IMG/VR virus record: IMGVR_UViG_3300027741_000107
Location: 1-47,610 of that record
Length of the DNA stretch: 47,610 nt
Reading direction: 5' to 3' (one strand)
Source: a virus
Shown here: positions 1 to 47,610 of the stretch, piece after piece
How the letters are laid out: the number at the start of each line of letters is the position of its first letter
Numbering within the stretch: the first letter of the stretch is position 1
Notes under the pieces: model-generated
Told to the model about the DNA's origin: nothing
The model's input: only the letters and a program-made list of their open reading frames with translations
Database searches by the model: none
Translations under genes and position numbers: made by a program

Positions 1-2
1 TG

Positions 3-428
3 GAAATGCTGGTTCGTTTGGGTCGTTTCATGATCACCCACGCTCCTCAGTTTGCGGATGATGCCACGTGCAACCGCTGGGCCCGTGCTGGTCAGTTGCT
101 GACAGGTCTGGGCATGCCCTTTGCGCCTAAGCTGCGTGAGTTTGATGTGGATGATCAAAATGTGGTCAAGGAGGCTGCCGCAGTCATGGCGGGGCGCAAT
201 CAAATGCCCCCCAAGCTGCAATTTCATGAACCCGCTGAGCCCAAGCGCACTCGCAAGGCTCGCATGACTCGTGTGATGACCAAGCCTGTGATCAGTGTCA
301 CCAAGACACGTGAAGTAAAGGCAGAACGGGTCATGCAGGCTGATGCAGCCAAGCGTCGTGGTCGTCCGCCTGGCAGCAAGAACAAGCCCAAGGTGGTGGT
401 CAAGGCTACTCGCACTAAGGTATTTTGA
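3..428 (+). CDS. AT-hook-tailed protein, 5' end cut by window edge
   Basis: The reading frame is open to the left edge, so the protein may begin outside the window; the first ATG inside is at position 6, which would give 140 residues. The last 60 residues are very rich in Arg and Lys, and near the C-terminus a KRRGRPPGSKNKPK segment matches the AT-hook consensus (core RGRP), which binds the minor groove of AT-rich DNA. This suggests a DNA-binding role, perhaps an accessory replication or transcription factor. The N-terminal half matches no family I recognise. The next gene begins 11 bases after the stop. Confidence 0.6.
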   Translation, partial: EMLVRLGRFMITHAPQFADDATCNRWARAGQLLTGLGMPFAPKLREFDVDDQNVVKEAAAVMAGRNQMPPKLQFHEPAEPKRTRKARMTRVMTKPVISVTKTREVKAERVMQADAAKRRGRPPGSKNKPKVVVKATRTKVF

Positions 429-439
429 GAGAAATTGTT

Positions 440-694
440 ATGGGTGATGTGATTCCAGTTGACTTTGCTGCATTGCGTGCCAAGCGTGACAATGTGATCA
501 GTTTGTCACAAACTCCCAAGGGGGTGAATGTGGCACAAACTGCCATGTTACGTTTGTGTGAGATGCAGATGAGCACAACTGAATTCTCAAAACTGAGTGC
601 CGCAGTACACAATTATGAAGTTTATTCGCAATCAGGTGCACAAACCCAACTGTTGGTGGATGTGTACCAAATGCTGGAGGGTTTTGGATCATGA
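440..694 (+). CDS. hypothetical protein, 84 aa
   Basis: I chose the ATG at 440 rather than the in-frame TTG at 425 because GAGAGA lies just upstream and the TTG overlaps the previous stop. It is a small soluble protein with no recognised family. A stretch around residues 20-70 looks helical. The stop overlaps the next start as ATGA, so it is probably translationally coupled to the 49-aa gene that follows. Confidence 0.6.
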   Translation: MGDVIPVDFAALRAKRDNVISLSQTPKGVNVAQTAMLRLCEMQMSTTEFSKLSAAVHNYEVYSQSGAQTQLLVDVYQMLEGFGS

Positions 695-840
695 ACATTT
701 ATTGGGACTCTGACGCTGGTACCTGGATCATGTTGTGGTCTGATGGTGCAGAATATATATTGCGTGCCCATGATAGGGTGGAAGCTCAGCAACTGGCAGA
801 TGCAATGGAAGACGATGAAGGGATTTTGTATGAGGAATGA
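691..840 (+). CDS. small acidic hypothetical protein, 49 aa
   Basis: This short frame starts with ATG inside the ATGA overlap with the upstream gene and runs 49 codons to TGA. It begins MNIYWDSDAGTWIMLWSDG and ends with a strongly acidic tail (EDDEGILYEE). Coupled start, correct phase and protein-like composition support it as real. No function can be assigned. After it, 841-924 holds no gene, only the leader and ribosome binding site (GAGGAAAAG) of the next gene. Confidence 0.55.
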   Translation: MNIYWDSDAGTWIMLWSDGAEYILRAHDRVEAQQLADAMEDDEGILYEE

Positions 841-924
841 GGGAACTACTTGGTCTCTTTAGGCTTATGCCAGTAACATAATGTCTGTACAACAAGTTTT
901 ACATTTATATGAGGAAAAGTCATC

Positions 925-1149
925 ATGTCATATACAGTGGAAATTTCCCAAGAAACTGCAGACTGTCTCAACATTACAGTAATGAAGTCCAGCTTAGAGG
1001 GTCTGCGCATGGATATTGCTAACTTGCAATACAGAACTGACCTTAAGGATTATGAGATGGAAGATCTTGCAGACTTTAAACAGCTAGAGCAGGCATTCAC
1101 CACAGTGATCAGATATTATACCCCTCCGGATATGTGGCATCTGATCTAA
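925..1149 (+). CDS. conserved-type phage hypothetical protein, 74 aa
   Basis: The start is supported by GAGGAAAAG about 8 bases upstream of the ATG. The product is 74 residues, acidic and probably helical in the middle (DLKDYEMEDLADFKQLEQAF). It resembles small proteins of unknown function that I associate with T4-like phages of aquatic bacteria, but I cannot name a family. The next gene begins within or just after its 3' end. Confidence 0.6.
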   Translation: MSYTVEISQETADCLNITVMKSSLEGLRMDIANLQYRTDLKDYEMEDLADFKQLEQAFTTVIRYYTPPDMWHLI

Positions 1150-1157
1150 ATACCAAC

Positions 1158-1772
1158 ATGGACATAGTGGAATATAATGTGATTGGTAGCAGTGTGCGAT
1201 TGGATGAAATTCCTCCGCACTTGAGAAAGATGAAACTTTTGGGCCGAGGGGCTACTACATTGGCCTTTGAGAAAGATGCTGCCACGGTGATTATCTTTAC
1301 TAGGGATGCCATCAAGCTGGATTGGTTGAGAGATGGTCTACGCATGGTGCATGATTATCAAATCATAAATCCGGTCAGATCGCATCATATCAGGGGCATA
1401 CAGGAACTACCTTTATTTCAGATCACCATGCCCAAATTGTACCCCTTGAGTGCTGCAAACCGTAAACTGGTCACAGATGAGATGCGCAATTTCACTCAGA
1501 TCACACAGAAAGTGGGTTTGCGCACAGGCACATCGCACACCTGGCCACAAAAAATAAACCAAGTGATTGCAGATTATGCAGCGCACTACCCTCAAAGTGT
1601 GGTATTGCCGCTAATGGAATGGCTCACAAATTACGATCCAGATCAGTTTCACATGGACATGGGAGCCAGGCAGTTCAAACAGACATTAACCGGGGATCTG
1701 GTGCTGCTGGATCCTGTGGTTAGTAAAGAGCTCTTGGACTTACTCAAATCAAAGTTTGCAGCCTACAAGTGA
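1158..1772 (+). CDS. protein-kinase-like fold protein
   Basis: The sequence carries a glycine-rich loop (LLGRGATTLAFEKD) near the N-terminus. Toward the C-terminus a segment FHMDMGARQF is followed by GDLVLLDP. This resembles the HxDxxxxN catalytic loop and the metal-binding Asp of protein-kinase-like and aminoglycoside-phosphotransferase-like folds, with Gln in place of Asn. Length is 204 aa from ATG 1158; an in-frame GTG at 1134 would add 8 residues and overlap the previous gene. No clear Shine-Dalgarno is seen for either. Similar short kinase-like proteins occur in T4-like phages without a known substrate. Its end overlaps the convergent glycosyltransferase gene by 10 bases. Kinase activity is inference. 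Confidence 0.55.
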   Translation: MDIVEYNVIGSSVRLDEIPPHLRKMKLLGRGATTLAFEKDAATVIIFTRDAIKLDWLRDGLRMVHDYQIINPVRSHHIRGIQELPLFQITMPKLYPLSAANRKLVTDEMRNFTQITQKVGLRTGTSHTWPQKINQVIADYAAHYPQSVVLPLMEWLTNYDPDQFHMDMGARQFKQTLTGDLVLLDPVVSKELLDLLKSKFAAYK

Positions 1773-2488
1773 ATATCTGGCAGATAATTTGCATCATGAC
1801 ACATGTCATGAAAGTTTTTTTGTTCACAGTCTGCATACGCTGTGCCTCCACCTAGTTGTTCTACAGCCAGTACAGGATACACACAAGCAGTTTTGCCTTG
1901 TTTTGTGATAATCCAGTCTGCATTATATGTGGAATTTGTTTCCAACACCTGCGTGCCCCATCCAGTATCATGACCATACATGCTGACCAGCCATTCTGCA
2001 TGGGATCTTTTCATCACATACATTTGAGTACCATACACATTGAATGGGTAGTCATGTAATGTGAAAACCTGGTTCACTTGAGAATACTTTGACTCAATAT
2101 GATGCAGGGGATAAGGCGTCAAATACCCCAACATGCACAAGTCCAGTTTACATAACTCAAAATCTATCATGATTTTGGGTAATTGGTCATCTATGTCACG
2201 ACGGATCAAGATGTCATCCTCCATGCACATCACATACGGGGCTGTGCCCTCCTGCACATAAGTTTCCAACATGGTCATGTGACCTTGCATCACACTCCAT
2301 GCATGTGGATCCCATCTGTTACGGGCGAGGGCTTGTGAAATTTGTTCTGGTGTGGGGGCCCTCACACTATGTGCAACATCCACACCTTCACACATTCTCA
2401 CATGCCATCCCAATTGTGCAAACTTGTGCATCATGTGCAGTCTTTTCTGAGGATTTTTATATGTGAGGCAGAATTTGTCTATGTGCAT
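1763..2488 (-). CDS. glycosyltransferase family 25-like protein
   Basis: The 241-residue product has the layout of GT25 (LPS biosynthesis type) enzymes. It shows an N-terminal YKNPQKRLHMM segment typical of the sugar-nucleotide site, then SVMQGHMTMLE, the acidic metal-binding motif MEDDI near residue 90, and GTQMYVMKRSHAEWLV followed by YNADW. GT25 enzymes transfer sugars to lipopolysaccharide or protein from UDP-sugars. In a phage the target could be host surface glycan, a virion protein or DNA; the sequence does not decide. A sigma70-like promoter lies directly upstream at 2500-2527. The stop is TAG, showing this codon is used as a normal terminator here. Start at ATG 2488 has no obvious Shine-Dalgarno. 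Confidence 0.8.
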   Translation of the reverse strand: MHIDKFCLTYKNPQKRLHMMHKFAQLGWHVRMCEGVDVAHSVRAPTPEQISQALARNRWDPHAWSVMQGHMTMLETYVQEGTAPYVMCMEDDILIRRDIDDQLPKIMIDFELCKLDLCMLGYLTPYPLHHIESKYSQVNQVFTLHDYPFNVYGTQMYVMKRSHAEWLVSMYGHDTGWGTQVLETNSTYNADWIITKQGKTACVYPVLAVEQLGGGTAYADCEQKNFHDMCHDANYLPDIHL

Positions 2489-2499
2489 GTTGTGAATAG

Positions 2500-2527
2500 A
2501 CTATACTTCATGCGCATGCACAGTCAA
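2500..2527 (-). promoter_or_regulatory. sigma70-like promoter of the glycosyltransferase
   Basis: Read on the minus strand, TTGACT (2527-2522) is followed by a 16-base spacer and TATAGT (2505-2500), placing the transcript start a few bases before ATG 2488. Same box spacing as the other sigma70-like promoters here, but without a TGN extension. Confidence 0.6.
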
Positions 2528-2534
2528 TATCAGG

Positions 2535-2951
2535 CTAAAACCACCCCAGCTTTTTACCTGTGTGCACACGGGCATCAGCCTCTTCAGGTGTGCTGGGAAA
2601 CCTCCAAGCCCAAATTGCAACCATAAACATGATTACGCCCATGCCCACAACCAACCAAATTTTGCCTGTTGTAATCCACAATGTGATCAGGCTGATGTCC
2701 ATGGTGATCACCATCATCCACTTGGCCCTGCGAGGGACCACTCTCTTCTCTTGCCAGTTCCTTAGGAAGGGACCAAACAGCTTGTGGTTCATGATCCAGT
2801 CATGCCATCTTTTGTTGCTCTTGGCAAAGCAGAAGGCTGCTGCCACAGCAGGGGTGCTCCAGGGTATGCCAGGAGTCACGATGCCAATATAGGATATTCC
2901 CAAGCATATCATGCCTGTGACAAACCAAAGAGTCTTTTTAAACTTGTTCAT
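2535..2951 (-). CDS. DUF454 (YbaN-like) inner-membrane protein
   Basis: The 138-residue protein matches the DUF454/YbaN family. An N-terminal hydrophobic segment contains the family hallmark TPGIPWSTPAVAAAFCFAKS, followed by RWHDWIMNHKLFGPFLRNWQ and a basic VVPRRAKW stretch. Two more membrane helices follow (MVITMDISLITLWI and IWLVVGMGVIMFMVAIWAW). Bacterial members are inner-membrane proteins of unknown function; here it would sit in the host membrane. The start codon lies four bases after a late-type TAAATA box (2961-2956 on the minus strand), so it may be a late gene with almost no leader. Confidence 0.8.
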   Translation of the reverse strand: MNKFKKTLWFVTGMICLGISYIGIVTPGIPWSTPAVAAAFCFAKSNKRWHDWIMNHKLFGPFLRNWQEKRVVPRRAKWMMVITMDISLITLWITTGKIWLVVGMGVIMFMVAIWAWRFPSTPEEADARVHTGKKLGWF

Positions 2952-2955
2952 GCGA

Positions 2956-2975
2956 TATTTAATACGACTTAAATA
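2956..2975. promoter_or_regulatory. divergent late-type TAAATA boxes
   Basis: Between the divergent genes at 2951 (-) and 3003 (+) there is a TAAATA on the minus strand (2961-2956, in ATTAAATAT) and one on the plus strand (2970-2975, in CTTAAATAGG). Both resemble the T4 late -10 box TATAAATA. The plus box leaves about 27 bases of leader, with GAGG before ATG 3003. Confidence 0.4.
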
Positions 2976-3002
2976 GGTTTACATCAATTGAGGTACCTCA
3001 TC

Positions 3003-3200
3003 ATGAGTGGCACAAATAATCCTGACAATAAATTGCGCAATCTGCACAATGCACTCTCTTACAATGAGGTGGGCGAACCAGTTTTACGAGTTATATGGCA
3101 GGATGGTGGCGGCTTAACAACTGGTGCCAATGTTGCCGGCACAGAATATGTGCATCGTATCGTGGGCATGATAGACATCGGTGCCACAGGTGGCACATAG
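3003..3200 (+). CDS. small structural-type protein ending at an in-frame TAG; frame stays open to 3320
   Basis: ATG 3003 is preceded by GAGG at 2990-2993 with good spacing, better than the in-frame TTG at 2988. The product is 65 residues to a TAG at 3198-3200. The same frame then continues for 39 codons to TAA at 3318-3320, and the downstream part is protein-like (GFNSNGTGVTVNAQSW, then TPVSATGANTVIGTWS), Gly/Asn/Thr-rich like the upstream C-terminus (VGMIDIGATGGT). Either the TAG is partly read through to give a longer 105-codon form, or it is a nonsense mutation. Composition suggests a virion decoration or fibre-type protein; no family is recognised. Confidence 0.55.
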   Translation: MSGTNNPDNKLRNLHNALSYNEVGEPVLRVIWQDGGGLTTGANVAGTEYVHRIVGMIDIGATGGT

Positions 3201-3334
3201 ATACCAAATATTGGGTTCAATTCCAACGGCACTGGAGTAACAGTAAATGCACAAAGCTGGATCAGATTGACTCCTGTGAGTGCCACTGGTGCAAACACTG
3301 TGATTGGAACTTGGTCATAATCTCATATTAGTTC

Positions 3335-3362
3335 TTGACATGATTGTCTTATGTGCTATTAT
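3335..3362 (+). promoter_or_regulatory. sigma70-like promoter of the first RNA ligase
   Basis: TTGACA (3335-3340), 16-base spacer ending in TGC, then TATTAT (3357-3362). Transcription would start near 3369, with an AAGGA-type site before ATG 3391. Confidence 0.8.
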
Positions 3363-3390
3363 ACAGCATAGGATAAGGATTGTAAGCAAT

Positions 3391-4668
3391 ATGAGCACAT
3401 TCTCCTGCCCGCTGGTTCGGGTATCTGAGGTGATGGACCATCCAAATGCGGATCGTCTTTCTATTGTCAAGCTGGAAGGGTTGGGCTTTGTGTGTATTTC
3501 TGCCAAGCTGGAGGATGGCACTCCTCGCTACAAGACGGGCGACTGGGTGGTTTATATTCCAAGCGCCGCCATTCTGCCGGAATACCTGCTCAAGGAAATG
3601 GACTTCTGGAATTCCGAAACCCGCAAGGGTATGCTGGCAGGCAGCAATGGTGATCGGGTCAAGCCTCTCCGGCTGCGAGGTATTTTTAGTGAGGGGTTGC
3701 TGTATCCAGCATCAGTCACTGTGAATGACACCACTGAGATGATGCCTGAAGGTTATCTGCGCCGCTACTGGCAAGTGGCCCTAGGAGAAAGCGATGGCGA
3801 GCTTTTGATGCGCATCGTGCGGCTCATGCCCGTGAATAAATTGGAAGCTGTTGAGAGTATTGCAGGGCGCGATATGAGCGAACGTCTGGGCATCACTAAG
3901 TGGGAGCCGCCCATCCCTGCTGCAATGGCTGGTGAAGTTGCTAACATGGTGGAGCATCTTGTTAAGTATAATTTTGAGCGCTGGGAGCGGGTGCCAGACA
4001 TGTTTGAGCTGGGTGAGCTAGTAACTGCTACAGAAAAACTTCATGGGACAAACATGTGCATCACCTGGGTGCCAGACTTCACACATGAGGAAATGTTCGG
4101 CACTCTGGGCAACATCCTGGTGAACAGCAAGGGCCTGGGTGCTAGTGGCCTAGCATTCAAGAACGACGATGCAAATGCTCACAACCTGTATGTGCGCACC
4201 CTGCGTGATCTACTCTCAAATGGATTTGAGCAGAAGTTGGTGAGCCTTGTGGGCATGCTTACTCAACCCAAGCAGTTGGAGATCACAACTGCACTGCCTG
4301 TGCGAATTTGGGGGGAGGTTTTTGGTCAGGGTGTGCAAGATCTGCATTACGGCACCACCAAGCCAGAGTTTGCAGTGTTTGATGTGCGCATTGGTGAACG
4401 GTGGCTCACAGATGCAGAACTTGCACAGGCTTGTGTGCATCTGGGAGTAAACAAGGTGCCGCTAGCCTACAAGGGGCCGTTTGATTTGGCAGCTCTGGGG
4501 GCTGTGCGAGATGGAGCAACCATGCTGGGTGGTGCCAACATGCGAGAAGGCATTGTGGTGCGCAGTGAGAATCTGGAACCACACGCCACACATGGTCGCC
4601 GCATTGCAAAATTTATTAGTCCGGATTACTTGACCCGCAAGTCTAAGAATCAAACTGAATTTAACTAA
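3391..4668 (+). CDS. ATP-dependent RNA ligase, DRB0094/Rnl5-like
   Basis: The 425-residue protein carries the nucleotidyltransferase ligase motifs: motif I EKLHGTN with the predicted adenylated Lys216, a motif III-like segment RIWGEVFGQGVQDLHYG, motif IV REGIVVRS (Glu386) and motif V IAKFIS (Lys407). About 200 residues precede motif I and look like the N-terminal OB-fold domain of the Deinococcus DraRnl (Rnl5) family. Such enzymes seal nicks with a 3'-OH RNA end. I place the start at ATG 3391, downstream of the promoter at 3335; the frame is open further upstream but those codons overlap the promoter. It is one of two RNA ligases in the window and probably serves RNA repair during infection. 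Base composition is GC-richer than the small genes around it. Confidence 0.88.
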   Translation: MSTFSCPLVRVSEVMDHPNADRLSIVKLEGLGFVCISAKLEDGTPRYKTGDWVVYIPSAAILPEYLLKEMDFWNSETRKGMLAGSNGDRVKPLRLRGIFSEGLLYPASVTVNDTTEMMPEGYLRRYWQVALGESDGELLMRIVRLMPVNKLEAVESIAGRDMSERLGITKWEPPIPAAMAGEVANMVEHLVKYNFERWERVPDMFELGELVTATEKLHGTNMCITWVPDFTHEEMFGTLGNILVNSKGLGASGLAFKNDDANAHNLYVRTLRDLLSNGFEQKLVSLVGMLTQPKQLEITTALPVRIWGEVFGQGVQDLHYGTTKPEFAVFDVRIGERWLTDAELAQACVHLGVNKVPLAYKGPFDLAALGAVRDGATMLGGANMREGIVVRSENLEPHATHGRRIAKFISPDYLTRKSKNQTEFN

Positions 4669-4705
4669 TTTGGTCAAACTTGTGCATACAGGGAAAAACA
4701 ACCCA

Positions 4706-5155
4706 ATGAGTAAAAAAATCAGTGCAGGTATAGTGATCACAGACGGTGATCATGTGTTGGTAGGCCATGTGACTAATCATACACATTGGGATATTCCCAA
4801 AGGTGGTCTAAACCAGGGTGAACCACCTTTGCAAGCTGCAATTAGAGAGTGTATGGAGGAAACAGGCATTCAAGTGCCTGTTTCTGAGTTACAAGTTTTG
4901 GGCATGTATGATTACAAACCCAAAAAGGATCTCATGTTGTATTTGTGGTGTGTGAAACAAATGCCTGACGCAACCACACTCAAATGTGATAGCAAATTCA
5001 CAAACAATAAAGGCAACAAGCAGCCCGAACTGGATGCATTTGCATGTGTGAAATGGGAACAGATTTCGGAATATTGTCAGCCTGACTTGGTAAAAGTGTT
5101 AAAAATATTGGAGAAAAAAGCACGTGACACAGCTAAAAAACACTCACTCACATGA
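4706..5155 (+). CDS. Nudix hydrolase
   Basis: A perfect Nudix box runs from Gly33 to Ile55 (GGLNQGE, then REC, then EETGI), matching GX5EX7REUXEEXGU. The 149-residue length and the N-terminal sheet MSKKISAGIVITDGDHVLVG are usual for the family. Nudix enzymes hydrolyse nucleoside diphosphate linked compounds; phage members may act on nucleotides, capped or triphosphorylated RNA ends, or ADP-ribose. Its place directly after an RNA ligase makes an RNA-end or NAD-related role attractive but unproven. The next gene starts 32 bases before its end. Confidence 0.85.
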   Translation: MSKKISAGIVITDGDHVLVGHVTNHTHWDIPKGGLNQGEPPLQAAIRECMEETGIQVPVSELQVLGMYDYKPKKDLMLYLWCVKQMPDATTLKCDSKFTNNKGNKQPELDAFACVKWEQISEYCQPDLVKVLKILEKKARDTAKKHSLT

Positions 5156-5390
5156 AGAACTTCATACAGCCTTACAAAACAATGTGGTGTGTGTGAACTT
5201 CAGGAAGGCAGATGGGTCTGTGAGACACATGAAGGCCACTCTGCAAGAGCATCGCTTGCCAGAGCTCCGCTCAGAACAACCACGCATGGAAAAGAGTAAT
5301 CAAGTATTCCGTGTATGGGACCTGGAGAAGCAAGCATGGCGCAGCTTCAGGACCGACAGACTGGAGTCATGGGAAATCCAAATCCCATGA
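5124..5390 (+). CDS. WYL_2/DUF2693 small SH3-barrel-like phage protein
   Basis: The 88-residue product has the family layout: VVCVNFRKADGSVRHMKATL near the N-terminus, a variable charged middle, and a C-terminal VWDLEKQAWRSFR motif. This family (PF10902) is common in T4-like phages and is thought to form a small Sm/SH3-like barrel, but its job is not established. The start is GTG 5124 with GGAG ten bases upstream, lying inside the 3' end of the Nudix gene; the downstream ATG at 5230 would remove half of the domain. The stop overlaps the next start as ATGA. Confidence 0.75.
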   Translation: MTQLKNTHSHEELHTALQNNVVCVNFRKADGSVRHMKATLQEHRLPELRSEQPRMEKSNQVFRVWDLEKQAWRSFRTDRLESWEIQIP

Positions 5391-5737
5391 CTGATTACAC
5401 AAATGAAGATTACCTAACACCCACAAAGGTCAGTTATTACATCACTGCTCCTGAGGAGGGCTGGCCCACATTTGATCAAATTCCTGATAAACTAAAGTAC
5501 ATTCTGCGTCCTATTGCAGAAACATTGGCCATGCTGGATGGTAATGCATTCTTTAGTGCAGAAAATGATTGGTATGTGCAATACATGCCTGAGGCATATG
5601 TGTTGTTCAAGGATAATGGGGGTATAAATGGCTGGGCTGGGCGAGCACACTGGGTGACAGATCTTAATCATGAGAATGCAGAAGTGGCCCAAGCATATGA
5701 AAACTGGCGCATGTTGAAAAAGTTATATCAACCATGA
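5387..5737 (+). CDS. hypothetical protein, 116 aa
   Basis: The start is the ATG of the ATGA overlap with the preceding gene; the frame is open upstream but those codons lie inside that gene. The protein is acidic and Trp/Tyr-rich (SAENDWYVQYMPEAYVLF, then GWAGRAHWVTDLN) and looks like a compact globular domain. I recognise no family. The stop overlaps the next gene, again as ATGA, so 5124-5982 behaves as one translationally coupled string. Confidence 0.6.
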   Translation: MTDYTNEDYLTPTKVSYYITAPEEGWPTFDQIPDKLKYILRPIAETLAMLDGNAFFSAENDWYVQYMPEAYVLFKDNGGINGWAGRAHWVTDLNHENAEVAQAYENWRMLKKLYQP

Positions 5738-5982
5738 ATGAAATGTTTGAAGACAGCTTGAATGCCCTGCACAAGAATTCGGGGTGCCATGTGGACCTAC
5801 TGCTGACGGATGCATGTGTTCAAGAGTATTATGAACAACGACAAGCACTCTTTAAAGCTAAATCTCAAGCTGTGCAAGATGCTATTGCACTGATTGAACA
5901 AAAATATCAAGTGGATTTATGGCAGCTTGAGCAAGAGTATGCAGTGTATGTGAGCATGATCACACCTCAAAAGGACGCCTAA
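5734..5982 (+). CDS. hypothetical coiled-coil protein, 82 aa
   Basis: It begins at the ATGA overlap with the preceding gene. From about residue 30 to 70 the sequence has a long charged helix with heptad-like spacing (YEQRQALFKAKSQAVQDAIA, then EQKYQVDLWQLEQEY), suggesting a coiled coil. No function is recognised. The following gene starts four bases after its stop. Confidence 0.55.
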   Translation: MNEMFEDSLNALHKNSGCHVDLLLTDACVQEYYEQRQALFKAKSQAVQDAIALIEQKYQVDLWQLEQEYAVYVSMITPQKDA

Positions 5983-5985
5983 CAC

Positions 5986-7137
5986 ATGGCAGAAGTCAGA
6001 ACAATTATCCCAGAAAAACTTTATGTGGGCCTGGGTCATCAATCACGCACCAGCCATCCGCTAGCTTCCCTAACTGCGTGGGGTACTGATGCTGCAAGTA
6101 AGAACCGGATGCAAACTGTACAGCATAACAGCAAACAAACCTGGTGCATGGATAATACCCCTCAGTGGGGCATGCGTATTGCAGGTGCAAGTTACAAAGA
6201 TGAACTGTTCATTCAGGACCCCAGGGGATTCAGTGTGAGTGTGGGCACCACTCATGTGCTGTGGCTCATGAAAACATGCACTGTTGTGGATGGTGTGATT
6301 CAAGCCCCATGTGTGTGGGCCAGAGTGAGTGGACGAAATACATTACTTGTGGTAGGCTCCCAAGCTCATGACCTAGCCACCATCCAGACTCGTGTGGCCA
6401 ATAGCAAAGTGAGCATAAAACAAGTCAGACTGGGAGATTGGATCACGCTACAGAATGGCATGCAAGGTGTATATATGGGTAAATTCCACACCCTCATGTT
6501 TGATACAACCATGGGGTGGCGTTCAAACCAAGCCATGGAGAACCGATTGAGTGTGGTTGGTGTCACTAAAACAGTGTTGTGGCAACCTAATGTGAAGCGT
6601 GCTTGGCTGCCCAAGAAATACCAAACACTAATGTTTTTGAGTAATATCACTGTGGCTGAACACACACCGCATGATCATGTGTACACAGATGTTCAAGCTG
6701 AACTCAAGGTTAATGAACTTTTAAATGATACAACTTGTGATGTATCTCCCAACCTCAGGGGCTATAATCATGGCAGGGTATTGTATGCTACACGAAAGGT
6801 GCCCGAGTTGGATAAGTTGATCATCCAGCCAGAATCTACTGTGTGCATGACTGCAGATGAAGCAAGTGTAATGCCATATAAAATGCATTACAGTGAGAAT
6901 GGCATAGATTTTTGGATGTGGGGCAGCACAACTCGTAATGGTGTGGTCAACTTGTTGGAATGGGACAAAGTTGCGTTGAACCAAAACCAGCTTAGAGTGC
7001 GGACCACAAAAAAAACGTCAGGTTTTCATGAGAATAATACTAAAATTTTAGATGTTAATCAAGTGTTGGGTAATTTGTATGTGATGAAATCCACTTATGT
7101 GAGCAGTCTGGGTAACAAGTTGGAAGCCTGTATCTAA
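5986..7137 (+). CDS. conserved-type phage protein of unknown function, 383 aa
   Basis: AAAGGA lies about ten bases before ATG 5986. The N-terminus AEVRTIIPEKLYVGLGHQ followed by an aromatic, beta-rich body resembles an uncharacterised protein type I associate with T4-like aquatic phages, often annotated only as hypothetical. There is no signal peptide, membrane segment or catalytic motif I can point to. Several Cys and His residues are scattered without a zinc-finger pattern. It ends the coupled gene string that begins at 4706. Confidence 0.6.
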   Translation: MAEVRTIIPEKLYVGLGHQSRTSHPLASLTAWGTDAASKNRMQTVQHNSKQTWCMDNTPQWGMRIAGASYKDELFIQDPRGFSVSVGTTHVLWLMKTCTVVDGVIQAPCVWARVSGRNTLLVVGSQAHDLATIQTRVANSKVSIKQVRLGDWITLQNGMQGVYMGKFHTLMFDTTMGWRSNQAMENRLSVVGVTKTVLWQPNVKRAWLPKKYQTLMFLSNITVAEHTPHDHVYTDVQAELKVNELLNDTTCDVSPNLRGYNHGRVLYATRKVPELDKLIIQPESTVCMTADEASVMPYKMHYSENGIDFWMWGSTTRNGVVNLLEWDKVALNQNQLRVRTTKKTSGFHENNTKILDVNQVLGNLYVMKSTYVSSLGNKLEACI

Positions 7138-7194
7138 CTTGATCAGCATGTTACATGATTGTAAGAACAATTGGTATATCATTAGAAAAAATGG

Positions 7195-7222
7195 TTGACA
7201 AATGGTTCACTCATGCTATTAT
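7195..7222 (+). promoter_or_regulatory. sigma70-like promoter
   Basis: TTGACA (7195-7200), 16-base spacer ending TGC, TATTAT (7217-7222). Almost identical to the promoter at 3335. It decides the start of the next gene at 7248. Confidence 0.8.
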
Positions 7223-7247
7223 GCACATACAGAACAAGGAGCCCGCC

Positions 7248-7622
7248 ATGTTGTCAGATGATGTCAAGGTGCTGCAAACTGCTGGCCACCAGCCTGCTGC
7301 AAGGGTGTTTGCGGATCTGCGCGAAAATCAGGCACATGCTCTGTATACACATTCAGACTTCTTTCAGAGTTTTGTGCACCAGGACAAGGTTGCACAGGTC
7401 AAGCAAATTGTGGAAGCCTTCTTCAAGGTGCGCAAGGGCATTTATGTGAACCATCGTGCTAACAGGGGTCAGCCCTTCACTGTGATCAAGGTGGACAATC
7501 CGCAATTCCCAAGCATGAGTGCAAAGCAGATTAATTCTGTGTATCGTGCCCCTCTCCGGGCGCTGGGCGTGGAAATTATCTTTTCAAAGGCCAGTGATTC
7601 ATACTTATACAGGATCAAATGA
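7248..7622 (+). CDS. hypothetical protein, 124 aa, own strong promoter
   Basis: The frame is open from 7155, but the promoter at 7195-7222 and a strong AAGGAG at 7236-7241 set the start at ATG 7248. The product is a soluble alpha/beta protein of 124 residues with a basic patch (FFKVRKGIYVNHRANRG). No family is recognised. Strong promoter plus strong ribosome binding site suggest early, high expression. Codon choice is GC-richer than in the AT-rich neighbours. Confidence 0.65.
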   Translation: MLSDDVKVLQTAGHQPAARVFADLRENQAHALYTHSDFFQSFVHQDKVAQVKQIVEAFFKVRKGIYVNHRANRGQPFTVIKVDNPQFPSMSAKQINSVYRAPLRALGVEIIFSKASDSYLYRIK

Positions 7623-7680
7623 TGCACTGTGTTCAAAATACATGCTGCATGATCCATATGTTTGATCGGTATTAGATCAC

Positions 7681-7935
7681 ATGTTACCTGGTATTTCTTG
7701 GCATGCACTTTTTCCTTATGAGGTTGTGCTTGGTAATAGTTACTGGAGTAAACACAATATGATTTTGGAATGGCTCAACGCGCACATGTCACCAGGTGTG
7801 CGAATGAGAGGGTTGATACCCCAGGATCCCAACCATATACATGTGCGTTATGCACATGATCACTTTTGTAATTATATTATTTTGCGTTTTAAAGATCATT
7901 CAGACATGTTGCGTTTCCAGTTGTCATGGTGTTAA
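7681..7935 (+). CDS. hypothetical protein, 84 aa
   Basis: The 84-residue frame has protein-like composition (VRMRGLIPQDPNHIHVRYAH, then NYIILRFKDHSDMLRFQLSW) and a C-terminal pattern of an amphipathic strand followed by a helix, common in small phage proteins. No clear Shine-Dalgarno precedes ATG 7681, so an internal start is possible. No function can be given. Confidence 0.5.
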   Translation: MLPGISWHALFPYEVVLGNSYWSKHNMILEWLNAHMSPGVRMRGLIPQDPNHIHVRYAHDHFCNYIILRFKDHSDMLRFQLSWC

Positions 7936-8039
7936 TAGCATTGTGCCTGGCTTAATGTAATAACATGAGAAACAAGTTGTTGACAACCAATAGCATTTGT
8001 GCAACTGATCTCACATCACATGTGAGCAACATTCGTCAA

Positions 8040-8046
8040 CTAAATA
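8040..8046 (+). promoter_or_regulatory. late-type promoter box
   Basis: CTAAATA, a variant of the T4 late -10 box, lies 24 bases before ATG 8071. Upstream, 7936-8039 holds no gene but has an imperfect direct repeat (AATAGCATTGTGC / AATAGCATTTGTGC) and a short stem CTCACA / TGTGAG (8010-8026). Confidence 0.45.
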
Positions 8047-8070
8047 GCCTATCTAGATCAGGACCATATT

Positions 8071-9687
8071 ATGACTGCACATAGCATGCGACTATTAATG
8101 GAGGCAGTAAACTCTAGTTTAGTGGGTGAGGCTGTGGTGGATACACCACAAGACACCCTGTGTGACATCTTCACCTCAGAGGGCAAGCTGAAAGATGAAG
8201 TGAGGAGTATGGTGTTGTATGGGATAAAAACTATTACAGCTCAATTTCCTGAAGCCAAACTGCAAGATTATTGGATGGTGGGAGCCACAGTCACATACCA
8301 ATATTCAGACACAAGTGATATTGATACCACATTAGTTTATGATTCCACTACCCCTAAAGAAACCTTTGATAAGATATGGGACTTCTCTCGCACCCTGGAA
8401 AACCAAATACCTGCCTGGATGGGTAAACGTCCTTTTCAATTCACTCCCCAAAAGGGTGGAAGTAGATCTAATATTCCTAATGCTGATGCAGCATACGATG
8501 TTCTAAAGAAAACATGGATCAAGGAACCACCTCCTCCCAAAGAGGTCTCTGACATGTATCAACAAGATATTGGCAATGCTAGCAGTCAAGTAAGGAAAAC
8601 ATATAGTGCTGCAGAGCGTGTGGTCCAGCCCGTGTTGCAACGACTGGCCCATGATCTGGACACATGGGGCAAGAGTCAATCTCCTACCGATTGGTCTCAT
8701 ATTATGCAACTGCTCAAATCAGCTAAAGATCGTTATGATTCTTTGCAAAATTGGAGAAACAAAGCATACACCAACATACCCACCAACAGACCCAGCCAAA
8801 ACTGGAACACAGGCAATCTCATATACAAAATGTTTGACAGAGAAGGATATCATAATATCTTCGTAACGATAAAACAGATTGTGAACCTTAATGATAAATA
8901 CAAACAACAAACATTGGCCACACAGTTATCATCCATGTTAAATTCTGTCATACATGATGAAATTGGTTTTGTGCCAGAATCTCACCAACCACATAAGGAA
9001 ACCACTATGGATGCAACTTTTTTCCGCAAATATGCAGACATCATCCAGGCTGCTCACACAAGTCCTCTGCAAGAAGCAGAGGATGCACCTGTGAGTCAAG
9101 CAGAACTCACCAATCTGTATAAGCAGGGCAAACCTGTTCACTTTGTAAAGAACACTCCAGTTGCGCTGGTGCCCTTTCAACAGCTGGAAAAATTGGTGGG
9201 AGATCAGGCAGCTGACAAGATCAAACAGCTAGCAGGTGCTGTGGACAAGACCTCATATGACCAAGCCTACAAAGATAATGGTTATGTGGTGTTCCAGTGG
9301 AACAGCAAGGACAATTCACCAGATATCTATATAGCCAATACAAATGTGGTCAAGAGCAAATATGTGAAGTTCAGGGGTCAACTGCCCTCAGATGCCAAAA
9401 GCCGCAGCAAGATCCCCAGCTTGGTGGTCATGCAACATTTGAATGTGGATCCCAGTCGCATGCCCTTTTATGTGAAAGTGGCTCCTGTGGAGATGGTGCA
9501 TGTGAATGATTTAGGACTTGCTAACAAGACCATTCAGACCAATTGGGGAGAACAGACAGTTCAAGCAGGTGGATACTTGGTAAGAGAAGAGAATGGTCAC
9601 ATCTACACTGTGGCGCCAGATGCGCAAGGTTTACCCATAGGTTATGTGAAGACTAAACTGGTAGTAAGTGAATTATCGTCTGCCTAA
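8071..9687 (+). CDS. nucleotidyltransferase-fold protein, 538 aa
   Basis: Residues 71-85 (GATVTYQYSDTSDID) match the start of the polymerase-beta-like nucleotidyltransferase fold, where a Gly and a DxD pair (Asp83, Asp85) bind metal. A partner acidic residue further on is not certain. The rest is a long helical middle and a beta-rich C-terminus (GYLVREENGHIYTVAP). AGGA precedes ATG 8071, and a late-type CTAAATA box lies upstream. The N-terminus MRLLMEA contains L-x-E followed by A, the T4 prohead protease cleavage consensus, so the protein may be packaged in the capsid. Its gene ends 15 bases inside the convergent gene at 9673. Substrate is unknown; other possibilities include a (p)ppGpp or nucleotide-tagging enzyme. 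Confidence 0.6.
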   Translation: MTAHSMRLLMEAVNSSLVGEAVVDTPQDTLCDIFTSEGKLKDEVRSMVLYGIKTITAQFPEAKLQDYWMVGATVTYQYSDTSDIDTTLVYDSTTPKETFDKIWDFSRTLENQIPAWMGKRPFQFTPQKGGSRSNIPNADAAYDVLKKTWIKEPPPPKEVSDMYQQDIGNASSQVRKTYSAAERVVQPVLQRLAHDLDTWGKSQSPTDWSHIMQLLKSAKDRYDSLQNWRNKAYTNIPTNRPSQNWNTGNLIYKMFDREGYHNIFVTIKQIVNLNDKYKQQTLATQLSSMLNSVIHDEIGFVPESHQPHKETTMDATFFRKYADIIQAAHTSPLQEAEDAPVSQAELTNLYKQGKPVHFVKNTPVALVPFQQLEKLVGDQAADKIKQLAGAVDKTSYDQAYKDNGYVVFQWNSKDNSPDIYIANTNVVKSKYVKFRGQLPSDAKSRSKIPSLVVMQHLNVDPSRMPFYVKVAPVEMVHVNDLGLANKTIQTNWGEQTVQAGGYLVREENGHIYTVAPDAQGLPIGYVKTKLVVSELSSA

Positions 9688-10308
9688 TAGTTGGTTTAGT
9701 GAATCCATACTCTGCACAGATCTCTGCTCCGATTCTCTGTCTAGGCGCTCGTGCTGATTGGACTGACGCCGCGCCACGGCCAGACGGTGTAGAATGCCGT
9801 GTAAGATGGTAACATGCATGTTAGCAAGATAAAGATTTTGGACTGTTGCTTGAACTTGATGAGGTTGTGATTGCAATTGTTGAACCCACTTAATCCAATC
9901 CAAGTTAGGATTTACAGGTCTCTGTGGATCTTGGTTATTCCATACCTTCTCCATGTCATCCAGCCGTTCATTCATATTTGCAGCAACTTGGTTGAGCCTG
10001 GCTGCAAGCCCAGTATCTCCCCTGCTCAATGTGGGTAAAACTTGTGTTAGCTCACGCATTTGCTTAACCCAGTTATTAAATGCCTGGTTAGCCTGGACAG
10101 CCTCTGAAGTTTGTGCTTGTGTGGTGGCTGCAATCTGCCTATCTGTCCCCATAGCTGCTGTAGAAGAAGGAGATCCTGCTAGACCGGCCAAGCCCATGGC
10201 CGCAGCCCCAATTACTCTACCCACAGGACCTATCTCTTGTAGGTTCTCCTGTGATTCTAACAGTTGTATCAGCTCTCTCATGGATTCGGTGGGGGATTTG
10301 TTTGTCAT
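9673..10308 (-). CDS. putative internal virion protein, 211 aa
   Basis: The product is helical, Gln/Asn-rich and basic at its C-terminus (RRQSNQHERLDRESEQRS). The start MTNKSPTESMRELIQLLES is followed by an Ala/Gly-rich stretch (GAAAMGLAGLAGS). N-terminal L-L-E-S and L-Q-E fit the relaxed T4 gp21 prohead-protease site, so it may be a capsid-targeted internal protein. The start codon lies five bases after AATAAATA on the minus strand (10321-10314), a near-match to the T4 late box. No enzyme family is recognised. Confidence 0.55.
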   Translation of the reverse strand: MTNKSPTESMRELIQLLESQENLQEIGPVGRVIGAAAMGLAGLAGSPSSTAAMGTDRQIAATTQAQTSEAVQANQAFNNWVKQMRELTQVLPTLSRGDTGLAARLNQVAANMNERLDDMEKVWNNQDPQRPVNPNLDWIKWVQQLQSQPHQVQATVQNLYLANMHVTILHGILHRLAVARRQSNQHERLDRESEQRSVQSMDSLNQLLGRR

Positions 10309-10313
10309 GTGAT

Positions 10314-10321
10314 TATTTATT
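10314..10321 (-). promoter_or_regulatory. late-type promoter box, very short leader
   Basis: AATAAATA on the minus strand, seven of eight positions of TATAAATA, ends five bases before ATG 10308. By the T4 geometry the transcript would start at or next to the A of the start codon. Confidence 0.4.
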
Positions 10322-10348
10322 TGACTTAACGTATTTCCAGTATATTAT
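10321..10348 (+). promoter_or_regulatory. sigma70-like promoter of the lipoprotein
   Basis: TTGACT (10321-10326), 16-base spacer, TATTAT (10343-10348). No TGN extension. Confidence 0.7.
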
Positions 10349-10372
10349 GAACTTAACAAACAGGGGACCACA

Positions 10373-10756
10373 ATGATGATTCGTAAGCTTGCACTTCTGG
10401 TAGTGATTACAATGCCCCTGACGGCATGTGATGACCCAGCTAAAGTGGCTCGCCAGAACCTGATTCAGGCAGCAGACAACTTTGAGATCAACCGTCGTAT
10501 CACCTTCATCAACGGCATGACCAACCAATCCATGCTGGAGATTGAAGGCTATTGCAGCCTGGAGATTCGCACCAACGTGCTGGAAGCCATCTGCAAGACT
10601 GGTCGCAACGAGTTCAAGCGACATCACCTGGGCCTGGCCACCACTGTGAGTTACATCAGCGAGCAGATTGATCCTGCACCAGCCAGCACTTATCGCTATC
10701 GCGTCACGTTCAACCCCACTGTGATCATTCCGGATGTGCGCTTGAACCACAACTGA
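10373..10756 (+). CDS. beta-sandwich-type phage lipoprotein
   Basis: The 127-residue product starts with a short basic and hydrophobic signal peptide (MMIRKLALLVVITMPLTAC) ending in the lipobox LTAC, so it should be processed by signal peptidase II and anchored in the host envelope through Cys19. The mature part (FEINRRITFINGMTN, EIEGYCSLEIRTN, RYRVTFNPTVIIPDV) resembles the small beta-sandwich lipoproteins found in many phages of Gram-negative bacteria. Phage lipoproteins often act in superinfection exclusion by masking a receptor; that role is inference here. It has its own sigma70-like promoter and an AGGGGA ribosome site, so early expression is likely. A second ATG follows directly. Confidence 0.8.
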   Translation: MMIRKLALLVVITMPLTACDDPAKVARQNLIQAADNFEINRRITFINGMTNQSMLEIEGYCSLEIRTNVLEAICKTGRNEFKRHHLGLATTVSYISEQIDPAPASTYRYRVTFNPTVIIPDVRLNHN

Positions 10757-10772
10757 TCATACCTGTTTGTGC

Positions 10773-10800
10773 TTGACAGTGGATATCATCGTGCTATAAT
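10773..10800 (+). promoter_or_regulatory. consensus sigma70 promoter of the Rnl1-type ligase
   Basis: TTGACA (10773-10778), 16-base spacer ending TGC, perfect TATAAT (10795-10800). The strongest match in the window. Confidence 0.9.
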
Positions 10801-10824
10801 GCAGTCATAACAGGAGATACCCAT

Positions 10825-12018
10825 ATGGCGTACAGCACTTGTATTGAAGACTATCTGGAGGCCATTGCAGGTTGCGACGCCTTCTTTGTGGCTGAACGTC
10901 CCTACGGTAAGATTATCAATTACCGTCAGATGGGCAACGATGTGTTCCCTGATCCTGCTACCGCACCTGATGCGCATACTGCACGATTGTGGGCCTTGCG
11001 TCGTCAGTGCCGTGGTTTGATCTTTGATCTCGCTGGGAATGTGATTAGTCCTGGGTTTGAGAAATTTTTCAATCTGGGAGAACGCACTGAGACCCTGCTG
11101 GAGAATATCCCTTTTGATCAGCCTCATGTGATCATGGAGAAGATGGACGGTTCCATGGTAAGGCCCATGCCCTTGGCAGATGGTGGTTACCTGATGTCCA
11201 CCAAAATGGGGCCCACCGATGTGGCTGCAAATGCTGATCGTTGGGTGCGTGCTCATGATAACTATGACCTCTTCATGCGAGACACTATTGCGCAAGGTCT
11301 CATGCCACTGCTGGAATGGTGTTCTAGGCAGAACCGGGTCGTGATTGACTACCCTGAGGACCGGCTGGTGCTGCTGGCTGTTCGAAATGTTCGCACTGGC
11401 GAGTATCTGCCTCTCAACATGATGCTGGATCTGGTTGAGCATTATAGTGTGGATGTGGTGCGGCGCTATGTGGGCACGCCTGACAGCATGCAACAACTCA
11501 TGGAAGAGACCCGAGACCTACAGGGGCAGGAAGGCTGGGTGATCTGGTTTGACAACGGTTATCGTGTCAAGCTCAAGGCATCAGAGTATGTGGCCATTCA
11601 CAAAGCCAAGGAAGGCATCCTGCGTGAGAATGGCGTAATCAGCATGATGCTGGATGAGACGCTGGATGATGTGAAGGCACACTTGCCTGAAGCAGATCGT
11701 GAGCGTGTGGAACAGTTTGAGCAAGCATTCTGGTCAGGCATCTCTGAGACCGGAAACAGCTGGCAGAGTCAATTTGCAGCAGTCAAGGCTGAGTATGGTG
11801 ATGATCGCAAGGCATTTGCGCTGGGTGCTGCCCAGAGCATGGAAGGCTTCCTGCGCACTGCTGTGTTCAAGGCTTGGGCTGATGCACAGTTTGATTTCCG
11901 TGCTGCTGTGCTGGATGCAGTCAGCAAGAATCTGAGCACGGGTGTCAAAACTGACGCTGCAAGGCATTTGTGGGGCGGTGCTCGGTGGGACTTTGCAGTC
12001 AATACGGGTGATGAGTAA
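10825..12018 (+). CDS. rnlA: T4 Rnl1-type RNA ligase
   Basis: The 397-residue protein has the full motif series of T4 RNA ligase 1. Motif I is EKMDGSM with Lys106 as the adenylated lysine, motif IV is EGWVIWF (Glu236), and motif V is VKLK (Lys249 and Lys251). These lie within ten residues of the T4 positions (Lys99, Glu227, Lys240/242). An upstream CRGLIFD and KFFNLGE segment and an Rnl1-like helical C-terminal region complete the match. In T4 this enzyme reseals tRNA cut by host anticodon nuclease, with polynucleotide kinase healing the ends. AGGAGA precedes ATG 10825 and a consensus promoter lies at 10773. The next gene overlaps its stop (TAATG). Confidence 0.92.
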   Translation: MAYSTCIEDYLEAIAGCDAFFVAERPYGKIINYRQMGNDVFPDPATAPDAHTARLWALRRQCRGLIFDLAGNVISPGFEKFFNLGERTETLLENIPFDQPHVIMEKMDGSMVRPMPLADGGYLMSTKMGPTDVAANADRWVRAHDNYDLFMRDTIAQGLMPLLEWCSRQNRVVIDYPEDRLVLLAVRNVRTGEYLPLNMMLDLVEHYSVDVVRRYVGTPDSMQQLMEETRDLQGQEGWVIWFDNGYRVKLKASEYVAIHKAKEGILRENGVISMMLDETLDDVKAHLPEADRERVEQFEQAFWSGISETGNSWQSQFAAVKAEYGDDRKAFALGAAQSMEGFLRTAVFKAWADAQFDFRAAVLDAVSKNLSTGVKTDAARHLWGGARWDFAVNTGDE

Positions 12019-12230
12019 TGACACAAAAGCAAAGGCTGCGCACATACGAACGTTTCATGCACGCAATGAGTATGCATGTGGTTACAATGAATCAAGATAA
12101 GATTCGTCAAGGTGTGATGCTCATAGATAGCTGGAGCTATGCTCACAGGGTGGGTAACGGAGAGCTAGGGCCACGAGCACAACAACAGTGTGTGGATAAT
12201 GTGGTGCGCAAGATGGAGTCATATGCATGA
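12018..12230 (+). CDS. hypothetical protein, 70 aa
   Basis: The start overlaps the ligase stop as TAATG, and the end overlaps the next gene as ATGA, so it belongs to a coupled string. It is small, basic and helical (KQRLRTYERFMHAMSMHVV). No family is recognised. Confidence 0.55.
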   Translation: MTQKQRLRTYERFMHAMSMHVVTMNQDKIRQGVMLIDSWSYAHRVGNGELGPRAQQQCVDNVVRKMESYA

Positions 12231-12451
12231 TGGTGGATGTGAACATACTACATCGATATGTGCTGTTTGGTGGCTGCACATATTATGCAAGCGGTGGCTG
12301 GCTGGACATGCAGAACAGCTATGCAGATCTGGAATCAGCCTGGACAGCCTCACAAGAGTTGATGAAATCAGCTGACTTTGATTGGTGGCAGATTTTGGAC
12401 ATGAATTTGGGCAAGATTGTCAGCCAAAGTGAACATCAAGCACACACATGA
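12227..12451 (+). CDS. hypothetical protein, 74 aa
   Basis: The ATG at 12227 lies in the ATGA overlap with the previous gene; a second ATG is not needed. The product is Trp/Tyr-rich (VLFGGCTYYASGGWLDMQ, then DFDWWQILDMNLGKIV). No motif points to a function. Confidence 0.55.
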   Translation: MMVDVNILHRYVLFGGCTYYASGGWLDMQNSYADLESAWTASQELMKSADFDWWQILDMNLGKIVSQSEHQAHT

Positions 12452-12468
12452 CTGGAAAGTGAAAACAA

Positions 12469-12810
12469 ATGGAAAATAAAGTGGCCCTTGCCCTAGAGCT
12501 GGCTATCCGATCAGCACCCTATCAAATTGAAAAAGATCGCTACGCTCAAGCAGCACAAGAGATCCGTAGGCTGCAACAGCTAGTGGATGCTCCAAAAACA
12601 CTGGATGTGGCAGAAGATAGTTTGATCACATATGATGGTGCTATTTGGCATGCAGATGAATCTGATCATTGTGTGAGAATCTTCCGTGGGCACATGCAGA
12701 TTATCAAGGCACCCAAGCGAGACACTCCTTATGAGGAATATTGGCCCACTTCCGATCAACTCACCTGGATGTTGCAAGTGCTCAATCAAGCGGAAATGAC
12801 GCGCTCATGA
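12469..12810 (+). CDS. hypothetical protein, 113 aa
   Basis: ATG 12469 follows GGAAAG by about nine bases. The N-terminal 40 residues form a charged helix (KDRYAQAAQEIRRLQQLVD) and the rest looks beta-rich. The stop overlaps the next start as ATGA. No family is recognised. Confidence 0.55.
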   Translation: MENKVALALELAIRSAPYQIEKDRYAQAAQEIRRLQQLVDAPKTLDVAEDSLITYDGAIWHADESDHCVRIFRGHMQIIKAPKRDTPYEEYWPTSDQLTWMLQVLNQAEMTRS

Positions 12811-13127
12811 CAAAAAAATATGAAATGCGCACACAATTTGAATCGGACTGGAGAGCCAGAATTACCAAATCCAAGACTTTATATCAACACCGTATGAATT
12901 ATTCATACTTGAATCAGGATTTTGTGAATCCAGTCACAAACCTCCAAGAGGAGAGGATCTCTATCATGCAGGTGGAGATAGCAGAACCAGATCTGGATGC
13001 CATGATCCAACAACTAAAAGATGCAAATTGGCATGTTCTTATCCAAAACAAATATCCACATCTGCGTGCAGCTTACATGGAATATCTCACACATGTGCAC
13101 ATGACTGTGGATCAAGATTCATTTTGA
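12807..13127 (+). CDS. hypothetical protein, 106 aa
   Basis: I place the start at the ATGA overlap (12807) rather than the longer open frame from 12741, which lies inside the previous gene. The protein is charged and mostly helical (TQFESDWRARITKSKTLYQH, then MIQQLKDANWHVLIQNKYPH). Its TGA stop is part of the TTGACA box of the next promoter. No function is recognised. Confidence 0.5.
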   Translation: MTKKYEMRTQFESDWRARITKSKTLYQHRMNYSYLNQDFVNPVTNLQEERISIMQVEIAEPDLDAMIQQLKDANWHVLIQNKYPHLRAAYMEYLTHVHMTVDQDSF

Positions 13128-13151
13128 CACCTGTTTGAGATATGTTATTAT
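13124..13151 (+). promoter_or_regulatory. sigma70-like promoter of the AAA ATPase
   Basis: TTGACA (13124-13129) overlaps the upstream stop codon; 16-base spacer ending TGT; TATTAT (13146-13151). Confidence 0.75.
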
Positions 13152-13188
13152 ATGTTCATATTAGTAATTAACACAAGGACCTGATCTC

Positions 13189-14262
13189 ATGTTACGCAAT
13201 CAAATCTTGGACACCAGCTTCAATACAGAAGGTCATTCCCATGCGGTTGTAAGCAATTTAAATCACAAGTTTTGGCAGGAATGCACAGCCACCGAAGTGG
13301 TGAGTGTGCGCTTTGAACTGGACACCAAAGGCACAGAGCTGGAAATGTTCCACAAGATCAAGCAAGTGTGTTTGAATTTGTTTCCCCAAACACTAACACA
13401 GGGCAACTTTATTGGTTCCAGTGAGTTTTACGTACAGGCAGGAAATTTGGTGCTTGTGCAAGTACGAAATGGATCTTATCGCAAAAACCGTTCAGGTATC
13501 TGTGAGTATGCCATTGACATCATGGGCGATGAAGTAAATGTGCATGCAGTGCGGGCACAAATTGAACACATCATGCGCGACAAAAAATTGGTGAAGATCA
13601 GTTGGCATTATCTGACCAATCGTGGCACAGACTCTGCCAGTTTGCATGTGACTGGTCTCAACCAGCATATCCGTGATGAGTACTATCCTTGGTTCAAGCA
13701 GGGCGTGGCTGAATTTATCAAAAGCTACTTTGACAACCCTGCTGCTGTGTTGGTGCTGTATGGCCCACCTGGCACAGGCAAGACCAGTTTCTTGCGCCAT
13801 CTGTTGCTCACGCAGGGCGTGAATGCAATGGTCACATATGATGACAAGGTACTAAACAAGGATGAGTTTTTTGTGAACTATCTGACCGATGAAGATCATG
13901 ATGCGCTCATTGTGGAAGATGCAGATGTGTTTCTGGCACCACGTGAAGATGGTGAAAACACACTCATGAGCAAGTTCTTGAACGTGAGCGATGGGCTCAT
14001 CAAGATCATGAACAAAAAAATGATCTTTACCACCAACATCACACAGCTAAACAAGATTGATGCAGCTCTTCTACGCCCTGGTCGTTGCTTTGACGCAGTG
14101 GAATTTCGGGAGTTAACCCCTGTAGAAGCTGCATGTGCTGCCCAGGCAGCAGGACAACCTGAACAAGACTGGGACTCACAACGTGCATGGAGCTTGGCTC
14201 AGCTGTTTAATGTGGGGGAACAGTCTAGTCCCACCAACCGGTTCCGTATGGGATTTAGCTAA
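13189..14262 (+). CDS. BCS1-like AAA ATPase
   Basis: The 357-residue protein has a Walker A at residues 192-199 (GPPGTGKT, Lys198), a Walker B ALIVED (Glu243-Asp244, the LLEDID-like order typical of BCS1 AAA proteins), a sensor-1 segment IFTTNI and an arginine-finger region LRPGRCFD. About 180 residues before the AAA domain form a beta-rich region without known fold. Phages of the T4 group often encode such an ATPase; roles proposed range from protein remodelling to DNA packaging accessory work, none proven. CAAGGACC before ATG 13189 gives the ribosome site. The gene has its own promoter at 13124. Confidence 0.82.
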   Translation: MLRNQILDTSFNTEGHSHAVVSNLNHKFWQECTATEVVSVRFELDTKGTELEMFHKIKQVCLNLFPQTLTQGNFIGSSEFYVQAGNLVLVQVRNGSYRKNRSGICEYAIDIMGDEVNVHAVRAQIEHIMRDKKLVKISWHYLTNRGTDSASLHVTGLNQHIRDEYYPWFKQGVAEFIKSYFDNPAAVLVLYGPPGTGKTSFLRHLLLTQGVNAMVTYDDKVLNKDEFFVNYLTDEDHDALIVEDADVFLAPREDGENTLMSKFLNVSDGLIKIMNKKMIFTTNITQLNKIDAALLRPGRCFDAVEFRELTPVEAACAAQAAGQPEQDWDSQRAWSLAQLFNVGEQSSPTNRFRMGFS

Positions 14263-14287
14263 TACATGATCATACAGAGGTAATCAC

Positions 14288-14497
14288 ATGCCAGTGGGAT
14301 TAACGGTCATGATTGATGAAAATAGACCCATGGCCTTCTGGGACAACTTTTTGGATGCCCAGGAATCCCATGAGAATCTGGACATGGATAAAATGTTGGC
14401 CAAATGGGGCGCATACACCAATTGGGATGATTGGTCAGATCCAGTATGGTTTACTGACCAAGAGTGCCTGGCTGCCTTTTTGTTGGCATGGTCATGA
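14288..14497 (+). CDS. small acidic Trp-rich protein, 69 aa
   Basis: AGAGGT precedes ATG 14288 by about six bases. The product is strongly acidic with many Trp and ends in WFTDQECLAAFLLAWS. That tail resembles the C-termini of the proteins encoded at 43593 and 44333 (both FRxKxxAxxFMxxW), suggesting a shared small module. The stop overlaps the next start as ATGA. Function unknown. Confidence 0.55.
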   Translation: MPVGLTVMIDENRPMAFWDNFLDAQESHENLDMDKMLAKWGAYTNWDDWSDPVWFTDQECLAAFLLAWS

Positions 14498-14666
14498 ACA
14501 CACATTTTCTGCACACAGTCACACTGCCTGGGGATAAACTTTTTTAGTGGGTGTTTGGTTGTATGCAAATCTGCCTGACATGGATGATCCGGGTGACACA
14601 TCAGACTGGTTGTGGGACTGTGAATATTGTGTGATGTCTAACACACATATACTCATTCCGGCATGA
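14494..14666 (+). pseudogene. small gene interrupted by a one-base shift at a T6 run (possible -1 frameshift)
   Basis: ATG 14494 overlaps the upstream stop and opens MNTHFLHTVTLPGDKLF, which ends at TAG 14545-14547. The -1 frame from 14544 continues without a stop to TGA 14664-14666 and encodes a coherent second part (VGVWLYANLPDMDDPGDT, then SDWLWDCEYC). The junction is CTTTTTTAG. Slipping back one base at TTT, or one extra T in the genome, joins both parts into a 57-residue protein. It may be a real programmed shift, a recent mutation or a homopolymer error in the sequence. Acidic, Trp-rich composition matches the preceding gene. No function is recognised. Confidence 0.5.
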
Positions 14667-14704
14667 TCATCATGCTGCATGGTTGGCACTTTCATGCACG
14701 TAGA

Positions 14705-16246
14705 TCAGTCGCGGGTTTTTTTGGCTCTGCCCAATGCCTGAACATCTTTAACAGTGGGGTCTCGCACATCCCGAGCGCCTGCTCTCACAATCTTGCCCAC
14801 TTTTTTGTCTCTAATGGCTTTTTCTGCCTTGGCAGGTGTTGCAAACGAATCACCTGTCATTTTGTCCACAATCTCACCATCTTTGGTCATCTCAAAACGC
14901 TCATCACCTGCCAATTCTTTTAACACCTTACCCATTTCCACAATATTACGGAATACAGGCTTACCCGAAGGATCTTCCACCTTCAAACGGGCCTTCACCA
15001 GCACACGATCAGGTTTGCCTGCCTCATGTACAACCACTGTGGGTGTTTGTAATGCACTTGAACTGGTCTTGATGCTGCATTCCAGGTCCACATCCTTCAA
15101 CTGTTTTTCCAAGTTTTGAAAATTTAATTGGTCATATCCGGCAATGGTGGGTGCATTTTTGAGGGCCACTAACACCACGTCATTTTCTGCGCCTCTAGCA
15201 AAGTGCTGTATACCACGGGCCAAGTTGGTGACAAAGTTGGCTTCTTTACTAGCACTGGCTGATCTCAGTTCTGTGCTGATTTGATCCTTCACCCAGAAAT
15301 ATGCTGCACTGGCTGCCTCCACTGGCGAGCCAGTGTCCCATTCCTTTTGTATGGATACTGGTAGTGAAACACCAAACAGTGTGTGCATGAATTCTTTTAT
15401 GCTGTCAAAGCTGGTACCATACTTTTGACCAAATTGTTCCACATCAGATGCTTTCAAGCTAATGTTCAGCTTGACTGGCTTGCCATCAATCTTGACCCTC
15501 ACATCCACCTTGGTGCCAGTTTGTTCACTCATACCATCACTTATGATTTCCACAACATTGGAATCTGGGTCATTCAGGATGTGGTCAATTTGATTTTGTA
15601 CCTGTTTATTCTTGTTACTGAACAATTGTGCGCTCTTGAGAGCACCAATATACCCTGATCTGTCCTCACTCATGAGTGCATCCATGCTCAGCTTGTCCAG
15701 TTTGATTAACAGTTTTACTTTGTTACCATCCACAGTTTTGGTATATGTGGCCTTTCCAATAGGTGCCTTCCTGCCCTGCTGAATATATTCCAGTTTGCCG
15801 CCTTGTGTGTTGTGTTTGATAGCATCCAGAATCTTAATAATGTGCTGTTCTCTCACAGGTTTATTGTTGATAAACCTGGCTGTGAGTGCCACCCCCAATA
15901 GGCCTTCTGCCAAGTTACCCACATTGTAGCCCTTTGCACCAGCGCCACCGCCAAACTCAGTAGTCTTCTTCAAGTTGCCAATGGCCATAGTTTGACCGTC
16001 CAGCGTGCGTATCTGAATCTTGCTGATCTTTTCTCCAGCCAACAACCTATCAAAGATTTCTTTTAATTCATCATGTGTTTCAGGATCAATTAATATCTGT
16101 TCGCCTGTGCGTTCCACAGTGAATGGAGTTTGTTCCTGTACCATGTTCAGGAACTTTTGTATACGCCAAGGTCGTTTAACTAATGCGCTTGCATCCAGCC
16201 CTGATTCCATAATTGTGTGTGATGCGGTCAACTGCTGTATTCTCAT
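14705..16246 (-). CDS. putative virion-packaged protein, 513 aa, nuclease-like segment
   Basis: The protein begins MRIQQLTASHTIMESG, in which I-M-E-S fits the T4 prohead-protease type cleavage site, so capsid targeting is possible. A Gly-rich segment EFGGGAGAKGYNVGN leads into a helix (LAEGLLGVALTARF). Further on, KVDVRVKIDGKPVKLNISLK resembles the Asp...x-x-Lys strands of PD-(D/E)XK nucleases, but I cannot align the whole fold. The C-terminus is very basic (IRDKKVGKIVRAGARD), consistent with DNA contact. A late promoter on the minus strand (TATAAATA, 16307-16300) lies 53 bases upstream. Function is uncertain; packaged nuclease is a guess. Confidence 0.55.
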   Translation of the reverse strand: MRIQQLTASHTIMESGLDASALVKRPWRIQKFLNMVQEQTPFTVERTGEQILIDPETHDELKEIFDRLLAGEKISKIQIRTLDGQTMAIGNLKKTTEFGGGAGAKGYNVGNLAEGLLGVALTARFINNKPVREQHIIKILDAIKHNTQGGKLEYIQQGRKAPIGKATYTKTVDGNKVKLLIKLDKLSMDALMSEDRSGYIGALKSAQLFSNKNKQVQNQIDHILNDPDSNVVEIISDGMSEQTGTKVDVRVKIDGKPVKLNISLKASDVEQFGQKYGTSFDSIKEFMHTLFGVSLPVSIQKEWDTGSPVEAASAAYFWVKDQISTELRSASASKEANFVTNLARGIQHFARGAENDVVLVALKNAPTIAGYDQLNFQNLEKQLKDVDLECSIKTSSSALQTPTVVVHEAGKPDRVLVKARLKVEDPSGKPVFRNIVEMGKVLKELAGDERFEMTKDGEIVDKMTGDSFATPAKAEKAIRDKKVGKIVRAGARDVRDPTVKDVQALGRAKKTRD

Positions 16247-16299
16247 GTGTGGATCCCTTGTCTTAGTTATACAGTATGTAAAGTTACTAAATGTGAAAA

Positions 16300-16311
16300 T
16301 ATTTATAAATA
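16300..16311. promoter_or_regulatory. bidirectional late promoter, perfect palindrome
   Basis: TATTTATAAATA is its own reverse complement and carries the exact T4 late octamer TATAAATA on both strands (16304-16311 on plus, 16307-16300 on minus). It lies between the divergent genes at 16246 (-) and 16345 (+). Confidence 0.65.
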
Positions 16312-16344
16312 GGCGTAAGACATGCGTTATGTGGAGGCTCTACA

Positions 16345-16548
16345 GTGTGGTTCATCAAAACAATTACCTTGGTCATAATGCTGTTTGGTATCTTCTGGAT
16401 TAGTGGGTATATGGCCACTTGGGTGTTCAAGCTAACTGGATGTATTTGGTCTGGTTCAGCTATATTTGGGGTACTCATGGTGACCAGTGGACTAAGCCTT
16501 GCACTCACAGAATCTTGGACATGGTTAATTGACCTTATTGGTTACTAG
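16345..16548 (+). CDS. small membrane protein, two transmembrane helices, 67 aa
   Basis: GTG 16345 is preceded by GGAGG at 16333-16337 with ideal spacing, which decides this start. The product has two hydrophobic helices (IKTITLVIMLFGIFWISGYM and SGSAIFGVLMVTSGLSLAL) joined by a short loop, and a C-terminal Trp-rich tail. The exact late promoter at 16304 lies 34 bases upstream, so late expression is likely. A holin-like or envelope role is possible but unsupported by any family match. Confidence 0.65.
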   Translation: MWFIKTITLVIMLFGIFWISGYMATWVFKLTGCIWSGSAIFGVLMVTSGLSLALTESWTWLIDLIGY

Positions 16549-16573
16549 TATGAGACCAATCTTCCCATATAAG

Positions 16574-16601
16574 TTGACTGTAATGTGTAATCTGCTATGC
16601 T
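16574..16601 (+). promoter_or_regulatory. sigma70-like promoter, leaderless geometry
   Basis: TTGACT (16574-16579), 16-base spacer ending TGC, TATGCT (16596-16601). The transcript would start around ATG 16608 itself. Confidence 0.5.
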
Positions 16602-16607
16602 ATAGGG

Positions 16608-17726
16608 ATGGAAATTCAATTACACAGCTTAATTTTGTTATGCGGGCCTGACTTCTCCGTGAAACATGCATGGGCCCAGAATAACTTCTGTGCACATGAA
16701 ATAGTAACACATGCACATGTTTCACACACATTAACTGGTCATATAACCAGTACCATCAACAGATCTGAAATACGTGAAGAGATAAAACATCAGGTGCGGC
16801 TCAGACTCAGTCTAGGTCAACAAGTTGTGTTAATCCTGGATCATACATCTCATGTGGATGTACATCCGTGGGCAGATTTATGTGACAGTCTGGGCACCAA
16901 CATGTATGTGGTGCTGTTCAATCAAAAACTTACAACCAGTCGTGCACCCTGTGTACGTGCAGAACAAGTACAGTTTAGTAAACTGTGTGTGCAAAAAATA
17001 CTTGCTGTGGGTGATGTGCATGGAGATTATAATGCTATGAAAATGGCTTATGATCATGCACAAAGGAATAACTTGCATGTGGTTTGGTTGGGGGATGTTG
17101 TGGATTATGGTGATCATAATCTGAAATGTGTGCATTTGGCTTACCAGAGTGTGAAAAACAGACAGGCACACATGATTTGGGGCAATCATGAGAGAAAGAT
17201 TGGTAAGTGGTTGGATGCTCACATGGGCTCACAATATAGAGGCAGAATGAGTGAAGCCAACCAGAAAACCATAAGAGAGATTGTAAGCCTGGCTCCTCAC
17301 CGCCAACAGCGGTTCCTGAGTGCTTGGAAATTCTTAGAGCAAGCAAGCTATCAAGTATTACATTTGGGTGCATGGACATTCACCCATGGAGCCATTCATC
17401 CAGATGCAGGGCAGCAGAATTCACACAGATTGCCTGGTGTTGCTGGAGAGTGGGCATACTTCGGCGAGGTTCACACCCAAACACCAAACACAGAAGGCTA
17501 CCCGCAACGATGCTGGAATTGGGTGGACCAATTACCTCCAAATGCTAAAGTGGTGGTGGGGCATGATTGGGTAGATCGCACACACATGCAAGTGACTGTG
17601 AAAACAGGCATCCAAGGTGCACAAGTATGGTGTGTGGACACAGGCTCCAGTAAAGGTGGGCATTTGAGTGCACTAGAAATTGATTTAAACACAAATAAAT
17701 GGGAGACTAAGGTGTTCACACCTTAA
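16608..17726 (+). CDS. polynucleotide kinase/phosphatase-like protein with degenerate kinase domain
   Basis: The C-terminal two thirds is a calcineurin-type metallophosphatase with GDVHG (135-139), WLGDVVDYGD, GNHE (192-195), a FTHG segment and VVVGHDW: all metal-binding motifs are present. The first 120 residues align with the P-loop kinase domain of bacterial Pnkp-type enzymes, but the Walker A reads GPDFSVKH instead of GxxGxGKS, and the DATN motif reads DHTS, so kinase activity is probably lost or altered. The order kinase then phosphatase matches the first two domains of bacterial Pnkp, which heals RNA ends; a ligase domain is absent, but two RNA ligases are encoded nearby. The start codon lies where the promoter at 16574 would initiate. 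Confidence 0.75.
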   Translation: MEIQLHSLILLCGPDFSVKHAWAQNNFCAHEIVTHAHVSHTLTGHITSTINRSEIREEIKHQVRLRLSLGQQVVLILDHTSHVDVHPWADLCDSLGTNMYVVLFNQKLTTSRAPCVRAEQVQFSKLCVQKILAVGDVHGDYNAMKMAYDHAQRNNLHVVWLGDVVDYGDHNLKCVHLAYQSVKNRQAHMIWGNHERKIGKWLDAHMGSQYRGRMSEANQKTIREIVSLAPHRQQRFLSAWKFLEQASYQVLHLGAWTFTHGAIHPDAGQQNSHRLPGVAGEWAYFGEVHTQTPNTEGYPQRCWNWVDQLPPNAKVVVGHDWVDRTHMQVTVKTGIQGAQVWCVDTGSSKGGHLSALEIDLNTNKWETKVFTP

Positions 17727-17736
17727 ACATTTGCGC

Positions 17737-18318
17737 ATGAGCCACACATTAATCTTGAACAAAGACTACACACCGTTGGCTGTTGCTCCGTTGAGCACAA
17801 TTAATTGGAAAGAAGCTGTAAAATTGGTTTACCTTAACCAGGTGGATGTACTTGAGTATTATGACAATTGGTTTGTGCATAGTCCCAGTGTGACCATTCA
17901 GATGCCCAGTGTGTTGGTGAGCAGAACATATGTGAAAACTTCCCGGAGTATCAAGTTTAATAAGACCAATTTGTGTATTAGAGATGATTTCTCCTGTCAA
18001 TATTGTCAAAAGAAGCTAGATCAGAAGCTACTCACTGTGGACCATGTACAACCCAGGTCCAAGGGTGGTAAAACCAATTGGAACAACGTGTGTTGCGCCT
18101 GTTCCAGGTGTAACACTCACAAAGCCAACCGTGTTGATTGGAAACCCATCAGAGAGCCACACAAGCCCACTTATGGGGAATTGTTGGTCAAGGTCAAAAA
18201 CATGCCTCTACAAATTCCTGATGAGAAATGGGCACCCTACTTGGGGTGGCCCCCTCATTTGGTGCATGTGAAGAAAAACCCTTATAATATTATTGACTAC
18301 AACGATCAATCTGATTAA
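17737..18318 (+). CDS. HNH endonuclease
   Basis: Residues 87-134 form an HNH nuclease domain: CQYC, then VDHVQPRSKGGKTNWNNV with the catalytic DH at 102-103, then CSRCN. The two Cys pairs bind structural zinc. The N-terminal 85 residues (TLILNKDYTPLAVAPLSTIN) match the McrA/HNH proteins common in bacteria and phages. I chose ATG 17737 over the upstream TTG 17731. It may be a homing-type or DNA-processing endonuclease. It follows the kinase/phosphatase-like gene after ten bases. The downstream gap of 33 bases holds a late promoter box. Confidence 0.85.
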   Translation: MSHTLILNKDYTPLAVAPLSTINWKEAVKLVYLNQVDVLEYYDNWFVHSPSVTIQMPSVLVSRTYVKTSRSIKFNKTNLCIRDDFSCQYCQKKLDQKLLTVDHVQPRSKGGKTNWNNVCCACSRCNTHKANRVDWKPIREPHKPTYGELLVKVKNMPLQIPDEKWAPYLGWPPHLVHVKKNPYNIIDYNDQSD

Positions 18319-18325
18319 AGTCAAT

Positions 18326-18333
18326 TATAAATT
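18326..18333 (+). promoter_or_regulatory. late promoter box
   Basis: TATAAATT, seven of eight positions of the T4 late octamer, lies 18 bases before ATG 18352; GAGGG is the ribosome site. Confidence 0.5.
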
Positions 18334-18351
18334 AAACTTGAGGGTATAAAA

Positions 18352-18549
18352 ATGGATACCACTTCCCCTTCACAGGGTATCAGTCTGCAAGATCTACAAA
18401 ATGTTTTGGTTGTGATTGATCTTGCATGCTCCAGAGGAGCAATTCGTGCCCCTGAACTCACCACAGTGGGTCAGTTGTATGATAGAATTAAAAAATTTGT
18501 GCAGCAAAGCACACCAAACGCCACACAGGAAGGATCACAAGATGTTTGA
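18352..18549 (+). CDS. conserved-type phage protein, 65 aa
   Basis: The product contains a helix-rich core (ISLQDLQNVLVVIDLACSRG, then ELTTVGQLYDRIKKFV) that I associate with a small conserved protein of T4-like aquatic phages, function unknown. GAGGG at 18340-18344 precedes ATG 18352. The next gene begins 8 bases before its stop, so both are probably co-translated. A late box at 18326 suggests late expression. Confidence 0.65.
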   Translation: MDTTSPSQGISLQDLQNVLVVIDLACSRGAIRAPELTTVGQLYDRIKKFVQQSTPNATQEGSQDV

Positions 18550-19255
18550 AGGTATGTTAAAACACACTGGAATTTTAAATAATACAGGTAAGAATGTGGT
18601 GGTAGCCTTCATGCGTCTGCCAGAAGATGCAGACCATGCACTAGTTATTGACACAGATGCACTGCCTGACATGTTCAACGAGTCACTGCGTAAGGTTGTG
18701 GAAAGTGTGGAAGGACAGAATGCTAAGAATTTAGCAGATGTGCTGGCCCGCCGCATGAGTCCAGATGGTTCAAACACCACCATGCTACAGAAGTTTCACA
18801 TGGCCAATCGTCTCATGAAGACACCTGTTAATAATGTGACCATGACGCCCAAGAGGGGTGTCAGATGGCCTTTGACTGATGTGATTGCAGCCATGGAATC
18901 AGACACAAGTGCCCCACAAGGATTTGATGATTTGGATCCAGAGACCAAGGCATCAATTGCAGCTGAAGTTAAAAAGTTTAACATGCATGCCCACAACACA
19001 GAAGGCGAGACTGTATCAGGTGTAAAGGGTGATGCTAGGGCACTGCTGGAAATGGCCCAGCTACTGGAATCAGACGCTCAGAGTAAGAGAGAGCAAGCCT
19101 ACCGTATGGACCCTGGTTTGCGTCCCAAGCAAGTTAAAATGACACCAGTCACTGAGACTGTCCAACAAGATGATTTGACCATGTCAACAGGATTTGATAG
19201 TGGACAACAGCCTGTGCGTACCAAACGAGCTACAAAAAAAGCAGCTGGGGGATAA
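18542..19255 (+). CDS. conserved-type phage protein, 237 aa, basic tail
   Basis: I place the start at ATG 18542, preceded by AGGA, not at the upstream open frame that lies inside the previous gene. The N-terminus MFEGMLKHTGILNNTGKNVV followed by HALVIDTDALPDMFNESL resembles an uncharacterised protein of T4-like phages. The middle is Met-rich and helical, the C-terminus ends in a Lys/Arg-Ala tail (RTKRATKKAAGG), as in DNA-contacting or scaffold-type proteins. No enzymatic motif is seen. A strong stem-loop follows nine bases after the stop. Confidence 0.6.
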   Translation: MFEGMLKHTGILNNTGKNVVVAFMRLPEDADHALVIDTDALPDMFNESLRKVVESVEGQNAKNLADVLARRMSPDGSNTTMLQKFHMANRLMKTPVNNVTMTPKRGVRWPLTDVIAAMESDTSAPQGFDDLDPETKASIAAEVKKFNMHAHNTEGETVSGVKGDARALLEMAQLLESDAQSKREQAYRMDPGLRPKQVKMTPVTETVQQDDLTMSTGFDSGQQPVRTKRATKKAAGG

Positions 19256-19264
19256 GCATTTAGG

Positions 19265-19302
19265 ACCTCACCCTGTTAAATATGGTTATATCAGGGTGAG
19301 GT
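19265..19302 (+). promoter_or_regulatory. stem-loop covering the ribosome site of the next gene
   Basis: Perfect 11-bp inverted repeat: ACCTCACCCTG (19265-19275) and CAGGGTGAGGT (19292-19302), with a 16-base loop. The right arm contains the GAGG ribosome binding site of ATG 19308, so folding would hide it. There is no T-run, so a terminator is less likely. Confidence 0.6.
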
Positions 19303-19307
19303 TCCAA

Positions 19308-19679
19308 ATGGCCAAACGTAAAACTCCTGAGGATCTAGAATGGGAACAGATCTTCAGTGCACTACAATTCGATACAGAACCTGATCCCAAGTACATAAAA
19401 CAGGCAGTAGTGGAAACTAAAACAGGTAAAAAGTTCAAACTGAACGGAACCGAATTCCACCATGTGATGGCTCAAGAGCGTGAAATGGACCCAGAACATG
19501 CAGCCATTGTGAGCTGTAAAATCACATTAGATTTTAACAAGATCAAAACAGATGTAAACCGTTTTGCACATGCTCATTTAGTAAAGAGTGCCAAGCGCCA
19601 TGCATATAGTAAAGCACAACTCAAAAGCAGACGCATATTAGCCAAAGCATGTGCAAAGCCTCCTGTCAATCCTGGTTGA
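19308..19679 (+). CDS. conserved-type phage protein, 123 aa
   Basis: ATG 19308 has GTGAGG at 19296-19301 upstream; that site lies inside the right arm of the 19265-19302 stem-loop, so translation may be regulated. The protein is basic (RRILAKACAKPP at the C-terminus) with a beta-type core (VVETKTGKKFKLNGTEFHHV) that I have no family name for. Its position just before ThyX, each with a similar leader hairpin, suggests shared control. Confidence 0.6.
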   Translation: MAKRKTPEDLEWEQIFSALQFDTEPDPKYIKQAVVETKTGKKFKLNGTEFHHVMAQEREMDPEHAAIVSCKITLDFNKIKTDVNRFAHAHLVKSAKRHAYSKAQLKSRRILAKACAKPPVNPG

Positions 19680-19694
19680 CTTAGCATGGAATTC

Positions 19695-19730
19695 CGCTCA
19701 AACTACCTGATATGAAAGGGAGTTTGAGCG
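19695..19730 (+). promoter_or_regulatory. stem-loop at the thyX start
   Basis: Perfect 10-bp inverted repeat: CGCTCAAACT (19695-19704) and AGTTTGAGCG (19721-19730), 16-base loop. The ribosome site AAAGGGAG straddles loop and right arm, one base before ATG 19732. Same geometry as the hairpin at 19265. Confidence 0.6.
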
Positions 19731-19731
19731 A

Positions 19732-20661
19732 ATGACGCATTGGAGTGAAGTTGAACAGAGTTCAGCATATGTGAAGGTGCTAGACCATGGATTTGTGGGT
19801 CTAGTGGATGTTATGGGTGATGATTCCTCCATTGTGCAGGCTGCCAGAACATCTTATGGCAAAGGCACCAAATCAGTTAGCGAAGATCGCGGTCTGATCA
19901 GATACCTAATGAGAAATTTTCACACTTCGGTTTTTGAAATGATTGAGTTCAAGTTCCACATCAAGCTGCCCATCTTTGTCATGCGCCAGCATGTGAGACA
20001 TCGCACAGCCAACCTGAATGAATACTCTGGTCGATATTCAGTAATGACTGATGAGTTTTATATTCCTGAGCAACATCGTCTGCAATCACAAAGTGTGCTA
20101 AACAAGCAGGGTAGCGGTGCACAACTGGGCGGTGCAGAGCTGGAGGCAGTTCATGATCTGATCAAACACATGAGCACAGAAAGCTATAAGTCATATCTGG
20201 CACTGATTAATGATCCACAATCTGAAGATTATTGGCCTATGGACGGTCGCCAAGGCCTAAGCCGTGAACTTAGCAGAATCATCCTGCCCCAGAACAACTA
20301 CACAGAATGCTACTGGAAGATTGATCTCAAGAATCTGTTGCACTATATCAGGTTGCGAGCAGATTCACATGCCCAGTGGGAAATTCAAGAGTTTGCAAGA
20401 GCCCTGGCTCAGTTTGTTAAGGCACAGTGCCCTATTGCGTTTGAAGCATTTGAAGACTACATGGAACACAGCATGACCATCAGCAGGCTGGAAAAGAACC
20501 TCTTGCAGGATGTGATCAAGAGCAGTAATCAAGCTGGCATAAGCTTTGAGGAATGTTATTATATTATGAAGCAATCAGCTGATAATCTTGCTGTAACATA
20601 CGGCATGAGCAAGAGAGAGCTCACAGAATTTGAAACTCAGTGGCAGCTTACTGCATCATGA
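19732..20661 (+). CDS. thyX: FAD-dependent thymidylate synthase
   Basis: The ThyX signature RHRxxxxNExSxR is present at residues 89-101 (RHRTANLNEYSGR). Upstream Arg/Ser positions (SIVQAARTSYGKGT) and the C-terminal RLRADSHAQWEIQEFA segment, which binds dUMP and FAD in the family, are conserved. The 309-residue length is within the family range for phage enzymes. ThyX methylates dUMP to dTMP using methylenetetrahydrofolate and NADPH, supplying thymidine for phage DNA synthesis. A 10-bp stem-loop overlaps the ribosome site directly before the start, suggesting translational control. The end overlaps the convergent gene at 20656 by 6 bases. Confidence 0.93.
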   Translation: MTHWSEVEQSSAYVKVLDHGFVGLVDVMGDDSSIVQAARTSYGKGTKSVSEDRGLIRYLMRNFHTSVFEMIEFKFHIKLPIFVMRQHVRHRTANLNEYSGRYSVMTDEFYIPEQHRLQSQSVLNKQGSGAQLGGAELEAVHDLIKHMSTESYKSYLALINDPQSEDYWPMDGRQGLSRELSRIILPQNNYTECYWKIDLKNLLHYIRLRADSHAQWEIQEFARALAQFVKAQCPIAFEAFEDYMEHSMTISRLEKNLLQDVIKSSNQAGISFEECYYIMKQSADNLAVTYGMSKRELTEFETQWQLTAS

Positions 20662-21015
20662 CTTTATGCTGAGCGCTGCCTGTTGACGTTTTAGTTCTAG
20701 TTGATGATACTCTGAATCTGACAAACTTGTGTTTACACCCAGGTGTTGTTGTCTTAAATGACGCAATACCTGCCAGTCTGTATTCTGCAAGAATGCTTTG
20801 GCTTGTGCATTCTGCGCAGCTTGTTCCTGAGTTCGTAATACATGATCAGGCATAGCCTTTACTGAGCTGTCCAGGACGTCAAAATAATGTGTACGATCGT
20901 TCAGTTGTTTGGCTTGATCTTGTGTAATCTTAACCACCTGTACTGTGGAGGGTACATGGGGTTCATAATTCAAAACTGATACAACTGTGTTGTTTTCAAT
21001 GCATACGTATGTCAT
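20656..21015 (-). CDS. tail-fibre-assembly-like protein, 119 aa
   Basis: The C-terminal part (AFLQNTDWQVLRHLRQQH, then SLSDSEYHQLELKRQQAA) has the TDW...R...L...R pattern typical of small phage tail-fibre assembly or tail-assembly proteins (DUF4376-like). The N-terminal half is a beta-type domain. I use ATG 21015; a TTG at 21027 is in frame but overlaps the previous gene. It is the last gene of the minus-strand tail operon, right after two fibre-like genes, which fits a chaperone or fibre-tip role. Confidence 0.6.
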   Translation of the reverse strand: MTYVCIENNTVVSVLNYEPHVPSTVQVVKITQDQAKQLNDRTHYFDVLDSSVKAMPDHVLRTQEQAAQNAQAKAFLQNTDWQVLRHLRQQHLGVNTSLSDSEYHQLELKRQQAALSIKS

Positions 21016-21017
21016 TT

Positions 21018-22295
21018 TTATTTCCAAATTGCCAAAAAGTGTGCTGAAGGAGGTAAGCGTTGTTCACTGTTTAGTATTGTGACCCTCACTCTGTCCGATA
21101 ATACTGCGAAATCACATGTTAGTGTATCATTATTGTCCACATTACCGTCAAAGTAAATGTATGCAATACTGGGTATAAAAGCTATCAAATTAGACATCAC
21201 CTTGCCCACTGGTGGGTACACATCAAAGTAATTATTAGTAGGATAGGTGGTTTGCAGTCTGCCATATGAGAACACCAAGTTATCCACATACTGTTTGGTG
21301 GCTGCATGCAATGCAGCGGATGGGTCCGCATTCAAGGTGAGAGCACCTGTCATGGTGTCTCCTGTCTTATTAACAGGTGTATAAGGTAATCTGGCCACAT
21401 TCAATGTGCCTGTGCTCACATTTGAGGCATTCAAATAATATGCAGGCAGTTGGCCACCCAATTGTGATGAATTACCAGCCAAGGTTGCAGTTGATGCTAC
21501 CCCATAAAAATTGACAGCGTAAATGTCCTTGAACGGAGAGCCTAATGAGCCCATGTTCACATTACTATTCAAAGGAGTGTTAGATTGATCCAATCTCATC
21601 CAGGAGGCAGCAAGCACACCGCCCAACCTCACACTATTATCTGCCACTGTGGATATTGCAGTTTCGCCCTGTAGCACAAATCCAGGTTCCATGTTGAGGC
21701 CAGCTCTTATCACAGTGGGCGTGAATCCTGGTATTGCGCCCGAATTGGTAATAAATGACTCACCGCTCCACACAGCTATCACGTTACCTTGTACACTCAT
21801 TCTTATAATACTATGATCAGTACCGTTCTCGTCTGTCACTTTAAAAACTTGAGTGTCTGTAAATGATATTTCTGCACCAGGGACAGGATCACTTAGATCA
21901 CTTGCGCCCATGGGACTTAACAGTTTCCATGTGGCAGTGTTATCATACACAAACAGTTGTTTTTTACTCAAATTATAAAACAATTGGCCCACTTGAGCCA
22001 CAGGTGGAAATTGGGTGCCTGTTATGGTTTTACCAGTATTGATCCATGACCCACCGTTCCACACCTTTAACTCTTGGTTTGAACTGTCATACCAAACTTG
22101 TCCTTGTGTGGGGTTAAGAGGGGGCGTGGCTCCATTGAAGTGTTGCAGCATCCACACCAAGTTTTCCACAACCACTTCACCATAAGGTTTATAATCGCGC
22201 CCAGGCAACCTCAGACTTGTGGCTGTATTATTAACAGTTTTGTCGTTGACACCCACTAATTGGGAACCATTGTAGTTGTTTATAATATAAACCAT
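21018..22295 (-). CDS. tail-fibre-like virion protein (paralogue A)
   Basis: The 425-residue protein opens with a conserved N-terminal module (YIINNYNG, LPGRDYKPYGE, VENLVWMLQHF, GQVWYD) seen in structural proteins of T4-like aquatic phages. Its C-terminal part holds the fibre motif AALHAATKQYVDNL typical of tail-fibre repeats. The module is shared with the next upstream gene (22349-23737), so the two are paralogues. AAGGTC precedes the start and a late-type CTAAATA box lies 31 bases further upstream. Likely a fibre or fibre-attachment protein at the tail or baseplate. Confidence 0.7.
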   Translation of the reverse strand: MVYIINNYNGSQLVGVNDKTVNNTATSLRLPGRDYKPYGEVVVENLVWMLQHFNGATPPLNPTQGQVWYDSSNQELKVWNGGSWINTGKTITGTQFPPVAQVGQLFYNLSKKQLFVYDNTATWKLLSPMGASDLSDPVPGAEISFTDTQVFKVTDENGTDHSIIRMSVQGNVIAVWSGESFITNSGAIPGFTPTVIRAGLNMEPGFVLQGETAISTVADNSVRLGGVLAASWMRLDQSNTPLNSNVNMGSLGSPFKDIYAVNFYGVASTATLAGNSSQLGGQLPAYYLNASNVSTGTLNVARLPYTPVNKTGDTMTGALTLNADPSAALHAATKQYVDNLVFSYGRLQTTYPTNNYFDVYPPVGKVMSNLIAFIPSIAYIYFDGNVDNNDTLTCDFAVLSDRVRVTILNSEQRLPPSAHFLAIWK

Positions 22296-22325
22296 GAAAG
22301 ACCTTTATGTGCACGCACCTTTTGT

Positions 22326-22333
22326 ATATTTAG
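22326..22333 (-). promoter_or_regulatory. late-type promoter box
   Basis: Minus-strand CTAAATAT, between the two fibre-like genes and 31 bases before ATG 22295, gives the second fibre gene its own late start. Confidence 0.45.
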
Positions 22334-22348
22334 ATGATACGCACACTG

Positions 22349-23737
22349 TTACCTGTATGCTCTCACTCTCATGCTCCAGTTATCCGCAGTTAGTATCATG
22401 CTGCTATGACTGCTATTGGCTTGCAAATACACACCTGGTGAATCTAGCCCCACATATATTGTAACCTGTGTGGTAGTTTTCTTAATGGCTATACCATTGT
22501 TGGCAGTGATAGAGTTAGCGCCTGGACTGATCTCTATAACATCATCAATCACGTAACCACCTTCGGGTACTATGTTGATTAAGTCCACAGTAACAAATCT
22601 GGGCAAACCACCCAAACTATGAGTGAGTGGATAAACACCATTTGCAGCAATAATAAATCGACCACTTTCGTAAACATTTAATAAAAGACTGTCCACATAT
22701 TGCTTGGTTGCAGCATGTAAGGCTGTTGTGGGGTTTGCAGACAAGGTAAGCATGCCTGTCATGGCATCACCAGCTTTATTAAGTGGAGCATAGGGCAGTC
22801 TGTTCACACTCAGTGTGCCTGAGGTAATATTAGTAGCATTCTGGTAGTAGGATGCCGCTTGTCCATTTAGCTGGGTGGAATTAGTTGCTAATGTGGCTGT
22901 AGTAGCCAGTGTGGCAGTATCTGCTAATACGGCCTTAGTAGCTTTACCCACAAACTGGTTAGCATACACTTTAGAATAAACTTTAGTGCTACTACCCAAA
23001 CTCCTCAAATTAGTAGCATCTGGTTCATTACTCAAATCCACACGCATGTATTTGTTGGGAGGCAGGCCGCCCAGCGCATTACTGTTGTCACTAACAATTG
23101 CTCTGCTTGCTGTGCCCACCAAATTATAGTTTGTGCGTAAATTTATTCCAGGCTGTATGGGATCTGTAAAATTGGTTATATTTGAATTGAAACTTTCATT
23201 AGATATAATGGCAACCAATATTCCCTGGATCACTAGCCGCCACACTGTTTTGAGCACATTATTAATATCTGGGATTTGCACCACTTCCCATGCACTGTAT
23301 GGGGGCACAGGATAGTCAGGGTTGGTATTATCAAACGCCCCCAGTGGTCCCACCAGTCTGAATTCATTTTGTGTAGTATCCCATACAAACAACTGACGCT
23401 TTGCAGTTTGATAAAATAGCTCACCTACACTACCTGTGCTGGGTAAAGTGACACCAGATTGCGGAGTACCCACTGGCAGCCATGCTTGTGTGCCACCATC
23501 ATACACCTTCACCAACTTGAAGTTAGTATCATACCAGGTTTGGCCAGATATGGGGTTACTGGGTGGTATGCCTTGTGCAAAGTTTTGTAGCATGTACACC
23601 ATGTTTTCTACCATGGTTTCCCCATATGGACGATAGTCCCTGCCTGGAAGCTTGATGCTGGTTGCAGAAATGTTCAAGGTGCGATCTTGCACATTGACCA
23701 ATGGAGTACCGTTGTAATTGTTGATCAAATATGCCAT
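22349..23737 (-). CDS. tail-fibre-like virion protein (paralogue B)
   Basis: The start is ATG 23737, with AAGGA seven bases upstream giving MAYLINNYNG; the frame is open further but the extra residues are not shared with the paralogue. The N-terminal module (LPGRDYRPYGE, VENMVYMLQNF, GQTWYD) matches the neighbouring fibre-like protein over about 120 residues. The C-terminal half has the fibre motif ALHAATKQYVDSL and then diverges completely, as expected if the tips recognise different targets or partners. Length 462 residues. It lies downstream of the baseplate genes in the same operon. Confidence 0.72.
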   Translation of the reverse strand: MAYLINNYNGTPLVNVQDRTLNISATSIKLPGRDYRPYGETMVENMVYMLQNFAQGIPPSNPISGQTWYDTNFKLVKVYDGGTQAWLPVGTPQSGVTLPSTGSVGELFYQTAKRQLFVWDTTQNEFRLVGPLGAFDNTNPDYPVPPYSAWEVVQIPDINNVLKTVWRLVIQGILVAIISNESFNSNITNFTDPIQPGINLRTNYNLVGTASRAIVSDNSNALGGLPPNKYMRVDLSNEPDATNLRSLGSSTKVYSKVYANQFVGKATKAVLADTATLATTATLATNSTQLNGQAASYYQNATNITSGTLSVNRLPYAPLNKAGDAMTGMLTLSANPTTALHAATKQYVDSLLLNVYESGRFIIAANGVYPLTHSLGGLPRFVTVDLINIVPEGGYVIDDVIEISPGANSITANNGIAIKKTTTQVTIYVGLDSPGVYLQANSSHSSMILTADNWSMRVRAYR

Positions 23738-23747
23738 CATTACATCC

Positions 23748-24335
23748 TTACACTGTTTGCACTCTGAGAGTGTACACCACTTCAATTTCTCTGTTCAGAC
23801 TCTTTTGCACAGGATTGTGCACCAGATGGGTTATGAGTAAGCCTTCATTCAGATTGGCTGCTCTAGTCTTGAGACCTAGTTCATTAAAGATGTATGGGCT
23901 GTTCACATCTGTTGCAGTATCAAAAGCATCTTGTCCAGCAGGTTCAGCAGCACTCAACAAGCATGTGATAATGATGTCTGTGTATAATGTGCCAGGCAGA
24001 TGGCTAACACGTATGAAATTATTGTTGGGATCTGTGTTCAACGGACTAAGATTATTGATCACCTTGTAGTATGTTTGGTTATACAATTGAGCATCTGCCC
24101 CTACCACATTGGGAGGCAGGTAGCTAACAGTGCCTGTGCCGCTCACCACAGCAGCCCCATTCCCAAACACCATCTCATGAATATAACCTTCAGGCTGATA
24201 AGCTGCACCAGCAGCAAGTGCAACACTGAAATTTTCGTAATTTATGGCATTAAATTGAGACACAAACACTTCGTGTGTGTGAGGGTCTCTGATCTGCACA
24301 TGACCCACAATCTTGTGCAAAGGGGTTTCCATCAT
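23748..24335 (-). CDS. virion structural-type protein, 195 aa
   Basis: The product starts METPLHKIVGHVQIRDPHTH and continues FNAINYENFSVALA, then a beta-rich body and a C-terminal NREIEVVYTLRV strand. This layout resembles proteins in tail or baseplate operons of T4-like aquatic phages that are annotated only as virion structural. GAGGA precedes ATG 24335. It lies between the giant baseplate-region protein and the fibre-like genes. The first 30 residues resemble the 48-residue product encoded just upstream. Confidence 0.6.
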   Translation of the reverse strand: MMETPLHKIVGHVQIRDPHTHEVFVSQFNAINYENFSVALAAGAAYQPEGYIHEMVFGNGAAVVSGTGTVSYLPPNVVGADAQLYNQTYYKVINNLSPLNTDPNNNFIRVSHLPGTLYTDIIITCLLSAAEPAGQDAFDTATDVNSPYIFNELGLKTRAANLNEGLLITHLVHNPVQKSLNREIEVVYTLRVQTV

Positions 24336-24338
24336 GTG

Positions 24339-24485
24339 TTAGCTTCCTCTTTTGTTAACAAGTGTTTGTTTGGTTTGTGCATCACGGATGACCACATGGC
24401 TGCTCACAATCAGTGTTTGTTCTTCAAGGTTGTGAGTGGTGGGGGCATTAGTAACCCCCTCCTTGTTTGTTGCGTTTGAAATCAT
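24339..24485 (-). CDS. small protein, 48 aa, similar to N-terminus of next gene's product
   Basis: A short minus-strand frame runs from ATG 24485 to TAA 24339, filling the gap between the giant gene and the 195-aa gene. AGGT precedes the start by about ten bases. The product ends SSHVVIRDAQTKQTLVNKRG, which aligns with VGHVQIRDPHTHEVFVSQF in the neighbouring protein (HVxIRDxxT shared). It may be a duplicated strand-type module of a structural protein. Operon position and codon phase support it as real. Confidence 0.6.
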   Translation of the reverse strand: MISNATNKEGVTNAPTTHNLEEQTLIVSSHVVIRDAQTKQTLVNKRGS

Positions 24486-24492
24486 GTGTTAT

Positions 24493-27400
24493 TTACCTGT
24501 GTCTGGTGCCTGGTTCCGCAATCAGGAACGCAGTTTGTGGTTCAGCAGAGTATTGAATCCCCTGATCACCGCATGGCCAAATATAACCAGCTGGAATCTC
24601 CTGATTCACACTAGCATCCTGAACCCATGTGCCTGCTCTGTGGCTCATGGAACCACTTGAGATACTGTTTATAATGTTAATCATGCACACATTACGATCC
24701 CCAGGTGGTGGAGTATAATTAACTAGATCTGTTTTTATGAACTTGATGTAGGTTCCAGGTACCACACTGGGTGGATCTTTTATGATGTTATAGTGTACCC
24801 CGTTCACTTGTTCTCTGCCATTCACTTTCACAATAGGAGAAGCAAACTCAGTCACATACAGTGTGGTTTCACCATCACCGTTATGGAACTCTGTGGCCAA
24901 ATCACTAAAGATTCCTGTGCTAGTACCCATGGACCCTCTACGCAATCCACCCAGCTTTACACGGTTCGGAAAATCCGCTTTAGCATCAGGTTCTGCAACC
25001 GTGTATTCAATTCTTTCGGAATTTACCCAAATTACACCAGGATTCTGTACAGTGGCCACAGGTAGCTTGGCACCATCCTGTACCCAGATGTGGTCATCCT
25101 GCCAATTAATAGTGTCTGTTAGCTGTGTGTATCTGCTGTCACTCAATCTGTAGAACTTGGTATCCCCATATATGTTCTCAAACATTCTGAACGCCACGGG
25201 TGGTTTTACTGGTTCACTAACCACATAATAAACCATAACCATGTTCATGCCAGGGGTAATAATGGATGAGTGAAATTGCACCTGTACTTGATCTGCTATT
25301 TGTACAAACACATAATCCCAAACTTCTAGCTGTTTTACTCCATCCAAATAAACTTGTACTGAACCAAAGTCCGTGGGCATCCTGCTCAGGATATACACAG
25401 CAGGGGATGCAACTGGAAACCTGTCTTGTGCCCATCTCACACTGCTGTCCTCCTGAAAGGTGATCACTTGCACCTGATCAGTCCCAGTTAGTACACCTGA
25501 CTGGAATACTATCTGTTCATTTGTAATCACATAATCCAGATTGGGAGTAACGGTGTCCACAATTTGAATTAATATGTCACTGAGTACAGCAGGGGTATAC
25601 TCCGCTCTAAATTTTATTTGTGAAGTGGTGGGGAATGTGTATGCAAAGTTGGCTTGCAAAACACCATTTATCCAAACTTTCGCCATGGTATTGGGATCAG
25701 ACACTGTAGTATTCAGATTCCATTCAGTTTGAACCCCGTCTCCTTGAAATCTACGATACTCAGGGCCGCGGATGAGCATGCCGTTTACAAACACCTGGCT
25801 GTTTAACCCTTGTGGTGCTGAGTACAGAGGGGCATATTCCAGATCATAGGATAGATTGGGTAAATCCAATACTAGCGTTTGAACTCTCTTCAAGCTAAAC
25901 AAACTGCTGTTGTACACACTTGCGATCACCACATCGCCCACTTGAGGTATAAAGCCCAACACAATGTTCCGTGGATCTCCGGAGTCCACACCCCAGGAAT
26001 TAGTGGTGGCACCATTGTATGTAACCCATACTGTGCCCACATTAGCAGGGGTATTCAATTGAATTCCTGATGTTACGCCGTCACCATGCAAAGTAACTTG
26101 TTGTTGAATGTGTGCTGGGGTCATGTTCAATTGAATGTTTTTGCCCTGACTTACACCACCACCCGCTGAAATCACACTCAGCTGGGTGAGAGTTTGTGGA
26201 TCCTGTGCATATATGCCTCGTTTACTAATAAAAACTTGTGCAGCTCCCCAAACAGGAACCAGCTCAGCCTGCATCCCCAATCCAGCAGTAAACCAATCAT
26301 CTATACCCACGCCCAAGTTGGTGTAGTAGCCTGCTTGAACAATCTCAAGTTGGGCAATCACGCCTCGTAGGCCAGCTTGATTTTTGATTTGTGTGACTTG
26401 CAAAATGAGTGTTTGTGTGCCTGTGCCATACTTGTACAACAATTTATCACCCACTGCATAGTTTTGACCACCATGCACAATTGAGATAGCCACAGCCTTT
26501 ACAGCAGTAACAGCGGCTTGAGCAAGCTCGCCTGTGGGTATGGACCCTGCCAATGTGATCAGGTCAAACAGTTGATATCCTGAGCCCGGATTAGCTATAG
26601 CCACAGTGCCCACACCCTTGGTGGCCCCTCCCCAACCCAGTTGTTGTATGTTCACCTTGCCCACATCAGGTGCATTCACAAACACCACTTGAGGATATTG
26701 ATAATTAATAACATAATCTGCTGTAACACCATGAGTTTGGAGTTTACCGTTCACAAACACCCACAGTTGTTGATCTTCTGTGATGGGTGCTGGTAGTGCA
26801 AAGTTAGTGCGTACACCATCACTGTCAAAGACCTGATTGTGCATAATGCCTTGACCACCAGTTCCAGCTGTATACACATCATATATGAGATTGGTTCTGG
26901 GCCAAACCATCACAAGCTCCTCAGGATGGCCACCCTCCAGATGGGGTCTGTTCAAACCAGCACCATCAATTGTGGTATCTAACAATGTGGCCAATGCAGG
27001 ATTGAATGTTTCGCCCTTTTCTATAACCCACACATTGGGTCTAGGCTGCACAGGATGTCCAGGCGCAACTGTGAACTTGATCTGATCACCGCTCCATCTT
27101 ACTGTGACACTGGCTTGTATGCCTGTGCCACCCATAACAGGCAATACTGCCATGACAGGTGCAACCAGATACACACCAGGCTCTTCCATAGAGATCGAAG
27201 TTATGGCTCCCAGTGTGGTTACACCGGTCACTCTAAATTTGGCTTGTGAAACATATTGGCCGCCCTGTGCAATCAGTATGTCGTTCATCGAATAACCTAA
27301 ACCTTTATTGCTTACTAATACTTGACTGATCTGATTGCGTATGATCCAATCTTGTGGAGTGAACACTTTCCTACCATCCACCCACACTTGTAGTTCTGTG

Positions 27401-30400
27401 GGTTGCTGAGGGGGTTGTCTTAACATGAACTGGGTTTCAGTATTATTACCCACAAACAATTGATATTTGAGATTTTGTCCGCTGTTCACATTCATATCAG
27501 AATCAGTGTCTTGTTGATTAGTATAGTCCCAACCTTTTACATCATCCCATGCATTGGCATCCCATGCATCTGAAGTCAAAAATTGCTTGCCACTCAAACT
27601 GGTCAGTTTACTTTCGCAGCCGCTTATGAGGCCTGGAGCCTGCGCTGAAGGTTGATCACCTGTGGGCATGTATGAGTCAGATATACGTTGTGCTGCACCT
27701 GTGGGAGCTTGCCAGGCCACAGTTTTCCAGTCTTGCATGGTGATAGTGTTGGACACCTTCTGGTACCATACCCATGTCTGCACTTGGTCCACGTACACTC
27801 GCACTGTGTATCCCACACCCACAGGGTTGTTAATAATGTTTAACACTTGTGTTATATCATAAATGGTGTTTGCAATCTCACCCTCATACTCCAGACCCCA
27901 TGTGATGAAATCCCAATTGGCAAGTCCTGAACTCTGCAACTGATTGCGAGTCATTAGTGTGTAACCGGGGGCTTGTACCTGGATCAATGTGCCCACTAGG
28001 ATATTATTATTCAGTATTATTCCCAACCATGCACTCAAACTGTTACAAGTTATATCCACTTGGGTGGATGATGAATACCCTGGGGAATAATACACTTCAG
28101 GTGCACAGGCAACTCTGTCATAAATCATTCGGGTGCGCATCTGTCTCACCAACTGGGGGTTCAACACATGATTCTGATACCATGCTGTGTATCTGGCATC
28201 TGTTTGTAAAATGACTGCATCTGCAGGAACTTGCTCATCCAGTATTCTCACGCCCTGATTAACATCTGCATAAGGTGGCTTATCAAAATCTGAATACACT
28301 CCCGTGTATGTTTCAGATGCTTTACGCCAATCCACAAATGATCTCACCTTCACATGATAAGGCTTTATTTCATTCACATATGCAATAAGTGAATTTATAT
28401 TATTCTCTGTGTATAACTCAGTGGGTGCTAGAACTTCTGCAAAGCCACGCAAGTTGATGAAACTGGTTTTGAATGCCCAATCCACAAACCGTTGTTCTGC
28501 AAACACCTGATTCACCAGCGCAAACATCAATTGATTGGGCTCATTCACGGAACTATCAATTTTCAATAAGCCTTGTGTGCCCAATGCATTGACCCACAGT
28601 CCCTTCCAGATCTGTTCAAACTCTCTGCGAGTGTCATATTCAGCGCCCAGGATCTCAACACCAAAGCCTTGTGCACCAAATCCCAAATTATTTGCAGCAT
28701 AGTTCCACAGATTGTCTTTGAGTGTCAATGTGCCAGACTGCTTGCCTACCAATCTCCATGTTTTGGATGCAGGCTGCACACACTCATATAAAGCCCATGT
28801 GTTGTTGCCTGTGTTTAATACTTTGACCACATCTCCTGTGACAAAGGCCAAAAATGCATCTCTGTCTGCAAGTGTTCTAAATGTATAATCCCACAGAGAG
28901 CTAGAACTGTACCCTGTATAATACCAATCTGTGATATCCCAGGTGTTTTGTGTACGATAAGTTTGGCTTTGGTACAACTGCCATTGTGCTTGTGAGGCTC
29001 CCACATTCTGCCATGTCCATATGGTCCATTTGTTCATGTTGGTGACATCTGCGCCCACCAGCACCCTGCTACCAAATGGCAGGGTGTAATCCAGATCATA
29101 AAGTGCAGCCATGTTGTCCACTCTCATCACCCACAAAGGAGGGGCCACACCTTGTTGCCATACAATCTTATCTGTGTCCAGTAGTTGCACGCTGGGATTG
29201 GTTTGATTCCATGTGGTGCCAGCCTGAGTTACACCATGAGTAACAGTAACTTGTGCTTGATTCCACACAATACCTGCTGTGCTTAAATCATTAGATCTAC
29301 GTATTATCCAAGGAGTGTTCTTGCTTGTGCTGCCCACATCCAAAACTGTATATGTGCCATTCTGGGCAGCCAGCTCATGATCATATAGTACAGCAGATAC
29401 AGCATGGGTCGGCTCTGATTGGTTTTTGACCAATATTCTGTCCCCTATTTTTACCATAACACCGTCTAGTATGAGTTCACCAGGTTGTGCAGCATATAGC
29501 TCACTAACTTGTGTTTGCGAGTCCAATCGCATATATGCATTCAGTCTGCCTGATGTAATATCTAGTTCATCATAAGGAGTGGTGGCCAACTTCACATCTG
29601 GCACTTGATTGTTGGCTGCAGGCTCAGGGTCTTCACTTTGAAAATAGGGTAGCCAGCTTTGGCGGCCAGGATCACTCAAAGGTGGTTGAGTGCTGGCGGC
29701 TAAAAATTGATTCACCAGTTGCACCACGGTGCGTCTGCTTTGTACTTGGTCCACAAATGTGCCCTGTCTGGGTCTGATCAGTACGCCTTGTGATTGCAAC
29801 TGCCTGAGTGTGGGATCCGGTAATGGATTACCATATGCATCATATTCATACAAACTGGCACCCAGTTTGTTCCACAGCCAGTCAGGTGGTGAACTTCTGG
29901 GATCATTTTGTGCAATCAGGTCAAATTCTCTGTGCACCGTTTCCACATCATATTTGTTAAACCATTTGGTCTGCCATACTGTTTGCGTGCCATTCAGATA
30001 TGGTCCCACATTGCCTATGAGTGTTTGTTTTTCACTAATAGGTGCCCACCAAACAATACCCAAGTTTTCAGGTGCTGCTAATAACGTGGCAATCACACTC
30101 GTGCTAATTTGTCTGTTTGCTGTTGCAGGCACTGTGGTTCCATACTGAACCCAAAAGTAATAAATTGTTTGCAACTGACCTGTGTCTGTCTGTTGCAGTC
30201 TACTCACATGGGGCGGGTTGGTTTGTTTGATTTGACCGGAAGCAATACCAGGGGAGCCAATTGATGTGAGGTCTGCGCCCGAGCGTACAAGATTTTGCCA
30301 TGATGCAGGCGGCACAGGGCTTCGTACCCATTCATAAACGTCAATGCTTGTGCCTGGCGCAATTCTGCCCCAATTTTGGCGGCGTTGATTATCTGATCCA

Positions 30401-33400
30401 GTTTCATAATCCAGGTACCTTGTTGTGCTCAGATCCCACCATACTTGACCCACTTGTGCTTCACCCCATGCTTGGGGAGCATTCACTCCATATGTGAATG
30501 TGGGGTCCACTGTGTATTGTGCAGGATCATATGCAGTTTTATATGTTATTTCTGCGTCTATGTTACCAGGGATTCTGTTTTTTACAGGATCCCATAGTGC
30601 TACTATTTGTAGGGTTTGCAGTGATGTTAAGTCATACAGTCTGCTTTCCTGGATGTAATTCAAATCAGTTTTATAATTTTCTATTCTGTACTCAAACCAG
30701 TTCCTGCCGCTGCTGATATAGATTTTCCAAGGGGTTGTGGCATCACCGTCAATCCATGTCAAATCTCCAGACTGGTAACCCTGCGGTGGTGTGGACTGAT
30801 TTCTAGCGGTGAGAGTGGGGAACCTCATACTGAAATACTGCCATGCTGTACCACCTGAACCTGTGCCTGTGGTGCTCATACCAATTACAAACATGGTGTT
30901 ATCCCACACTGTTATAACTTCAAACGTGTCGTTAATGTTCACACCAGCGTTGACCACACCATATATGACCACCATGTCCCCTTCTTTCAAGCCATGATCC
31001 TTGGTGCTTGTCACAATGGTTTGGGTGTTGTCTCTTGCATTGGGCTGTGTGCTGAGAACACTCCATGCACATGCACACAGCTTGTACACATTCCATCCGA
31101 GCTTGGAATCAATATACTGCCACACTCGTTGACCTGGCTTGATCATGCTCACAGTAGGATCTGCTAGCACTTGTGACCTTATTAGGGCATATAACGATTT
31201 TAACCCAGCTTTGTCTACAACTGTGTAATTTACATCTTCCCTGATCACAGGCCCAGCAGTAGGCAAATCACTCTTTAAACTGCCATATGAAGTTCGCAGC
31301 TTGAACTCGGACAAATCACCATGGCTGTTGACAATTCTTACATCATTTTTCACAATAGTAACTTGATTATCACTTAATGGATCACTGTCTTTATCGCTCA
31401 GTAATGCGACTAGCTGTGGATTGCTAGTCACTTGATCTTGTGGTAGTATTACATCCAGATTGTTCAAGTCCTGGTCATATCCATACTGACCTGCTCTGAA
31501 TGCCCACTCCTCAAAATAGTAAAACTCTTGTTCAGGTTGGACCACTTGTGTGTTCCTGAGCAGTGCATCTATGCTCACACTAGTGCCCTTTTGGTGGATC
31601 ATGCCTTGATAAAACTGGAATTCCGCACTGTTGTCCAGCAACAGATTGGTCAAATAGGTTCGAGGTTGATATGCAACTTGATGCTGAGCCAAGAGTTGTA
31701 AATTGCGTGGTAGGGCCTGGCTTATGGAACTGGTTTGTTTATTTTGATCAAATGGTATGCTTAAATCAGTTTCAAATATCTTCCTCAAGTCATCCACAGA
31801 TTTTTCTAAGTTAGGGATAATTCTGTTGTTCACCACCAGATTGTTCCCCAGCTGACTCACACTTTGTGTGACCAAATAACCTGGGGCTTGCATCCTGCCC
31901 TTCCAATCTAGAGTTCTATACCCAAACAGTTTGAATCTTGCCTGACGTTGATTGAGTACAGGATCATAGATCAAATCTCCAAACACTGTTTTGTTGTTGA
32001 ATATGAGTGCATGTTCCAGACTGGTTGTATAAAGTCTGATCCCGTAAATGCCTTGGTCATTGAGCACTTTGATACTGATGTCATCCTCTATTCGCAAAAA
32101 GTCCAAATTGGCCAAGCTGACAGGATTTCCCAGTCTATCCAAAACACTGTGAGTACCTTGCACCAAACCACCAATGTGTTGAATGATACCAAAATCAGTC
32201 TTGAACTTGCACAAGGTGGCAGCTGGACTTAGAGTCATGTAGGTGCCCGCAGCCCAAGGACCCTGGCTCCAATACAGGAACTCTCTAGCACTCAAACTCC
32301 AGTTACGTGGGCGGCTGGCTGTGGAATCATATTCATCAAACTGCCATCCTGCGGCTTCTTGTGCTCTGCCCAAGCTGATCAGGAAGTCATACACTTGTTG
32401 ACGAGTTTGAAAAACAGTACCATAGGGCACAAGATCTGTTTTGTTGAGCCCCTGCTTGTATTCTGTAACTTGTTGGTTTTCCACAACCACAGTTTGCTTT
32501 GCACCTGTGATGCGGCTGGGTATGATTTCAAAATAAGGATCTCTAGCATCATAACCAATCACTCGCCAACCCTGATTGCGCCCCAAGAATTCCACCAACA
32601 CACCGGTGTACACATATTCTTTAATGCTAGCACTTCTCAACAGCTGGCAAATCACATCTTCTTGGGGCAACAACAAGTTGTCTGTGTTGCTGAGTCCAAA
32701 TGAATCCACCAATGTTCTGATGTTTTGTCCATCTGTAAAACCACCCATTTTGTACATGAGGTTCACACCTGCCCCTCTGATCAGATTACCCAAATACGTT
32801 GTGACACTTCGACTGTCAGACACCAGCTTCTCACTGATCCAGTGTTGAATACCACAACTGCCATGGTAAGTTTCTGTGCTGTTCAAGCTGGGGATCAGGC
32901 TGGGATTCTCTCTGTGCATCACACACGATCTGACTGGTGTGCGTGTGAGTGTGTCACTTAGTACTCGTTGTGAATATGTTTGATCCTCAAATAACTCAAT
33001 CTGTCTGACTCCATCCCACAAATATTCCACAAATGCAGCAGGCCTCATCAAATATGCCCATTGTGACCAAAGCTGATCAGCATCCACACTGGTGAGCCAC
33101 ACATTTTCCATGGGACTTCTGTCACCAAACTTCCAATCTGCCGCAGCTTGTGATTGAGAGGGCAGCTCAGTTATAATCCCAGCATCAAACGGTGCTAGTA
33201 ATTGTCCTGCATCATTCACAGGCACATATTTGCTCAATCCTGGTCTGGCCCAGTCCACATGTGTGCCAGCTCTACCACCCTGGCGAATCACACCTGCCTC
33301 CAGGTCTTGCCATAATTTTAGGTTGCCACGAGTATATGGTGCAGTACCATACTCACTGTCCCACCAGGTTGGCTTCTGACTAAAGCCCAACATTCTCCAA

Positions 33401-36381
33401 GGGGATGCATGAGGTTGATCTGTGTCATAATAATAAAAATAGATCCCTCTCCATGAACCAGGCAACGATTGTTGGTCTTGGTCTGTTGAGCTGCCATAAT
33501 TCCATGAGAAAGGATCACTTATGTCAAATGTGGTGTTCCTGAGAGCATCCACTTGATTCATGGTGAGCCATCTGTTCCAAGCAGGTGCTTGCAATGTGGT
33601 AACGTCTGACCTAGTGTAACTGGTAACACGAAACTTACCACTAAGTTGTGTTCGCACATCCAGGTCAGGCACATGATCCTCCATGGCATACTTCTCAGGC
33701 AGGCTACCATATTGCAATTGTTCAAACAGTAGCCAAGCTTTAGCTACAGGATGAGTCAATTCTGACACATTTGTGGTCACACCTTGTGTGTTCAAAATCT
33801 CTCCCATGGGGTCATTATTGTAGTCACTGAGCACGCACAATGCTCCATTGTGGCATCTTAGGGTGAGAGGTGAGCCAGGCTGGCTTAAATCATAAAAAAC
33901 TGTGGGCACGTATGCACTCCATGCACCCAATCTAGTAGCACTTGCAGGTACCCATGTGGGGTTCACACTCTGTTGTGAACAGTATGCCCCCAAGCTCAAA
34001 TCAAATCCTGAATTGACCCATGCACTGGCCCTAGTCTTGCCCAGATTGATTTGGCGCAGTGCCCTGTCCAACCACAGTTGTGGATTATCCGAACCAGTGA
34101 GTGCTTGATTATTATACACATTCCAAAGCGCATTTATAAATTTGTTATAAAAGCGCAAGTATTCTGTTTGACTCCACTGCATGGCCACCATGGGATCAGT
34201 CACACTCTGACTACCCTCAAAAGATTGACTTTGATCAATACCATTCAATGCCATCAATTTGAGCATGCTGGCTCTGTGTTGTAGAATTACTGTGCCTCTG
34301 CCCAACTGTTTGGGTGAATCTCTCCAGTTGTTGGCACCACTTGCTGTGCCTGTGAATCCTGTTTGATTGCGGATGACGCTTTGGCCATGGGGCAGCATGT
34401 CTGCTAACATGAACTGAGTTACAACTTGATTGTCTGGGTTAGCTTGCAGATTGACAGGAATTTCAAAATATCCATCACGAACCTGATTGTGCACTCCAGC
34501 CCATGTGCTCACTTTAATAACAGTCTGTGCAGCAGGTTTTTCTTTCAACTGGATTGTGTTGTTCAGAACTGTATACTGAGTTTCATTCAATAATGTGGCA
34601 CCCACCTGAACAATAATATTGGGTGTACCTGTTTGTGTAAGCGCAGGCATTTGATCAATTGCAAATGTGGTTTCATTATTTGTGACCACATATTCATTTA
34701 TCACAAACTGCTTTGTTAATTGATCGCTCAAAAACCAATTATTCACATATTGTGCTTGATCTAAAAATGTTTGCTGCCAATAATAGTAACCAGGAACTTC
34801 AACTAGATCTGTATTTTGATAATATGTTACTTGTATTTGTGTACAAGTAACATCAAACACATAATTACGAGCACTTGCAGAATCCACATCTGCCGAAAAT
34901 CCTAGCACAGGATCCACAGGCAATGCTGTGTTCTGCCTGTAGCTGAGCAAACTACATCCTGCAAAGTTACTGTTAGGGTATGAAACTGGATCTGCTAAAT
35001 TTGTGCCCACAGAGTCAAACAGCTCAAATAATGGGGCTTGGTTTATGGTGGCCACATACTCTTGTGAATCTGGGAGCCAATTGGGTAGTAACTGCCTGCT
35101 TTGGCCTCTGACCCATTTTGTGCCTGTGAAATACCAATTGGTGCTTACATTTTCATAATAGGGCTCATTTAGGCTTGTGTCGTTGGGTTTATTTCCTTGT
35201 ATTACAAAAATTACACTTCCAGGTGCACACAATCCGGACTCTGATGTGATATCTGTGATCAGACTTAGTGTGACTTTTCCATCCACTCTCACACCACTCA
35301 CTTGATACAGTCTGTTGTTCAAATTGGTATCTGTAAGATTGGTAAACAACACGATTTGGCCATCGTCCAATCTCACATTGTCCACTAACACATTTGTTTG
35401 TCCAATCACACTGTCCAAGTTGGTACGTTTTGTGTCCACTAAATTGACATTGGTCAGGAATTGAGTACCAAAGTTCCACAATGGGATAGAAGTATCAAAT
35501 TCCAATATGGGACGTTGTGCAGTAACAATAGTACCGTAACTCTGATCTGTTTGACTGATCACCAACACCTGTTTGTGGAACCATCTGTTTGTTTGGCTCC
35601 ATGGATTACCATTTTGACTGCCTCTGGCTATTGTCACATATGCAGGTGTTTCATTTAACCCTGCACTATCCCAGGTGGTGCTGTCCCAGGCTTGTGGAGA
35701 ATCCCATGCCAAATTGGTTTGTGTGAATTCTGGTACTAATCTGATCTGTGTACCCACGCCTTCCACAATATACACTTGGGATCGGATCTGTACGTTTATG
35801 TCCAGTGTAAACTGTACTTTTAATCCTGATGTGAACACAACTGTGGCATTATCTTCTTGCACACCACTGATTGCAAATTTTATGCCACCATCGTATGTGT
35901 ATGTGCTTCCAGTTTGGATTAGTGCACAATTGGTCTCACTCATCAGCTGAATCAATTGGGGTCCTGTGGCCATCCACACATATTGCGTGGAATTGATCAG
36001 TTTGTCCATGTCCACAGGTAGCCCGTAACTGTAATACTCACCTTCAAACAGTCTGTTATGGTCATTAACCAGTGCACCCTGCCATCTGAGCTTGTTAATC
36101 AGATCATCATACGCCAACACATGGGTGATCTGATTGTTCTGTGTGTTGCGACTCACCATACCTGGTTCCACCTGGTAGTTCAATCTGTCTGGAGTTGATT
36201 CCGGGACCCTAGCATCCAGATTGGGATTGTATGTGCTCAAAAGTTGACCCACATATGCATTCACATATTCCACTCTATCTGGCTGGAACATGTTGTCTGC
36301 TGTGGCTGCAAAGAACTTCTTCAACACATCTGTTTGCAATACTTCAGGTAGGAATTCACTAATTCTGCGAGTTTCACTCAT
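24493..36381 (-). CDS. giant baseplate-region virion protein, 3962 aa, gp7-like position
   Basis: The gene follows gp6 by one base in the order gp25 - gp6 - this gene, where T4-type phages encode wedge protein gp7; T4 gp7 is about 1000 residues, so this is nearly four times longer. The N-terminus (ISEFLPEVLQTDVLKKFFAA, then NMFQPDRVEYVNAYVGQ) resembles very large structural proteins of T4-like aquatic phages. The last third holds repeated beta domains with a VxVNG-type strand, near residues 3000 (VWVDGRKVF), 3210 (VFVNGKLQT), 3525 (VFVNGMLIR), 3575 (VWINGVLQ), 3680 (VYLDGVKQL) and 3855 (VKVNGREQV), plus GSGYxxxD-type turns. No enzyme motif or membrane helix is seen. The frame is uninterrupted over 11.9 kb. 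Likely a baseplate wedge or fibre-network component. Confidence 0.75.
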   Translation of the reverse strand: MSETRRISEFLPEVLQTDVLKKFFAATADNMFQPDRVEYVNAYVGQLLSTYNPNLDARVPESTPDRLNYQVEPGMVSRNTQNNQITHVLAYDDLINKLRWQGALVNDHNRLFEGEYYSYGLPVDMDKLINSTQYVWMATGPQLIQLMSETNCALIQTGSTYTYDGGIKFAISGVQEDNATVVFTSGLKVQFTLDINVQIRSQVYIVEGVGTQIRLVPEFTQTNLAWDSPQAWDSTTWDSAGLNETPAYVTIARGSQNGNPWSQTNRWFHKQVLVISQTDQSYGTIVTAQRPILEFDTSIPLWNFGTQFLTNVNLVDTKRTNLDSVIGQTNVLVDNVRLDDGQIVLFTNLTDTNLNNRLYQVSGVRVDGKVTLSLITDITSESGLCAPGSVIFVIQGNKPNDTSLNEPYYENVSTNWYFTGTKWVRGQSRQLLPNWLPDSQEYVATINQAPLFELFDSVGTNLADPVSYPNSNFAGCSLLSYRQNTALPVDPVLGFSADVDSASARNYVFDVTCTQIQVTYYQNTDLVEVPGYYYWQQTFLDQAQYVNNWFLSDQLTKQFVINEYVVTNNETTFAIDQMPALTQTGTPNIIVQVGATLLNETQYTVLNNTIQLKEKPAAQTVIKVSTWAGVHNQVRDGYFEIPVNLQANPDNQVVTQFMLADMLPHGQSVIRNQTGFTGTASGANNWRDSPKQLGRGTVILQHRASMLKLMALNGIDQSQSFEGSQSVTDPMVAMQWSQTEYLRFYNKFINALWNVYNNQALTGSDNPQLWLDRALRQINLGKTRASAWVNSGFDLSLGAYCSQQSVNPTWVPASATRLGAWSAYVPTVFYDLSQPGSPLTLRCHNGALCVLSDYNNDPMGEILNTQGVTTNVSELTHPVAKAWLLFEQLQYGSLPEKYAMEDHVPDLDVRTQLSGKFRVTSYTRSDVTTLQAPAWNRWLTMNQVDALRNTTFDISDPFSWNYGSSTDQDQQSLPGSWRGIYFYYYDTDQPHASPWRMLGFSQKPTWWDSEYGTAPYTRGNLKLWQDLEAGVIRQGGRAGTHVDWARPGLSKYVPVNDAGQLLAPFDAGIITELPSQSQAAADWKFGDRSPMENVWLTSVDADQLWSQWAYLMRPAAFVEYLWDGVRQIELFEDQTYSQRVLSDTLTRTPVRSCVMHRENPSLIPSLNSTETYHGSCGIQHWISEKLVSDSRSVTTYLGNLIRGAGVNLMYKMGGFTDGQNIRTLVDSFGLSNTDNLLLPQEDVICQLLRSASIKEYVYTGVLVEFLGRNQGWRVIGYDARDPYFEIIPSRITGAKQTVVVENQQVTEYKQGLNKTDLVPYGTVFQTRQQVYDFLISLGRAQEAAGWQFDEYDSTASRPRNWSLSAREFLYWSQGPWAAGTYMTLSPAATLCKFKTDFGIIQHIGGLVQGTHSVLDRLGNPVSLANLDFLRIEDDISIKVLNDQGIYGIRLYTTSLEHALIFNNKTVFGDLIYDPVLNQRQARFKLFGYRTLDWKGRMQAPGYLVTQSVSQLGNNLVVNNRIIPNLEKSVDDLRKIFETDLSIPFDQNKQTSSISQALPRNLQLLAQHQVAYQPRTYLTNLLLDNSAEFQFYQGMIHQKGTSVSIDALLRNTQVVQPEQEFYYFEEWAFRAGQYGYDQDLNNLDVILPQDQVTSNPQLVALLSDKDSDPLSDNQVTIVKNDVRIVNSHGDLSEFKLRTSYGSLKSDLPTAGPVIREDVNYTVVDKAGLKSLYALIRSQVLADPTVSMIKPGQRVWQYIDSKLGWNVYKLCACAWSVLSTQPNARDNTQTIVTSTKDHGLKEGDMVVIYGVVNAGVNINDTFEVITVWDNTMFVIGMSTTGTGSGGTAWQYFSMRFPTLTARNQSTPPQGYQSGDLTWIDGDATTPWKIYISSGRNWFEYRIENYKTDLNYIQESRLYDLTSLQTLQIVALWDPVKNRIPGNIDAEITYKTAYDPAQYTVDPTFTYGVNAPQAWGEAQVGQVWWDLSTTRYLDYETGSDNQRRQNWGRIAPGTSIDVYEWVRSPVPPASWQNLVRSGADLTSIGSPGIASGQIKQTNPPHVSRLQQTDTGQLQTIYYFWVQYGTTVPATANRQISTSVIATLLAAPENLGIVWWAPISEKQTLIGNVGPYLNGTQTVWQTKWFNKYDVETVHREFDLIAQNDPRSSPPDWLWNKLGASLYEYDAYGNPLPDPTLRQLQSQGVLIRPRQGTFVDQVQSRRTVVQLVNQFLAASTQPPLSDPGRQSWLPYFQSEDPEPAANNQVPDVKLATTPYDELDITSGRLNAYMRLDSQTQVSELYAAQPGELILDGVMVKIGDRILVKNQSEPTHAVSAVLYDHELAAQNGTYTVLDVGSTSKNTPWIIRRSNDLSTAGIVWNQAQVTVTHGVTQAGTTWNQTNPSVQLLDTDKIVWQQGVAPPLWVMRVDNMAALYDLDYTLPFGSRVLVGADVTNMNKWTIWTWQNVGASQAQWQLYQSQTYRTQNTWDITDWYYTGYSSSSLWDYTFRTLADRDAFLAFVTGDVVKVLNTGNNTWALYECVQPASKTWRLVGKQSGTLTLKDNLWNYAANNLGFGAQGFGVEILGAEYDTRREFEQIWKGLWVNALGTQGLLKIDSSVNEPNQLMFALVNQVFAEQRFVDWAFKTSFINLRGFAEVLAPTELYTENNINSLIAYVNEIKPYHVKVRSFVDWRKASETYTGVYSDFDKPPYADVNQGVRILDEQVPADAVILQTDARYTAWYQNHVLNPQLVRQMRTRMIYDRVACAPEVYYSPGYSSSTQVDITCNSLSAWLGIILNNNILVGTLIQVQAPGYTLMTRNQLQSSGLANWDFITWGLEYEGEIANTIYDITQVLNIINNPVGVGYTVRVYVDQVQTWVWYQKVSNTITMQDWKTVAWQAPTGAAQRISDSYMPTGDQPSAQAPGLISGCESKLTSLSGKQFLTSDAWDANAWDDVKGWDYTNQQDTDSDMNVNSGQNLKYQLFVGNNTETQFMLRQPPQQPTELQVWVDGRKVFTPQDWIIRNQISQVLVSNKGLGYSMNDILIAQGGQYVSQAKFRVTGVTTLGAITSISMEEPGVYLVAPVMAVLPVMGGTGIQASVTVRWSGDQIKFTVAPGHPVQPRPNVWVIEKGETFNPALATLLDTTIDGAGLNRPHLEGGHPEELVMVWPRTNLIYDVYTAGTGGQGIMHNQVFDSDGVRTNFALPAPITEDQQLWVFVNGKLQTHGVTADYVINYQYPQVVFVNAPDVGKVNIQQLGWGGATKGVGTVAIANPGSGYQLFDLITLAGSIPTGELAQAAVTAVKAVAISIVHGGQNYAVGDKLLYKYGTGTQTLILQVTQIKNQAGLRGVIAQLEIVQAGYYTNLGVGIDDWFTAGLGMQAELVPVWGAAQVFISKRGIYAQDPQTLTQLSVISAGGGVSQGKNIQLNMTPAHIQQQVTLHGDGVTSGIQLNTPANVGTVWVTYNGATTNSWGVDSGDPRNIVLGFIPQVGDVVIASVYNSSLFSLKRVQTLVLDLPNLSYDLEYAPLYSAPQGLNSQVFVNGMLIRGPEYRRFQGDGVQTEWNLNTTVSDPNTMAKVWINGVLQANFAYTFPTTSQIKFRAEYTPAVLSDILIQIVDTVTPNLDYVITNEQIVFQSGVLTGTDQVQVITFQEDSSVRWAQDRFPVASPAVYILSRMPTDFGSVQVYLDGVKQLEVWDYVFVQIADQVQVQFHSSIITPGMNMVMVYYVVSEPVKPPVAFRMFENIYGDTKFYRLSDSRYTQLTDTINWQDDHIWVQDGAKLPVATVQNPGVIWVNSERIEYTVAEPDAKADFPNRVKLGGLRRGSMGTSTGIFSDLATEFHNGDGETTLYVTEFASPIVKVNGREQVNGVHYNIIKDPPSVVPGTYIKFIKTDLVNYTPPPGDRNVCMINIINSISSGSMSHRAGTWVQDASVNQEIPAGYIWPCGDQGIQYSAEPQTAFLIAEPGTRHR

Positions 36382-36382
36382 G

Positions 36383-39300
36383 TTATCTGTCCATTCTCAA
36401 TTCAGCAGGAGTAAGATTGGCCACCACTTGTACGTCTGTGACCCTGGCTGCACTCAAAAATAACTCATCTGGTGCACAACTTATTTCAAACAAGTCCCCA
36501 AATTGGCTTGTGCCGTTAGTGGGCACAATCACCACAGTACTCACTAAAGTGGCCATTTGTTGATGGATAAATGCCACCAATTCTGTAAAGTAAAAGCTTT
36601 GACCAAAACTCCAGTTTGCAATATCAAAATATGTGTCCACAGCCTGAATCACTCTGCTCTTTATTTCACTGTCTGTGATACTGGAACCTGAAATCTTTAT
36701 AACTTTGAATATGCATTTGAGTTCAGGCATCGCCTGATCCCCAAACAACAGTTTATACTTGACTGGATGCCAAATCATTTGATCAGTCATCATTTTATAT
36801 TTGTTAAACTCCTGAAAGGTTTGTCTTAAATCTTCAGGATAAGGGGGCATGGGCTCAGGGTCTTGTGGTCTGCCCTTGGTGATCCAGTTTCTCATATTTG
36901 TGTCATATGAGCTGGTGAGCACATACATGTCTATAACATTTTGTACAGCAGGATCTATTCGGCGTTCTCTGCTAGCATAATGCTGCCAACAGTAGTTGAT
37001 GGAATTTCTGCCTGTGCGTGCTTTGTATTCTGTGCTCACATCCAGCCAGGCTTGCGGTGCCTGTGCCTTGTATTTCAAAAACACATTTGGTGAAATCACA
37101 TAAATTATATCACCGTCTGCATGGGTGTCAACTGTAGTTTGTAATACGGCCGATGGTACTTGGTTGAGTTGATCGTATGTGGCTTTAACGTGAGTGGGTT
37201 TCCAATACTGATAACCTGACTCAAGGATCTTCTGCCAAAACACTAACTGTGTACTGCTCACCAACTTGTCAAATGCTTCAGGATCATCTATGATATTGTC
37301 CTGGTTGTTGTCATAAAATTGTAATTGTACCTGGTTGGGCTCCTGATAACCATCAGTGTATTGTATTTGTGATTGTACCAGCCAGCGTTGGTCCTCTGGA
37401 AGTGCTTTATCATTCGTATCTGTGTTGTATTTGAGGATGCGGATCTGGTCTCTTTGGCTTGTGAGCGTGAGTGCATCCACTACTGGTGTGGAATTAATAA
37501 AGTAAAACTTTACATCACTCACACTTTCAAACATGTAACTAAGACTGCGCATGGTGACAATCCAGCCTTGGTTGGCTTTGAACAGGAATTGCAGCAACCA
37601 ACTTGCATCTAAGTTGGCTTGGGTGGTGTTCCCCTCATTTTCATTGCCGTATTCAGCATCAATGGCTAAATCCACATTGTCTATTATTTTCCATGTGAGT
37701 GTGGATTGGTCATATCTCATTCCAAAGTTTTTCCGGCTGTTTAGTGCAGTTGTGAGAGCACTTGTCTCTGCATCTGTGAGTGAAACACGCAGAGGAGGGA
37801 TGGACACCCATGCAGGGGAACCTGTCATCACAGACTTACTCAGGAGCACACTAAAGATGCCCAACTGGTCTGTGGATTCATTCACAATGGCTGCCCAGTT
37901 ACCGTATGGTGCATGTGCCTGAGTTTCCCCTGGATTACCAAATGCCACCAAACTGCCTGTTGTAAGGCCCTTGGACAAATCTGGCAGAAACACATTCACA
38001 AACTCACCTTGACTGGCATTGGGCACACTACCACCAGTCACATTCCATGTGGTGTTCACATTAAACTTGGGAAATTCGCTCAGATAAAAATTACGTAATC
38101 CCGAGTTAATAGCTTGCCCTTGTTTTGTGCCTGCGAGTAATGGTTGTATGCGATTTTGAATGATCTGATTGGTGTTTAAATTGCCTGCAAGAGGAATGTT
38201 GATGGTTTGGCTTGTGTAGTCTTTGTACATGATGCCATCATCACTAAACACTTTGGTGTTAGAGTATGCACCTGTGGGATCAGTTAACTCCAGGTATCTG
38301 CTTTGTCCGCTGTACACTCTGTTCACAGCTCTCAGTTTAAGAGCTTGACTGTTTTGTAGTGGGAACAGATTGTAGTCTTCACCGTTCACCATTCTGTTCT
38401 GTGTGTAAAACACAGCAGGTGCTCTAGCACGTATGGAGTCTGTGGTCTCCCTGCTCAAACTGTTAGCCACAGGGTATGTGAGGCCAAATGTGAGATTCAA
38501 GCTGTATGTGTTGTTAGTAGTGTCCACATACCCTAGAGTTAAAGCTTGAGCCTGTATATCCTGTGGTTGAATGGTGTATGTGAGGTTGTTGCTGGTACGA
38601 TAATACACACGTATTCTGCCAGTGGGAATATTGCCAAAATTGCCATCACCAAATCTGATGCTAATAGCATCTTGACCATTCAAATCTCGTGTGACCACTT
38701 GGTAAATGTCTCTGGTCAGTCTGTTCACATTATTGTACACCAAGTTACTGGCAAATATGGCAGGCACTTTTGTCCAATCCAGTGTGGGTATGCCTGTGTC
38801 TGTGACAGATTGTACCCATACATCTGATTGATTAACATTAATGGCTGTCAAATCTATAACTCTGTTAGGTATAACAGAGTCCAGAATAAAGTCTGCATAA
38901 GCCAAGGTGCCTTGCTTGAACAATGCAAAAAATCCTGTGTTAGCACTTGCATTACCGTTTCCATCATTTCTGTACAACATGCTCCAGTTGTTGAACACAT
39001 TGGGGGTCTTTTCTTTATAGTAGCCCGAAAAGTTACCTGTGAGTGTGCTCAAAGTGGATTCAGTGTCAAAGTCTGAATTGCAAAATTCAAACTGCATGGC
39101 GGTACCAGACACAGTAGAGTTAAATGCGTAAGATAATGTGCTGGTGTTAGTGTTGTTCAGATCATATCTTTCTGCCAGCACTGTGCCAATCTGTGTGCTC
39201 TTGACTGGGTCACCATACGGGTTAGTGTTCACAAACGCAGCATTTAACACTAACACGAACTGCTCCAACCAATCGGGATTGTTGGCATCGTTCCACAGCA

Positions 39301-39724
39301 CCAGTTGATTACTCAAGTTTTTACCATTGGAATCAAATATGGGTTGGCTGGTTCGCACACTTTGTAATTTGACCAGACCTTGACTGGTCAAACATCTGCG
39401 AGGAGTGTAGCTCAAATAACGTGCCAGTCTGAACACACTCTCTCTACGAGTGGCGGTGTCCATGAAATTCTCTCGCACATTCAGATCCATTCTGAATGCC
39501 AGACTGCCTGCTAGGTAGGCCAACATTTCGATAATGGCCACAAACTCTGAGCTTTCAATCCAGTCGTTGAAGTCTTCGGGGTAGTTGACCCTCAAATAAT
39601 CCACAAGGGCCTGGCGCACTGTATCATAATCATACGCAGCAAAATTTACGAAATTAAAAGCTTGGTATATGACTTGCCAATCTTGACTGGCAAACAGTCT
39701 GTTTTGTCTCAAAGTTACACTCAT
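36383..39724 (-). CDS. 6: baseplate wedge protein gp6-like
   Basis: The 1113-residue protein begins with a helical region typical of T4 gp6/baseplate-J proteins: VRQALVDYLRVNYPEDFNDW, then EFVAIIEMLAYLAGSLAFRM and ATRRESVFRLARYL, equivalent to the T4 region that links each wedge around the ring. A beta-rich middle with IRFGDGNFGNIPTGRIRVYY is the baseplate-J hallmark. T4 gp6 is about 660 residues, so this version carries large additions toward the C-terminus. It overlaps gp25 by 4 bases (ATGA), as expected for wedge partners made in equal amounts. Confidence 0.85.
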   Translation of the reverse strand: MSVTLRQNRLFASQDWQVIYQAFNFVNFAAYDYDTVRQALVDYLRVNYPEDFNDWIESSEFVAIIEMLAYLAGSLAFRMDLNVRENFMDTATRRESVFRLARYLSYTPRRCLTSQGLVKLQSVRTSQPIFDSNGKNLSNQLVLWNDANNPDWLEQFVLVLNAAFVNTNPYGDPVKSTQIGTVLAERYDLNNTNTSTLSYAFNSTVSGTAMQFEFCNSDFDTESTLSTLTGNFSGYYKEKTPNVFNNWSMLYRNDGNGNASANTGFFALFKQGTLAYADFILDSVIPNRVIDLTAINVNQSDVWVQSVTDTGIPTLDWTKVPAIFASNLVYNNVNRLTRDIYQVVTRDLNGQDAISIRFGDGNFGNIPTGRIRVYYRTSNNLTYTIQPQDIQAQALTLGYVDTTNNTYSLNLTFGLTYPVANSLSRETTDSIRARAPAVFYTQNRMVNGEDYNLFPLQNSQALKLRAVNRVYSGQSRYLELTDPTGAYSNTKVFSDDGIMYKDYTSQTINIPLAGNLNTNQIIQNRIQPLLAGTKQGQAINSGLRNFYLSEFPKFNVNTTWNVTGGSVPNASQGEFVNVFLPDLSKGLTTGSLVAFGNPGETQAHAPYGNWAAIVNESTDQLGIFSVLLSKSVMTGSPAWVSIPPLRVSLTDAETSALTTALNSRKNFGMRYDQSTLTWKIIDNVDLAIDAEYGNENEGNTTQANLDASWLLQFLFKANQGWIVTMRSLSYMFESVSDVKFYFINSTPVVDALTLTSQRDQIRILKYNTDTNDKALPEDQRWLVQSQIQYTDGYQEPNQVQLQFYDNNQDNIIDDPEAFDKLVSSTQLVFWQKILESGYQYWKPTHVKATYDQLNQVPSAVLQTTVDTHADGDIIYVISPNVFLKYKAQAPQAWLDVSTEYKARTGRNSINYCWQHYASRERRIDPAVQNVIDMYVLTSSYDTNMRNWITKGRPQDPEPMPPYPEDLRQTFQEFNKYKMMTDQMIWHPVKYKLLFGDQAMPELKCIFKVIKISGSSITDSEIKSRVIQAVDTYFDIANWSFGQSFYFTELVAFIHQQMATLVSTVVIVPTNGTSQFGDLFEISCAPDELFLSAARVTDVQVVANLTPAELRMDR

Positions 39725-40116
39725 GGGTTGGTGCTTTCCACATTACGACGGTCAAAATCCACACTAAATGCATCCACAAAATTAAAAGGGGCATAAAACA
39801 AATTCATTTGCAATTGAATGCCATGGTCTAATTCCACCAAGTTGATGCTTTGCAATTGCACCCTATTGTCTGTTTGCACTATGGAGGTGGCATCTTCCAC
39901 TATCAACGTGACCACATCTGTGGTCATGGGCTCAAACAAAAGGTCCCAAATTATGCTACCAAAATCAGGTCTCATGACCCGTTCTCCTTTACGAGTATAA
40001 AAGTGGTTGACCAGATCTCTTTTGATCAATTCCAGGTCTGTCCATTGTGTTTGTTTAATGCTGGCATCCACACTGCTGTAGCCAACAAATATTCGGGTTC
40101 GGGGTGTATTTGCCAT
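39721..40116 (-). CDS. 25: baseplate wedge protein gp25-like
   Basis: The 131-residue protein has the gp25/GPW family pattern: LELIKRDLVNHFYTRKGERV followed by RPDFGSIIWDLLFEPMT, with the conserved E-P pair that in T4 gp25 contacts gp6 and the sheath. Family members are 100-150 residues. It is the first gene of the minus-strand late operon. The start codon lies seven bases downstream of a CTAAATA late-type box, so the operon message may be nearly leaderless. Confidence 0.9.
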   Translation of the reverse strand: MANTPRTRIFVGYSSVDASIKQTQWTDLELIKRDLVNHFYTRKGERVMRPDFGSIIWDLLFEPMTTDVVTLIVEDATSIVQTDNRVQLQSINLVELDHGIQLQMNLFYAPFNFVDAFSVDFDRRNVESTNP

Positions 40117-40122
40117 GTGCGA

Positions 40123-40130
40123 ATATTTAG
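40123..40130 (-). promoter_or_regulatory. late-type promoter box of the tail operon
   Basis: Minus-strand CTAAATAT ends seven bases before ATG 40116. It is the only promoter-like element I see upstream of the 20-kb tail operon. The 84-base gap 40117-40200 otherwise holds nothing clear. Confidence 0.5.
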
Positions 40131-40200
40131 CTTGAGTAATATGTACAGTTTTTAATCAGATTCATTGACTATTCACACTGTGGTCACTCAAACTGTGATC

Positions 40201-40674
40201 ATGGAAAAAAGTCATTTATCATACTGCGACATTCACACACATGTGAAAATGTTGGCGTTTAAAATTCAGGCCAGTAACTGGATGCCCTCAGTTATTGTGG
40301 GAGTGACCCGAGGTGGCATGTTGCCTGCCACATTGCTCAGCCATTCATGGCGATTACCCATGAAGGCATTAAATGTGAGTTTGCGAGACAATACTAAATT
40401 ACCACCTGACCATGCTGTCTGGTTGGAAGAACTAGTCCAGTCCGGTAAACGGGTACTGGTTATGGATGATATCAACGACAGTGGTGCCACTATCAATTGG
40501 ATCAAACAAGATTGGCAAAATCGTGTTTCATCTGCAAGCTTCTCTGACCATGTGCGTTTTGCAGTGTTATTAAACAAATCCACTAGTACTGAATCACCAG
40601 AATATGTGGCCAAGGAAATTCCCACAGAAAAGCTGGAAACTTGGTGGATATTTCCTTGGGAACATCTGGAGTGA
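40201..40674 (+). CDS. phosphoribosyltransferase (purine type)
   Basis: The 157-residue protein carries the PRPP-binding motif VLVMDDINDSGAT at residues 85-97, with the two acidic residues and the Gly-Ala-Thr loop of type I phosphoribosyltransferases. VIVGVTRGGMLPATLLSHSW is the family's second loop. The short length and C-terminal WWIFPWE, an aromatic hood seen in xanthine/guanine enzymes, suggest hypoxanthine-xanthine-guanine salvage. Start is ATG 40201; an upstream open stretch lacks a ribosome site. Nucleotide salvage fits with ThyX elsewhere in the window. Confidence 0.82.
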   Translation: MEKSHLSYCDIHTHVKMLAFKIQASNWMPSVIVGVTRGGMLPATLLSHSWRLPMKALNVSLRDNTKLPPDHAVWLEELVQSGKRVLVMDDINDSGATINWIKQDWQNRVSSASFSDHVRFAVLLNKSTSTESPEYVAKEIPTEKLETWWIFPWEHLE

Positions 40675-40778
40675 TCTGGATATCAACTACTTGCGCGACA
40701 CAGTCACAGTGGGGCCGCAAGAAGTTCGAGAGTGTGGAAGCTGCACTCACACATGTGCAGCACATCAAACCACGTTAA
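40671..40778 (+). CDS. possible small gene, 35 aa
   Basis: A GTG at 40671 overlaps the stop of the phosphoribosyltransferase gene as GTGA. The frame runs 35 codons to TAA 40776-40778, encoding a Trp-containing basic peptide (TQSQWGRKKFESVEAALTHV). Coupled start and protein-like second half support it, but the length is small and no family is recognised. Confidence 0.35.
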   Translation: MIWISTTCATQSQWGRKKFESVEAALTHVQHIKPR

Positions 40779-40792
40779 CCTAAAAATATGGG

Positions 40793-40820
40793 TTGACAAA
40801 CTGAGCCATCATGTTACACT
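40793..40820 (+). promoter_or_regulatory. sigma70-like promoter
   Basis: TTGACA (40793-40798), 16-base spacer ending TGT, TACACT (40815-40820). AAGGAG and ATG 40847 follow. Confidence 0.7.
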
Positions 40821-40846
40821 GCAAATCCAAACAAGGAGCGTGCATC

Positions 40847-41038
40847 ATGTCCTACAAAATCCAGCTCAGCCCTGCCCAAATCCATGCCATCTGCGCTGCC
40901 CTTGAGCAGACGTCGCCTCGGCCCAATCCTGCGCATGATGAAAACACTCGCCAGGAAGTGGGCATGCTCTTGCATATGTTTCAAGCCACCCTTAAAGAGC
41001 CAGAAAGTGCCAACATGCTGCACGGGTTTACCCTGTAG
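40847..41038 (+). CDS. hypothetical protein, 63 aa, own promoter and terminator
   Basis: The promoter at 40793 and AAGGAG at 40833-40838 set the start at ATG 40847. The product is a small helical protein (LSPAQIHAICAALEQ, then ENTRQEVGMLLHMFQATL) with no recognised family. A strong 12-bp hairpin follows 14 bases after the stop, so this is an independently transcribed unit, probably expressed early. Such short, strongly expressed phage proteins often inhibit host functions, but nothing here shows that. Confidence 0.65.
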   Translation: MSYKIQLSPAQIHAICAALEQTSPRPNPAHDENTRQEVGMLLHMFQATLKEPESANMLHGFTL

Positions 41039-41052
41039 CATGCCTATTATTT

Positions 41053-41085
41053 GCGTATCCAAGCCCATATACAGCTTGGATACGC
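41053..41085 (+). terminator. hairpin terminator, 12-bp stem
   Basis: GCGTATCCAAGC (41053-41064) and GCTTGGATACGC (41074-41085) form a perfect stem with a 9-base loop. There is only a weak T-run after it. It lies between a stop codon and the next promoter. Confidence 0.65.
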
Positions 41086-41106
41086 TATCGTAATCTCTAA
41101 AAAGGC

Positions 41107-41134
41107 TTGACTAGTCCGTCTAGTGTGTTATACT
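41107..41134 (+). promoter_or_regulatory. sigma70-like promoter of the HARP-like gene
   Basis: TTGACT (41107-41112), 16-base spacer ending TGT, TATACT (41129-41134). Confidence 0.75.
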
Positions 41135-41158
41135 GCCCACATGAACAAGGAGAGCAAC

Positions 41159-41884
41159 ATGCAGAACTGGTGTGTGGATCCTCAAGGGACTACTGCTGAA
41201 CGTATGATTCTCCAGTTGGCTGGGATGTGCAACGGTGCCAGCACCTGGGATGGCGCTGGTTTCAGCAAGCTAGATACAGCATTTGGTCACAGCCTGGCTG
41301 AACGTGCCCAGCAAGGGCGTGCTTGGACAGAGAAGCAGGCTGTTGGCGCCCTAAAGCTGATCAACAAGTATCGCCGCCAGATTGGGGGCGAAGCTGTGAT
41401 CCGCACTTGGATGGAACGCCCTGTTTTTGCCATGATGCCGCTCACTGACGCTGAACGCAAGCAGAAGGCTGCGGGTTTGCGCAAGGTCACCAGCGAGGAC
41501 AAGACTGCTGTGTTCACCTTCCCTTACGATGCTGGATTGGTGGCCGCGCTCAAGGGCATCCGTGGCGAACACAAGGGCCAAAAGTATTGGAGCAGCTGGG
41601 ACGGCGCTCACAAGCGTTGGAGTGTGCCGGTGAATGAATCCAGCATTCAGCAGATCATGACCTTGGCACGCGACTATGAGTTTGAAATCGAAGAACGTTT
41701 TGAAACATATTACAGCCGGGTAATGGCCAAGCTGGAATCTGTGCAGGGAGCAGCAGAGGAGAGCCGGGTTGTGACCACCCTGGGTTATGAACAGGCAGTG
41801 GCAGTGAATGATGGCATGATTACCATCACGCACAAAGATGCCAGTGTGCTGGCTGAATTCCAGGAAGCTCTTGCTAAACTGTAA
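41159..41884 (+). CDS. HARP-domain-like protein beside a SNF2 helicase
   Basis: AAGGAG at 41145-41150 sets the start at ATG 41159 (241 aa). From about residue 118 to 180, the pattern VFTFPYDAGLVAALKGIRG, then YWSSWDGAHKRWSVPVNESS and IQQIMTLARDYEFEI matches the HARP domain of SMARCAL1-type annealing helicases (a strand F-x-F-x-Y, a helix with LK-x-I, an aromatic W-x-x-x-x-x-x-W-x-V-P core). In animals HARP directs the SNF2 motor to fork-like DNA and is fused N-terminally to it. Here the next gene encodes such a motor, so the pair looks like a split annealing helicase. The N-terminal 110 residues are unrecognised. It has its own promoter and a 12-bp terminator hairpin. Confidence 0.65.
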   Translation: MQNWCVDPQGTTAERMILQLAGMCNGASTWDGAGFSKLDTAFGHSLAERAQQGRAWTEKQAVGALKLINKYRRQIGGEAVIRTWMERPVFAMMPLTDAERKQKAAGLRKVTSEDKTAVFTFPYDAGLVAALKGIRGEHKGQKYWSSWDGAHKRWSVPVNESSIQQIMTLARDYEFEIEERFETYYSRVMAKLESVQGAAEESRVVTTLGYEQAVAVNDGMITITHKDASVLAEFQEALAKL

Positions 41885-41910
41885 TAGTGTGGCAAAAATG
41901 CCACACTATT
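41883..41910 (+). terminator. hairpin terminator, 12-bp stem, AAAA loop
   Basis: AATAGTGTGGCA (41883-41894) and TGCCACACTATT (41899-41910) pair perfectly around AAAA. The left arm begins inside the TAA stop codon. No T-run follows, so termination may depend on other factors. Confidence 0.7.
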
Positions 41911-41925
41911 CCTGTGAAAAATTGG

Positions 41926-41954
41926 TTGACAGGGTCCACCACTAGTGCTATAGT
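41926..41954 (+). promoter_or_regulatory. sigma70-like promoter of the SNF2 helicase
   Basis: TTGACA (41926-41931), 17-base spacer ending TGC, TATAGT (41949-41954). Confidence 0.75.
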
Positions 41955-41980
41955 GTGCTCACAAGACGAGGAGACTGTGG

Positions 41981-43573
41981 ATGTTGGAATTTACTGCTAG
42001 CCCTGCTCGTGTTCGTGAAGCCACCAAGCTGGCCTATCGTTATGGCATCCAGATGACCCAGGGCGTGAGTGACTACTGGCGCAGCCTGCCTCGTGCTGCA
42101 ACCATTCCTGGGTTTGCGTTCACCCTCAAGCCCTACCAGGCTGAGGGCGTGGCCCATTTGGAAAAGTGGGACGGAAATGCACTGATTGGTGACGAGCCTG
42201 GTTTGGGCAAGACTGCCCAGGTGATGGCCTACGCCCACAAGCACCGTCGTTTCCCCATGCTGGCTGTGCTGCCCAAGACTCTAATCCTCAACTGGCGTCG
42301 TGAGCTGACCCTGATGCTGGGCGCTCAGCTCAGTGTGCTGGTGGTGGGCTTTGTGCCCAGCAAGCAGCGCCAGGCCCAGCTCAAGGCGCAGTATCCCCAT
42401 GTCACGTTCAGCAAGATGCCGCTGCCAGGCTTTGATGTGACCCTGATTAACTATGACATCGTGGCCCGCAACCAGCAGGCGCTGGAAGATGTGGGTTATG
42501 ATTATGTGGTGGTGGACGAGAGCCACAAGATCAAGAACCCCAAGGCTCAGCGCACTCAGGCCATCCTGCGCCTGATCACGGGCCGTGAGGAGGTAAAGGG
42601 CAAGCGGAACGAGTGGCGTGTGCTACATGATGGTGTTCGTAGCGTCACTTTCATGACGGGTACACCCATTGTGAACAGGCCGTTGGAACTGTGGACCACA
42701 GTGAGCACCATTGCTAGCTGGGTGCCCCAGTTCGCCAACTTCTTCGCATTTGCCCAGCGTTACTGCAACGCCCACCGCACTCAGTGGGGTTGGGATTTCA
42801 ACGGCCACAGCAACGAAGCTGAGCTCAACCAAATGCTGTGTGACACTATCATGATCCGCCGTCGCAAGGAAGATGTGCTCAAGGATCTGCCGCCCAAGAC
42901 GTTTGTGACCGTGCCCTTGGAGTTTGACCGTCGCGAGTATGATGCTGTGGCTCAGGCGTTTGAAGGTCGTGGTGACTGGAAGCAGGGCATGCAGACACTC
43001 ATCAACTATGGTGGCAATGCTGCCAAGAGCGATGAGGCCATTGTGGCCATCAACAAGTGCCGCGAGATTGCAGGCTACGCCAAGATGGCCAGTGCCATTG
43101 AATGGATCCTGGACTACGTGGAAGAGGGTGAGAAGCTGGTGGTGTTTGCACATCACCAGCGGATGGTGGATCAGATCACTGCTACTGTCAAGGCTGCTGG
43201 CGTGGGTGTGAGAATGATCCGCGGTGGCGTGGGCCTGGAGGAGCGGGCGCAGGCGGCGCAGGAATTCCAGACTGACAGCAGTGTCAAGGTGATGGTGCTC
43301 AACATCGCTAGTGCAGGCTTTGGCATCACGCTCACTGCTGCCCGGGCGTGTGCGTTTGTTCAGCTGCCCTGGACACCAGGCGACCTGATCCAGGCTGCTG
43401 ACCGTGTTCACCGCATTGGCCAGACCGACAACGTGACAGTTTACAACCTGGTGGCAGAGGGCACGGTTGAGGAAACGATTGGTGAACTGATCATGGCCAA
43501 GGCTGAAGTGGCCAATGCTGTGGTGGATGGTGGTGCCAACACAGAGCTGGCTACCATGAGTCTGGGTAACTGA
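41981..43573 (+). CDS. SNF2-family helicase, SMARCAL1-like
   Basis: The 530-residue protein has the SNF2 helicase motifs: motif I GDEPGLGKT (Lys77), motif II DESH (179-182), motif III FMTGTP, motif V ASAGFGITLTAA and motif VI QAADRVHRIGQ. The compact core without large insertions, and LKPYQAEGVAHLEKWDGNAL before motif I, are closest to SMARCAL1/HARP-type translocases, which rewind DNA or remodel stalled forks. In T4 the analogous job is done by UvsW. GAGGAG precedes ATG 41981. The gene is visibly GC-rich compared with most of the window. Its partner may be the HARP-like product of 41159. Confidence 0.9.
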   Translation: MLEFTASPARVREATKLAYRYGIQMTQGVSDYWRSLPRAATIPGFAFTLKPYQAEGVAHLEKWDGNALIGDEPGLGKTAQVMAYAHKHRRFPMLAVLPKTLILNWRRELTLMLGAQLSVLVVGFVPSKQRQAQLKAQYPHVTFSKMPLPGFDVTLINYDIVARNQQALEDVGYDYVVVDESHKIKNPKAQRTQAILRLITGREEVKGKRNEWRVLHDGVRSVTFMTGTPIVNRPLELWTTVSTIASWVPQFANFFAFAQRYCNAHRTQWGWDFNGHSNEAELNQMLCDTIMIRRRKEDVLKDLPPKTFVTVPLEFDRREYDAVAQAFEGRGDWKQGMQTLINYGGNAAKSDEAIVAINKCREIAGYAKMASAIEWILDYVEEGEKLVVFAHHQRMVDQITATVKAAGVGVRMIRGGVGLEERAQAAQEFQTDSSVKVMVLNIASAGFGITLTAARACAFVQLPWTPGDLIQAADRVHRIGQTDNVTVYNLVAEGTVEETIGELIMAKAEVANAVVDGGANTELATMSLGN

Positions 43574-43592
43574 TCAACAAGGAGATAGTAAC

Positions 43593-44333
43593 ATGGCCAC
43601 ACGAGCAATCAGTCACGATTTGGATAACGCATATATCAGACATCTGTTACCTAAAGTTAAAGGATATGAAAAGCAGGACCCATCCACTATTGAGTGGATA
43701 ATTGAGCATGGCCTGATGCAGGCGAGCACTGTGGCAGAACATGCGGTGGCCTCTGTGGGTGGTCATGAAGTGGTGAGTGAAGACAGCCATGACATTTCAA
43801 ATGGTTGTGATGTCAAACTGGCCACAGCTATAATTTATGGTACGCCGCATGCCTATGGAACACTTCTGCGGAACTTCAAAAACAAAACTGGTGATCTGAT
43901 TGTAATTGTGTATGAACGTATATTAGACAAGTTTTACTATTTTAGGATTCCGCACAGTGCCTATTCTCAAATCAACAGTTGCCTGACCATACCGTTCAAC
44001 AAAGATGGCACTCCCCTACGCTATATTTACAACAACACGGTAAAACAAAAGTGGTGGAAATACGAGAAGACTACATTTGAAGAAATGGTTATTACAGACA
44101 TTATTCCTCTTGTAGGGGAACATTTCACAGTGTTGACTGAAATGGGTTGGCCCGATGCATGGTTTGTGAACGACCACAAGGATCCATCTATGAGGACACA
44201 TAGGGAACAGAAACAAAGTTGGGTGGCCAGCCAAGGGCTAACATCCGACTGTAGCGAACGTATTGGTGGCTGGGCATTTAGAGACAAGCAGGCCGCCCTT
44301 GCATTCATGGTGGAGTGGAAACATACACTGTGA
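43593..44333 (+). CDS. putative restriction-endonuclease-like protein, 246 aa
   Basis: CAAGGAGAT precedes ATG 43593. A central segment reads VVSEDSHDISNGCDVKLATA followed by FKNKTGDLIVIVYE and FYYFRIPHSAY. The D...D-x-K order and following strands resemble a PD-(D/E)XK nuclease core, but the assignment is tentative. The last 45 residues (SWVASQGLTSDCSERIGGW, then FRDKQAALAFMVEW) are shared with the small protein encoded next. The gene follows the helicase by 20 bases and overlaps the next start (TGATG), so these three probably form an operon. Confidence 0.5.
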   Translation: MATRAISHDLDNAYIRHLLPKVKGYEKQDPSTIEWIIEHGLMQASTVAEHAVASVGGHEVVSEDSHDISNGCDVKLATAIIYGTPHAYGTLLRNFKNKTGDLIVIVYERILDKFYYFRIPHSAYSQINSCLTIPFNKDGTPLRYIYNNTVKQKWWKYEKTTFEEMVITDIIPLVGEHFTVLTEMGWPDAWFVNDHKDPSMRTHREQKQSWVASQGLTSDCSERIGGWAFRDKQAALAFMVEWKHTL

Positions 44334-44560
44334 TGGAGGCAATAACCTGTGTGACCACTCTCAGTAACTTACATTGGCCCCCTGGCTATGCATGGCATGT
44401 GAGTGATGGAGAAAAAAATACTCTTAGTAGACCACTTGAAGGTAGTAAGCGGGCATGGATACGAAGCCAAGGCTTGGAGTCTACATGTATGGAAACCATG
44501 GGTGGTTGGAGTTTTAGGAACAAAGAAGATGCCATAGAGTTTATGCTGGCATGGAGTTGA
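44333..44560 (+). CDS. small protein repeating the C-terminal module of its neighbour, 75 aa
   Basis: The start is ATG 44333 in a TGATG overlap with the previous gene. The last 35 residues (AWIRSQGLESTCMETMGGWS, then FRNKEDAIEFMLAWS) match the C-terminal end of the 43593 product nearly position by position, and the terminal FMLAWS resembles FLLAWS in the 14288 product. It looks like a free-standing copy of a small domain. Function unknown. Confidence 0.6.
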   Translation: MEAITCVTTLSNLHWPPGYAWHVSDGEKNTLSRPLEGSKRAWIRSQGLESTCMETMGGWSFRNKEDAIEFMLAWS

Positions 44561-44580
44561 ATTAACCACCGGGATTTGCA

Positions 44581-44587
44581 TTAAATA
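44581..44587 (+). promoter_or_regulatory. late-type promoter box, very short leader
   Basis: TTAAATA ends five bases before ATG 44593; AGGATC between them could serve as a weak ribosome site if transcription starts upstream. Confidence 0.4.
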
Positions 44588-44592
44588 GGATC

Positions 44593-45837
44593 ATGAGCCA
44601 GACCTTATCCAGATGCGCAAATGTGCAATTGAGCGTGAATTTACCCAAATTTGAATGTACTGACGACATCATGGGTAACTTTGGTAACCTAACAGACTTT
44701 GGCAGGGGTCTTGGCAGCATTCCAGGCCAGCTGGGCAGCATTGTGGACTGTGTGACTGAAGACCTTAGAGCCCAAATAGAAAAAGCACTCAAAACTTATA
44801 CAGACACCATACGTGCCATCATGAAGGCCATCAATATCAATATTCCGGATCCCATATGGGACACAATTGAGGTTCCTGAATTTGAATTTGAATTGAGAAT
44901 GAGAGCCTTGTGGACAGATTTCAAATTGTATTTGTTCGAGAAATTGATTGACATATTAAGTAAAATACCTGGATTAAGTTTTATTCTTAATTTGTTAAAA
45001 GTCCCCATCCCTTTTTTAGAGGGTGTTTATCTACTGGATGTTTTCACTCCTGAGGGCAGAGCCAGAATTGAAAAGGCTGTACGAGATAAACTGGACAGCA
45101 TTACCAAGGCCTTAGGCATGCCTTGGGATTTATCTTTCACAGGCGAGTTGACCCTGAAGAGCCCAGAATTTGCAATACAGAACATCCTAAACAGAATATA
45201 TTCTGAGATTCAAAAAATGATTAGTAAGATAATCTGGAATGTGTTGAACTTGATACCGAATCTAACCGCAGTCATTAAAAAAATATGGCAAGCACTAAAA
45301 TTACCCATGCTGCCCACATTCTTTGTGCCAGACTTTGATGAAATCTTTAAAAACATTTGGGATGGTGTGGTGGACGCATTTGATAATGCGGTGGATAGAA
45401 TGAAAGCCATGATCGATCGCATGTTGAATTTCAGTTTGAAGGATCTGCTTATGAAAGCGTTTGGTAGCATATTAAAACTGATACCTTGGCCTTTTGGTTG
45501 GACCATCAAGGAGTTACTAAAATTGAGTCAAGTGGAGTGGAATCTCACTTTGCCTGAAATAAACTTTAGTAGAATCATGCAGGCTATACAGGACTTATTC
45601 AACAGGATACCCACCCTAATATTTGAACTGTGGCTGCAATTGATAAAGCCCTTTCTGGATGCAATCAAAAAGATCTTGGCTCCCATAGAGGAGTTGTTGA
45701 GGTTGATACCATTCACATTCTGTTCATTCATCAATTTGGCAGCCAAACCCATATTGGGTATGGGTAGCCTGGTGAGAGATATTCTGCCACCAGGCATCAC
45801 CATCAACACTGTGAATCCTCCACCCTTATTGACCTAG
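44593..45837 (+). CDS. amphipathic-helix virion-type protein, 414 aa
   Basis: After about 70 residues with Cys, Gly and Asp (SVNLPKFECTDDIMGNFGNL), the protein becomes a series of amphipathic hydrophobic helices separated by proline pairs (LSKIPGLSFILNLLKVPIP, LNLIPNLTAVIKKIWQALKL, GSILKLIPWPFGWTIKELLK). The IP/LP punctuation recurs about ten times with 30-50 residue spacing. It has no signal peptide and no continuous transmembrane helix of typical length. It could be a membrane-active virion or ejection protein, or a tape-measure-type component. The stop is TAG, directly before the convergent lysin gene. A late-type box precedes it. Confidence 0.6.
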   Translation: MSQTLSRCANVQLSVNLPKFECTDDIMGNFGNLTDFGRGLGSIPGQLGSIVDCVTEDLRAQIEKALKTYTDTIRAIMKAININIPDPIWDTIEVPEFEFELRMRALWTDFKLYLFEKLIDILSKIPGLSFILNLLKVPIPFLEGVYLLDVFTPEGRARIEKAVRDKLDSITKALGMPWDLSFTGELTLKSPEFAIQNILNRIYSEIQKMISKIIWNVLNLIPNLTAVIKKIWQALKLPMLPTFFVPDFDEIFKNIWDGVVDAFDNAVDRMKAMIDRMLNFSLKDLLMKAFGSILKLIPWPFGWTIKELLKLSQVEWNLTLPEINFSRIMQAIQDLFNRIPTLIFELWLQLIKPFLDAIKKILAPIEELLRLIPFTFCSFINLAAKPILGMGSLVRDILPPGITINTVNPPPLLT

Positions 45838-45838
45838 A

Positions 45839-47610
45839 TCAAGTATCTTGTATTCGGACACCAAACCTGGTGTCCACATGCACAAATGTGGAATATTGGA
45901 TGGTGTTCAAGTTCAGCTGACGAGCCACCTGTATCAATGCAGCAGGATTCACATTAGCTGTGCTGATGTCCAGTGCTTGTCCTTTAATGTGATAACTGTC
46001 TTTTGCCCCCCTTACGTAGGTATTATATTCAGGTGATCTGTATCCACTTATAACAGTCAAGGGGGTGTTCAATAACTGCCCCAACTTATTTCCAGCTGTG
46101 AGAGTGTTGTCCAGGATCTTTTTATAACCATCTGGGTTGCTGGCATTGTTGACCACACTGTTTGCAAATCTCAAATATGGATACTTGCCCGGGTCCATGG
46201 CCACTGCCCCAGAAACATCGCCTCCCCCGCCGCCACGAGATCTCACACTAAGCGGCATCTCTGCTCTCACTTCTCCTGCAAACTTCATGGCATTGGCTCT
46301 GCGACGACTGATCAAATCCAGTCTGACTTCCCCACAGGCTTCACGCCATGCCATGATTTCCCTGGGCACATGATCATACTTTTTGTCAGTTATCAATTTG
46401 GGTACTTCGCTACTCTGGAACTTTTCTGCGCCAATATTGAATGCAAAGTCCACCAATGCATCAAATTGCTGTTGAGTGATTGGATTTGTGATGCTGGTCT
46501 TTATCAAGCTCACAATGGGCTCCAAATCCTTCTTGAGCAGTGTTTCTGCCTGTGCAGGTGTGATGCCTGAGGCAATGGTGACAGATGCACCATCCACTTG
46601 AATCACACCTGCCTGCTTTTCTGCTTCTGAAATCACATGACCATATCCAATCATGTTTTTACCTTCACACACATTCTGAAACATCTGACCAGGTAGTTCA
46701 GCTGGTCTGGGTCCTGCCAAGGTTTCAAAGCTCTTAATGTCAGCAAGCCCTGCGTCACTCAATACATATTCCTGAGCGGGTTTGAATTCCCATCTGGGTG
46801 TGGGATCTTGCACATACACAGGCACACCCGCGTCGGTGTATCTGACACCCACATATCTCTGTGGACGCTCATTTGTCACTGGCGGTGTGGCTGGAGTCTG
46901 TGGATTGGTGGGATTATTATTGGGCGGAGTCACGCTAGCCTGTCCTGCTGCCAGTCCTCTGGAATATGTGGAGGCAAATGATGCACCTGCAGTAGTATTT
47001 AAACCTGGCCATGTGGTACTCAATGCTCTGTTTACTTCTTGTAATTTTCCGGCTTGCAAATCACTCAACAAATTACCACCTGTTCGGGCTGTGTAGTCCT
47101 GTTGAGCTAAGTACCAAGCTGCCCTATCTTGATTCATGGGACTAAAGTCATTCAGGCTATATTGAGATGCCATACGGTCCCAGCTGCCTTGAATAAATTG
47201 ATATCTGCCAGCAGCAGTGCTTGTACCACCTGCCCCCACTCGTCTTGGGTGATCTCTAAAATCTGAGAAAGGAGTATTGCCATTTAAGATATTGTATCTG
47301 CCTTTGCTTTCAGGGTCCGCAATAGCCTCTAACAGACCTCTACCTTCTGGTGGTATCTGCAGATACACTCCATTACGTTGAGTGCCACCGCCTGGTACTA
47401 CAGCACTTGCAAAGGATGTGGTGTTAGCACTACCCACACTGACCTCAGCCCCTTGTCCCACCCAGCCCATACACTGGAAGGGTGAACTTTGACCCACGTC
47501 AATAGCACCCACTCTGAGTTGTTCCACAATTGCAGCCTGTCTCACAATGGTGTTTGTGCCAGTATATCCTGGACTTGCTATAAATCGTGCAGGAGCAGGT
47601 TCTGCACTGG
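45839..47610 (-). CDS. large peptidoglycan hydrolase with three catalytic domains, 5' end outside window
   Basis: The frame is open to the right edge, so at least 589 residues are visible and the N-terminus is missing. In order: a lambda-endolysin-like transglycosylase domain ([15 protein letters not shown], then [18 protein letters not shown] and [14 protein letters not shown]); a Pro/Asn-rich linker ([17 protein letters not shown]); a GH24 lysozyme domain ([33 protein letters not shown]); a Gly-rich linker; and an M15-type peptidase domain with [17 protein letters not shown] and FVHVDTR zinc-site motifs. Such a multidomain protein in a structural region is more likely a virion-associated or baseplate-hub lysin (T4 gp5 carries a GH24 lysozyme) than a free endolysin. 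It converges on the 44593 gene. Confidence 0.85.

Follow-up and report, generated by a model that had tools for sequence, protein, structure and literature searches.

Two consecutive genes on the + strand of a 47.6-kb virus record (analysed over its full 47,610 nucleotides and referred to here as the window) encode the proteins P0001 and P0002, which are probably the two subunits of a HARP-SNF2 DNA translocase, joined by complementation of a HARP domain, their contact and activity being predicted. More specifically, we infer the physical contact of the two chains, as well as the DNA specificity and activity of the pair. P0001 (positions 41159..41884, +; 241 aa) comprises an N-terminal module, a HARP domain and what appears to be the first half of a second HARP, and its ATG start is preceded by AAGGAG. 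P0002 (41981..43573, +), a 530-aa SNF2 translocase motor, has GAGGAG upstream of its start. Both lie where the initial annotation had placed two adjacent ORFs of 241 and 530 aa.

The assignment of P0002 as an SNF2 motor, already made from the bare sequence, was borne out by its Pfam domains (SNF2-rel_dom, 1.5e-27; Helicase_C, 5.1e-15), by its best PDB match, the archaeal SNF2/Rad54 helicase 1z63 (E 2.5e-34), and by its intact motifs. The two-RecA-lobe motor spans 42119..43510 (+, residues 47-510) and contains Walker A (GDEPGLGKT, 70-78), DESH (179-182) and motif VI (QAADRVHRIGQ, 471-481), i.e., all the features by which SNF2 translocases are recognized (SNF2 and Helicase_C domains, Walker A, a DEAH-type motif and motif VI). 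A RapA profile also matched P0002 (4.5e-13, far under cut-off), marking RapA as an SNF2 relative, and some jumbo-phage SNF2 enzymes have been proposed to act with RNA polymerase (PMC7824862), both of which would suit a role in transcription, with the pair recycling RNA polymerase as RapA/HepA does instead of working at forks. However, the HARP domain is familiar from enzymes that remodel forks (PMC4666394), no RapA-specific domain was found and no phage RNA polymerase was among the window proteins scanned, making this role very unlikely. Similarly, the ZorD and DrmD profiles matched the motor region (far under cut-off), a reminder that SNF2-like motors occur in defence systems, and the complex could be imagined to serve counter-defence or host-DNA processing instead of phage fork repair; yet no defence-specific domain was found and fused relatives are widespread in phage contigs, so that we consider this very unlikely.

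P0001, as read from its sequence, is composed of two modules plus a tail. The first, a helical module at 41195..41416 (+, residues 13-86, ...GFSKLDTAFGHSLA...KQA..ALKLINKYRRQ), provided the first lead, as tblastn matched it to the C-terminal ends of Thermus phage SNF2 proteins. Thermus phages and some 20 IMG/VR relatives carry such a module at the SNF2 C-terminus, and a fused 820-aa family carries it at the N-terminus; in the scanned proteins it had no match to any Pfam family. It thus presents as an unnamed mobile domain, found at either end of phage SNF2 proteins (at SNF2 C-termini in L091-L114). In Thermus phages phiLo and MN1 and in Rhodothermus phage RM378, the SNF2 protein has a motor about 34% identical to that of P0002 and shares the P0001 module, but carries it at the motor C-terminus and has a short DUF5710-like N-terminus. 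A partial duplication was seen in L019, where a 55-aa ORF (1454-1621) upstream of the full gene repeats the first ~38 residues of P0001 (71%).

The second module is a HARP domain at 41483..41704 (+, residues 109-182), delimited by hhalign, a repeat HMM and AlphaFold elements. As a single sequence P0001 had no HARP match in Pfam, NCBIfam, PDB sequences or PF07443; it did not reach the PF07443 curated cut-off (25 bits), nor did anything in the window match that family, and a match to PHROG 21015 was weak (0.0047). The domain became visible through relatives in which all the parts are fused. Scanning viral contigs with a P0001-family pattern yielded 80 loci out of 143 relatives, whereas a pattern scan of bacterial and archaeal genome contigs found no P0001 relatives. 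The relatives fall into three architectures: split pairs, SNF2 with a C-terminal module, and a fused form with the module, HARP-like repeats and SNF2. The last is exemplified by L115, an 820-aa chain with N-terminal module, HARP repeats and SNF2, and the same arrangement on a single polypeptide runs through L115-L163. Scanning with L115 brought in further relatives, among them proteins of 640 aa in which two HARP-like repeats accompany SNF2. Fused homologues in other phages, which the initial annotation had proposed looking for, therefore exist, and its contrast between a protein fused in animals and split in phage stands for the present pair but not for phages at large, since many of the phage relatives found are fused.

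As judged by profile searches, the repeats of the fused phage proteins are HARP domains. Pfam HARP matched 23 of 30 fused proteins (best 8.9e-9), and in L125 it scored 29.7 bits against the 25-bit curated cut-off, the best stretch (179-208) being the repeat homologous to that of P0001. The HARP of SMARCAL1 (4o66) was the top PDB match of the fused repeats, ranked first of 177,635 PDB sequences with both a single protein (E 0.1) and a profile (E 0.029), neither E being significant alone. A six-frame search of ten related records with PF07443 gave no match; this search may be too coarse for a short domain, because fused relatives of similar source do match when scanned as proteins. Some fused genes carry further features: in L156 (3001-6489) an insert that directly follows Walker A and matches LAGLIDADG (3.7e-8) and, weakly, Hint is a probable intein; in L158 (3001-5952) the motor insert is shorter (~165 aa), perhaps a mini-intein; and the fused HARP-SNF2 genes of L159-L163 have motor inserts as well.

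The P0001 HARP profile, in turn, aligned with the fused HARP repeats by hhalign with E-values of 1.7e-17, 8.4e-14, 7.2e-10 and 9.1e-10; the reversed controls reached no better than 0.01. In line with this, an HMM of the fused repeats found P0001 residues 109-179 (E 1.8e-9, for 10,000 sequences), and residues 8-182 aligned with the fused L115-L163 family (profile alignment, E 1.3e-22). An AlphaFold model, built with no templates and with alignment rows from the split family only, placed strands at 109-113, 116-120, 135-138, 141-148 and 153-157 and helices at 125-132 and 162-172. The HARP fold has been described as five strands and two helices (PMC4666394), and residues 109-172 of the model match this inventory at the level of elements only. 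Foldseek searches with two AlphaFold models returned nothing below E 0.02, and no HARP among the matches listed, the insignificant ones being mostly LAGLIDADG endonucleases. Since the fused repeats match Pfam HARP and the P0001 profile aligns with those repeats, we regard the HARP homology of P0001, drawn through this bridge, as firm. The HARP-like pattern noted at the outset is thus real at residues ~109-182 and seen via family profiles: the proposed profile check fails with the single sequence against Pfam and succeeds with hhalign and the repeat HMM.

What follows this domain points to the site where the chains would meet. The break between the two genes lies, we think probably, inside the motor-proximal HARP, with its halves shared between the P0001 tail and the P0002 N-terminus. 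The proposed first half (strand-strand-helix) is at 41780..41881 (+, P0001 residues 208-241), with weak scores in a consistent register, and the proposed last half (strand-helix) at 41981..42070 (+, P0002 residues 1-30). Against a two-HARP family, P0001 residues 109-224 aligned on positions 16-103 (8.7e-14), i.e., through the first HARP and into the first strand of the second, and P0002 residues 6-59 aligned with the end of the second HARP and the linker (1.8e-7, partly from the start of the motor). On the fused-repeat HMM, almost all P0001 tails fell on positions 2-24, the first third, and the P0002 N-termini all fell on positions 45-72, the last third; the joined halves averaged 1.4 bits, while shuffles averaged -2.6 (sd 0.4). 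Aligned with the fused repeats by hhalign, each half outscored nearly all of the column shuffles, these half-domain scores being individually weak (P 0.001-0.06) and drawn from sequences related to each other; the P0001 tail was no better than shuffles when aligned with P0001's own HARP. In one alignment (A5) MAFFT, unprompted, matched most of the single N-termini of P0002 (eight to nine) to the latter half of the HARP in P0001.

To these alignments we added a tethered model, in which the read-through translation of P0001 and P0002 served as a tether and which is not a model of a complex; two alignments misplaced at the tail or N-terminus were left out of the folding. The tail was predicted as strand-strand-helix (pLDDT 73-78) and the P0002 N-terminus as strand-helix (83-85), joined by a disordered linker (30-37), with a pTM of 0.54. 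The N-terminal strand of P0002 may pair with the tail strands, since its strand call needs a partner, and confident partner strands are present in the tail alone. A HARP divided in this way would be without the middle strands between the first helix and the last strand.

The split itself is, by its phylogeny, old and maintained, because the split SNF2s form a single clade (support 100/100) beside fused relatives and keep their partner in nearly all loci. In the motor tree the fused HARP-SNF2 families neighbour this clade, and the group with the module at the C-terminus falls outside under midpoint rooting; one fission of a fused ancestor would be the simplest history, if that root is right. 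Of 53 split loci, 50 have a P0001-type partner close to the motor, and in the other three a contig end cuts the locus on at least one side. Partner-motor gaps range from 57 to 1217 bp, in some loci with other genes between, and 13 are divergent. As the pair has been kept through spacing changes and inversion, P0001 and P0002 likely form a functional pair. Taken together, the HARP-type domain in P0001, the SNF2 motor in P0002 and the fused homologues uphold the earlier description of a split form of a HARP-SNF2 protein. HARP and SNF2 do not share one polypeptide here, as they do in SMARCAL1-type proteins: they are in separate genes, with promoter-like sites, and are divergent in 13 relatives. 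A distinct break was seen in L178, where a single in-frame stop in a fused gene (1542-3473) leaves 145 aa with two HARPs and 495 aa of motor, possibly a second independent split or a sequencing error.

The layout of the locus bears on whether the chains act together. Upstream of P0001 is a sigma70-like promoter-like site at 41107..41134 (+, TTGACT-16-TATACT, 10/12) and upstream of P0002 another at 41926..41954 (+, TTGACA-17-TATAGT, 11/12; kept in L006 and L007), both being consensus matches only and both agreeing with the initial annotation's claim that each gene has its own promoter; a phage-specific promoter motif common to both genes was not commoner than in shuffles. The hairpin it had reported between the genes is equally real (41883..41910, +; 12-bp stem, AAAA loop; -18.7 kcal/mol, z -4.6) and is the probable P0001 terminator; a T run comes after this hairpin in L045, like an intrinsic terminator. 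Because a promoter-like site precedes each gene and the hairpin lies between them, P0001 and P0002 are most likely separate transcription units. A programmed read-through or frameshift fusion was ruled out by this terminator-promoter stretch and by the divergent order in relatives, and a split intein joining the chains was ruled out as well, inspection finding no intein ends at the P0001 C-terminus or the P0002 N-terminus.

Separate promoters and a probable terminator, along with the divergent orientation seen in relatives and their spacings as wide as 1.2 kb, interrupted by other genes, give no sign of coupled synthesis, and Pfam HARP is blind to P0001. These points would fit two proteins of the same pathway that form no stable complex, P0001 binding junctions on its own and P0002 being a whole motor whose HARP was lost. 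Yet the second half of a HARP stays in register at the P0002 N-terminus of diverse relatives, and the partner is retained despite rearrangement, which leads us to consider such independence unlikely.

The surroundings hold other features. Downstream of P0002, ORFs of 246 aa (43593-44333) and 81 aa (44315-44560) have a common ~67-aa C-terminal unit (43% identical), and L019 contains a row of small ORFs whose ends resemble this unit. Elsewhere in the window are two RNA ligases (Rnl2-type and T4 Rnl1-like) and a ThyX thymidylate synthase (3304-4668, 10825-12018 and 19732-20661), and a single 3962-aa ORF (24493-36381, -) adjoining baseplate-type genes.

We propose that P0002 would act as an ATP-driven double-strand DNA motor, and that P0001 would bring the helical module and one complete HARP for DNA-junction recognition, as suggested by SMARCAL1. 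Binding of the chains would rebuild the motor-proximal HARP in trans, from strand-strand-helix of P0001 and strand-helix of P0002, and the rebuilt HARP would couple junction recognition to the motor, equipping it for branched DNA. The likely activity would be to rewind (anneal) single-stranded stretches and to remodel branched DNA, either at the forks of the phage or at intermediates of recombination. The minimal annealing helicase of SMARCAL1 is its motor-proximal HARP plus SNF2, and HARPs fused to other SNF2 motors confer annealing helicase activity (PMC4035279). A stricter form of this proposal, to which we give somewhat less than even chances, is an obligate two-subunit fork-remodelling enzyme in which the HARP is rebuilt only on binding, so that assembly switches the motor on.

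The further suggestion that the pair perhaps replaces UvsW found no support. Jumbo-phage SNF2 proteins have been suggested as UvsW stand-ins in groups without UvsW (PMC7824862), but a 328-kb relative (G005) carries the split pair together with a UvsW homologue (2oca, E 4.9e-26). The nine further records searched, each of which may be a fragment, yielded no UvsW. Replacement of UvsW as a general rule is not supported. T4 UvsW, reported to have a single HARP domain (PMC4666394), resembles the pair as an SF2 fork-regression enzyme with HARP, but differs in not being SNF2-type and in that its homologue coexists with the pair.

The vertebrate form of SMARCAL1/HARP is a single protein with two HARP domains and SNF2. 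The phage pair shares with it tandem HARP units directly before SNF2, the HARP fold elements and a proximal HARP tied to the motor, but consists of two polypeptides from two transcription units, with the proximal HARP apparently divided between the chains and an extra N-terminal helical module. The fused phage HARP-SNF2 proteins (IMG/VR L115-L195; Arthrobacter phage LiSara gp93) have the same motor family and HARP repeats, and in the L115 group the P0001-type N-terminal module, but are single chains of about 555-830 aa that stand beside the split clade in the tree. HARP-SNF2 fusion was already known; an arrangement of two genes broken within HARP is undescribed in the open-licence literature searched. 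A 2022 paper stated that no SMARCAL1 homologue was known in prokaryotes (PMC9368896); HARP-SNF2 in phages goes against this, if phages are counted.

HARP-SNF2 enzymes have been treated as eukaryotic, and the phage families show the architecture to be widespread in bacterial viruses. The split pair is a natural experiment, in which the contribution of HARP can be added or withheld in vitro, and it predicts the site of contact between the chains. Phage SNF2 proteins, the role of which has been stated as unknown (PMC9069017), also gain a proposed function from it. If true, obligate assembly would be a case of natural fragment complementation in a SMARCAL1-like machine.
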